From Halichondria panicea (taxonomy: Eukaryota > Porifera > Demospongiae > Suberitida > Halichondriidae): a DNA stretch of 64,000 nucleotides. The DNA is taken from positions 5,270,042 through 5,334,041 of the forward strand of contig NC_087377.1 in assembly GCF_963675165.1 (NCBI RefSeq), given 5' to 3'. The notes beneath the pieces were generated by a model. That model worked only from the letters and a program-made list of their open reading frames with translations, did no database searches and was not told the origin of the DNA. This document shows positions 1 to 64,000 of this stretch, piece by piece; position 1 is the first letter of the stretch; every line of letters starts with the position of its first letter. The translations under genes were made by a program, and so were the position numbers.

Positions 1-3000
1 ACACTCTTCATACAACTCCCACTCTTCATACTCTCCACAAGGATCACACTCTTCGTACAACCTCCACTCCTCACACTATTCACACCCTCCACAAGGGTCA
101 CCCGCCACTTACAAGGCGTGGAACTGCCAAGCAGCTACTGCTTACAGTCCCAATGCATACCAACGTACCTCACACCAAAACTCTCTGTACGAAACAGCTA
201 TTCATTCATCGAGATCGAAAGTTGTTTCATCCGCCTACCCTCACACCATCCCCTATCATGAGGACAGCACTGCTGAAGATGTACCTGAAGTGAACCCATA
301 CGCCATTGCTGCCCAGCGTGTACCTGAAGTGTGTCCGTACGCCATTGCTCCATACTCATCTTCTGAGGAGAATGACAGTGACAGTGAATCAGGGACCAAA
401 TGTGAGTAATTTAACCACAAGACACCGTACGAATTATTTTATCTTCAAAATTGTGTTTTCAATTTCTCTCTCTTCCGCCCACCCCACAGCTCTTCCATCG
501 CCTCCCTCCTTCCACCCCTCCCTCCTAATTGAAGAGAGTGTCCGTGGTGTTGATGAGGCTCTTGCTAAGTACGACCGTGATATCCACATCATGAACCACC
601 GTCCCCAGAGAGGAGGATCAATCCCCACCGACAAGCAAGCTGGGATGAGCGAGGAAGAGAAGTACCAAATGCAGGTACCTTGTAGTCACGTGAGGAGGTT
701 GACCTTCGTCACAACTTCGCCATACTTTACTGCAAATCATACCATTGGATTCCTTGTTAAAAAGTGCTTTATCTATATGTTCTAGAGCTGATAAGCTTCA
801 ACCAGCTAAAAGTTAATAATTATGTAGAATTCTCTGGTATACTTGCCAACCACATAAAGCATAAATGAAGCCATAATTGACTACATAACGGTGCCGAAAT
901 CAACGCATTTAATATCCTTTCTCCATTTCACAGCCGGTGACCCACCCAGTTGACAAGGACAGCGATTATTTCCCTATCTCCTCAAACTTCCCCAGGCCAG
1001 ATCCTGAGATGGTTGCCAAGCAACACGAGATGTATCAAGAGATGCTGAGTCAGCAATTGCCCGATACCCCCCAGGAAGATGAGATCATTCAACGAAGTAT
1101 CATGGCTCGTAGGGACCAACTGAAATAGGTACTTATATTGCAGTGAATTGCATGCCCGTTGTAGTCATGCACGTACGTATGTTTCTATGTTTTCGGTGTT
1201 TCCTTGGCACATCTTAATTAAATATTAATGTGTTTGTTGTCTAGAGTAAAAGTGAAAGAGGAAGTCTCTTATGGAAGTTGAAATCAAAAGTGTCATTATT
1301 TATTTGCTTGCCTTTACAGTACCTCCTGGGTCAGTTCTACTCTGACGAGGTGTACAGAAAAGAACATGCATGTGTAGTAATCAAAGCCATGCACGGTATA
1401 GCAATTATTCTGCATAATTATGTTTCATATGTTCGTTCACACAGCTGCCAATATTGTGGTTGATGAATCAGTCCAGCGAATTAAACTGATCGACTTTGGA
1501 TCAGCAGAGATTATTGAAGAAAGATCAACTTCACATGCCAAGACGTTCTCAGGATGGTCATGTCTTGGGGCACTGAGCTATAAACCTCCAGAGGTACTAA
1601 AGTGAAATTTTCAGACTCATTTGTTCTCACGATTTCAACACACTACAATTCTGTATCTTGTGTATAATTGTTATACTGGCCGTTCCTTAATCCGTTCCCT
1701 CATCCTATCCTATAGTTCTATCGAGAGCAGCAGTGCAGTTTTGCATTTGATGTATGGCAGGCTGGTTGCTGTGTACTGGCCATGTGCACTGGGCGACGAC
1801 CATGGAGACACCTATTCATGGATGTATCCAGGGAAACAATCGGACCAGCTGACAATAGCAATGAAGAGGAACCACAAGCTCATGGTGAGTGCAGTGATGA
1901 GTCAAGTCAGTGCACTAGCTGTTAATGTGTACACGTACGTGTTTCCATTCTTAAATGTCTTTGGAGAAAGATGGATGTACGTGTGTGTGTTCAATACTCT
2001 GAGCTTTAGATTTTTTTATTACATAACTTATTGTTTAGCAAATCCAAGGCTCTAGCTGTAAGTACTGTACAATAATTATTACAGAGAACTGTGTCATACT
2101 AGTATAATTATTATAGCCTGATCCGATCTTTTTATTTCAATCCCTCTGCCCCACAGATCCAACAGCAAAGGGGTGGCCACCTTCATCCTGCCTTCTTGGA
2201 TCCCACTCTCAAGAGGTTACTCTACGGCTGTCTCCATGACAACCCGTCCTCCCGTCTCACAGCCAAAGAGTGCTCGTATCTGCTCAACACAGAGACCGCC
2301 TCCACTGAAGAGGACAGAAGGAGAATACTGGAGGCCATTGGATGTACGTGTTTATTGTACACAGTCTGTATGTATTATTGTGAGTCAATCCTGCCAAGAC
2401 AACCACTGAGCCTAATTAACATAACAAAACACTTATAGTGCATTGCTTAAATGAATATCATGAGCACTTTCTATACTATATATACTATTCTACTATTCCA
2501 GTAATCTTCCTTTAGTACCTCCTTTTTGTGGAGCTAGCTGAGTGGAATTCAATTAAAGTCCTCCGGAATCAGCTTTATGATTAAGACCTTTTGACCCTGA
2601 CGATCCTCCTCCGTCTTGTTACGTTAGAACTAAGCTCACCCCTCCCCCTCCCCCTCCCACACACAGATACTCCGAACACTCCTGCGGTGCTTCAGTCCTT
2701 CTCCCCCGACCAGTATCGTGTAGATGTCTACCTCGGCAGTGACAAGTTGACCAGCATCTCTCTTGGCTACACCCAGAAAGGGGGACCTGTCCACCTGGCC
2801 CTGTACGGAGGCTGGCTCGGGAGTCTGGCCGTCCCTCAGGGGATGACATACAGGGAGGCGGAGGAAGAAATTCACAGGAGGTTCCCAGTGAGTTGTTATG
2901 TTTAATAATACTATTCATTTTGGTTGTGTTATGCTGATAGTGAAGACTACGTATACATGTATAGATAATTTTGTTGCAGAGGAGGTACAACAGGAAGTGA

Positions 3001-4951
3001 TTTGAATTACGTTTACATTCCATAAAGAGCTTCGAATCCAAGTTGCTCATTAGTTCAATATAGATCTAGTCATTCACTGTAGTTAGTTTATGATACTGTG
3101 CAATACAGACGAAAGAATTAAAGCAAGAGTTTTTTGCACAACAGATCTATATAACACACAAGTAGCAAGGTGTAAAATTTTTGTAGCTTCTCTGTGTTCC
3201 AAACAGCTGAATACGGTGACAATAATAAATAGTGAATATCTTAATTGTCAGTTCACCCCGATACCTATCGATACCTATCGAAAGATTTAGAGGATTATGT
3301 CTCTAGCATGATTTCATTATGATAAGCACTTTATCAAGGAATATATTTACGTGGGAAATGAATGTCAATATTATAACAAGAATGTAAGTAAAAACTGGAA
3401 CACGTAATCGTGTCGGACCTCCTCTGATTTTGTTGCTGTGGGCCATAGATAGTAGAGGAGAGGGATTGGAAACGCATGCGTGGGACTCAGTACCATTTCG
3501 GCCCATCCGTGTCTCGCCTACGCCCACGCAATGCTGTAGCGGTAACTGAAGCAAGGCATCTTTTTAGAAGGACAGAGAAGTGCCTTGGCCTCAGGGATAT
3601 TGCACAGGGCTATGCCAGTTAGTACTATGCTCTTAGTACCTAGTATAGTTGTAACCTTAACCTAAAAGTGTCTACTAAAGGAGTTTCATGAGTTTTTTTA
3701 AGCTTTCTTTGACTGGCTGAGGATTGTGGGATTTTTTTATCTCTCCAAAAAGAAGTACAGCCTGTTTGAGATTGAAGACAAGTACAGTGGTATGTTAAGT
3801 GTTTTTTAAATGTAGCAACTTTGTGATTGACTCTCCATGGTAGTATTTGCTGACAAATTTATTATCACACTCATGACTTTCACTTGTGGGATTTTGTGGA
3901 AGTGTAGGTGTTGAAGTAGCAAATGTATATAGGCTAGAAGTGACCCTTTAATGTTACTACATGCTATTGTACACTTTATTTGTAGTTATACAAATGGATC
4001 GGCAAGTTTTTTGGGGAAAAATTATGAGAGAATAAACGATGGAAGTGTCAGTTGTGGAAGGAAGACCCAAGGTAACTGTTATCTCAAACTGATACTGTTT
4101 TTAATCTCAGATTGTGTGCATCTGATGATGCTTCTTCAGAGTTTACATCGGCACTGTAGCATGTTCACTGAACCACTACCAAAGAGGACGTTCAAGAAAA
4201 TTGCATCATTATTTCTGTCTTTACATCACGAGTAGACATACAATAATTGTTTGTATAATGAATTGTTTATGATCTAGATCTATAAAAGAGAAGTTAACAT
4301 GTTCTTGAACTTCTATTAACACTGTGTCTGATCCCACTGTAAACTATTTCATACAATGGCGAAAACTCCTCTAATACTAACTTCTGAAACACGAATGGAA
4401 GCTAGTAGCCTAACTTGATCCTAGTAGCCTTCCTGCCTGTCTCATGTCTCTTTCTGGCTAGTCAGTAGTAGCCTTCCTGCCTGTCTTTTGGCTGTTAAAG
4501 ATTAAAATTCTAAAATTATCATAGGACAAAGGTCAATTTCTAGTGACGGAGGCAGGAAAGGAAGAAATTTAACCGTGACACGCATGGGCCGGGCATTTAC
4601 GTATGCGTTTCCAATCCCTCTCCTCTACTATCTATGTGTGGGCTAAGTATTATTATAGAATACTGCAATTGAATGCTTTAAACTTTAACTAAACGAGGCT
4701 TGTTTTAAGACTATCCAAGCATCTCATATGCAACAAGTCATCAAAAACAGCACAAAATCATGATCATTAACTCATTCCAGGTTGCCCGGCAACTCGGCCC
4801 ATTCATCCTGGCCTCGTATGACAACGCTCCCCACATGATCTGGTCGGCCTGCTCCGGTGGAGACCAAGTCCCTCCTTATAGACACACCAGACCAGACTCA
4901 CTAGTAGACCTCAATACTGCAATTGTACTCTCACCCTCAACTATGGTATAG
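1..4951 (+). pseudogene. Decayed copy of the TAZ/NIK-like kinase gene (left arm of inverted duplication)
   Basis: Exons match the intact minus-strand gene at 11262-18640: 1-401, 490-674, 934-1128, 1320-about 1390 (truncated), 1445-1593, 1716-1884, 2157-2343, 2667-2887 and 4781-4951. Most splice sites survive. Clear lesions: the last codon of exon 934-1128 is TAG where the intact copy has CAG (1126-1128); the part of the gene holding the glycine-rich loop, the VLK lysine and the HCDIK catalytic loop is deleted between about 1355 and 1440; exon 1716-1884 is 169 nt instead of 171, a 2-bp loss after about 1822 that shifts the frame; and a 1193-bp transposon sits in the last intron. DFGSAEI is still readable at about 1494-1514. 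It cannot encode an active kinase. A short truncated protein from the upstream exons is possible, because the gene runs off the window start. Confidence 0.88.
3444..4636. mobile_element. Nonautonomous DNA transposon, 7-bp target duplication (family A, copy 1)
   Basis: The ends are inverted repeats of about 35 bp beginning CATAGATAGTAGAGGAGAGG and running into GATTGGAAACGC. The 7-bp sequence TGTGGGC flanks both sides exactly (3437-3443 and 4637-4643). No transposase reading frame is visible inside. It lies in the last intron of the kinase pseudogene and has no counterpart in the 218-bp intron of the intact copy, so it probably inserted after the duplication. Confidence 0.85.
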
Positions 4952-6770
4952 CTCTATGTTTATTTTGTTATAAATAAGGTAATCCCGTATTGTCACAGAA
5001 ATTATGCTTGCTTGCATATACAGCACTTTTCAATGCCTCAAACTTAATTTTTTGCTCAAAAACTAATAGTTTATATAATTTTTTTTATTATGCCTCGGTG
5101 CGCATTATGCGCAAGCGAGATTAAAATGTGATTTTAGACCTTTATTACGGCTGCATGGATTAATGTACATGTACAGAAGCAATACCTTGAACTTTACAGA
5201 ACTAGCTATTGTTTATAACCAGGGAATCTCCTGTGAATCTCTTTTTGTCTCCCTGTGTGTCATCCCCTGAGGGACGGCCAGCCTCCCGTAGGCCCCCTTT
5301 CTGAGTAACTAGATCTACAACATTGTGATCGTGATTATAACGATTCTCATTCATGATCCATTAAACTGGCCTATTTTAATTTTTAACTCGGGTCACACTA
5401 GCTAGCGTATACCTTAATGTTACTAGTATAGACGGATAGTAATTTTAGCGTTTTCAGATTTTTCTCTGTTTTGAGGGTACTAATTTTGGCGGATTTGTCA
5501 TTACCACAATAATCAAAAGATGTACAAGTATGAGTTTTGAAAGGTTGAATGGAAAGTTTGGAGTCAGATAAAGATGAAAAAAGTAGCTTAGCATACTCTC
5601 AAAAGTACATTACATTATACAAAGTCCGTTAAAAAAAGAAGAAAACATTTTTTTTAATGATATTCATAATTTTTAATTGCGTTTTTAATTAGCGCGTACT
5701 TAATTTAGCGTTATTTACAAATTAATTTGCTAAAATTAGTACCCGTTTATAAATTGATAGTAACAAGATATTGTTGTGTGAAGGCTGTAAACGCAGTGCT
5801 GTGGCCTCCAGGTGAGTAGATATACTCGTGACAAACAAACAAACAAACGGACTACTATAACCGTGGCCGCCCACGAGCTTCAGGTAACAATAAGGCAGCT
5901 ATAATTGTATATATCTCATGACAAGATTGAGAACCTTGACCCTTTAATCATAATTATTATGCATGGCATGCATTGTTTGTTTACTGATCTAATGGGACTG
6001 TCCCTGGTATACCCCCCCCCCATTGCACAGAAAAATTCCCCAGGGTATTTTGTGCAAACTCCCCATATATAAATAGTAAGCAGCAGTGTATAGTGTTGTA
6101 TCATTATTGAGTTCAAAGCCAAGCCAGTGAAAAACTGGAGGATCTTTTCATTGCAATTTGTACTTGCCTGTAAGTCACTTAGATGTCTAGATAATTATTA
6201 GAAAATGTAGATGCATGTAGAATGCATGCATGCCAGTAGAGCGAATATAAAAAAGCATCGTGCAATTGTTCAATTCGACATGCATGTCACTATTGAACAC
6301 TGATACGAATTATTGCATAATTCATGTAGGATTTACTGATTAACGAAGGTAGCTACTCTGTCACTGTTTTATAAGCTGTGCTGGATCGGATACAAGGCTG
6401 ATTATACAGCATAATAAACTAGATCTACTTGCGGAAGAAGTCTTACAGTAAGTGTGTCTTATCTCAGATAATATGAATTCTGTAAGAAAAATGTATGCAG
6501 TCCCGAAACTGAATGGGGAATATTTACTCAAAAGAAGAAACAAGCGGCTCATGTAAGCTAACTTATTGTCAACACTTCTTATATGAATATAGCATGCATA
6601 GTGTAAACACTGGGTGGGGGTTGTAATCCTGATGAATACAACAATTTAATGCCGTTGATTTTATGTGACAAATGTGTGGGTAGATTGGCTGCCGTAAATA
6701 TCGCTTGAAGTGTAAATGGATCTACCAGACATGATTATTATAACATGTGATGTGTCTCCTATTAATACAG
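4952..6770. other. Spacer with a third kinase-gene fragment
   Basis: This is AT-rich DNA without a convincing gene. At 5175-5312 there is a decayed fragment of the kinase C-terminal exon and its following intron, in the minus-strand sense and matching about 11597-11770. A (AAAC)n run lies at 5831-5849 and a short C run near 6010. A possible upstream exon of the next gene (acceptor before 6467, donor after 6553) is open but does not fit in phase with the exon at 6771, so it is left out of the model. Confidence 0.5.
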
Positions 6771-9700
6771 CTGATAGAGAGAGAGATTGGGCACACCCAA
6801 TACCATTTTGTGACAATGCTTCTATCTGTGAGTCCATAGATTGGTATAGTGTCCTATATACAGAGGTTTGAGACCTGTCCACTAGTAACAATTAATGTTG
6901 GTGTCAAGGCTGCAAATATGCATGTGACAAACTTCTACATGCAGCTAACGCCAGTATCCTTTCGGAATCGAATCCTTCTCTTGCTGAACAGTTATACGAT
7001 CCTGGTAATGTGATTGTTAATTAAATACCATGTAGTTATATGTCGACGTCATTACTAATAAATTTATAGTGTAGTAAAACTAACGCTTGTATATACGAAT
7101 TGAATTGTGTAGAATACATGTTATTTTATTTGCTAAGTACTATTATACAGCTGAAGAATCTTCTCAAGAGAGCTTCAAGCGAAGTAACTCCAACTCCAGC
7201 CTTTCGGACGACAGTGGTGCTCATTCCGACGATGCAGAACTAGACACCTACTTTCGCTGTCCATGTGGCCGTACTGACTTTCCTCACTGCCTCTACCCAC
7301 CTCCAATGTGCCTAGATAATCGTCACTCAAACACACAAGGATTCCCAGAGCTGGATTTATCTCATGGCGCTGACAATGAAAGCAGAGTACAACAAAGGAT
7401 GGATGAACGTTTGGTTGCGGAAACAACTACTATTAGAAATGAATATATGAGGTTTGGGATGGCTGTGCGCAACTGGGTGCAATCGATCAATCAAATCGAA
7501 TCTATTCTGATGACTCTTGTTCAGTTACAAGGGCAGCCGCACGCTAACTTCTCCAGTTTTGATGAGCTATTTCGAGCTGTCATAGTGAATGCTGACTACA
7601 TCAATCATGAAGCTCTAAAAATTGTCGTTGAAGAATGCAGAAGGCAAGGATCTAATGACGAACTTTACGCTGTTGTCCAAGTTGCTGAAGAAAAATTTGA
7701 TCAAGCATTTTGTAAATTTGCCCGACAACGTGTGTTTTCTCTCCCAGGTGGCCTAGAGGAACTTCCTCTACCCACACAACAGGGAGTATACAAAGAGCTG
7801 AAGTTGAAGATCGAGGAAAACTACACCACATTTACGATGGAACGATTGATGTACTTCAAAAAGGTTGTAAAGAAGGTCTTGCATCTCCCAGAACAGATAA
7901 TACTGAGACTTACGTCTGTGAATGAAGGCTGTGTACAAATTACTTTCCAAGTAATTGGCACAGTTTCTAACAAAATCTTTGAGCTGACACCCAGCCAGAA
8001 GAATGCTTTGATCGGGTATAACATCACAATGATCGAGTGCAATGGATGTGTTCTTTATTGCTGCTGTGATCTTTTCAAAGATGAGGTAAGATCTGCAATT
8101 ATATATTTTTAGTGCGTTCATTCATATCTAAAAATTCAGGAAGCTCTGGATGTCATCAACCAAGTTTACCAGCGAGTAAGATTGACCGCTCTACCAAGGA
8201 ATGGTAACATTGATTATATGTAAGTTTAATTATTTTGATCTATACGTCATTATTTATTAGTCACTGAGCAACAGCTACTTCTTGAGGAACATTCTTCGGA
8301 TTGCCCACACATTAAGGTGAGGTAGTTTGTTGCTTAATAATTATGTGTGTGCTGTATAACTGAAAACTGTCTCTATAGAAGGAAAACTGTGCAATTGAGA
8401 TGTGCTCTAGCTGTGCAAAACAAATGCATCATTGCTCCTTGGAGGTACACAATTTCATTGTTCATGCATTATTGTGATACTGTATACAATTGCATTCTCC
8501 AGTACCACGCTCTGAGATGCAGTAACGACGCCTGGTTTTGGAGTTACACCAGCTCTGAGGTAAAGTTTTGCTCAATATAGATCTACATGATGCATGTATG
8601 AATATTGTATGCAGTTTTCTGACGATGACATTTACTCCGAGGAAGAAAACTTTAAGAACTGTTTGCCCCAACCTCGCCATCCATTTGTTGAGTGTGACAC
8701 AAAGAATGAGTGTCTGGAAGGTTTAGTCAAACAGGCACCCAAGAAAAGTGTTCCCTTTGAAGCACATTCAGGACCACCTGGAGGTATATCTGTCTGCAAA
8801 GTTTTTATTGTGTACTGTTCCAGTAACAATGTAATGAATTTTCCAACTGTAGGAATAAAAGCTTCAATGCGAACAGTCTGTTTTCTCAGTGTGGTTATTG
8901 CTCTTGCAGCCATCTCTTTCTACTTGTCGAGTTCCAGCTCTGTCCTCTACCAAAGGGATGTGATGCGGCCTACAAAGGTACAAGTCATGATTTTGCCATC
9001 CTATAGCATTTTATAATGGACAAGTACACTGTCATGTTATTGTGTATAGGTGTTTCGAGATCCAATTGGCCTTCTTGACGTGGAAAATGTTAATCATTTC
9101 ATGCTCAAGGTTAACAGCAGCAGACGACAACTTTTAAACTATTCGAGCTCAAAATGTACATTGTGTCAGAAAAATCCTCCTATTACTGATATTGATATGA
9201 GAAGAGCGAGAAGAGTGGTAAGGACTATCCGATAGTGTATATAGTATTGTAAAGGTTCATTTCGATTGTCGTTGCAGGAAATTGATGTTGTGAAGACCTT
9301 ACTTTTGACTAAGAAGAAATTGCCCAACGTGTATATAACTTGCAAATTCAGACCACAACCGGATGAGCCAAGCTTTCTGCAGCTGAACATAAGGAGCACA
9401 CTATCTCTCTCAAGGCATCCCATTATACATGTACTTCTTGATTTACTGGTAAATCATCAAATAAACAATTACTAATAATTTTAAGTTTTTATTCCCAGAC
9501 TTCTACGTACGAACAAAGAATGGATCGAGTAAGGAACGTATGGATGAAAGGAATAGGACTCATGGAAGGCTCAATAACGACAGAATTGGTAATGTATAAT
9601 AATTATTATAATAACATGGTGTCATAGGCTATTCAAGCAGAACATACTGTTATTTGTGTATGCAGGGCCGTACTTTCAATGATCAGTCATGCAAGTGTCG

Positions 9701-10361
9701 AGGTGCATATACATTGTGCTACCATAAATCGAAATTGAAGGAGTCAATTTCATTGAAAGCATCGTGTTTGACAATAATGCACGGACTATTAGACATGTTG
9801 TTTCATCTTGGAGCTCATGCTTACTGGCCGAGTAAACACTTTCAGGAATCAACACGCCAGTTGCGGCTGATAATTAAGACTACGCAGAACAAACGTTCCC
9901 CATTGTCTTCAAGGCGAGATTTTGCTTGTTATACAGGCCCTTCAACGCCAGATCGCCTGTTCTTGTCGGTGATACAATTTCACTGGTGGCACTCAAATAA
10001 CTGTGACTGTACTCGAAGCTTAGGGAATTTAAACGCGGTGTTACCACCACATACACATGTACCTTCTAGTGCCCCATATACAACCAATTTTAAAAGCAAA
10101 TTTAAGCATCATGAACACCACTTTCAACTTCCAATCCATATAAGCACTTCCTACCATGTGAAAACCTCTTTTTGTACCAAGAAACATGTACTTTCCCCCT
10201 TTCGACGCTGGGCTTTATTTTTGACATCCCTCTCACTCACACCTCCGCCGATATTGTCCATTTCACAAATACATGTTCAAAGCTCTCATGTTGTTTTGTT
10301 GGCACTCATGTGTCTGACATATTCCGTCTTTTTTTGGTCACAACCGTATTTTCAAAATTGA
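6771..10361 (+). CDS. Unrecognised multi-exon membrane protein
   Basis: Exon chain in continuous frame: 6771-6831, 6945-7004, 7151-8085, 8140-8203, 8261-8316, 8379-8444, 8503-8559, 8615-8783, 8853-8977, 9050-9217, 9278-9448, 9499-9588, 9666-10361 (stop TGA). The 5' end is not found. The first part is Ser-rich (SNSNSSLSDDSGAHSDD), then a Cys cluster (RCPCGRTDFPHC). A mostly helical block of about 230 residues follows, ending in a strand-rich segment with EGCVQITFQV; similar blocks occur in sponge and cnidarian immune-like proteins as I remember them, which is not checked. Next come a second Cys/His cluster (CAIEMCSSCAKQMHHC), an acidic stretch and a membrane segment (VCFLSVVIALAAISFYL) coded at about 8876-8926. 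The last exon is long and open but low in recognisable structure. A polyadenylation signal AATAAA lies at 10449-10454. The gene sits in the loop between the two arms of the kinase inverted duplication. I do not know its function. Confidence 0.7.
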
Positions 10362-11261
<900 letters not shown>

Positions 11262-14200
11262 CTACACCATAGTTGAGGGTGAGAGTACAATTGCAGTATT
11301 GAGGTCTACTAGTGAGTCTGGTCTGGTGTGTCTATAAGGAGGGACTTGGTCTCCACCGGAGCAGGCCGACCAGATCGTGTGGGGAGCGTTGTCATACGAG
11401 GCCAGGATGAATGGGCTGAGTTGCCGGGCAACCTGGAGGGAGGGGATGAAATGATAAAATCACTTGTGGACCGCAAGCTGCCATATGCTATCTATGAAAG
11501 GGCTTGTTATGCTCTTAGTACCATCACTGCTTCAGATTACTATTATACAGATAAAAGTCCTTAGCTATAAAAACCTCACTTCAACTACATGTAGCAGCAA
11601 TACCTGAACACAGAACTAGCTATTGTTTATAAGTATGCCTAACAACTTACTGGGAACCTCCTGTGAATCTCTTCCTCCGCCTCCCTGTATGTCATCCCCT
11701 GAGGGACGGCCAGACTCCCGAGCCAGCCTCCGTACAAGGCCAGGTGGACAGGTCCCCCTTTCTGGGTGTGGCCAAGAGAGATGCTGGTCAACTTGTCACT
11801 GCCGAGGTAGACGTCTACACGATACTGGTCGGGGGAGAAGGACTGAAGCACCGCAGGAGTGTTCGGAGTATCTGTGTGTCGGAGGGGGAGGGGGTGAGCT
11901 TAGTTACAACGTAACAAGACAGAGGAGCTAGGATCGTCAGGGTCAAAAAGTCTTAATTATAAAGCTGATTCCGGAGGACTTTAATTGAATTCCACTCAGC
12001 TAGCTCAACGTGAATTGGAGATACTAAAGGAAGAGTAGATGAGTGGAATTCAATTAAAGTGCCCGGAAGCAGCTTTATGATTGACCCTGACAATCCTCCT
12101 CTGGTACATGTAACAAGAAGAGTGAATGCTGAGTCTAGTATAGAAAGTGCTATGTAAGCAATGCACCATTATTATGTTAGGCTAAGTGGTTGTCTTGGCA
12201 GGATTGACCACAATACATACAGACTGTACAACAAACACTCACATCCAATGGCCTCCAGTATTTTCCTTCTGTCCTCTTCAGTGGAGGCAGTCTCTGTGTT
12301 GAGCAGATACGAGCACTCTTTGGCCGTGAGACGGGAGGACGGGTTGTCATGGAGACAGCCGTGGAGTAACCTCTTGAGGGTGGGATCCAAGAAGGCAGGA
12401 TGAAGGTGACCACCCCTTTGCTGTTGGATCTGTGGGGCAGAGGAATTGAAATGGATCAGGCTACTACATGTACAGTCATGTATATGACACAGTTCTCAGT
12501 AATAATTATTGTACAGTACTTACAGCTAGAGCATTGGATTTGCTAAACAATAAGTTATGTAACGGAAAAATCTATAGCTCAGAGTATTGAACACACACAC
12601 ATGCACATCCATCTTTCAAAGACATTTAAGAATGGAAACATGTACGTGTACACATTAAAAGTTAGTGCACTGACTCGACTCATCACTGCACTCACCATGA
12701 GCTTGTGGTTCCTCTTCATGGCTATTGTCAGCTGGTCCGATTGTTTCCCTGGATACACGTCCATGAATAGGTGTCTCCATGGTCGTCGCCCAGTGCACAT
12801 GGCCAGTACACAGCAACCAGCCTGCCATACATCAAATGCAAAACTGCACTGCTGCTCTCGATAGAACTATAAGACCGGGGGGGGAGGGGTTATCAATAGA
12901 TGTAAATCATGAGACTATAACCCAGTCTGATAATCAGATCGAGGTTCCAATACCATAGAAGCATCTTTTTTTCTTCAAATTGCATATAAAGTCAAATTCT
13001 AAGCAATCAAATTCGTCTACCAAAACCGTTTTTGGTTTATTGTAAGCTACACACAGGTAGTCAAGTTTCTACACCATAAAACTACCACGGCTCAATTATC
13101 AACACTTCGACGTAAGTACTGCACACATACATGTACATACGTACCTCTGGAGGGTTGTAGCTGAGTGTTCCTGCATTAGGATCGGCAGAGAAGGTCTTGG
13201 AATAGTTGATCCTCTTCTCTCCTATGATCTCCGCTGATCCAAAGTCAGTCAGCTTGATCCTCTGAGCAGTCTCGTCCACCAGAATGTTGGCAGCTGAGGT
13301 AGAGGATTCATTGCAAGTCAGTTAGTGAACTATACAGTAGATTCATGAATGGCTATACATTTAATTATGGTACACGCACATACGGTTCAGATGCCTATAC
13401 ACAGTTAAATAGCTATGGGCCTTTGGGCGCCCTGTGTACAAGTTGTCTATTGCATTTTGGGACACCACCATAAGAAAATATTTTACGGCATGGTTTGAGG
13501 CAAGCTAGACTCAGTATTATGACTTGTAGAACTATAATTATAATCATTGTTAAAATTACATTACTGATTCTATAACTCACGTTTAATGTCACAATGAATG
13601 ATCCCCTGCTTGTTGTGTAGGAAGTCTAGAGCATCAAACAACTGACAAGCATAGTGGTGAACGTTGATGAGGGGAATGGGGCCAGTCTTGAACAGCCAGC
13701 CTTGCATACACACTGGGAGGGGGGAAATGTTTGACTGTAAGAACTATCCGTGTTGTCACCAAGTGGTACGACTAGTCATCCAATGTACCTCTTGAATCAG
13801 GATGTAAACTTATAAGACACAAAATATTGATACCCTGTATAAAGTGCACTAAGCTTCATATAGTAAGAGGGAGCATTATGCATGTATTAATGGTGGTACT
13901 GTCTCTGGTGGTCTATTACTGAACACCACTCACCAGGCATTTGCTCCATGAATATCTGTACAAATGGTGAGGCTCGTTTAGGGAATACCAGGTCACCAGG
14001 CAACAGTGCGGCAGTGTAGTACTCGACGATGTTGGGGGAGGGGTTTGACTGAGAGGCAAACTTGAGCGAGAGATACGCTTCATCCAATGTACGTCTATTC
14101 TCTGTCTCCTGTGATGATGAAACGAAGAGAGAAGATAAACACATGTACATGTATGACAGACTTGCAAATGATAAAAAATAGATAACCGATGATGCTTTGG

Positions 14201-17200
14201 GTTCAAAGAAATAGAACGTGTGTGTTTTGGCCCCAAATCAACACTTTCCAATGTTCATAAAACTCTACATACACTGTTAATGACTATACCTCTTTGAGCA
14301 CGAGGATGCACTGTGTCTTATTGTCACAGACACTGAAGCAGGAGGCTTGTGCTCCGTGACCTAACTTTGTCTTCCTCTCCCAGTCAGTATGTTCCCTGTA
14401 CACCTCATCAGAGTAGAACTGGCCCAGGAGGTACTGTAAAGATGGGCAAATAAAAATTAATGACACTATACTTTTGAGTCTTCAAACATTTTAGTTTACA
14501 CATTTGATGATTTCAACCTCTCTAAAGAGACCTCCTCTTTCACTTTTACTCTAGACCATAAAAACACTACTACGATGTGCCAAGAAACCATAGAAACATA
14601 CGTACGTGCATTATTAAGTACCTGTTTCAGTTGGTCCCTACGAGCCATGATGCTTCGTTGAATGATCTCATCTTCCTGGGGGGTATCGGGCAATCGCTGA
14701 CTCAGCATCTCTTGATACATCTCGTGTTGCTTGGCAATCATCTCAGGATCTGGTCTGAGGAAGTTTGAGGGGATGGGGAAATAATCGCTGTCCTTGTCAA
14801 CTGGGTGGGTCACCGGCTGTGAAAATGGAGAAATGGTATAATTATTAGTTGTACATGTACACAAGAGTAGATAAGAGTACATGCACATGCAAGCACATGA
14901 AGAAATGTGTCTATTGTGGCCACCCTATAAACACATCCAGGATAAAGCACACATTTCAACTTGGTTAGCAGCAAGCCACCTCCTTATTGAACCTTTTGAG
15001 AAGATATATAATACAATCAGCGTTAGTGCCCAGCTAGGCCATGTAATACAACTCCCAATGATTTCGAGAGCTCAACTATTAGCTAGGCTGGGGCACTCAA
15101 ATTCTCAGTGAGCTATGTGATTGTACTCACGTGACTACAAGGTACCTGCATTTGGTACTTCTCTTCCTCGCTCATCCCAGATTGCTTGTGGGTGGGGACT
15201 TTCCCTCCCCTCTGGGGACGGTGGTTCATGATGTGGATATCACGGTCGTACTTAGCAAGAGCCTCATCAACACCACGGACACTCTCTTCAATTAGGAGGG
15301 AGGGGTGGAAGGAGGGAGGCGATGGGAGAGCTGTGGGGATGGGTGGGAGAGAGAAATTGAAAACACAATTTTGAAGATAAAATAATCCGTACAGTGTCTT
15401 GTGATTAAAGTACTCACATTTGGTCTCTGATTCGCTGTCACTGTCATTCTCATCAGAAGACGAGTATGCAGCAATGGCGTATGGACACACTTCAGGTACA
15501 CGCTGGGCAGCAATGGCGTACAGGTTCACTTCAGGTACATCTTCAGCAGTGCTGTCCTCATGATAGGGGATGGTGTGAGGGTAGGCGGACGAAACAATAT
15601 TCGATCTCGGTGAATGAATAGCTGTTTCGTACAGAGAGTTTTGGTGTGAGGTACGTTGGTATGCATCGGGACTGTAAGCAGTAGCTGCTTGGTGACTATC
15701 GTAATTCCACTGTGACCCTTGTGGAGGGTGTGAAGAGTGGAGGTTGTATGAAGAGTGTGACCCATGTGGAAGGTGTGAGGGATGGAGGTTGTATGAGTGT
15801 GACCCTTGTGGATGGTGTGCTTCATGGCTATAACCTGGTGATACGTATCTTGGCTGGTGATCGTACCCCGACACTGCTAGAGATTGAGGTCCACTGTTAG
15901 ACTGGTCACTGTGGTAGTTGTAGCTTGCTGACGAGTTATTAGACAACTGTCGCTGGTAGCTATCCATTGGGTGGGTGGTGCCGGAGCTCAGTGATTGGTC
16001 GCCTACTACGGTGGAGGCAGAATCATCGTTCTCATGGTTGTAGTTACTGGAAAGAGGGCCCTCAAGTATATCTGGGGAGAAAGCATTACAATTAGTAGCA
16101 ATTGCTTTATTGATTTTCCTAGATGAAGAAAGGCCAATTGTGTATGTACACGTACAGTCTTTACATTCAAGACCACCAGAAAGCAGTTATACACAAACAG
16201 CAATGAGAACATGCAGTGCAATACCAACACACCGTGGTGCACAGGTCCCTCTAGAGAGCTCAAGTGTTCGTCCAGTTCAGAGAAAATGCCAGTTCCACTC
16301 GACCGTGCTGACCCTACACTGCTGGTAGACACAGAGGCTGAGGACACTCCACTAGTGCGGTCACCACTCTCAGGGTCACTCAACTTCTTGGTTCGCAACT
16401 ATAGGGGGAGAAAATCAACACAACCATGAATGTTTGGCCACATACTGGATCTGTTGGATCATTTAATGATTACCAATGCTACTTCAGGACACTCTCTGCT
16501 AAAATTATAAACATACTATTTCTTGGGTGCAACTGGTAAACGCACATTTAGCCACCATAATTATTATATATGCACATACCTTGACCATGTCTCTACCCGT
16601 GTTGAATTCTTGGATAAGTTTAGCATGAGCGGCTGTGATGCTGCCAGAACCGGTCAATATCTTGGTATGCTCGTCGCCTGGGTCTGTATCCATTCTCTGC
16701 ACAACGCGCGACCGGCGTCCTTTTTGTGGTGTTTCCTCGAGGGAACTTGGGGAACTATCGGAGGATGGAGACCACACCTCCCTGTTGGAACTAGCCTGAG
16801 ATCGTTTCCCGGGGCGACGCCGAGTTTTGTTCTCTAAAATTGTAAACTCCTGATCTTCTGAATTTAGACTGGAGAAATGTCCGTCATCTGGCGACATAAC
16901 TCGATTTTCTACATTCGATGTTTGGGGTCGACGATTAATTTCTGGAGAGTCGCTTATAACACGCTGTTGTTGAGTGAGTTCTCGTTTTCGTTTTGCAGAG
17001 AGGAAACTACTTTGACGTGGTGATTGGGGCGACTGCTCCGTCGCATGACTGTCATGTGACTCAGGAATCATATCAGGTGACCGTGAAACTGTGAAACTGA
17101 TTGATTGCCGACCGTTTGGGCCGGGAAAGACAGCTTTTTTCAAATCGGTTTGAGTGTGCTGCCTCTGTATTGGATGATAGTACAAACCAACAGGTGGTGT

Positions 17201-18640
17201 TTCAGAGTTCTTTGAGTCGCCCTGTGGTAAACTTGTGATTGGCAGAGTAGCTTCAGGCTGTGTTCGACTGATTAGCTCATTCGGTATATCCTCAACATCG
17301 TCTTCAGAACTTGAAAACTCGGCTATGGTGTCAGATCGATGATTCAAGCCAGGCTGCTGCTTCATGGCACTGAAGCTCTGTGCCATGCTGTCGATAGACT
17401 GTCTGTTAAGACTTGTGTTTGCCTGGAATTGTAATAGCGGTGGTTTTACGGGTGCCTCGTATTCAACTGCCAACTGCTGATCGGAAATATTACTTCGGTA
17501 CGGAGCACAGGTAGAGCCAATGGAAATGGTTGAAGCAATAGAGTCATGGCGATCAGGGCGTCCCTGCGTCCAGTCAAATGAATCCCTGCTATATGGGTTG
17601 TTCTCGACGCCATAGTTTGAGGGATGTGGCATTCCAGATGATGATGGACGGAGGTTGGGTAAGGTGTTCGCATTGCGTTTAGAAGGTGTTGGTGGTTGGA
17701 AGTGGTAGCTTCCTATGTGAGGATCAGTCAGTCTCTTTTTCAGCTGGTCCCTCTATGTATGTGTGTGTGTGTGGGGGAGGTTAAATAAAAATCAACATAT
17801 TTGGTATAAAGGGTCATTAAAGTAGCACTGGAAAACTACACAGGTTGATAGTGTGTGTAAAGTAGCACTGGAAAACTACACAGGTTGATAGTGTGTGGTA
17901 AAGGGTCATTAAAGTAGCACAGGAAAACTACATAGGTTGATAGTGTTTGGTAAAGGGTCATTACATTAAGAAGAACTATATTGCCACTAAGCCTTTGTGT
18001 CACCACTAACTTGGTTGTGTTGGTATACGAAAGGAGCATTAATTAAAGGCATGCATGCAGACAGACTTCATATTTACATGAGATTTTTATTTGAATTTCC
18101 TGTAAACTTGCAGGCTAGGCCTGGCCATGCAGCTGTGACACCATGTACTCACCTTGTACTGGTTTTGGCAGGGCAGTATGGGGCACTTGACTTTACAGGA
18201 GGTAGAATGCAGACTAATCCATGCTCTCAGTTTGTTACAGGACACACAGTCACTCTCTGCAGGGAGAGGGAAAGGAAAGGTATTACAAACATTGACAATG
18301 GCATTTGTGTTGATTGTAGGAAATGGAAGGTATGCAAAACTGTAAAAGACTTGCTAAAACTGTGAGACATAACTTAATAAAAAGCAACAGCTCGTTCAAA
18401 GCTACAGAGTCGTGGTCATAATATTATGTTTAGGACTGATGTACCTTGTTTGCCATTCTGAAAGCAGGCAAAGTTGCACTGGTTGTAGTGGCGAGGATAG
18501 AACCAGCGAAAGTAACAACAGATGATGTCTTCACACGGTCGAATGGTTTCACCGTATTTAATGTCGTCCAGTAGAGCTTGACACTCGAAGATGTGATCAC
18601 TGATACGATCGGCAACTACAGCATGCTTGTCGGCAGGTTT
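11262..18640 (-). CDS. TAZ-like zinc finger plus NIK/MAP3K-like protein kinase (5' end not found)
   Basis: Exons, 5' to 3' on the minus strand: 18640-18445, 18256-18153, 17752-16580, 16398-16233, 16071-15418, 15330-15146, 14816-14622, 14433-14290, 14108-13934, 13712-13581, 13293-13145, 12866-12696, 12429-12243, 11871-11651, 11432-11262 (TAG). They join in frame to 1340 residues. The first two exons give a TAZ-type zinc finger: HYNQC...DCVSC, then HSTSCKVKCPILPC followed by a basic helix, close to the end of CBP/p300 TAZ2. Residues about 100-890 are Ser/Gln-rich and look disordered, with short HSYNLH/PPQGS repeats. The kinase domain has GHGAQA, VLK, HCDIKPAN, DFGSAEI, PPE, FDVW and a C-lobe Arg (SSRLTAKE), so all catalytic residues are present although HRD is HCD. 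The C-terminal 125 residues recall the C-terminal module of NIK; NIK or Tpl2 kinship is a judgement from memory. MAP3K-type kinases act in cytosolic signalling; a TAZ finger would add a protein-binding platform. Confidence 0.85.
15713..15830 (-). repeat. Coding minisatellite (His/Ser/Tyr/Pro-rich repeats)
   Basis: Degenerate units of about 36 bp encode SHPPQGSHSYNLH-like peptides inside the kinase linker exon. The matching region of the left-arm pseudogene (1-110) has a different unit arrangement, as expected for an unstable in-frame repeat. Confidence 0.7.
17803..17966. repeat. Tandem repeat in a kinase intron
   Basis: About three copies of a 40-55 bp unit containing AGTAGCACTGGAAAACTACA and GGTTGATAGTGTGTG, some with an added TAAAGGGTCATTA. 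It lies in the intron between the second zinc-finger exon and the long linker exon. Confidence 0.85.
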
Positions 18641-20181
18641 CTGTGTGTGTGTGGGGAAAATACAGTGAAATTCATACTATTGCGATCCCTTTTCAATGAT
18701 ACATATCTCACAATTCTCTTATAAATTAAATCAAGACACTCAAGTAGAAGTACATAATGCAGAAAGCCTTGAAATCAGTATTATGCTTTCTTTCAGATCC
18801 CAAAACTGTCTGTATAACAATATAAATATACGTGTAGAGGCTACAGTAAATAATTATTTGCAATGTTGTTGATTACTATCAGTATAAATTATGAACAACA
18901 ACCAGTGTCTGGCTGCACAAGCACAAGTATGAGCTACAAACTGTACTAATATAGTAGTAGAATCCACACAGTGAAACACACAGTAAGAGACACTGGGTCT
19001 AGGCCACAGAAATAAGGGGAATTTCATGCGATTTGGTTAGGTCTAAGACAACAGCCAGAAGGACCACATGTGACAATGATAATTGTTATTCATGTGTCGT
19101 TGAATGTATTCATGCAAGTCTGGAGCAGTGGCAGTCAGAGTAGTGTGAATACAGTTTAACATGGGACCACGGTACATACAAGGTGCAGCCATGAATGCAC
19201 AGTTATACATTGTGCAAAATTTTGAATGCCTATAATACTAGGCAGATTAGTGACACCTGTCTATGCTGTGCAAGCAGGTCACCCTCTAGAGGTTATATCA
19301 ATTTTAGTACACAGCCAGGTTAATGGGCACCAAGTACCACATAAGGATTGCAGACAAAATATGCTCAAACAACCGTATGCATGTACATGTACGGAAGCTT
19401 GTGTTAACAAAGCTGCCGGTGTGTGAGGCTACAAGAGGAATGGCAGCTACATGTAGTTAACTATTAACTATTAAAGGAAATAGATGATGACGTAGTTACG
19501 GCAACCCCTTTACAAACAACATGCAAATTATAAGGAGATGCGAGGACAAAAGGACGTATAATTATGGTTATATGAAAAACACCAGAATTTTAAACAACTT
19601 ACGCATGCACACAACTAAAATTGATGACAGATGCTTTTGATAATAAAGCATTAGTGATTCTACATCCTGTTCAGTAGAAGTGTTACCGTAACATGCAATT
19701 AAATACCTATAAACTAACGTTGTCAATGTTAAATTTCCTTATATGGGAATACTACATAGGACAACTAACTTCACAAATAATAATAACTCGATCTAAAATG
19801 ATCACCCTTATAAACAACAGTAGCTGCATGTATTACAAAAGTGGCCTATGTGCTAACATACAGATCAAAACACATGCTAAGAAGACTTAGATCCCACTTG
19901 TGTGTGTTTAGCAGGGAATTATGAGCCATAATCTCATAGTTTCCCAGGGAATTATAAGCTTGAGGGTATAAAGTACAAGTACAATTTTTGAATGTACAGA
20001 AATGATAATAAAGCTGTAGCTGCATGATAATTAGCTATGGCTGTTCAGTTTTTCACTACCAGCATACTATAGCGTTTGCTGGGTTGATGGGTTCACCAGT
20101 ATCTTTTCTTGTCTCTACGAAGAACACTAAGAGCCAACGATTTTAACAGTTCTGGGTCTATTGTCACAAGCATGAAAGCAT

Positions 20182-20300
20182 GTCTTCAACTAGCCTCGAT
20201 CCCAGGCCGATCCGTCTCTAATTGAACGCTAGGTCGCCTCCTTGGCGACCTAGCGTTCAATTAGAGACGGATCGGCCTGGGATCGAGGCTAGTCTTCAAC
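20182..20300. mobile_element. Perfect palindromic foldback element with 9-bp target duplication
   Basis: The 101-bp element 20191-20291 has two perfect 48-bp inverted arms, starting TAGCCTCGATCCCAGGCCGA, around a 5-base loop (TCCTT). GTCTTCAAC flanks it directly on both sides (20182-20190 and 20292-20300). A 9-bp duplication suits Mutator-like elements, but no protein is encoded and the assignment is tentative. A shorter relative is at 41286-41333. Confidence 0.9.
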
Positions 20301-20758
20301 TTGCAGCATTTGTCAACTTCGTCCTCCTGACTTCTGTTTCTATCCTGCAGCCATGTTTCAAATTGTTTACTTCAGTAGACTCCTGTGTCTTTTTGGGAAC
20401 GATAGTGCACTGTAGCATTGCTGCAAGCTGTTCCTTGCTAGCTAGCCGTACATATCAGAACAGTTTACTGAGAAGCTGGGGTGGGGCTTGAGTGCAGAGA
20501 AAGAGAAAGAGGAGGCTGGGCTCATTTGTTGCAGAGCGCTTCCTGCACAAGGTGGAGTCACTAGTTTGTCCATTCCAATGTTGGAAGCAAGGCCAATGCA
20601 AAGGTTTTTTTAGCAGAAATCATCTAGACTAGCTTGTCAGAACAGGACATTTTCAAAAATAAAGCTGTTGCTAAGGCTTGCTGCTTTTATAGATACACTT
20701 CTTGCCTGAGGCAGCCAATGAAAAGTGGGATCTAAATCAGTTAGCACATGTGCATTCG

Positions 20759-20832
20759 ATATCTATGGTTATAGTGTCCCTCATCCCTCGGGCAAAGCCC
20801 TCGTGATATGGGACACTATAACACATAGATAC
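20759..20832. mobile_element. Short hairpin element
   Basis: The inverted arms are TATCTATGGTTATAGTGTCCC on the left and GGGACACTATAACACATAGA on the right, with a second small inverted GAGGGC/GCCCTC motif inside. It is probably a MITE remnant. Confidence 0.65.
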
Positions 20833-22312
20833 CTCATGCCCATGTACTATCTATAACATAGCCTAGCTGGGCTGTATTATAGAGGGTGACGCACCTAGGC
20901 AATTTTCATTAAACAACTTTGATAGAGAGCACATGCACACTTGTTTTTGTATGCAATGGTACGTGTGCTACAGTCGTTATTTCCTGTTTTGAAATGTGTG
21001 CTAATTGCATAACTAGGTGTGTGTGTGTGTGCCTCAAGTCACAAGGTCAAAGGTTATATTGATTTGTTTATTCCAGCTACGCACATTATAATTACATAAA
21101 GAATGCACCTTTTTGAACTTACTATCATATTCAATACATTTTTCTCAAAATCAGATTCACGAGGTTGTTTGTCAATCCAATATCTCACACTCCCAAAATA
21201 TTTAACATAATAGAGAGACACACGTACACACAAGGACCACACACGTACATACACAGTTACACAAACTGTACTCTAGCCCTCAAAATAAACAGTTGGTCCA
21301 CGACACTAGGAAAAGTATGCTCTACAATAGCTCAAGAGTGTGACCCCCTAAACCCGGGCAGTACCCAGGGAATATAGACCGACCATTTTTTGAACCACAT
21401 GCATGGGAGCCTTTGGCAGGGGAAACAAAACATTCGTTAAAGTTCACACGAACTACGAAGTGGATAATTATTATATAATGAATATCCTAAAGAAGCAACC
21501 TGAACAGAAACAATGAACATATACAGAGAAGGGTGGTACCCAGGGAGGGTGGGTGAGGGGGTGAGAGTGCATAGACAAACCATTTTTTTAACCGCATGAG
21601 AACCTTTGGCATTAGGAACAAAACAATAGTCAAGTCTACAAGATATACAGGTGTTCCTACGAGAACTATAAAGTATAGTTAATTACAACGAAGTCCAAAT
21701 GAAGTCACGAACAAGAGCGAGTTTTGTCGCTATATAGTCACAAAGGTAGGTCAAAAGTGGGGGGATCACTATGAATGGAGAAATTGCCTTATTGAATTAC
21801 GACCACCTCCTCATGCAGCTCTAACGTGAACACACCTAAGTTCTGGCAGCTATAATGTGAACACGAAAAAAAATTACATTTTCGTGACCATTACCTGGCT
21901 GGGAAAAGAGGGTGACATGTTTATTAGGGCGACTACAATGGGAAGGTTTTTACGCCCCAATTATTATGGATTTGAGATTGCGAACATACACTGTAATTAT
22001 ACCAACACACACACTGGGATATGTAAAGACACTACTCTTGCATTGTATCTGCAGATATCCATGTTAGGGCCTCAGGCTACATGTATGTATACACGGTCAC
22101 AATAGCGAACGGAAAACCCCTTCAACTAGAACTGAAATTGTGCATTTGCTCCACACAGCGAGCGTCACAATGTCCACTCATCCATCACCTAACGGTCTCA
22201 AACATGGTGGTGGCCATAATAATTATAGATGAATACGGAAATACTATTGTACGACGTATCACTATTGTATCCATTCAGTCACTAGATAGTTGAAGGAAAT
22301 CTTACGTTACTA

Positions 22313-22404
22313 ACATGCAGCTACACTCTAGACATGCATGCAGCTACACTCTAGACATGCATGTACACACTCTGCACATGCATGCAGCTACACTCTAGAC
22401 ATGT
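22313..22404. repeat. Short tandem repeat
   Basis: Three close copies and one diverged copy of a unit reading ACATGCAGCTACACTCTAG. Confidence 0.85.
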
Positions 22405-25400
22405 AATTCCCCAACAATAAATATTTAAGATGATTATTAATGATGATAATAATTATTATTTTGTCAAACTTAAAATTCAGTGACTGTTACTACTATGAGA
22501 TACAATACATATACATACACATTAACATCGTGTTTATATTAAAATACGCTGAACTTAAAACTGAAACCAAATCTCTTTGAAGTAGCGTAAAGCATACAAC
22601 ACTGACTGCTTCATAAACACACTCCCAGTAACCATAACAACACAACAGTTACGAGCACCTGCTGCTAACACAGGACCAAACACATACTATGGAGACTTTG
22701 GGGCTTTTCTACTTGGTTTGTTGGGTGACCGACCACGCACACTAATTGCAATTAATTACTAACTGGGTAACCATTACATTTTTTTAGCATACCTTAATTA
22801 TACAGATTTCATTGTACACGCAAGTATTCATTATAATCTCTCCTGATCATAATTATGTATGCAAATTATACTCATGACTAGGGTAACTATTACATTTTTA
22901 GCATTCCCAACGACCAACACTCTTCCGTGTACACTCCAAAACAGTGTACACTACAAAACAGACCACCAGTGTGAACAAAGTTGTCACAAAAGGAAAAGGA
23001 ATTAAGGAACAGGAAATTGTCAATCAAAGCAGCTGACCACAGCTATGTTTCCATAGTAACCCGGATTCCCCTCTGGAGATACTGGCCAGTGTAATTATGT
23101 GCAATAACTAAAACACAATTGCATTAGTTTCATCTCCTACTTGTGGGCAAAGTGGATCAGAATTGTACTATCGATTAATGTGCATCCTGCAAAAATTCTG
23201 AGAATCTCTCTACTACTGACACAAAATGAGTATATAGGTACATACAAGAGTGATAATAGCCCATACACCATAATTAGGGATAATAAGAAAGGGGTACAAC
23301 CTAGGCAACCACATCCCAAATTTAGACATGAACTTTGAAGAACTTTGAACTACTCACACACTATAACAGCGGCATATGCATGGTTATGATTATAAGGCAA
23401 GGTAACAAAATAATTATTAGGTCCAAATTTGAAAGGACAAGAGCCCAGGATGCAATTTAGTGGCGCCTAGGTAACACATTGATCGCACAGAATCTGTACA
23501 TAGTCGATTCTATAACGTGATGTCATGCTATAAATGGATATCTGTACTAATGGGCAAAATTGGAGCAAATACAGAGAGTCTCCTTGTCTTTGATGATGAT
23601 TGTAAATGCAACATAATCATCACATGGTTTATTCTCTACGGAAAGGGCAAGTGCAAACAAGCAGACGTGTTGTAGCCGGTCAATTGAGCAACTATCAGCT
23701 CCAAGTCTAACGAGCATGTGAATTTGCTTTTGCATTGCATGCATGCACGCATATCTATTTCCGGATACATTATTTCAATCATAATTAGTGCAGTTCTTTT
23801 TAAGCAAAATTTATGACGATAATTATAGTCATGTGTATGTATACACATCTACTAAAATTATACGTCACACCATTTTACTTGCTTGGTTAAACTCCCTGGG
23901 TTATGGCAATACAAACACGATTGTGCTGGCTTTAATGGAGTTTACACGTAATAAAAAGTCATCAATGTATCAGATGATGATGATGAGCTGAGGTGTACAC
24001 GTGCACAGAAAGTCGACCAACAAGTGAGAACATACGTGTGGTCTAACATAGACAACATAAACAAGTGCTTACACAAGGTGTGGGAAGAAACTAGAATACA
24101 CAACATGGTTTAGGGGTGGGTGGTGTAGTGTGGTGTAATTAGTTTATACCACAAGGGTTGCCATTTGCCCGAGGTGGCTTGCTTTAGGGCTTTGCTTTAG
24201 GGCTTAATTGTACCCGTATTATATACACACGTAACATAGTTTAGACTAAGTGGTAAGATATTTGTATAATCCATTTACCCACACAACCACGCACACACAA
24301 TAATAGCTAGAAATGCTATGCAGACTAATCTAAGAGATTTGGGAAAGGCAAAAATGTCTTAATTAGCGTTTCACAGCTCAAAACAATCGCTTTTCCCAAT
24401 ACACTCAACACACAATAGTAGCCAACTAATAATGCACTAGCCAGTGATCCTACAAACCATCTGCTGCTGTTTAGTAGTAGTGTGAAACTAATAGTCACAT
24501 GCACTGGTAACCTAGACTACACGTATAGTCATCACTATCCACTCCAGCTGTGTTTGTTCTCATTCAATTACTCGCAAATACAAACATGTCGTGCTGGCTT
24601 TAAATGAATCGGTCACTCTACCCAAGTCAAGTCTCCATAGCATGCATGTGTTTGGACCTGTGTTAAGCAGGCCAGTACCTCCTTTACTATAGAGCCACTG
24701 TCGTCGGTCTATCCAGATGTACAAGGGTGCATGACGGCTATAAACAAGAAACGCTCTAAACAGGCTTTACTGTAATGTAACGTTTCAGCTATAATATTAT
24801 AATAGCTCCCACACACTTTCCTATACCACAAGCGCATGCTATAACAACTCAAATATTTGGAGGGATTATTTCCAGCAAACCATTATCAACAGATGCATAC
24901 CACAAACAACAGCCCAGCCATAGAAAATAACCAAACACGCTCTAAAAAATCTGTATAAGGCAGGAAGTTCCAAAAAAGCCAGGGGACCGCTCTACATGCC
25001 TCCACATAAGTAAGAGATTGGGCTAAGCACCCGTACAAGTGTTGACTGTTGTTGTTGGCTGTGACAAACACAGGAAATACTTAAGAAAGGATAGTATAAA
25101 CTACATATCCGAAGGCTTCTCGTGCAAACCACTGCATGTGTCTGATTATAATTATAGCATTCTAGTGGAATATAAAAAGTGCCCTCCAAATAAATAATAA
25201 GGTAAACTTGTAACAGGCACCATTAATTAATATACATGCAACTACTGGGTTTTTTCTTACTTAACAAGAAACCATCTCTCAATCTATGAAGAACGAAATG
25301 GATATACTCCTAAAGTGTCCTTTATTCAGAGGCAGGCTAGTACTGCATCTACGTACGTAGCTAGGCGAGACCACACTCAAACATCAGTAAAGTTAGTTTG

Positions 25401-26306
25401 ATAAAAATGTTCATTCAAAATACATGCTCTATAATCATGCATATAGAGTTGCATCAGCACCAATTACATGCACTCGATCAGCAAACATTTTTTGTTATCC
25501 CAAAGGCAGACTACGACACTTAGTACTCATACAGAAAAAATATTTTCCCAAAAAATCGGTGCCAGAAATTCTACACCTCAAGGGCGTTAAAGTAAATGAG
25601 TGGGCGCGTGGTTACTGTGACATATCTTTCGTTCATTATCACATGTTAAAATAATGTACTTGTGCATCGTGTGGGCTCAGAAACAACTCAACAGTTACAA
25701 TAGGTTGTTGTAAAGTACACAAACACGTTCGACATACACCTCAAATGAGTGGGTGTATAATATATAACACTTAGCGCAAGGAAAGCATTACCCAGTCTAG
25801 ATTAGCTCTAAGTACACATCACATAGGAAATAGAATGGTTGTGCAAAGACACAATTATTATACTGTATACATACACTCAGGCACTGTACCATATATGGGA
25901 GCAAGCGGCGTAACTATGGTGACTACATGCCACGAATCATGAGTGTGTAGCTTTAGTTTCTACATTAGATTCTTTTTTGGACCAAGCAGCAAATATTTTA
26001 ACAATTCAAATACAGTTTATGGGCACAATGAATGTATAGATTAAATTATCAAATAAACGTACAGTAACCATGGAGACTTCTCGTAGTGAACCAGGCATGA
26101 TATAAACTAATTAAGCTCTACGTGCTACAACTCTACAACAGAAGCCCAAAACATCAATGGCAAATTTATAATATCGATCTGGTCACAATAAAGTGATGGC
26201 GATCGAGGTAGTCCAATCAACAGGGCGGCAACATAACACAATTACTAATACAACTATAGACGCATGTATAACTATAGTTACAACTCACGTAAAGGCCGGC
26301 CAGACT

Positions 26307-26405
26307 GACTATCATGGGCTCCGGTGGTTCTTGCATCGTGACAGTCCTATCTGTGTGTGTGACTATCATGGGCTCCGGTGGTTCTTGCATCGTGACAGTC
26401 CTATC

Positions 26406-26433
<28 letters not shown>
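26307..26433. repeat. 54-bp tandem duplication followed by GT run
   Basis: Two essentially identical 54-bp units (26307-26360 and 26361-26414) begin GACTATCATGGGCTCCGGTG and end in TGTGTGTGT. They run into a longer GT microsatellite. Confidence 0.9.
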
Positions 26434-26442
<9 letters not shown>

Positions 26443-26956
26443 AAATATATGTGACTGGGTTAGCCAACCGTGCCCTTTGACAGAGCCACAATCACATTAA
26501 GACCACTTATACCCATCCTCTAAAAGTTCAAGTAATAATGATTTTAACCACCCTAAAGAGACCACCTCTCTTGAGATCAAGTTTTAGATATCAAAGGTTT
26601 CACCCATATGCCATAATCATTCTCTAAGGTTTGTCATAGCTAACACGTACACCATAGCAACAGTTCTCTGGTTACAGCTCTAAAGAGGAAACCAAAATTC
26701 CTCAAAACGTTCCCACACTGTGCACACAGTTTGTAGGAGTGTATACACGACCTCGGGCTATGAATGTATTTTTATCCATTTATATAATTATAGTGCTATT
26801 AATAGCTGGTCAGGATAGAGCACAGAGACGGGGCCTCACTCAAACAATCAGCTTGAATATAATTTGTTTGTGCAACAAATTAAGCAATCTAGTTAACAAA
26901 CGGTGGGCAGTGTACATTTAAATAGCTCTAGTGCATTAATTATTGTTATGCTCATA

Positions 26957-26994
26957 GTGAAAGCTAGTGAAAGCTAGTGAAAGCTAGTGAAAGC
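26957..26994. repeat. 10-bp tandem repeat
   Basis: Almost four copies of GTGAAAGCTA. Confidence 0.9.
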
Positions 26995-27544
26995 GAACAC
27001 TCTTTGGGCATACAAACAGTAATTATTATAGTGCCATGGTTGTAACAAGGAGGTGAGGTGGCCTAGCTGCCAAGTTATAAACACAGGTTCAAACTCATGC
27101 TATGGAGATGTTGGTGTTTATCAACCTGGTTGTACTAGCTATAAAGAGGGTGACCTATACAGCGTTATAAGGTCACCTACGTTTCAGCTTGTAATCATAT
27201 CAGAATGTAATAATGCATGCACTTGCCCACTACTGGAAATAGACACATGCATACACTGTTACCATAGCAAATGCTACCATTTCCTGTATAGACAACTTAA
27301 GACCGAGCTGGTGCAATAACTACGGCCCATTATGAAAATAAACAAGAGGTGACTTTTTGTACACATTTCTAGCAGGCCACCAAACAAGGGATGAATGAAT
27401 GATAAAAAATGAAGGCAAAGCTTCCGCAATGAGTTCCTTTGCATGAGCAGATGAATTTCTTAAACTTAGTTTGTTTATTTCTAGAATTATAAGCACTGTT
27501 GATTCACATACCACACACATTATGTGATTGCGGTACTAGAAACA

Positions 27545-27562
27545 GGGGGGGGGGGGGGGGGG
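27545..27562. repeat. Homopolymer G run
   Basis: An unbroken run of 18 G residues. Its exact length is likely to be uncertain in sequencing data. Confidence 0.9.
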
Positions 27563-30500
27563 TACTGAACGTTACAGAGGTGACCTTTGTTGAGGGTTTT
27601 CCTTCAGACAAACTGTTCATTTGTGTAGCTAGCACACACTGAAATAATTATAACAAAGTACCAATTATCAAAACACTAGGTACATTGAAGTAGTTTAGAC
27701 TCTAGCAATAATAGATGAATACTGGGCTGCTTATTATTATACAGGATGTTTGTGTCTAGAGCAGACCACACAAGTGGAGTGAAACTTTCTGGAAGTCACT
27801 ATATATAATTATATATTTATACAACAATACTAATAATAATAATAATTATGTTCGTATTTTTGGTCATTATATATAGTTGATGCATGGATATCTTCTCATG
27901 CACAGAAGGGGACGTACGTATGTCACGTGTCACTAGACAATGGCAGCTAGGAGCATATTAAACAATTTTTTCTAGGAAACAGATAAAACTGCAACCACAT
28001 AAGTGCAAGAATTTGAATAACAGCATGTCAGATGAATCCCCTCGTACATGCACATGCAAGGAATGTACGTACCACACATATTACACACTAACAGCCATGC
28101 ACACAAACAGGTGTTGCAGAAGAGAGAGACACTCAGATTCATGACATCAGAGTACATGAGATTCTAGATTCTATATAGATAAGCTAGGCTTCTTTAAAGG
28201 CCTGCTTTGAGGTTCTACAAACTAATAACAGTTTAGTCATAGAAAGCGACAATAATTAGCATTTAATACATTTTTTGCTGCTCAAATCCATACAACAGTG
28301 AATTACTAGGGCTTTTGTTTAATTTCCATGTAATGCATGTGGGCTGAAACAATAGGGAAATCAATTACAGAAAATCTCCCTCCAGCCTTGACTAGTAACA
28401 ACTGCATGTATGCATGTGACTGTACACCCCTTGAGGCCTATCACACACAATCTTGTACCACCACTTACATGTAACTATTATTAGGCATAATTATCATTCC
28501 ACAAGATCTTGTTGTAATTCTAGGCAATCCCGACATTTAGAACCACAGGCAGTACCAAAACTCTTGGCAGTACATCTTGCAAGCCACAGCGGAATATTTG
28601 ACATGTTTTTTTGTGATATTTCTATGTGGTGACTGATCTGCAACAAATTCACTTCAGAAAACTCGAGAATATCACATGACAAGCACTTTTGCTGTACCGT
28701 GTAAGATGCTGAAAATTTTTTATAATGTTGCAAGCAATCTAAACTGGAGCTATACAAGCAACTACACTGTAACTAACCAAACTAATCAACTTCGTTAAAA
28801 ATTATAGCACCGAATAAATTACACTTAACATGATTAGAAATGATCTTTAAACGCGGTTACTATAGGCAACCAGAGTAGCTGAACAAAGTACACTCTATAC
28901 AATGTCCCATGTGAATTACAGTTTACTAATAGTGCGTAAAACCAAAACTACTTATAGTCACATGCTTAGCAACCCGAGAAAGATACAATATTGAAAGGTG
29001 AATATATAATAATATAATATTATGTTATACATTCTTGAACTTCCGCATGCAAGGCTTCAGTTCACTCAACATAAGACGAGACTGTATCAACACAGCAATG
29101 ATATCAGAGTGTGTATATAGCATTGTCCTTTAATCAGAGGCTTCACTGTAATTTAGAGTACCATGGAGCAGACAGTAAACCGGGTTATTTTTCACTTAGA
29201 GTGCTTCCACAGTCTTAATTAGTGACTGTTCCAATATGAAACACTTCAAAACAAATGCTCTGAGTTGCCATGGATGTACATGGGTGGGATTAGGTTGTAA
29301 TTATGTCTACATTGATTATCATATTGGACTGAGTGGTGCAACAAAAGTTATGACTATTAGGTACATAATTATGACCAAGGTACTAGTACAGGTGCTTTAT
29401 AATACAATTATGCTACAAACCTGTTACAAGAGTTTAATGGCCTGTCTTATAGTAATCACCCTTGGGCCCACCAACAGTGGCTGACAGGCTGAACAAAAAA
29501 AAAGGTGACCTGCTAAGTAATAAACACAGGTCCAAACACTGGCTGTATTATAGAGGGTGACCTGCTTATAATTATAGGGTGTCCACAAGACAGGTTTCAC
29601 TGTATATCAATAGCTTGATTGGCTCTATCAAACTGAAAGATTGACTGTTACGATAAGACAGAACCAACAAAACCAGAGGTCTCTTTGTAAACTGATTCAA
29701 CAGTAAACAGAACACTTTAAAACAAACATTTCGAGGAAAACTCGGTCACTAACAGTCGACCTGCAAAGATCAACCTTGTAATGACAATTATTTCAGCGTT
29801 GATCGAGGGCTTGTTAATATGACAAGTGACACACCGCTACAGAATGTCTTACACAATTGAAAGCAAGTCAGCAAAACTTTCAAGTGAATAGCTAGAGATG
29901 CCAACCACATCCTTACTTATATCACTAGCTCTCACAGCTTCAGAGGCTTCATCGATGATACGTCTTTAGAACTAAGTTAACAGTTATAATTATAAATTAT
30001 GTACTTACAAGTTTTGCAATGAAACAGAAGTACACTTAATTCAGAAACAAACATTGCAGCTCTTCACAGTTAATTTTTATCACTCAAATTACACCATGCA
30101 GCTATATTATATAGCACCTAATATTATGCAGCCATAATTATAGTGCATAGATCACAGTGTGTGCATTGCAGTTATAAATAGTTACATACATTCCTATAAT
30201 TAAGATACGTCGACCTAATTACCAATGGGAAATGAATGAATGGACCATTTGCTCTATGAACTAAAGTCACCAGACAGCTGTTGGGTACACATACCTGAGC
30301 AGAAATTCAACACATTTCTCAGAATTGGCTACACCATGAGCTGAGTAAATGACCACTTAACCCTGGGTTCTAAAAAATTAGCCACTTTCTAGCACAACAT
30401 CTGTTCCTAACCTCACTGCACTGGCTAATACAATGGCAGTGCTAGCTATAGCTATGGGATACACCAGCGATTTGAGTTGAATCCCAACAATGTACTGAAC

Positions 30501-31812
30501 GTTTCAATATCGAGATCAAAGAAAGAATTGATGCAGTATACATACAAGTGACCATCATTGCCATGAGAAAATAAGCACACGCAATTAAAGCTTACAATAA
30601 TTATTAAAAATACCGTACACGTTTCGATTCAGCCTGCATTTTAACTGCAAACACTTGTTGCGTTTGTCCTGCATATGCACTGAGATATACTCCATGCATG
30701 CACGCAGAGACACACTAGGGTGCATGCTGGGGAGACGCTGTGTACTGAAATTGAGCATTACCAGTTACCACAAATTCAATTACAATAATTAGATTGGTGA
30801 ATGAATGACTACACATGGACCTGGTTGGGACTACACACTAGTAAAGAATTAATGTTAGCATAGCAGGGCCATTAACTGGAACTATACACTATTTATTCGT
30901 TCCGCAAAATAATGGTACGTTCTCAAGTCAAAGTTCTCGGCGCAGGTATTTATTACAACATGGCGACTAGCTACATCACATAGTATCAGAATCACTAGTT
31001 GTTGCTACAGCTGTGTGCCAGCTAGATACAAACAGCATAGGCTATGGAGATGCACATTGAAACCATGTAGTTTATTAATAGCTAGACATGAAAACTATAA
31101 GCCACAAACACATCATATCATACAAGCTCTTTACACGTACTTTTGCAAGCTAGGTACGTGTGTAGTATGCAGCTAGCTAGCTAGCTTACACCAGAGCTAC
31201 AACTCTACAGATGGTTGCTTACCTTAATTTCAGGGCAATAATAATTATGATGTCCGATATCAGCTCCTTTTCTCCAGTTCTGAGAGTGGTTTCAGCTGAT
31301 TTATTATTTCACTTCACGGTGTGATCAGAAACTATTATAAATGGAGCTTTTTAATGAGAGAAACTCCCTAAAACAAAAAGGAGTGCCATTGAAGCTACGT
31401 ACCTGTACTGTACCTACATGTACCTTGTAACATTAGGTAATGGAGTAAGCGTCACTCTAAGTCATCATATCTGTGTGGGTGTTATAGGATACTGGATAAC
31501 TTCCGGCCTCCATATGCTCATGCACATCCTGCATGTATCTACAATCGTTGTTACATACAGTATAATTATTGAACATGCCAGATCAGGAATAATGATTATA
31601 CAACGGAAAAACAAATGCGAAAACTCAGAATTACAATACGGTCATAATTAATTTATAGTTTGTCTCTGTTTCAGAATTAGTATCGATCCATAATGGCGTC
31701 CGATTAATGAGTCACATGATATTGATGATTGCCTGTAGAAATAGAATAAATGGTGTGTAAAATCGTACAGCAAATACAAAAACTGACTCCTATTATTATT
31801 CTAGTACATGTA

Positions 31813-31914
31813 CAGTGGAACCTCCCACAACGGACCCTCCCACCAGAGGACAACCTTAGAGGACACTCTCCATGGGGCACCATTATGTTGATCAGTAGGG
31901 TGGGTGTTCCACTG
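31813..31914. mobile_element. Short MITE with TA target site
   Basis: The ends are CAGTGGAACCTCC and its near complement GGTGTTCCACTG, flanked by TA on both sides. The ends recall pogo/Tigger-type elements. Length is 102 bp and no coding capacity is seen. Confidence 0.7.
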
Positions 31915-32799
31915 TAACTATAGCGCAACAACAATAGTTATTGTGGTACATTGTAGTCCCAAATGAACGGGGATGTGGAGTGGGACCCGTTTTAGTTCGA
32001 ATATCATATCCCAATAAAAGTGAGCGAATAAACTTAAACAGAAACCAGGCAGGCTTTATAAGCATGCCCAAATAGCACTAAATAACAATGTAAGGTACTT
32101 CCTGAACTTAGACATGGTTGTTGGGACCTGTTCGATGCCATAACAAAAAATGCATAACAACAAATATATGCAGAGTTTTTGAATAATAAATTGTAGCGAT
32201 AATATTCTGCATTTGTAACTTTTCATCAGCGGCAGGAGCTTGAATACACAAGTTATGCACTATAAGTTATCATGTGCAATCTCAACAGCTGGTAGAGAGT
32301 AAAGAAATTACAAATGAAGGCACACAACAATCGAGTAACTCTTGCAACATTCTTAGCAACCAGCAGTACGTGTACGTTCATACCTCACATCTAAGAAATA
32401 AAACAGGAAGCACAATTTTACGGAGAGGAAATCCTTGAATGGAAAGGGGATGAGGATCAAAATTTGACTCTAAACTTGATATGCATAATCAATTGATACT
32501 TTACGATACTGATACTTTACTTTAGCATGCTTAAAGGCAAACTTAAATGAGCATGCTGACTATAAAAGGGTGTGCCCAGGACAGCTCCGACTGGAAGCAA
32601 CAGGAAAATGTGGGAATGAAAAAATAGCAACAGATGAATTTTCTTGAGTCTTGCATCAGCTAGAGATGTTTATACTACTGACCTGTATTCCAAAACCTGC
32701 CTATATTACTGTTATGAAGATACTCATTATGCTAGCGTAATTCTTCCCCCAAAATTTGCCATTATGCTAAAATTCTGAGGAGGTACAACATGGTCACAC

Positions 32800-33341
32800 C
32801 ATAGATAGAAGAGAAAGAGATTGGCAACGGGGGCAGTTCACATGATGCTTTTACATTGAATGTACACAGATGGGCCTGAAACTATCCGTGTTCGCCCTAA
32901 AACTCCCGCGAAAACCCAGGAAACTTATTGTGTCTAATGCCTACTTCTCAAAGACCCCTCCAACACTTAAACACATCCCCCTGATGGTAGGTATAATTTA
33001 GAAATGAATAAAATATAATCTTGATTTTCGTGAAGTAGCTAGAGGTACACAAAGCCTCTGTCAGAGGCTTTTTCATGCTTGTGTTCCTATAGCACCTATG
33101 ATAAATTATAGCTAAGGTTGTGTTACTAAGTAGTGTGCTATGTCCCAAATCGCCACACAAATGAGGTGAAGTTGATGTTTAGCAGTAGACTTGCTTGTAG
33201 ACTTTTCTACAGACGGCAAAAACAATTCTCATGAATTATTCATGTTTAGACTGACTCCCACGTTAGAAGTAAGCCTCGAGGCGAAACGCGGATGGTATCG
33301 GAAGTGCACTCTGTTGCCAATCCCTTTCTCTTCTATCTATG
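32800..33341. mobile_element. Nonautonomous DNA transposon, 7-bp target duplication (family A, copy 2)
   Basis: Terminal inverted repeats begin CATAGATAGAAGAGAAAGAG and continue ATTGGCAACGG. The flanks are GTCACAC (32793-32799) and GTCACCC (33342-33348), a 7-bp duplication with one change. No transposase is seen. Confidence 0.8.
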
Positions 33342-33709
33342 GTCACCCAACTCTTGCACAGCAGCAGTTATTATGCTCTTTTTGGCTGCTGCCACAGCTC
33401 TTAAGTCATAGGAGTGGTGTTTCTCCCTCTGTGTTGGTATCTCTCTCTCTCTGCCATCATAAAAAGTATCTATATTCTATGCTGCCATGCTTGCAACTGG
33501 TTCCACGTGCTAGTTCAGCTCCCCCACAGTGCCACGCCCATACATGGGCGATTATTTAAGATGGGTGTTCATTGACAAAGACAGAGCTCTTACCATGGGC
33601 ATTTAGTCAAGTAAATACGGTATCTAAGAATTCAAGAGAAGCAATTATGAGACATGTACAGTAGACAATGTTGGTAGCGGCTATGACATGTGTACATTAT
33701 GAAACATGT

Positions 33710-33893
33710 TACCGTATAGAGGGTAATTTTCGTGGGGCAAAATATTCGTGGTTTTTGAGGTTGAAAGTCTGACCACGAATATTTTACCCACGAATGAAGC
33801 GACCTTGCCTACCTTTACTATGAAAATATTATCTACGAAGTGACTAAATATTGCTCAACCACGAATATTTTGCCCCCCGAAAACTACCGTAGT
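33710..33893. mobile_element. MITE with TACNGTATAG end (family C, copy 1)
   Basis: The left end is TACCGTATAGAGGGTAATTT. Several internal CCACGAATATTTT motifs occur in both orientations. The right end is slightly truncated compared with the copy at 54429-54647. Confidence 0.75.
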
Positions 33894-35997
33894 AAACAGT
33901 GGTAGCGGCGACGGTGGTAGCGGCGACGATCACAAAGATAACAATTCTAAAGCAAAATTGATTACAGATGAACGTATGTAAAAAAGTACCTTAAAATTCA
34001 TAAAATGTACCTTCACTAAGTACACACAAAAGACAATAAACATTCAGACAACAGTTATTGACGAGACGGCAATAAGTGAGGGCAATCAATAAAACTTATT
34101 CACAGTTTCAATTTCAACAATTTCAACTAAGCAATTATATTCATTTTATTTGCAAGCAGCTTTTCGAGGAATTTGACTTCTAAACTGTCTGACTTCGTTG
34201 CACTAGCAATAATAATTACTGCTTAACACACATACCTTGTGGTTACTTCTTTCCAAAGCATCGATCCATATTGATAAAATACTAATCGTGCTCTAGCCTA
34301 ATCTAATGAATAGGCCAAAACAAACAAGAGTGAGTCTATGGAATCTGAACAAGGAAAATATGGTAGTACAGCTATAATGAAATTAACAAATTCACACATT
34401 AGATACGGTACGGATGTCTGGACTCCCTACTGTAAGTACACCACATGCATGTACATGTACATATATAAACCATACATGTATACATGCATGCACTTCCGCT
34501 TAGTATAGTCAAACGAGCAAGGTAAAAAGGTAATTAATGTTATACACAGAAGAGGAAATAGGAATTAAAACGGAAAATTCTATGGTGGTGAATAATAATT
34601 TTTTTAATGACACACAGCTAATACGTTAAGTACGGGACCAGGAGGTAAATGTCTGAAAACGCTTTAACTTTTCAACTCGTTTCAGTCCACTATGCGATAA
34701 TCACAAAACTTACGTGAAAAACTAGGACATCGCACAAAATTGTCAAGTGTTGTTACCATGCTCAACAAATTGAGGGCATGATTGGACATGATCGAATTTT
34801 ATGATCACAGCTTTTCTCATACAATACAATCTAAATTTCCCATTAATAACTAAACCTCCATGATCAATCACTTACCTGTTGAGATGGTATCATCCATACT
34901 TAGCTTAGGAAGTCGAAACTCATCTTCAACTGAATTTGTTTACCTTTGGGCTTGTCTTGTCTTGGCTTTCACGTGATCACTAAAGCCCAGAAAGTTAGCC
35001 TAAAAACTCACCTAAAAAGCTTTGCACGAGTGTTTTGAACAGATATATGCACTCTACACTGTCTCCTGACCATAATGATACTTCAAACGATGTCTAAAAA
35101 CCATTTTAAAGGTGTTTTCTTGGTACCTCTCTAGTCAGTACACACAGTGTGTATGGCTAGACACGTGAGGGAGAAAGAAGAGATGAGAAATACAAGCTTG
35201 AAAAACTTGCTCATAACAGTTGCATTTCCCCCAAAACCTATTCTATGTGATTCAAAACTATTTTAAGAACCTTTAGAATAGCTCTACAGCCTGCATGAAG
35301 CTATGTGGAGGGAGAAAGCAAGCACAACTTCTTCATGTGTGTGTATGACGTCATATGAGTTCACATAAAACACCGAGCAAGAAGAGTGGAGAGAAAGCGC
35401 TTCTTTTAGCTATAAGCATCCATAAAACTTCCCATAAGTCATTCACAGTGTGTATTAAGTGTATATAAGCTGATGTATCTGGTTAAAAAGCCTAACAATA
35501 AGCTTTGGTGCAAGAAAAATAGACCTATTTTTTCAACATACAACTCCACCATGAAGAAAGTGTGCTAACTTTTTGACATATTTTGGCTCATAGAGCTGCT
35601 TAACATTTGAGATGCAACTTTTGCAAGCTATGACCAATAGCCCAACATGTTAGCCACCTAAATTGCAAATTTCAGAGCCCTAGAATGTATTTGAATATGG
35701 CTAAGACTTGAGTTTGCTCAGCTTGTAGACCACAAACATGGCCACTTTTAGAGTAAGTGGTTACAAAATTTGGTCTCATTCGTGCCAAAAGAGTTGTCTT
35801 GTTGATATTTTACATGCAAAATATACTTTAACTATCCCTCCATTGTTTAAGATGCTAAAAAACAGCCATATTATTATAGCTAAGAGACAGTAGAGCTCAG
35901 AAAATCCCAAACAAGCACAACAGTCTCATGGTTAGCTACAGCCAACAGCTCTAGTCCAAGCGTCTAGGGCAGTGATCCAAGTCACGTGCGGTAACCT
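33894..35997. other. Spacer upstream of histone H1
   Basis: AT-rich DNA with no convincing gene apart from the two weak candidate exons near 34.2 and 34.9 kb on the minus strand. A TACATGTACATG-rich patch lies near 34450-34490. Confidence 0.5.
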
Positions 35998-36028
35998 CCA
36001 ATCTGGTCGGGTAATGTTTACTATAAAG
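35998..36028 (+). promoter_or_regulatory. Histone H1 promoter: CCAAT and TATA boxes
   Basis: CCAAT lies at 35998-36002 and TATAAAG at 36022-36028, about 90 bp before the start codon. This spacing predicts a transcription start near 36053 and a short leader, as is usual for histone genes. A CACGTG E-box-like motif is just upstream at about 35983. Confidence 0.7.
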
Positions 36029-36116
36029 TTTTCCCCCCTCCAATGCGCACCATTCGAGTTCAACTGTTCCTCATCAAGTTCCGAAGAAGCTCTCCTCTCT
36101 CAAGTAACAATTCGTT

Positions 36117-36716
36117 ATGTCTGCCGCTCCTAAGCCAACGAAGAAAGATGCCCCTAAGAAGGCTGCTGCTAAAAAGCCCGCTGACCACCCTAAATACGCT
36201 GACATGATCAGTGCTGCTGTTTCAAATCTCAAGGACCGCTCTGGTTCCAGCCGACAGGCAATCGTCAAGTACATCAAGGCCAACTACAAGGTTGGAGAGA
36301 ATGCTGACACTCAGACCAAGCTTGCTCTGAGGAGAATGGTCAAAGATAGTAGCCTGAACCAGGTGAAGGGAGTTGGTGCAAGTGGATCGTTCAAGCTCAA
36401 CAAGCCAGTTGTTGTGAAGAAGCCAGCTGCTCCAAAGAAAGCTGCCGTAAAAAAGCCAGCAGCCAAGAAGGCTGCTGTTGTCAAGAAGCCTGCGGCTAAG
36501 TCAACACCCAAAAAGGCAGCTGCAAAGAAACCTGCTGCCAAGAAGCCCACTGCCAAATCCCCAGCAAAGAAAGCTGCAGCAAAGAAGAGAGTTGCAAAGC
36601 CCAAGAAAGCACCTGCAAAGAAGGCAGCAGCAACGAAGAAGTCTCCTGCTCGGGCAGCTCCCAAGAAAGCACCAGCAAAGAAGTCAGGCACCCCAAAGAA
36701 GGCAACCAAGAAGTAA
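36117..36716 (+). CDS. Linker histone H1
   Basis: A 199-residue intronless frame. A short Lys/Ala-rich N-terminus leads into a winged-helix globular domain at about residues 22-95, with [36 protein letters not shown] and [11 protein letters not shown] visible. A long Lys/Ala/Pro tail with repeated KKPAAKK and SPAKK-type motifs follows. The protein binds linker DNA at the nucleosome entry and exit point and compacts chromatin. Lack of introns, the TATA/CCAAT promoter and the 3' stem-loop all fit a replication-dependent histone gene. It stands alone here with no core histone genes nearby. The large minus-strand open frame over the tail is only its shadow. Confidence 0.97.
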
Positions 36717-36739
36717 ACTCATGAACATTTATCTCAAAC

Positions 36740-36755
36740 GGCTTTTCTAAAAGCC
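36740..36755 (+). promoter_or_regulatory. Histone mRNA 3' stem-loop
   Basis: GGCTTTTCTAAAAGCC forms a 6-bp stem with a 4-base loop, 24 nt after the stop codon. It fits the metazoan consensus GGYYYUUHUHARRRCC at every position. A purine-rich stretch (AGAACAGAAGA, 36762-36772) follows where the U7-binding downstream element is expected. The mRNA is therefore probably not polyadenylated. Confidence 0.93.
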
Positions 36756-37336
36756 ACCACTAGAACAGAAGACAACCACCTTTCATGTTTCATGTGTTGT
36801 GTTTTTTATTTTTATTGTCACTGCATCTCCTATAATATTAAATTCTCAATTCTTCTGAGAAGGGGTATAAATTAGTCTTGGGAAGGTGGATTTGCTCTAA
36901 TAATTAGAGGTGAGGCTTAGACGCTTGCAGATGTAAGAAGGCGTGGTTTACAAGCAAGTTTGAGAGATTTGTCTATGGATGTGATACTAATCAGCAATCA
37001 AGGTGAGAGCATGATAATAATCATAATCTGATACTGTCATGTTTGTGACTGCCTAACTAGGTGTGTTCAGTGCCATTGTAGGCATTAAATTTTGCATTTG
37101 CTAAATTGCTCTGTCACCTATGAAACGAAACTAAGACTTCATTTACATGTATTGCTGAACGTTTTCTAGTGGTTCATACTGGCTGGCATATAGGAATCAC
37201 TATAAATAACGAGTGGTACAAGCTGCGCTGTGCTGATGCTTCTCAAAAGTGTTGTGTTCAGTATAAAAGTCAAGAGGTAATTGAATGTTTACATTTGCAA
37301 TTGTGTCGAATAATATTGAATTCCATTAGCAACGAG

Positions 37337-37600
37337 TACCGTAAGCCCTCGATTTAAGGTGACCCTCCAAATATGCGACACCCTCGAGCTCAGGCAATTT
37401 TTTGACCTCTAAAAGAAGTGACAGCTGCATTGACTTTTAATGTAGCATCTTAAATAGAGGTAAATGTAGCCACTCCCTAGCCTCGATTAACAATTGTAGC
37501 CCACTGCGTTTTTAAGCGGCCTGAAATCGAGGCAAGTAGACTCTGTAGAGCTACCTTCAATTAGAAGCGACTAATTTGATGCAACCCTCTAAATATGCAT
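37337..37600. mobile_element. Truncated MITE (family D)
   Basis: The left end TACCGTAAGCCCTCGATTTA and the internal ACCCTCCAAATATGCGACAC match the complete element at 39140-39487. No matching right end is found. Confidence 0.7.
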
Positions 37601-37661
37601 GATAGTTATTTGTTTAGAAGGTAGGTTAGTAAAGTTTCTGCTTGTAGGATTGGAAATTAGC

Positions 37662-37753
37662 GAGAAATTGATTCTGTCAGAAGTGAAAATCTATTATGCC
37701 ACACATTGAGAAATTGATTCTGTCAGAAGTGAAAATCTATTATGCCACACATA
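37662..37753. repeat. 46-bp tandem duplication
   Basis: Two adjacent copies (37662-37707 and 37708-37753) begin GAGAAATTGATTCTGTCAGA and differ at one base. Confidence 0.95.
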
Positions 37754-38159
37754 AAAGGGTGGATCTACAAATAGAAGTCGGAGTCATAATGGCTGCTAGT
37801 CTTTGCTCTTTTCTGTCTTTTCTAGCTATTATTATAGTGAGCGCTTTAGTGCAAGGTTAACTCATAGAAAGTTTGTGCGAACATGCAGATGACTACCAAA
37901 TACTCTAACCAACAGCCTTCACTGTAAGTATAAAATATAATAACTCGAGAAAGAAGCAGTCATAACCAGCACGCTTACACGTTACATGTTCCAATAGCTC
38001 TAAAACAGCCTTGGGAACATATAACTTTATTAGAAAGTCTCTTTTTACTGGGTGTGGTCAGTCATTAGCAAGTACTACACGTGGCTCATGGACTAGGCGT
38101 GTTTTAAGTTGCTGAAAGAGATTATGTCTCGAGGAAACACAGCTTTGGGAGTTACCCGG

Positions 38160-38286
38160 CAAAAGTGTGCTTAATAGCCTCGTTCATAGGGCGTAGCGCG
38201 GATAATTTTCGAGGCTCCAATGCAGATTCAATGTAAAATCATCACGTGCACCACTCCGTTTCCTATCCCTCTCTCTTCAATCTATG
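38160..38286. mobile_element. Solo right end of family A transposon
   Basis: The sequence TTTCCTATCCCTCTCTCTTC followed by AATCTATG resembles the right inverted repeat of family A elements. No left end was found nearby, so it is probably truncated. Confidence 0.4.
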
Positions 38287-38629
38287 CTATAACTACATGT
38301 AGGTTTTCACGATTGTGCAAAATAATTTCTCTTGATTCTGGGTGTGAGTATCCGTGAATATCCGCTCTGGGAGGTTATTTCCATTGCAGACTAGAAAGCA
38401 GATCATTATACGGAGTAAAGAGGTGGCTTCCTCTTCCTGAGGCTTCTTTACATTAAAGTCATTGTAGTTTCAATCTGGACCACCTTAGTTCTTGGCCGTT
38501 GTATAGCGTGTGGTTGCTCTTCGGCCAGAGTTCCACTGTATACTCACACACGCATGAAAAGCCTCGCGCAGAGTTTTATTTAAGTACATGTGTGCATGTT
38601 CAGTGACTAAAAGGGTCACCAAATATGTA

Positions 38630-39010
38630 GTATACAGTATAGAAACCCTTTATAACAGTAAGTTTTGAGGTGGCCTTTGTTCAAGGGTTGTTTTTATACA
38701 CCAACTGTTCATTTGGAACCTGGGTCCCTTTTATATTTCAGTTCAGGCGTGGTGATTAAAACGGTCAATAGCACTAGCTCGTTGATAAACTAACACCTTT
38801 AGAAGATTGTGTCAGAGATTCCACTGCATTTGCATTTTTGCACGTGATGGTGGATCCTTAATGTAAAAGCGCATTTCGTACTCTATAAGGGTGACCAAAG
38901 TACCAACTGTAGGTTTGTTAACTGATCAATACTACTGAGTGATGCAGGTATACTGAAAATCTCCACGTACAAGTTGCAGATCACGTACATCCTGATCCAG
39001 AATATGAGGT
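38630..39010. repeat. Diverged duplicated segment, copy 1
   Basis: It matches about 43050-43400 in the same orientation, sharing GGTGGCCTTTGT, AACTGTTCATT, TCTCCACGTACAAGTTGC and TGATCCAGAATATGAG. The last part ends in a donor-like GAG/GTAAG and could be a decayed exon, reading ENLHVQVADHVHPDPEYE. Confidence 0.6.
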
Positions 39011-39139
39011 AAGTATCATAATTATGTACATGTAGTGTATTCATGTGCGTGTGTGATTCATGTGCGTGCATGTATCTCGGAGTGTGTCCTTTGCAATTGT
39101 GTGTTTAGTAAAGCCGGAGTCATTGACCAGTTTTTCTCA

Positions 39140-39487
39140 TACCGTAAGACCTCAATTTAAGGCGACCCTCCAAATATGCGACACCCAGGAGCTTCAGCAA
39201 TTTTCTGACCTCTAAAAGTAGTGACAGCTGCGTTGATAATTATTTTTTAATGTCGCGTTCTAAATAGAGGTAAATGTAGCCACTCCCTAGCCTCGATTGT
39301 AGCCCACTGGAAAATCAGTGTTTTTAAGCGGCCTGAAATCGAGGCAAGTAGACTCTGTAAAGTTACCTCCAATTAGATGCGACCCTCTAAATATGCGATA
39401 CCAGGGCTTCAATATAATTTTTCAACCTCCAAAAGATGCGACCTCTGGCTTCGTAAAAGTGTCGCTTTAAATTGAGATCTTACGGTA
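39140..39487. mobile_element. MITE with TACCGTAAGA ends (family D, complete)
   Basis: The terminal inverted repeats start TACCGTAAGACCTCAATTTA, and the right end reads TTGAGATCTTACGGTA. The TA at each outer end suits a Tc1/mariner-type target site. No coding capacity is seen in 348 bp. Confidence 0.8.
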
Positions 39488-39890
39488 GGTTAAAATGATG
39501 AAATGAGAAAAGTCCAACATTGCACATAATTATTTTCTATTACGTATATACCTATCTAGGATGTCTCAGTGTGGCGTGTTTAGATCCGGTGAACCACGAC
39601 AAAAATTATTTAAAGCCACCATGCGTGCAGTACAAAGGATACCTAGATTTGGTCAGGTGAAGTGTAGTGATTGCGGAGACCTTTACACTATTTTGAGCAC
39701 TTCTGTCAGGTAAGTGCATGCGTATTAGCGTTGTGGATTTCATAATTAATTTTATTGAGTGCCTGCCTACCTCACAATAATTATTTATTTTGGCTTGTGA
39801 CGTATTGAAAGCCAATGAGAGGCACTATAAAATTATATACAGTCATGTTACAGTAGTAATGTCATGTTACAGTAGTAATTATTATGTTAT

Positions 39891-40030
39891 AGTTGTGACA
39901 CATGCACGAGTGCCACATGGGATATTTGCTCAGTAGTGACTTAGGCTCGAGGGCCGCAGGCCTCGAGGGCAAGTGCACTACTGAGCCAATATATCCAATG
40001 TTGTGCGCACGAGTGAGCTGTGTAACAACT
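39891..40030. mobile_element. Hairpin element
   Basis: The inverted arms run from AGTTGT through GCACGAGTGCCACATGGGAT to GCTCAGTAGTG, with an imperfect complement ending ACAACT. The GC-rich centre holds CTCGAGGGCC. Its build resembles family B, but the sequence differs. Confidence 0.65.
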
Positions 40031-41285
40031 GATTTGTTTCATTCCTTGTGCATTCCTTTCCGTGTATACATCACTCGTTTTATAGGACAACTAGTTTCAA
40101 CTACTTGTGGTGGCTGTGGAATGCACCAGACGCATGAAAAACGTTTTCTGCCTACCACTGAATCTGTTTAACAGTGTTATACTATAAAAGGGACCGTTTC
40201 AGGTTACTGGTTGGAGGGTGGGCTTTAGGTAACTTCAGCCATACTATGCCAGTATCTAGATATTGGCACAGTTCAAGGCTTGACCTGTGCCATATGGCAG
40301 ATATTGGCACAGTGTTTCCTTTGATCTGCCCACTCAAAATGCAACAAAATGTGCCTATAGATACTGCAGGCACTCGTGCAGTTACTGGCACAGACTCGTG
40401 ATAATCATCAGTATCCATGGGATAATGCATTTATTGCTTGGCAACCAAAATGCAGGTTGAATCTGCGCATGCACAACATGCGGTTGCTTTATCAACCAGA
40501 AGAATGCTTAGCAACAAAATTGAGTTCTCCCAGTTGAAGACGAGTTTAAGAGAAAGAAAACAGCTAGAAAGACAAAAAAATAAGACTCTAGAACACCAAG
40601 AGAGCTTGCACAAGGCTACTTAAAGATTTTGTAGAGAACAGACAAGAAAAAAAGACAAGAAAAACGTTGACAACCAGCAACCTGTTTTTGAAAATGGATA
40701 GTTCTGAAGGATAAACAGCTTGTGCTTGCTTTCTATCATGCTCCAGTGTATCAGAAGAGGACACATGCACTGCTATAGTTGAGAAAAGTGTGACAACCGT
40801 TTTTGAAGCCAAAACGACTTTATACAAGCCTGAACAGGCTTATATGGTGGTGCAGTACACTTCTACATGTGCAATACGCCGCTCAAAGCACCCACTCCCA
40901 ACACTGATGCCTGTTTGATGCATTAAATATGAACACTGACAACCTCCTGACCCTCAGCTTCACTGCACAGAGCACAGAAGTGATACAGAGCATCAGAAAA
41001 CAGGAAAAGAGACTGATAAACATTGCAATGCATGATTATAAGTTTGTAAACTATTGTTCTCTCACTGCTGAAAATGTTTTATTCCAAATAAGAATCACTT
41101 CCTAGTGTGCAATAACAAGTGTGCAATAATACTTTCGGGTGTGCGATATGGAAAAATATCTGCACAGTCGGTGATGAGTCGCTTCCTGTGCAATTTGAAT
41201 GTAAAACGCTGATGTCAGCACTTATTAAAAACAATAATAATATATTATGTGCATATTTATGTGTCTGTATAATTATGGTAAAAGG

Positions 41286-41333
41286 TAGCCTCGATCCCAG
41301 GCCGCTCTTCCTCGAAGAGAGGGCCTGGTATCG
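41286..41333. mobile_element. Short relative of the 20 kb palindrome
   Basis: It starts TAGCCTCGATCCCAGGCCG, as the 20191 element does, then forms a hairpin CGATCCCAGGCC...GGGCCTGGTATCG with CTCTT/AAGAG inside. Confidence 0.6.
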
Positions 41334-42714
41334 ACTGTTTGCGCATGCGCCACATAATCCCCAGAAACTGGGGACTCAGGATATCATCGTATAATGCTCA
41401 GTAAAACCATGACGTCACAACGAACGGAAGTGGATTGAAGAAAGTGGATAGAAGAAGGTTTCTAGCCCGTGTGATAGCATTCTAATAGCTACCATTAGCC
41501 TACTATGTTAACAAAAGACTCACAGCCTGCAACAGTGTGGATAACAATCCTCTGAACGGAGGGGAAGGCTGATAATAGCCTATATGGATAGGCCACGCCC
41601 ATCTGACACTAACCTTGGTGAAAGTCGACTCTATCAGAAAGAAATTGCTGCTGTAACCAATACAGCTCTGTCTCTAGCTAGCTAGCTATATAGCTCTGTG
41701 TCTAACTTTTAATATGAAGAGTATTCTTCGTCTATATAGTAATTATGTTATTCAGGATATAATTCGGGTAAAAATTCAGTTTACATTACGGGAATATTAT
41801 CCAATAATTTTGCGCATGCGCAAGCAGTCAGTAGCAGGCCTAATAATTAGGCCTTGTGAAGGAGGCTAGGTAAAAGGATACTTATACGTACCATATCTTA
41901 CAATCAGAGATCAGATAAATGCTCGTGCACATAAAATAATGATTTAAATACCACTTGTGTATATTGTAGATGTATAATTATACTTTCACAATGACTCCGA
42001 GATATTTGACAATGAAGTAGTACTCTATAAATACAAATATAATAATATTATGCTAAATACATGCAGAAGGTTCAAATAGCTAATCGAGTTATTGTCCCAT
42101 TTTACAACGCTGATAGGAAAGTCCACGGATATCATCAATGATAAATCACTAAGACATTAAGTAATATATCATGCACATTTAGCTTAGCAACTGAGAACAT
42201 TATTACATCTTCCGAGTGCACCAGCCTTAAAACACGTTGACTAGCTAAGTGTGTTATAAAGGTTTTGTTGTTGATCACAAAGCTGAAAACCCTGTTCAAG
42301 AGCTATAGTTTTCAGACTAGAAAAGCTACATATCTATAGCTTCAAGCTGCCCTTTCGAGATGGCTGGGATGACTTAAATGCATGGTGATGAATCACATTG
42401 GAAAAAAGTGTGCAATAAGTACAGTCACATGACTGGATTGGATGGATGTCATTGGCTGCATGTAGGCCACAAGATCAGCAATAAGTTATATTCATTGCTA
42501 ATTCACAATTAACAGCATGTGGTTGTGGCGTAGGTTGGACAGAACGCCTACTGTAGGGTTTTAAGTGGAGTTGTGTACTAGCTCTTCCTAATAAACGTTT
42601 GGTACAGTATATATACATACATGCATGATCGTAGCAGTTGAAAAACAAATGCATGCATGGAGAAGCGTTGCATGTTTTATGCATGTTATAAAGGATCACC
42701 AAAAAGGTGTATAC

Positions 42715-43057
42715 TAGTCTCGAATTCCAGCCGGTTCTCATTGTAAGCGTGGGAGGGAGAGAACCGTCTGGTGACTCTGGGCATACTTTTCTGTCGTCGG
42801 ACGGAATGTGGGTAGAGTATATTCATTGAGCCTTACCCGTAAGAAGAGTACATTCATTGGAGCCTTACCCACAAGAATGTAAGATAGCTTCGAGAATGCA
42901 ACCGCTCTATATAACAGTTCTATTTAAATTGTGGGTTATTATCCACGTGGTTAACAGGATGATTACATTCCTGACTGACAGAACGTTCTGCCCAGAGTCA
43001 CCAGACGGTTCTCTCCCTCCCACGCTTACAATGAGAACCGGCTGGAATTCGAGACTA
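42715..43057. mobile_element. Inverted-repeat element with perfect 68-bp ends
   Basis: The left end 42715-42782 and right end 42990-43057 are exact reverse complements, starting TAGTCTCGAATTCCAGCCGG. The element is 343 bp with no coding capacity. No convincing target-site duplication is visible; only GGTG is shared by the two flanks. Confidence 0.88.
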
Positions 43058-43400
43058 GGTGACTTTTTTTATAAAAGTTTGGAGGTGGGTGGCCTTTGTC
43101 GAAGGGCTGTTTTTACAAACTGTTCATTAGTTTGAACCTGGGTGCTTGGCCTTTATATTTCAGTTGGCGTCTCATAGCTTGGCCGTTAAGAGACACTATA
43201 ACTAATTGATGAACTGGACTCTAGAAGATTGTGCAGAGAGATTCAACTGTATTTCAGACTAAAGTACCATCAACTGCATGTATTCATTATTATTTTTGTT
43301 GACTGATCATACTATACTGCAGTGTTGCAGATATATATACTGAAAGTCTCCACGTACAAGTTGCGAAGATATTCTGATCCAGAATATGAGATGAGCATCA
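43050..43400. repeat. Diverged duplicated segment, copy 2
   Basis: Same-orientation relative of 38630-39010, next to the right end of the 68-bp inverted-repeat element. Indels and substitutions break any shared reading frame. Confidence 0.6.
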
Positions 43401-44344
43401 CAACAATGTCTGTATTCATGTGCGTGCATGTATCTCGGAGCGTGTCCTTTGCAATTGTGTATAATCATGACATGGCTTTACTGATTATACACATAGTCAT
43501 TGACAAAGTTTTTCTCATGACTGAGGTTGTCCAATTGCACACATTCTCTACCTATCTAGGATGTCTGTCCCAGTGTGTGGTGCATGTCCCAATATTATTT
43601 TGAAGCCACCATGCAGTACCAGAGTATAAAGCAAGAGCAAAGTGTGGTGATCACGGAAGGCAAAGAGTGGGCAACAGTTACGCCCATGCATACAAACTTC
43701 GAATATAATAAAAAAACCTGCAAATCCCACAAAGACATTCGCACAATGGTGGTCCAATAGTTCTGCGTCAGTTTTTTTGCAGCTCTGCTGCAGCACCTAG
43801 CTCTGAAATATTGATTTTCTAATTATCAGAATGTCAGGGCAGGGCCAGAAACAAAAAATGTAAGTACACTCGAGAAGATTTTATTTTAGTTTGCTTTCTT
43901 TCTGCTTTACTGAGTAATTTACGGTATAATTATGTTCTCAAGTACTAAGTACTCGTAAATTTCACATAATTACATTGAGTGTTTGACCTCACTACGTAAT
44001 TATTTAGATAACTTTGTAACTACGTATGATCAATTGAAAGCTATGCATTTGCATTTTTAACTGTGTAAAGGATATACTTCCGTAAAGGGATTTCATATCT
44101 TATTACAACACGATCAGAGATCTCCATAAAGTCATTGTGTCACAAGGGATAATGGTGGACTAAAAATACCGGAGTGTGTATAATTATGTAATGTATACAT
44201 TTTGAGTAAAGGATCATTGTAGTCAATGCTTATAGCCATAATTATCGTGCTGTATATATATATTGTGTAGAGGCAGACCAAATAATATAATTATCTACAA
44301 CGTATACTGTATGTAGACAAATAATTATATCTCAGCCACGATCG

Positions 44345-44851
44345 GAATAGAGATAAAGGAAGGAAAGGGATTGGCAACGGTCGAAAAATGTGATTATCCG
44401 TGATGCGCTACGTCATAAACTTTTATTCATCTTTTATAGCCTCCACTTATAGCTAGAAGTTAAAACAACATGCTTAAACATTGATTATAAATGTAAAAAA
44501 ACATACAAAAGAAATTATAGTCAAGGAAATGTATGCAGCCCAGTTGTCAACATAGACACGATCTGTAGGCAAAACATCATTATTATGGCTACGGCAGCCA
44601 GTCAATTCTACCACACTTGGACTTCACTTTAAATAAAGAACAGGACACATGTAGCCTTATACTATACGCAATTCTAAGGTCTCATGAGACCAATAGCTAA
44701 CTAAAAGTAATATTACTTCATTTCGCGGGCGTTGTGCTGGGAAATAATGCGCATCAAGGATGGTTGAGAGGAAATCAATATGAAATCAATGTGAAATGAT
44801 CACGTGAGTTACTCCCGTTGCCAATCCCTCTATTACTCTATCTCTGCTCAG
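44345..44851. mobile_element. Probable family A transposon, copy 3
   Basis: The left end reads AGAGATAAAGGAAGGAAAGG then GATTGGCAACGG. The right end is a complement reading CCGTTGCCAATCCCTC then TATTACTCTATCTCT. Exact borders and target duplication are not clear. Confidence 0.6.
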
Positions 44852-45274
44852 AACGTGTCCTTTCATCCACCAATTATTTTAGCTTGAGTTGAGTTTATCT
44901 AATTGCATGCATTGTCTGTCTCTTTTGCAGTGTGGTGTGTTTGTGAACCTCGACGTGTCCCAAAGCTGAAGCAATGTAATGAGTACAAAGGACATTGCCA
45001 TGGTTACCAAAGTAATGTAACTGTTTAAAGGCATGCTAGCAATATCCACGTTGAAGTCATTCCATAATAGGTTACCTTGCGGCAACGGGACACCAGAAGT
45101 CCAACTGGGAGCTGCACGTTGTGGGTATAATATAGTTATAGCTTCCACCATAATTATTGGACGAGCGAACTGAGCCCCACACTAGCACACGTGCATTTTT
45201 CTATTTATATTGTACGTTGTTCGATTGAACAAACAAAACTTACGCTCTTTGCCTCACTCAGTGAATTCGTTCGA

Positions 45275-46144
45275 TTGATCTACGTACATATCTATGCTTG
45301 TTTCGCTCGCCCTCAGTGCATCTTTAACATTCCTCTATGTTGGAAATTATGTTCGATTACTTCTTGTTAATGTACAACACGTATTGTTTTAAAAGTTACT
45401 CCATGCACTTTTCTTTTGCTATAAAGTATAATAGTGTTTTTTGCTCTAAACAAAACTATCGATTGTTTTTTCCCGTGTATAGTACGAGCTGTTGTGCAAA
45501 CCACTTTTGCAGCACAATCATCGCTCTTCGTAATGAAAATGTGAATCTGTGTATAGTTAAGCTAGGGCATACATGTCACTGTTAAATTGTAACCCTACCC
45601 CTGGCTTCTGCAGGTGACACCACACTATAGCAACACACATACATTGCTACCTCCCAATTTAAAAGTTCCATTCAAGAAACAAACTGAATTTTGTGAGCAT
45701 CCCATTATTTTATTATTACGCAGCACTACTCCATTCATAATTTGTACCTCGGTCAGCCCGAGGGTAAAAGCATTCAGTGCTCTATGGCTTATAAAGGCTT
45801 GCTACATCTATTAACCACGGACCACCACCATGCAGTCTTCATGTGCACTAGCTATTATTCTTCAATTACCCCTCACAGTCACAACTGTTATTTCATTCAG
45901 CTGGTTCCGCTTCCGCTAACTTAAGTTGATCATATGTTAATATTTCTAATTCCTTACTGAAACTTTTGTCCCTCATACTTAATCTAAACGTCGCTTTGCT
46001 TAATTATCACAACATGCATGCGTTTATGTGGTTCAATTTCCTGCCTACCTGGCTATGTGTGTGCGTATAGGTACAGCTGAGCATGAATACCAGAAATCAA
46101 AATACAGGTGGCTGTATTATACTAACAATGAATTGCTTTAAATA
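45275..46144. repeat. 870-bp direct repeat, copy upstream of gene 1
   Basis: Very similar along its whole length to 50721-51590, starting TTGATCTACGTACATATCTA and ending AATTGCTTTAAATA. Small indels separate the copies. No inverted ends or reading frame suggest its type. Confidence 0.9.
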
Positions 46145-46855
46145 AAGGCTATAAAGGGTTTGAATAAAGGAATGCGCTTACAGTGTATCAAGTTACTTGT
46201 ATATAGCTACTAGCATTTACCATGCAACCTTGTGCCTAACTTTCTTTTACTTCCATCACTTCAAATCAAGGAAGCAATGTGAGTATATACTGCATGCATA
46301 ATTATAGCAAGCAGATCTATTTGGGTATAGATAGACCTACCCTGAAGTTTTTTCCTGCACATTTTTAACCTACATATAGCTACGTATCTTCTGCCAAAAT
46401 GATCTAGAGCTGGTAATAATCAGTATATATGTGGAAATTTAAGCTTTTCACGTAGAATTAGACTGTACCTGTACAGATGATTAATCACTTCAGGTTGGTA
46501 GGCATTTAATTTAAGTGCAGCCAGCCATGACCACCTCATTCACTTCACTAATGTCACAGTTGACTGTCGAGGCCGGCCAGTCTTGTTGGTGGTGGTATCC
46601 TTCGCTCACGCAGGCAGATAGTGAAGCAACTATTAACTCAAGTACTTCAACTTTTAACTGCCTACCTCAAATCCTCTGTATAACTATACAAAGGTATTTT
46701 CCATTGTTCGATTGCTCGTGTGTGTGTCATTTTTAGGAAAATCAAGTATATCGATAGCCATAAATATTAGATCTATATATGCGTGAGAAAATAATGTTGT
46801 ACGTGCATATCCATACATCCTTTTCTATTCCTATAATATTATTATTTGCTTAGTG

Positions 46856-49800
46856 ATGTCTAAGCTCATCGTCAACGATTTGAAGAAAGAAACAGGAGTA
46901 ACAGACAAACAACTGGGACAGGCATGTAGGAAAAAACACTTGAAAGAAATTGCACAGCATGTCGGAAACTATCCTCAATTTGCCTCGAAATTCGACTTAC
47001 CACCTCCTGTTGCATCTGGTATTGACACTGATCTCAAATTGTCGTATGACCAAAAAGCGCAGAAAGTTTTCCTATACTGGTGGAAAAATGCCAAAAATCG
47101 TACTTACTTGAATTTTGTGCAAGCATGCCTCGAGCTCGGTGAAGGGGGCATAGCACGCAAAATGTGCAAACTCAGTAAAGGTATAATTAAGTATTATAAC
47201 CTTATAGGTTTGCAGAATCAGACTAATAATAATATTAGTGATAATGTTTCTTTGAATACTCTTACATAATTATATAGAGAGTGTCGAAGATCAACCCTAT
47301 TCTGAGATGATTTCAGGTAATCATTATAGAATTGGAAATGGTGTAGGCTGAAGCTGAAACACCTTTTTAATCATACAGATACCGAAGTCAAGGAAGATTC
47401 ACCCGCTTTGCCAAAGGTACACCTATTATGGTTGATTCTATTCATTAGGTATAGTCATGCAGGTAATCTGACAGCATTGATAGTATATTCATGTCGGAAC
47501 CACCCCCATATAAGTAGATCACATTCACGCTCATGCAGGTATGGTATACATTTTCCCAAACGTGCAGTACCCATAACATTCATGTTTACTGTATGGCAAC
47601 CATAATTATGTTAGTATAATAATACACACAAACCCACGATCTAATTTCGTGTTCTAATTAAATTTATGTGCAGATAGAGGGGATGCAGATGTTTTGCACC
47701 ACTGATGATGAAAAACTGGAGCAGGTTGACCCAGCTGATGCCTCCAACATCCCAACAGATGCTCAGGGTGGGGTGGCACGATACCACTTGTTGTGGGATG
47801 TGAAGCTAGTTCCAGAGCTGAAAGTTCATTTTTTGAACCCTGAGATTCTCACGAAAGATAATTGGACATGTGGGCATAGCCATGATCAACTGACAGCCAA
47901 CAATGTGCTTGACTGGGCCACTGTCTGGAATAACCGTGCTAAAAGCTACCCACTGATTGCTGATGAGCTAGCAACAAAAGAAACAGCTCATATCCGTGTG
48001 GAATTTACCAGTGACAGTGAGTATGTTCATGCAGTCTCTATACACAGTAACACTGCATGTAGTGGCCCTCTGATTTATAGCACAATGTGAGTTAACCATC
48101 ACACACTTCAAACCTCGTAAACGTTTGAGTATTTTGGTATAACACGAAAGAGGCATGAACAATGCATGCATGCATTTTACAGAGAAAGTGATATCATGGT
48201 CAAAGGTCGGAAGTGCAGCATTGAATACTGGCCAAAACGACCCAACAATGGTGCTGAACTTGTATGGCATGGCTAAAGCTGAACAGAGAAGCATGGTAAT
48301 TCATGAGTTTGGCCATGCTCTGGGACTGGATCACGAGCATCAGCGATCCGACTTCTGGGATGTGCTGGAATCAAAAGATGAATATGAAGAATATCGATTT
48401 ATTATTGGGAGAAGGCGAATGAAAAGTGGAGATGGTGGGCGTTGCATGAGAGCTTGTGATGCAGTGTTCCGAGGAAAGCTGAATCTGCCACATGAAATTG
48501 AAAAGTCTGAGTACGACCCAGCCAGCATCATGCACTATTGGTAGGTTAAAATTATACGCAGTATACCTGACCCCTCTTCATACAGATTCCTGTTTTTAGG
48601 GAAGTCGATCTGATAATGTATACAGCGCTGTTAATACTGAATTTCCTCAAAACCAACATTATAATTGTTTGTATGAGTGATGTTTTTGATGTGCATGTAA
48701 ATTTTTTGTTTCCAGGTTTGACAAAAACTGGTTGTTGCCGGAGTATCGAAAGCGTTCAGATGTGGTCAATGTTAGTGAGCAAGAGAGGAAGGTGCTATTG
48801 GGAGTTCATGACCGTGACTACAACAATGGGAATCTGGCAAAACAGCCATCCGAGCTGGACTATGAAACATTGAATAAGGCCTACAGTAACAAGGTAAAAG
48901 GTTTATGGTTTTCACTTGTCGGCATGCACTACCTAAGGCATTTTGTTGTCAGCTTAATATTTTGAAAATTCCCACTATATAGGTGAGTTCTTGCCGCTCA
49001 TGTGCTGGACGCAGCCAATGCAATGGGAAATCATGTCCGTGCTTCCATGAGGAAAAAGCTTGCACCCCAAAATGTCACTGCAAACTAGACTCGTGTCGAA
49101 ATCCGAATAATGGCTCGCATGAGTACGTTCACATTAATATTAGTTAATGCCTGTAATAACTAACGTGTTGCCCAATGATTTCAAACTCTTCTGATTGCAT
49201 GGTCAAGTTTTCCCATTTGAGTAAATTCATTATATAGTTTTGCTGAATTTCATAGCTTCCCACAACTATAATATGAGGGGTCAATAGTGCCAAAATGCAG
49301 TGGTGGTGGCTAATTAGCCTCGAACACGTTAAGTTCAAGATAAGGTTGGAACCACTGGGCCTCTAGCTAATTAAACTTCTGTTGCAGACTACTTAGTTTT
49401 TAGTGTCTGGGTGGGAGTGGTCGGCACCAGTAGCGCTGACCTGATATCAGGCTGCTCATGGTCTTGAGGCTAGCACAGGAGAATCCTCTGTTTCAGCTAA
49501 GGTAAAGGTCAAGTGGTTCTATCGCATCGCCGCCTAAACATATTCGAGGCTAAGCCGCCGCCTCCTCCTAAATACAGCAATTTGTTTTCTTTTGTAACTA
49601 TAATGCAACATGCCATATACAGAGCACTGGGTTGCTTTGATCGGCCCACTCACTGGGCAAAAAATAGTTACGATTGAGAGAGGCTGCATGCATGATCACA
49701 TTTATACAGCGATAATAATTATACTTAGTTTTGGCAATTCTCAGCCAATTATTTCTGAGTTTTTATACCACATAGCACTGCGTTTACACAGCATGGATAG

Positions 49801-52800
49801 CCTCAACACCACAACTTATCAGTTGCATAAATTGATTTAAAGCTTCGTTTTTCCTATACTGGTTAGTAAGCGCATGCGCCTGTAGGGAAAATAGTGGTAA
49901 ATGGAGATTTGCTTCATTGAAACGTCATGGGTGTGGTTATATTTATAGGTGTGGTTAATCTCTATAAGCACATCTGGATAATAGGCGCATAGAGGCCCAC
50001 TCTTTTCCCTACAGGCGCATGCGCTTACTATAGCTAGCTCGATTGTTTGTCCGCAAGAGGTCTATAGTCATATCTGACAGCAGTAACAAACTACCGATAG
50101 TGAAAGAGACTTAACATCTATAAAGAGGTGTGGAGACCGAGTTGTTGGGCAAAGAACTGTGCAGAAAACCATGTGCCTTCTATCAAGGCTCTTGGTCTGC
50201 TCCAGTATGCGCCTATTAGTTGATGTGCGCTTATTAACGGTTATTAACCAGATTATACGGTAGAGTTGCACATTGCATGGCAGTGTATAGCTATATAGAT
50301 GTATATACACGCCGCTATTATTCGAGGTAGCTATTACACATGCGCGGTTTGTTTTCTTGGAGCTTCTCTGCTGATTATTGCTGAAAATCCTGGCTACGCT
50401 CCTACTGTATAGTGTCACTGCATTTAATTTAACTCATGTAAACTCATGTATTTATCATTCTCATAATGAGCCCGGTAACATTAATTTGTAGTTAGTCCAT
50501 AGGTTCAGGGTATAGGCGTATTAGAGGGCTATAAAATGTATCATTATTATAACACACGATAAGGAATATTGCTGGCATACAATTATGTGAGTAGTCTCAA
50601 TAATAATACTAATTTTTTGTATTTTAGTGGCCAAAAGGTGCTCCAAACTGGAGCTGCTGCTGGTCCTCCAACCACTACCCAGTACTACACAAAGCCTGTC
50701 AGTGAAGGTAAATACAATAATTGATCTACGTACATATCTATGCTTGTTTTGCTCGCCCTCAGTGCATGTTTAATATGTTGGAAATTACTCGATTACTTCT
50801 TGTTAATGTACAACACGTATATTGTATTAAAAGTTACTCCATGCACTTTTTTTTTGCTATAAAGTATAATAGCTAGTGTTCTGCTCTAAACGAAACTATC
50901 AATTGTTTTTTCCCGTGTATAGTATGAGCTGTTGTGCAAACCACTTTTGCAGCACAATCATCGCTCTTCGTAATGAAAATGTGAATCTGTGTATAGTTAA
51001 GCTAGGGCATACATGAATTGTAACCCTACCCCTGGCTTCTGCAGGTGACACCACACTATAGCAACACACATACAATGCTACCTCCCAATTTAAAAGTTTC
51101 ATTCAAGAAACAAACTGAATTTTGTGAGCATGCACATTGTTTTATTACTGCGCAGCACTACTCCATTCATAAATTCGTACCTCGGTCAGCCCGAGGGTAA
51201 AAGCATTCAGTCCTCTATCGCTTATAAATAAGCTTGCTACATCTATTAACCACGGACCACCACCATGCAGTCTTCATGTGCACTAGCTATTATTCTTCAA
51301 TCACCCCTCACAGTCACAACTGTTATTTCATTCAGCTGATTCCGCTTCCGCTAACTTAAGTTGATCATACGTTAATATTTCTAATTCCTTACTGAAACTT
51401 TTGTCCCTCATACTTAATCTAAACGTCGCTTTGCTTAATTATTACAACATGCATGCGTTTATGTTGAATGTGGTTTAATTTCCTGCCTACCTGCATGGCT
51501 ATGTGTGTGCGTATAGGTACAGCTGAGCATGAATACCAGTAATCAAAATACAGGTGGCTGTATTATACTAACAATGAATTGCTTTAAATAACTCGACTGC
51601 TGAATTGGTACTCCTCCCACACTGAGGTGTAGAACTTGAGCACCACCTCTCTCACCAGCCCATATCCACGCTGTTGTAGCATCATTTCACATATTGTAAA
51701 CCCTGAAGGTATGACTCTATTTCGCATAAGCTGAAAATATTTTTGTATATAGGTCGGAAGGGATCACATACACATGTTGCTTGTTGACATTTATTGTCCA
51801 TCAGCACCCACCAACTATTTACAGTAATGCTTCACCATGCCTTGCTTAGAGCGCTGCTCCAACTATGGCCTGGAGCTCATTCTAGTGTTCTTTGGGATCT
51901 TCATGAGTATTGGATTTGTGACACAAAAGCTTCAAAATTTGAGCACTTATGCGCATGCACGAGTCAGTAGATGTTTGCTATTAAATATTAATCGAGAATA
52001 GGATGATCGAGGTTCGGGTAATGGATTGCTGATGGCCTAGCCTAATGAATATGAAGGTGTCTTTCATACCATAGCCATGTTATGTGTATGAATTATGTCG
52101 TTAGAAATATAACTCCCCATCCGTTACAGCAATGCATGATGTCCCAACAGTTGCTACTGCGAGTTCTCCACAGAGCGATCAATCTGGTGCACAGCCAGAA
52201 TGTGAGTAACTGTGACATTACAAAATCCTTGCCATTGTAGAGACATGTTGTACACTAACACCATGCAACATCTCACATTACTGCATTGTGTAGCCTCGTC
52301 TTAGTCTGGAATCAAGGCTATTATACGCATTGTGGTGAGATGGTGTCTCTATTATAATTATACAGATCTGGTAGTCTCCTGCCTTGGAAAAAGAGCTTTG
52401 GCATCAGATAAAGAAGATGAAACCTCTCCAAAGCGTTTGAAGAAGGATATCGGTATAGGATATTATTATTACATACAGCCATATAGATAATAGAGGAAGG
52501 GGATTGGAAACGGGATCACGTGAGCTTATGCTTGCAACCAATAGATACCTTGAGGTGTGATTTTACTGGTTTTGAGGTCACTGCGGTGACCAGAAATTTT
52601 GTCACCGCAGTGTCGATGTGTGGCAAGACCATAATAATTATGCTTATACCTTCTATTGATTGCATGCTTATTGTTGTCTATATGCATATATATATATATA
52701 TATATATATGCATATATATATGCTATATGCTTGCTCAAGCTTTTAGTTTAGCATTAGTACATAAAAATGTATTGCAAGCTCAGCACTTTAAGCTGCATCC

Positions 52801-53461
52801 ATGGTCGCGGCTATAATGAGGTTGCAACACGGACTGTCCGTGTGAAGTAGTACTAATTGCCTGCGTTTTTCTAATCCCCTTCCTCTACTATCTATGATAC
52901 AACTTACGGAAAAGGAAACGATTAAGGGTACTCTAGCTCGAGTAACATCCGCTTTACTCTGCGGTTCATTCGAGGCTGTGTAACAAGCCAAAATTGTAGA
53001 TAGGCTATATACGCGACCGTGTAATAATTATAACGTACATGGAGGGGACTTTACGACTTTTATTACACCCTTGGATAATTATATTTATTATACATTGTAT
53101 AATTATAGGATCATCATCGGATCATCCTGTCAAAAGCCCAAAGTTAAAAAATACAACAGAGTCGTCCTCCACTGTTCTTACTCAAGATGATATTCCAACA
53201 ATTTGTGAGAGGCTGGCGAGTGCAAGCAACAATTGGTTCAATTTGGGATTGGCTCTCGGAGTGAAGTATACACACTTGCAAAATATTCAAGAGCAATTTC
53301 CTAATAATGAGCACCGCCTAACAAATATGATGGCCATGCGTCTCCAAGTTTCTGATTCAAAGGATCCAGTCACATGGCCTTACATCTGTGAGTGCCTAAG
53401 GCGTCCTTTAGTAATGCGTTTTGATGTAGCTGATAACATTGAACAAGTACTAGGCATATAG
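46856..53461 (+). CDS. Death-domain/astacin-like metalloprotease/CXC/Death-domain protein (gene 1)
   Basis: Eleven exons in continuous frame: 46856-47180, 47278-47316, 47379-47416, 47674-48016, 48183-48540, 48716-48893, 48983-49122, 50628-50707, 52130-52201, 52366-52452, 53109-53461; 670 residues. Residues 1-108 form a Death-like helical domain (KEIAQHVGNYPQFASKF, YLNFVQACLELG). Residues 135-427 are a metzincin protease: WSKVGSAAL, PTMVLNL, zinc site HEFGHALGLDHEHQR (H289, E290, H293, H299) and Met-turn SIMHYW (M365, with Tyr367 as in astacins). Residues 428-473 are a CXC-type Cys-rich motif (SCRSCAGRSQCNGKSCPCF, CTPKCHCKLDSC). A basic NLS-like pair (GKR...PKRLKK) spans 532-551. Residues 580-668 are a Death domain (ICERLASASNNWFNLGLALG, DPVTWPYICECL). 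No signal peptide or prodomain is seen, so a cytosolic or nuclear site is inferred. Family kinship and role are from memory of these folds. Confidence 0.9.
49864..50030. mobile_element. MITE in gene 1 intron 7
   Basis: Inverted ends start TAGTAAGCGCATGCGCCTGT and continue AGGGAAAA, with an exact complement on the right. The copy at the same place in gene 2 (59115-59266) has lost part of the right arm, so the insertion is older than the gene duplication. Confidence 0.8.
50721..51590. repeat. 870-bp direct repeat, copy in gene 1 intron 8
   Basis: It begins 13 bases after the exon 8 donor and copies the DNA that lies upstream of the same gene at 45275-46144, in the same direction. It is absent from the short corresponding intron of gene 2. 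Confidence 0.9.
52480..52896. mobile_element. Nonautonomous DNA transposon, 7-bp target duplication (family A, copy 4)
   Basis: It lies in gene 1 intron 10. The ends read CATATAGATAATAGAGGAAG and the complement of CATAGATAGTAGAGGAAGGG. The flanks ATACAGC (52473-52479) and ATACAAC (52897-52903) are a 7-bp duplication with one change. An AT run at 52683-52713 lies inside. Confidence 0.8.
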
Positions 53462-56069
53462 CTATAGTAAAAATGAAACAGTTTTTCTATACGTGCATAC
53501 CATAATAGTTTTCTTCTGCAACACTGGACAAGTCTAGTGTCTTTTTAACCCATATATATATTTTACATGTACATGCAGTATAATTATTATAGTTGTCAAC
53601 GTCATTGTTAAATTTGTGTTCAGTTCCGACAGGTAAAGAGTGGCCCAAAATACATGCAACATTGTAGGTGACCTATGTCATGATTAATGTTATTCATTAA
53701 GCAGCTAGTTATCCACACGTACATTTTACGATTTTACTCTCATTCATATTACCCATGTACGATAATAATTGTGTCAATAATTTTTCTGACAAAAATACTT
53801 GCAATGTGAAAATTGCTAAAATAGACGTCTCGGGGTGCTGAAACCTTAAAAGTGTCAAATCATAGTGAGTCAGACCCTGGTTAAGGGGGTTTTTTAGGTA
53901 CATTTAAAATTGGGGAAGTGGGTGTGCCAAAATACAGGGGGAAAAGTTACGCTTTACTATACATGCGTCGATTTTAGCAACTAGCAATGTGTGTGAACTC
54001 TCTGGGACATTTTTGATGGACAGGGCACGCGTTTATGACTCAATAGCTTATTCAACTATCGAGTGAGGTGTTTCTATTCAAAAGGAGCTTATTATGGACT
54101 ACATTTATCAGTGCAACTTTGTGGTCTTTTGTGTCAGATTTGGGACAATAATAGAGTCAATGGCAGGTGAAGGGTTATGCATGCATGTGGTTTGTGTGGA
54201 CCTAGTGGAAAGTGTGCATGTAAATGAGTGGGTTATCTACCTCAAAGTATCTGCAATATAATATAGGATAGTGATCATACTGTTATGTATATATGGTACT
54301 GCGATATGTAATTCACAGAATATCCACTGACTAATTATAACTCCTTATAGTCCATGCATGCACTGGTAGAGCAATTCGAAGGGGCTGTGTCCCTCGCATG
54401 TTTTCAGGTCTGCGCTACCTGTAGGAAATACTGTATAGAGGGTAATTTTCGTGTGGCAAAATATTCGTGGGTTTTCGTGGTTGAAGGTCTGACCACGAAT
54501 ATTTTACCCACGAATGAAGCGACCTTGCTTACCTTTACCTGCAGTGCAAGCTCCAACCACCAAAATATTACCCACGAAATGTCTCAATATAATTATATTG
54601 CTAAACCACGAATATTTTGTCCCCCGAAAATTACCCGCTATACGGTAGTCAAAATTCAATTTATGGTTCATGGTATTTGGATTTTTATTTAGGATGCCGT
54701 TATGCAAAACTTAATGAAAATAATGATCTTTACCAAAAATTGACATTCTTCCTTTAGACACCATAAATTATGCTAAAATATTATTCCGAGCATAATGTAT
54801 CAGGGCCTCTTTGAATTGTCGTTTTGGCATCGTTGTACTGAAACTCCACGCACTCTAGCTGCTCTTAGTGGGCCTCTTTAATTAATCTCAGTATGATTGT
54901 ACGAGACAAGCGCATGTCCTTTCATCAGTAAATACCATCATATTGTTTTGTTGAGTTAAGGTTGTCTAATTAAACGCATTCTCTGCCTCTTTTGTAGTGT
55001 AGTGTGTTTAAATCAGTGAACCTTGACGTGTCTCCAATGAAGCAATGCAACCGAACGAGTACGAAGGACCTACACCTCTCTCTGGCAGCATGGTTGCATG
55101 TGTAATACGCTATACTCGCAAGTAGCCTGAAGGGTGATCACAGAAGGCAAAGAGGTGACTCCTAACCTTTTGAGCACTTATAAATCATATCTTGTAGGAA
55201 CTTCCTGAACGTGCAGTCTAACTATTACTTAACAGGTGATGAGAGGCATTTGTGTTATTTATACCGGGGTTACCCCAGTATAATAATTTATTATATAGCC
55301 TCCTTCAAAAAACACCCCTCACAATGCAGTCACACTGTTTTGAATCCCCTAACCTAAGCTGGTATTTCTAATTCACTGAGACTTATACGTCTCACTCTCT
55401 CAGTCATACTTTTGATCTGAAAGTCTATACTGCTTATATATAGCTATGCACACAATTCTTAACTATCACAACATGGTTAGAGTTTCAATTTCCTGCCTCC
55501 ATGGGTATTTGTGTAGGTGTGTACATTTAATGCATTATAGGTATTGAATATCACTGACAGGAATCAGACAGGTGGCTGCACAGTAACAATGAATAAGGTC
55601 AAAAATGGCAAATAAAGGAATGCAGGTACTGTTAACAGTATATCAAGTTACAATTATTATACACACTAGCATTACCACCCCATTTTTTTGGCTGACTGTT
55701 GCAAATCGAGGAAACACTGTGAGTATTGCATGGATATAGCATGCAAGTAACCTATATGTGTGTGAAAACTACCTAGCTACCTCTGACAAAAAAGTGAGCT
55801 ATAAGCCAAATCAGTATAATTTGTATGTGAGTCATTTACTGGCCTACATAATAATTAGTAACATTTGTAGCTTGCAGAGCTGCACTTGACAATCTTGGTC
55901 TATCTGTGCAGCTACAGTTTAAATAAGACACAGACAAACTTCTTGTGCATTGTATAGGCATCATTATAGATCTATAACTATTGCTTATAAGCATTATGTG
56001 TATTGTTCTTACAAGAAGATCATAGCCATAATCTTATATCCCCCTTTCTGTTCCAGTTTACTAGAAGTG
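53462..56069. other. Spacer between protease genes 1 and 2
   Basis: AT-rich DNA without a gene. It holds the family C element at 54429-54647. A diverged stretch at about 54890-55090 resembles the DNA upstream of gene 1 (about 44850-45000), so the upstream flank was probably duplicated with the gene. An acceptor-like CAG just before the start at 56070 suggests a noncoding leader exon. Confidence 0.5.
54429..54647. mobile_element. MITE with TACNGTATAG ends (family C, copy 2)
   Basis: The left end is TACTGTATAGAGGGTAATTT and the right end its near complement, CCGAAAATTACCCGCTATAC plus GGTA. The terminal TA suits a Tc1/mariner-type target site. Confidence 0.8.
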
Positions 56070-59000
56070 ATGTCTAATCTCACAGTCAAAGCTTTGAAGA
56101 CAGAAACAGGAGTAACAGACTATCAATTGAAACAAAAATGTCAGGATGAACACTTACGAAAAATTTCACAACATGTCGGAAATCGCCATGATTTTGCTGC
56201 TAAATTTGGCTTGCTCCCTGCTCTCATAGCTGGGATTCAAATTGATCCCTCATTGTCGTTTGCCCAAAAAACACAGAAAGTGTTAATGTGGTGGAGAGAT
56301 AATAACGACAATGCTACTTACTTGAAGTTTGTGCAAGTTTGCCTTGAGCTTGGCAATGGGAGCGTGGCAAGTAAAATGTGTGAAATTTGTAAAGGTATAT
56401 AATTATACATATAATGCTGTGCATGGTCTCAATAACGTCTGCTAAACCTTTGCACTAATTGTGGTAATAATGTTTCTTTGAATACAGAGGGTGTCAAAGA
56501 TCTACCATTTCCTGAAGCGACAACACTAGGTATAATTAAATTGTGGGATTTTAACATTATAAAGCTGAAACACGCTTTTTTAATCGTACAGGTACCGAAG
56601 TCAAAGAGATTCCACCCGCAAGCACTCTGCCAAAGGTACACCTGTCAATGCATGTGGTATAGTGAGTGAGGTGTCATAGCATTGGTAATTATAGTGCAGC
56701 CACCTTCCTGATATTCAATGCTGAATGTAGCATTGGTAGTATTTATGTTGGAACCACCCCCATACCAGTATAGAGCATGCATATTCACGCTCTGTTATAT
56801 GACAGTATAATTATTGATAGCATGTTTATTATGGCAACCACATTTAGGTATGGTATACACAGATCTCTATTGTCATATTCTATACTCTGGTGATAAACTA
56901 AAATCGATGTGCAGACAGAGGGGATGCAGATGTTTTGCACCACTGATGATGAAAAAGTGGAGCAGGTTGACCCAGCTGATGCCTCCAACATCCCAACAGA
57001 TGCTCAGGGTGGGGTGGCACGATACCACTTGTTGTGGGATGTGAAGCAAGTTCCAGAGCTGAAAGTTCATTTTTTGAACCCTGAAATTCTCACGAAAGAT
57101 AATTGGACATGTGGGCATAGCCATGATCAACTGACAGCCAACAATGTGCTTGACTGGGCCACTGTCTGGAATAACCGTGCTGACAACTACCCACAGATTG
57201 CTGATGAGCTAGCAACAAGAGAAACAGCTCATATCCGTGTGGAATTTACCAGTGACAGTGAGTATGTTCATGCAGTCTCTATACACATGCACAGTAACAC
57301 TGTAGCGGCCCTCTGATTTATAGCACATTCAAACCTCATAAAAGTTTAAAGTTTCTAGTATTTTGGTATAACACGAAAGAGGCATGAACAATGCATGGAT
57401 GCATTTTACAGAGAAAGTGATATCATGGTCAAAGGTCGGAAGTGCAGCATTGAATACTGGCCGAAACGACCCAACAATGGTGCTGAACTTACATGGCATG
57501 GCAAAAGCTGAACAGAGAAGCATGGTGATTCATGAGTTTGGCCATGTTCTGGGACTGGATCACGAGCATCAGCGATCCGACTTCTGGGATGTGCTGGAAT
57601 CAAAAGATGAATATGAAGAATATCGATTTATTATTGGGAGAAGGCGAATGAAAAGTGGAGATGGTGGGCATTGCAAGAGAGCTTGTGATGCAGTGTTCCG
57701 AGGAAAGCTGAATCTGCCACATGAAAGTGAAAAGTCTGATTACGACCCAGCCAGCATCATGCACTATTGGTAGGTTATAATTTATACGCAGTATACCTGA
57801 CCCCAGCTCTTCATACAGATTCCCTGTTTTTAGGGAAGTCGATCTGATAATGTATATACAGCAGCTGTTAATACTGAATTCCCTCAAAACCAACGTTATA
57901 ATTATTTGGATGTGTTTGATGTGCATGTACATTTTTTGTTTCCAGGTTTGACAAAAACTGGTTGTTGCCGGAGTATCGAAAGCGTTCAGACGTGGTCAAT
58001 GTTAGGGATGAGCGAGAGAGGAAGGTGCTGTTGGGAGTTCATGACCGTGACTACTCCAATGGGAATCTGGCAAAACAGCCATCCAGGCTGGACTATGAAA
58101 CATTGAATAAGGCCTACAGTAACAAGGTAAAAGTTTATGGTTTTCACTTGTTGGGATTTGGAATAGGTTGTTTAATTTCAGCATGCACTACCTAAGGCAT
58201 TTTGTTGTCAGCTTAATATTTTGAAAATTCCCACTGTATAGGCGAATTCTTGCCGCTCATGTGCTGGATCCAGCCAATGCAATGGGAACTCTTGTCCGTG
58301 CTTCCACGAGGAAAAATCTTGCACTCCAAAATGTCACTGCATACTAGACTCGTGTCGAAATCCAAATAATGGCTTGCATGAGTACGTTAATTCACCATTA
58401 ATAGTTAATGCCTGTAATAACTAACGTGTTGCCCAATGATGTCAAACTCATCTGATTGCATGGTCAAGTTTCCCCTTTTGAGTGAATTCATTATAGTTTT
58501 GCTGAATTTCATAGCTTCCCACAACTATAATATGAGGGGTCAATAGTGCCAAAATGCGGTGGTGGTGGCTAATTAGGCTCGAATACGTTAAGCTCAAGAT
58601 AAGGTTGGAACCACTGGGCCTCTAGCTAATTAAACTTCTCTTGCAGACTACTTCTAGCCTTAGATTTTAGTGTCTGGGTAGGAGTGGTCGACACCAGTAG
58701 CACTGACCTGATATCAGGCTGCTCATGGTCTCAAGGCTAGCACAGGAGCACCCTCTGTTTCAGCTAAGGTGAAGGTCATGTGGTTCTATCGCATCGCCGT
58801 CTTAACATAATTATTCGAGGCTAAGCCGCCGCCCCACCAAGTAAACGCCTCCTCCTCCTAAATACAGCAAATTTGTTTTCTTTGGAACTATAATGCAACA
58901 TACCATAAATATAAAAATAGTTACGATTGAGAGAGGCTGCATGATTACATTTTATAATAATTATACTTAGTGGACTAATCATGTTGCAATTCTCAGCCAA

Positions 59001-60418
59001 TTATTGTATTTATTCCGACCACATAGCACTGCGTTTACACAGCATGGATGCCTCAACACTACAACTTATCAGTGGCATAGTTTGATTTAAAGCTTCGTTT
59101 TTCGCTATACTGGTTAGTAAGCGCATGCGCCTGTAGAGAAAAGAGTGGTAAATGGAGATTTGCTTCATTGAAACGTCATGGGTGTGGTTAAATTTATAGG
59201 CGTGGTTAATCTCTATAACTGGATAATAGGCGCATAGAGGCCCACTCTTTTCGCATGCGCTTATTATATAGCTAGCTCAATCGTTTGTCTGCAAGAGGTC
59301 TATAGTCATATCTGACAGCAGTAACAAAACTACCGATAGTGAAAGAGACTTAACATCTATAAAGAGGTGTGGAGACCATTTGTTGGGCAGAGAACTGTGC
59401 AGAAAACCATGTACCTTCTATCAAGGCTCTTGGTCTGCTCATCAGTATGCGCCTATTAGTTGATGTGCGCTTATTAACGGTTATTAGCCAGATTATACGA
59501 TAGAGTTGCACATTGCATGGCAGTGTATAGCTATATAGATGTATATACACACCGCTATTATTCGAGGTAGCTATTACACATGCGCCGTTTGTTTTCTTGG
59601 AGCTTCTCTGCTGATTATTGCTGAAAACCCTGGCTACACTCCTACTGTATAGTGTCACTGCATTTAATTTAACTCATATAAACTCATGTATTCATCATTC
59701 TCATAATGAGCCCGGTAACATTTGTAGTTAGTCCATAGGTTCAGAGTATAGGCGTATTAGAGGGCTATAAAATGTATCATTATTATAACACATGATAATG
59801 AATATTGGTGGGATACAATTATGTGAGTATAGTCTTAATAATAATACTTATTTTTTGTATTTTAGTGGCCAAAAGGTACTCCAAACTGGAGCTGCTGCTG
59901 GTCCTCCAACCACTACCCAGTACCTGACAAAGCCTGCAGGTAGATACAGTAAACATAATTATAATTAACACATTGCACAAAATTAAGGGAGGCAGAATTT
60001 GACACAATGCTGTTTTTTTGTTTCTTCATCTTTATAGATCAAACTGAAGCGACTGCAGCTCAGTTAAGTAAAGAGTGCTCAGATGACGCTCTTCTCCAGT
60101 TGTCTTCCAAGATTGCCGACTATGACGGTTTCAAACTCTGGCTGGGCCTCAGTGAGGCTGAAATTGACGCTATTGATCGGACAATTGCTACTATTCCAGG
60201 GAGATTTTTTGCTGCTCTGAAGAAATGGAAAGGTAAAGGCATTCTTAACTCGATGGCTACTTACGGTCGATTAGTGGAAATTGCTAGGAAGAAAGATGAC
60301 GGATATGCATTTCGGAGTATTCACAAGGCCTGTATCGAGCATACAAGTAAGTTCATAGTGTATCATCTGTCTATATAGCTTCTGATGAATGATATTTTTG
60401 CCATATATAGGCCCCTGA
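56070..60418 (+). CDS. Death-domain/astacin-like metalloprotease/CXC/death-fold protein (gene 2)
   Basis: Ten exons in continuous frame: 56070-56394, 56488-56529, 56592-56635, 56915-57257, 57412-57769, 57946-58126, 58242-58381, 59866-59939, 60038-60346, 60411-60418 (TGA); 607 residues. The last 8-nt exon is the least sure; reading through the donor at 60347 gives a stop at 60376-60378 instead. The N-terminal Death-like domain (1-108) matches gene 1 at a little over half of its residues. The protease (about 138-431) is nearly identical to gene 1, with HEFGHVLGLDHEHQR (H292, E293, H296, H302) and SIMHYW (M368). The CXC motif spans 432-478. After a short linker shared with gene 1 (GAAAGPPTTTQY), the C-terminus is a different death-fold domain at 503-605 (SSKIADYDGFKLWLGLSEAE, AYGFRS-like helix near the end reading GYAFRSIHKAC). 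The NLS-like exon of gene 1 is absent. No signal peptide is visible. Confidence 0.88.
59115..59266. mobile_element. MITE in gene 2 intron 7, damaged
   Basis: Partner of the element at 49864-50030. The left end is intact (TAGTAAGCGCATGCGCCTGT), while the right arm lacks the CCCTACAGGCGC part. Confidence 0.75.
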
Positions 60419-60549
60419 GAGGGTATCCAAGAAATGCAGTGGACATTCTTATTTAGCTAGCTTTATTTGCATTTTCTTCATTTAAGTAAGTACAGTTGTG
60501 CTGAAAGTTTTATAGTTTCATGCAGTGATATAATTATCACCTGTAAGTA

Positions 60550-60675
60550 TTAGTTATTGTCCAGCACGAGTGCAACATGCCATATATTGCACTGGAGCAA
60601 TATAATGCCCGAGGGCATTATGTCATCCAGTGCAATATATGGCATGTTGCATGCACGAGCGCCTGCAATAACTAA
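60550..60675. mobile_element. Hairpin MITE (family B, copy 2)
   Basis: Same ends (TTAGTTATTG, CAATAACTAA) and same 26-bp stem as 10731-10858. The two copies differ at a few bases and small indels. Confidence 0.8.
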
Positions 60676-61176
60676 CTTGTTGCCCAATGACGTCAAATTT
60701 AGTGAATTCATTAGTAACTTCCACCTGTGGGAAAGAAGGCATCCAGTATACATTCATATAGAGGGTCAACTCTTCTATTTTTGGGTTAAATGATCTTCAC
60801 TCCTTTTCACCAGATTATAGATCTATACGAGATAGGATAGTTTTAGCTGCATGATTGCATGAGAATCCTTCACTGGGAACCATGGAGTGGGGGGGTGGGG
60901 GCCACATTTTAAGTTGTATGTACCATACTTCTTCTAAAAGACGCCACCTGGAGATTTCTCTCATACAAATTCATTGGCTATTTCTTGTTTTGCATACATG
61001 TACACTAGCCTCAAAAAAGTAAAAAGCGGCGCCTAATTTAGAATACGTAATAATAGTACTGTATTATCACAGTTAGCTATAAAAAGTAAAAAGTACAGTC
61101 ACATGTGACTGAATTTTATGGATTGGCTGTATAGGTCACACGCAATGAATACTATATATGTATGCCATAACTAGTA

Positions 61177-61484
61177 CAGTAGAACCTCGATTATCCGGAC
61201 ACCTTGGTTCCAGAAGCAGGCCGGATAAGTGAATATGCCGGATAATCGAATAGATAAACCACGCCTTGATCCACCCATTTTATTGATGAACAGCAGTGTC
61301 ACATGGTTGTCTGCGCATGCGCAAAAGAAAAGCAGGCATGTCTCCATGGTAACAACTGCAACGCGCATGCGCATTTGAGGGACACGCCCATTTTATGAAT
61401 TATGTAATCTGATAAAATAAAAAAAGTCAAGCCGGATAATCGAGGTTCCAGATAATCGAGGGCCGGATAATCGAGGTTCTACTG
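61177..61484. mobile_element. Tigger/pogo-like MITE
   Basis: The terminal inverted repeats are CAGTAGAACCTCGATTATCC and its complement GATAATCGAGGTTCTACTG, flanked by TA on both sides. GATAATCGAGGTTCCAGATA is repeated inside near the right end. This end type and the TA target site are typical of pogo/Tigger derivatives. The element has no transposase. Confidence 0.85.
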
Positions 61485-62274
61485 TATTATTTATTTGCCC
61501 AACACGTTTCAATCTGTACCTACGCCTCTCCTAGGCTACTATAGGTAGCTGAGTAACTCCATGCACCGTTTCAATTTGAAATTTCACTTTTAATACAAAA
61601 ACTATAATCTAAATTGGAGACATGTCTTTCTACCTGCAGCTGCGGGAAAGCAAGGCGTCCAGTTATCTACACGCATGCAGAAGTCAACTCACTTGTTGAG
61701 TTACTCTTTTCAACAGATGTCATGAGATCTATGACAGTTGGATAGTTTTAGCTTGCATGATTGCAAAAGAATCCTAAAATAATAATGCTTCGATTCCTGT
61801 AGTCACACGTGCAGGAACCATGGATCGAGTATATATAGTGGCGGGATAGAGTGGAGTGGGAGAGTCAGACTGGAGGCTAGGCACTCACCCCTCAATTATA
61901 TATGCAATAGTGCTTTAAATAATAGTGCTTTAAATAATAATTATAATTATAGACCTACATTAATTTGCACCCACGTTTCAATCTGTTCCTATACCGCTGG
62001 TATTACGCCACAGTATTTATACAAAATGGTTCTAGCCAAACTATTTTTACTGTGTGCACCTGATGTCTATGCATGCATACACTTCAAGAAGCATGCATTT
62101 AAGTAGCTCATCAGGCAATTTGGCAATTATGGGTAACAATATTCATAGCTATATTACCCCAAAGGAAGTACTGCTCATGTGACTGATTCATCAACACAGT
62201 GCCATACACTAGAGTTTATACAATAATACATGACTGTATAAGTTATAGTTATGGGTGATTAAAGTTTAGTAGAA

Positions 62275-64000
62275 ATGGCTACACCAGAAACGAAAGTGTT
62301 GGAAAAGTGTTATCCTGATCTCGTGAAGTGTATTGAAATAGCACCTACTGATGTAGCAGTTAAGGTTAGACCACATGGATTACTTTCACCAAAGGATTTT
62401 ATATACATCAACAATGACAATCGAGACAGAGATGATAAAGCAATAAGATTGTTAGACTCTGTGAGCAATCAGGTGTTGATAAACAAAGAATCTTTTCATC
62501 TGTTTGTTAGTGCTTTGAAGGAAGCTGGAACTTTTACAAAGAGTGCAGTTGCTTTGCTTGAAGCAACATACAAGGACATTTCAAATCCTTCCTTTTGTGC
62601 AGGTAAGATTATTGATCAATGCATAATTAAAGTGCTATGTTACTGCAAGTCTTCATAGCTTTGTAACTTCAATAACACCTTTTCAATATAATTATTATGG
62701 GGTGGGGCACTTTTAATGTTACAGATGATCTCAATGTCAAGGAGCTGCCCCCTGATTCTGCAAGCAAATCTCCGACAGCTTCACAGCCTCATGCAGCTGC
62801 CTGCAAGGTACACCTGCATGACCATAAACATTGTTTGTGTTCCTATATTATATGAATCGAGAGCCCCTATCAGCCATGGCACGGATCGGACATTCTGGTG
62901 GCATTATATAATAATTATATACTCACTATAGGAACCACCCCCTCTAGCAGAACTCATAATTAGGCCACACCAAATTAATCTTATGTTTCACGAATTTTCC
63001 GGGTTATACTTTTGCAGAATACCCAAAAAAATAAACGAATTAGTGGTCCAGGTCAGAGGTCAGAATAGCCATGTGATCTAGCAAAACCAAGTGCGTATGA
63101 AGAGAAGAGGGCATGCAACTAATCAAATTACAAATGGGAGGGCGTGTGCACTAAAAATAGATTGCACGTGCACTTACTCCATAATAGTCACCAAGCCAGC
63201 TAGCTAGCTAGCACTGTACTGTTGGGTAGAGTTAGCCACAAAGGTCAACAAGCGGAAGAGAAGGACCAATGCTAGACTAGAAGTAGCCATTGATCAGCTC
63301 TTCTAAATTAATTGTGCGGCTAGTATAACAGTGTTCACGCCTACTATCACGCCTATTTACGTGTGGGCAGTTGGCTAAATATAGTATATCCTGCTGACTC
63401 ATCAGTATTTTGACGACTACATAGTATACATTGCGAGTTGCATGCCCTCTTCTCTTCATACGCCCTTGGCAAAATGTTATAGCTAAAGTGACTTTTTGTG
63501 GTGTGTTGTGACTCTGTTTGTGGTGTTATAATGATATTCATCAATTTTTTTTCTTTTTTTCCTGCCACCCTGATCTGTTTTTGGAGATTAAAAGTACGTG
63601 AAACATAAAATCAATTTGGTGTGGCCTTATGATCATGCACTGCATGGGTGATTATACAAATAAAAAAAGGAATTGGGTATTATTGATAGATCTCTCGTGT
63701 TTACTTTACTATACCCACTATTAGACCTCTATTTTCATTTATCACATGCATGGGCTTCAACTCTGGTGATATACATTATTCTATTTACATGTATGCCATT
63801 TTGTGCAGATAGAGGAGATGCAGATGTTTTGTACCGCTGACGATGAGAAATTGGAGCAGGTTGACCCCTCCAACATCCCAACAGATGCTCAGGGTGGGGT
63901 AGCACGACTCCACTTACTGTGGGATGTGGAGCAAATTCCAGAGCTGAAGATACATTTCTTGAATCCCGACATTCTTGAGGACGAGCACTGGAAATGTGGG
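62275..64000 (+). CDS. CARD/astacin-like metalloprotease protein (gene 3, 3' truncated by window)
   Basis: Exons 62275-62602, 62725-62807 and 63809 to the window end, in frame. The first 95 or so residues have the pattern of a CARD: VLEKCYPDLVKCIEIA, VKVRPHGLLSPKDFIYI, DDKAIRLLDSVSNQ, FHLFVSALKEAG. CARDs bind other CARDs in six-helix signalling assemblies. A Pro/Ser-rich linker (KELPPDSASKSPTASQP) follows. The third exon begins exactly like exon 4 of genes 1 and 2 (IEEMQMFCTADDEKLEQVD, then NIPTDAQGGVARLHLLWDV), which is the start of the protease. The zinc site lies beyond the window, so activity cannot be judged. The protein differs from genes 1 and 2 in having CARD in place of the N-terminal Death-like domain. 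The second intron holds a 664-bp transposon. Confidence 0.8.
62963..63626. mobile_element. Inverted-repeat element with TTA target duplication
   Basis: The terminal inverted repeats are about 29 bp, starting GGCCACACCAAATTAATCTT on the left and matching the complement on the right. TTA flanks both sides (62960-62962, 63627-63629), as in PIF/Harbinger insertions. A second inverted pair inside (about 63098-63120 and 63435-63462, containing AAGAGAAGAGGGCATGCAAC) makes a nested structure. No transposase is seen. Confidence 0.8.

Follow-up and report, generated by a model that had tools for sequence, protein, structure and literature searches.

Death-fold domains joined to a predicted metzincin zinc protease in a gene family of the sponge Halichondria panicea

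Three adjacent genes (A, B and C) at the end of a 64,000-nucleotide stretch of the H. panicea genome (the window) are predicted to carry death-fold domains and a zinc protease in one polypeptide. The predicted order (death fold, linker, pro-segment with a cysteine, metzincin, a CXC module in A and B, death fold) is strongly supported. Our preferred reading, held with modest confidence, is that A, B and C are latent intracellular metzincin proteases, with activation probably under the control of death-fold assembly. We infer the activation, location and immune role of these proteins, and it is the types of domain present that suggest a connection with immunity or cell death.

Results

Gene models. 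Genes A and B share the order Death, metzincin, CXC-like cysteine-rich module and Death (Table 1). Gene A, spliced by hand, spans 46856-53462 in 11 exons and encodes 670 aa. Gene B runs from 56070 to about 60420, has 10 exons as modelled, and encodes 607 aa, of which the last residues are uncertain. All internal junctions of the two hand-spliced genes are GT-AG and phase-compatible. Gene C has the order CARD, metzincin and Death; it begins at 62275 and runs beyond the end of the window. Three of its exons are inside, and the exon bearing HExxH, protease exon p3 and the Death at the C-terminus are just outside (L001 254-3271). The initial annotation of three adjacent genes with death folds at both ends of a metzincin is borne out for A and B by the splice models, and for C once the next 3.3 kb is read. 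Candidate splice sites of matching phase are present in paralogues (N-module donor phase 1 in 8/8 genes; p1 acceptor phase 0 in 9/10, with gene F as the exception; p1 donor phase 1 in 10/10), counts that are supportive only, being of nearby GT or AG sites with several per junction. A start Met was present in all eight N-terminal modules of the DDx type that were checked.

Table 1. Predicted features of genes A, B and C (window positions, except where L001 is named)
Gene	Feature	Position	Strand	Basis
A	Exon 1, N-terminal Death (DDx type)	46856..47180	+	splice model, profiles
A	Linker exons 2 and 3	47278-47316, 47379-47416	+	splice model
A	Protease exon p1: conserved-Cys pro-segment, then N-part of metzincin fold	47674..48016	+	
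A	Protease exon p2: zinc site HEFGHALGLDHEHQRSDFW, Met-turn SIMHYW	48183..48540	+	
A	Protease exon p3	48716..48893	+	
A	Cys-rich CXC-like exon	48983..49122	+	weak TCR / MSL2-CXC matches
A	Linker exons	50628-50707, 52130-52201, 52366-52452	+	splice model
A	Last exon, C-terminal Death (DDy, FADD-like)	53109..53462	+	splice model, profiles
B	Exon 1, N-terminal Death (DDx)	56070..56394	+	splice model, profiles
B	Linker exons	56488-56529, 56592-56635	+	splice model
B	Protease exon p1, with pro-segment Cys	56915..57257	+	
B	Protease exon p2: HEFGHVLGLDHEHQRSDFW, SIMHYW	57412..57769	+	
B	Protease exon p3	57946..58126	+	
B	CXC-like exon	58242..58381	+	
B	Linker exon	59866..59939	+	splice model
B	C-terminal Death, DDx type, differs from that of gene A	60038..60346	+	
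C	Exon 1, CARD	62275..62602	+	Pfam, splice model
C	Linker exon	62725..62807	+	splice model
C	Protease exon p1, cut at window end	63809..64000	+	
C	Exons past the window: p2; p3; C-terminal Death	L001 254-619; 2064-2240; about 2954-3271		

Metzincin core. Astacins (MEROPS M12A) and myroilysin have the zinc-binding motif HExxHxxGxxHE and a SIMHY Met-turn, as do the genes described here. The zinc site HEFGHxLGLxHE is intact in 28 of the 31 genomic copies, A and B included, and its columns are invariant in a 17-row alignment; it is absent from the second copy at L013 and the second and third copies at L110. The Met-turn (SIMHY or SVMHY) is found in 29/31 copies, again including A and B. Motif counts are from 32 ORFs for the 31 copies, with gene J split over two frames. 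Pfam Astacin matched the HExxH exons above its cut-off (1.2e-7 and 2e-7). This match, the zinc site and the Met-turn agree with an astacin-like core, but the core covers PF01400 in part only, and the astacin continuation EXXRXDRD is not matched: HEHQRSDFWD keeps E, R and the first D, followed by FWD and not RD. Of the solved relatives, bacterial myroilysin is the best, and the protease exon profile matched it along the whole exon length (3.4e-10). The predicted A, B and C proteases are M12A-like members of the metzincin clan with myroilysin as closest solved relative, and "astacin" is a loose label for them.

Bacterial homologues of the core are abundant (119 found, 80 kept). Two NCBIfam models were rejected for the core: NF050131 (5.4e-14, but scoring 51.9 bits where the cut-off is 650) and LegP (19.6 against 300), both far too low. 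PADLOC gave no match, and no caspase family was among the Pfam matches of A and B up to an E-value of 1. L095, which ranks second by E-value among the IMG/VR matches and has 44% identity, was also rejected as a viral source of the fusion; it is a small gene on a contig that appears phage-like by eye.

Pro-segment. Animal astacins are extracellular, with a signal peptide, a prodomain and a catalytic domain, and have an aspartate switch, according to passages of a review. The genes described here differ in having death folds in place of secretion, and the reported absence of a signal peptide is upheld, with no signal-peptide-like stretch in A, B or C by simple hydropathy (best 8-residue means in the first 40 aa of 0.58, 0.59 and 1.74, respectively). 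The inhibitory prodomain had likewise been described as missing; this should be corrected, because a short pro-segment with one cysteine ahead of the core, conserved in 27/29 copies, aligns with bacterial pro-segments. Where animal astacins have an aspartate-switch prodomain, the predicted proteins carry this conserved cysteine. A cysteine stands at the corresponding column in 40 of 56 bacterial or phage homologues (the ORFs passing a strand filter; a near-identical zinc-motif filter counted 94), and the sponge and bacterial cysteine columns align profile to profile (hhalign probability 94%, E 1e-7). The cysteine alignment omits four p1 ORFs, of which one was short and the other three were truncated or lacked the strand motif, and placement of the cysteine is unsure in the second copy at L013, which has four cysteines close together.

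The cysteine is present in 26/26 rows with a zinc site and in 1/3 rows without one (Fisher p 0.007; two of the three are tandem copies), and both copies that have lost the cysteine also lack the zinc site. Such retention is the pattern expected if the cysteine serves the zinc. Because the short pro-segment aligns with a cysteine-bearing bacterial pro-segment, a cysteine switch of the myroilysin type (Xu et al., 2017, as described in review passages) is likely. The cysteine could have some other role.

Death-fold domains. The death-fold exons of the window fall below the curated Pfam cut-offs (Death 0.016, 0.036 and 0.11; CARD 0.0034), whereas several paralogues pass them with C-terminal Deaths (1.7e-11, 1e-5 for the C6 gene and 7e-5 for gene E) and one with a CARD (2.1e-5 for gene D), in support of the initial call of death folds. 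The whole of gene B scored 22.2 bits against Pfam Death (cut-off 22.6), and the N-terminal Death of A had no Pfam match when searched alone. Pfam gave no Death or CARD match for the L004 C-terminus, the L114 CARD or the L109 N-terminus. A profile of the A-type C-terminal Deaths (DDy) matched FADD (2.8e-7). The N-terminal Death (DDx) profile matched Fas, RIPK1 and FADD weakly (0.010-0.06), and its best match was an unrelated hydroxynitrile lyase (0.0023). AlphaFold models of the putative six-helix bundles had low confidence (pLDDT 47.2 for the N-terminal Death from a two-row alignment, 45.0 for the CARD from a single sequence), and the top Foldseek matches of this low-pLDDT Death model were the CARD9 CARD and Fas/FADD, with E-values of 0.73 or more, and are not taken as proof of the fold. 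First-look candidates for DDx-like exons number 332 in 131 Mb, a background of about one in every 400 kb.

CXC-like exon. CXC-type zinc modules can bind DNA. The cysteine-rich exon of A and B, a feature beyond the initial description, resembles TCR and MSL2-CXC (E 0.008-0.11), with best scores of 16.9 and 16.2 bits under Pfam cut-offs of 23.5 and 26.7. Outside A and B, the module was detected at a single locus, on C10, where it lies beside Death-like exons without a protease; it is absent from genes C to L.

Gene family. The zinc-binding exon has 50 matches in the genome, some of which are pieces of one copy. Eighteen of the 31 copies have a Death or CARD exon in line with the protease (17 by profile, and one on C8 whose Death exon lies about 0.7 kb upstream of p1 and carries a Met of its own), and eight of these have one at both ends. 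No death fold was detected in the other 13 with the profiles used, and most of these retain the pro-segment cysteine. Single copies are located on three other chromosomes (C6, C7 and C8). Death-fold types have been exchanged between neighbouring genes, and the protease is conserved. The HExxH exon has a median dN/dS of 0.35 over 55 non-independent pairs, indicating purifying selection; the value is 0.60 over 21 pairs for the N-terminal Death and, from a single pair, 1.30 for the CARD, with one p1 pair and one DDy pair omitted from the medians. Values above 1 occurred in p1 for A-B, in the N-terminal Death for B-H and F-H, and in the CARD for C-D. Some copies appear damaged, including J, with its zinc exon broken across two frames, and the three copies without a zinc site.

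Discussion

In the mechanism we propose for A, B and C, the pro-segment cysteine would cap the catalytic zinc as a cysteine switch, and contacts of the Death or CARD domains with upstream adaptors or receptors would gather many copies of the protease. Within such a cluster the cap could be released by cleavage of the linker or oxidation of the cysteine, and the freed protease would cleave substrates inside the cell as part of an innate-immune or cell-death response.

Rather unlikely, though the strongest of the alternatives, is that the death folds merely position the protease as a scaffold or targeting device, with catalysis constitutive or otherwise controlled (for example, cutting proteins of intracellular invaders or bound adaptors) and no activation by clustering. 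The 13 copies without a detected death fold fit this account and imply that the protease functions, or formerly functioned, with no death fold attached; since most of them keep the cysteine, latency may be independent of assembly. Placement is also suggested by the CXC-like module of A and B together with the linker of A (SPKRLKK; the last linker exon encodes KRALASDKEDETSPKRLKK), which we take by eye to be nuclear-localisation-like. A death fold at each end, together with the swapping of types, would nevertheless fit multivalent assembly better than simple targeting.

The same two elements bear on an improbable variant that makes A and B regulators located in the nucleus or tethered to chromatin, with their death-fold protease working at that site, for instance to sense DNA. 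SPKRLKK, the resemblance of the CXC exon to TCR and MSL2-CXC and its recurrence beside Death-like exons at C10 agree with it, but the CXC matches are weak and below cut-offs, and the narrow distribution of the module leaves C to L outside this account. That the death-fold and protease exons are separate neighbouring genes, joined only by modelling, is very improbable: the joins were predicted from genomic sequence, some introns towards the 3' end of A are as long as about 1.5 kb and p1 has an in-frame Met as a possible alternative start, but linker exons join the modules in phase-compatible models of A and B, paralogues have same-phase candidate sites, and order and strand recur in the 18 copies and on other chromosomes.

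To our knowledge, the proteases coupled to death folds in animals are cysteine proteases of the caspase or paracaspase clan. Initiator caspases (caspase-9 and caspase-8; CARD or DED plus caspase) likewise combine a death-fold adaptor and a protease in one intracellular polypeptide, and are expected to act by induced proximity. The predicted proteins differ from them in having a metzincin zinc site rather than a Cys-His dyad and death folds at both ends; the layout would be compatible with a caspase-like role of A, B and C, as initially proposed. We tentatively raise the broader possibility that the predicted proteins represent a third catalytic class of death-fold-activated protease. In this view animals would have evolved a zinc "metallo-initiator" that acts inside the cell, is held latent by a cysteine switch of the bacterial M12A type and is fired by Death/CARD assembly (possibly also by cysteine oxidation). 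It would have expanded into a rapidly recombining array that exchanges adaptors, and the central effector as well, and would serve innate immunity as the counterpart of caspases. If so, the coupling of death folds to proteases would not be tied to one catalytic chemistry, and a metal- and redox-sensitive protease arm would be added to early animal immunity.

A fusion of a death fold and a metzincin was not described in the titles or opening lines of abstracts among the open-licence matches listed. The literature covered included passages of PMC9848320, PMC7159879, PMC12909245, PMC6040629, PMC11797021 and PMC8242945. Where the relevant passages of Kaur et al. (2020, 2021) name peptidases, these are chiefly of the caspase, trypsin and papain-like kinds; the passages of the 2020 paper give bacterial metallopeptidases as rare effectors or as part of a separate peptide-processing system, and those of the 2021 paper (PMC8195603) include one inactive zincin-like domain. 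The Amphimedon list in section 10 of PMC8195603 consists of caspase, PNPase and HD, with no metalloprotease. The bacterial EAD/bDLD effector systems (Kaur et al., 2020, 2021) resemble the H. panicea family in combining a death-like adaptor with exchangeable effectors, and the Amphimedon Death-TRADD-N expansions (Kaur et al.) are likewise large families that swap architectures in a sponge.

Gene Models and Protease Core

The window spans C1:5270042-5334041 of a 131 Mb genome, and the three gene structures were obtained by manual splicing at GT-AG sites. The exons of gene A run Death, two linkers, three protease exons, a Cys-rich exon, three linkers and Death; gene B keeps this layout with fewer linkers. 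The remainder of gene C (HExxH exon, third protease exon and C-terminal Death) lies in the next 3.3 kb (L001, directly 3' of the window). The initial annotation was correct in its coordinates and in reading three genes. The death-fold/metzincin architecture is real and replicated across copies. With death folds at the N- and C-terminal ends of a metzincin, the predicted products are death-fold-coupled proteases of putative function.

Coordinates of the three genes and of neighboring or related features
Feature	Location	Description
Gene A	window 46856-53462	670 aa, complete; hand splicing
Gene B	window 56070 to about 60420	607 aa, complete; hand splicing
Gene C	window 62275 onward (CARD exon)	window ends inside first protease exon
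Repeat, ~0.87 kb, 92.7% identical	window 45274-46145 and 50720-51591	upstream of gene A; in 3'-part intron of gene A
Inverted duplicate ORFs	window 1606-2905 and 11620-12866	opposite strands; translations almost identical; partly kinase-like by eye
Large ORF	window 7084-8109	C-terminal part distantly similar to 288-aa ORF of L109 (E 1e-4)
Linker histone H1 gene	window 36108-36716	Pfam 6e-28; ordinary
L109	C1:5388500-5395000	neighbor without detected protease
L110	C8:4825500-4834500	two protease-like copies without HExxH zinc site
L115	C10:6519000-6527500	CXC-like exon beside three Death-like exons; no protease
Dynamin-like GTPase ORF	L114 5592-6809	Pfam Dynamin_N 1.8e-14; immediately 3' of C7 CARD-Death-metzincin gene
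Small M12A-like zinc protease gene	L095 3728-4438	IMG/VR contig, phage-like by eye

HExxH-exon matches in the genome number at least 50, several being fragments of one copy; the census of the window and 25 further stretches gave 31 protease copies. The core is an M12A-type metzincin, because HExxH exons pass the Pfam Astacin cut-off (1.2e-7 and 2e-7), the zinc site and Met-turn are intact in 28 and 29 of the 31 copies, the HExxH-exon profile (17 rows) matches bacterial myroilysin over its full length (3.4e-10), and the 294-residue core has 102 local matches to bacterial/phage homologue ORFs. None of these starts before residue 61, and 32 extend to residue 230 or further, into the Met-turn. The same profile matched crayfish astacin only locally (0.032); by these scores, solved secreted animal astacins stand further from the core than bacterial myroilysin does. 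Far stronger Pfam astacins occur elsewhere in the genome (e.g., 187.6 bits on C5). The L110 pair and the second copy in stretch L013 lack the HExxH zinc site, and the L110 pair also lacks the pro-segment Cys and Met-turn; these three may serve as inactive regulators or may be decaying.

Distribution and Identity of the Death Folds

At the first profile scan, a Death/CARD module was in line with the protease in 17/31 copies. The C1 tandem cluster accounts for 11 of these (out of 12 copies) and the C3:1.43 Mb cluster for four (out of six, at the C-terminus only); the other two are a C6 gene with a C-terminal module and a C7 gene ordered CARD-Death-protease. For an eighteenth copy, on C8, the N-terminal Death exon (5.9e-27, with a Met start) lies just beyond the stretch first read. 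The death fold is N-terminal in 12 copies (including gene E, whose CARD is partial), C-terminal in 14 and at both ends in eight. These profiles found no death fold in 13/31 copies (gene I; C1:5.98 Mb; C1:7.74 Mb; C12; two of the C3:1.43 cluster; both at C3:3.07; three at C8:4.83; C14; C9), and a further 3.6 kb upstream of gene J held no N-terminal death fold. Genes J and K are duplicates of F and G (96-99% identical), so copy counts are not independent events. Exons resembling DDx, the N-terminal Death type, occur about once per 400 kb genome-wide (332 first-look candidates), and chance proximity to protease exons is therefore not a good account of the arrangement.

The strength of the death-fold evidence varies by domain. 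DDy, the C-terminal Death of the gene A type, is secure as a Death family by sequence comparison: its profile matches FADD at 2.8e-7, and Pfam Death recognizes six of seven members at E up to 1 (one paralogue at 1.7e-11), that of gene G (L004) having no Pfam match. DDx and the C-terminal Deaths of genes B, C and E are homologous. Pfam Death recognizes six of the eight DDx members at E up to 1, the best at 7.4e-5, and the C-terminal copy in gene E exceeds the Pfam cut-off (7e-5), as does the C-terminal Death of L109 (9.3e-7). Against PDB, the DDx profile gave weak matches, the top single match being an unrelated protein. Structure prediction lent the death folds no further support. CARD identity is supported via gene D, which passes the Pfam cut-off (2.1e-5); the CARD on C7, which Pfam does not match, is assigned by the family profile. 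The C-terminal Death of gene D is broken across frames.

Pro-Segment Cysteine and Proposed Mechanism

The prodomain had been described as missing; instead, a pro-segment is present, with one Cys between linker and core kept in 27/29 copies. The segment otherwise varies among subfamilies. Its Cys column coincides with that of bacterial/phage homologues (Cys in 40/56) in profile-profile alignment (probability 94%, E 1e-7), as in a Myroides relative, L027 (QMCKDVY...TDPRGAV..TKW), and gene B (QMFCTTD...TDAQGGVAR..LLW). In a fixed window, 26/29 copies had a Cys vs. a mean of 13.0 and maximum of 20 in 1000 random draws of the same residues. The Cys is present in 26/26 rows with a zinc site vs. 1/3 without (Fisher p 0.007, uncorrected for the only two Cys-less rows being tandem copies at C8:4.83 Mb). 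A retained cysteine-switch pro-segment is the simplest reading, and this Cys, of putative function, is an additional feature telling for mechanism.

Architecture, motifs and conservation are read directly from the DNA, and the following steps are proposed. The protein, which has no hydrophobic N-terminal stretch, would reside inside the cell, where the pro-segment Cys would maintain latency. Death and CARD domains may assemble with partners, the Cys may be released through linker cleavage in trans or through oxidation, and the protease would then cut cell proteins. A and B may have a nuclear role, given their CXC-like exon, which matches TCR and MSL2-CXC weakly, and the NLS-like linker in gene A. 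Besides A and B, the CXC-like exon was seen at a single C10 locus, L115; of two L115 Death-like exons tested in Pfam, one matched Death (0.0081) and the other did not.

The layout is that of an initiator caspase, but the proteins are not caspases: a Pfam scan of A and B found no caspase domain. They are related to M12A, but two features of animal astacins, the signal peptide (by hydropathy only) and the EXXRXDRD motif, are absent here. Death-like adaptors with exchangeable effectors have been described (Kaur et al.). In the parts of that work considered here, the peptidases named are mainly caspase, trypsin and papain-like, bacterial metallopeptidase effectors are rare, a zincin-like system for peptide processing is noted as separate, a single zincin-like domain is noted as inactive, and no metalloprotease is named for Amphimedon. 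Searches of the open-access literature found no description of a death-fold metzincin, which does not imply absence from print.

Mosaic Evolution

The cores of genes A and B are 93.9% identical, against 55.6% for the N-terminal Death and 14.9% for the C-terminal Deaths, which belong to different types. The synonymous distance between the two genes is 0.014-0.042 for protease exons but reaches 0.54 for the N-terminal Death. With near-identical cores and diverged Deaths, modules were therefore probably reassorted by exon exchange or gene conversion. End modules combine as Death+DDy (A, F, G, K), Death+DDx (B) and CARD+DDx (C, D, E). By dN/dS, the protease is under purifying selection (medians 0.35 for the HExxH exon and 0.46 for p1, the first protease exon). 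Values were 0.60 for the N-terminal Death, 0.45 and 0.48 for C-terminal Deaths, and 1.30 for the single CARD pair; ratios exceeded 1 in four pairs (p1 A-B; N-terminal Death B-H and F-H; CARD C-D).

In L109, a 2.3-kb stretch including the N-terminal Death exon is 96% identical to gene L (L108 and L002 compared), a 288-aa ORF occupies the protease position, and the 3' part holds a Death 89% like that of gene E. There, the effector in the middle of the gene has apparently been swapped for another. The related large ORF in the window, with no convincing Pfam family, perhaps carries a putative TRADD-N-like domain.
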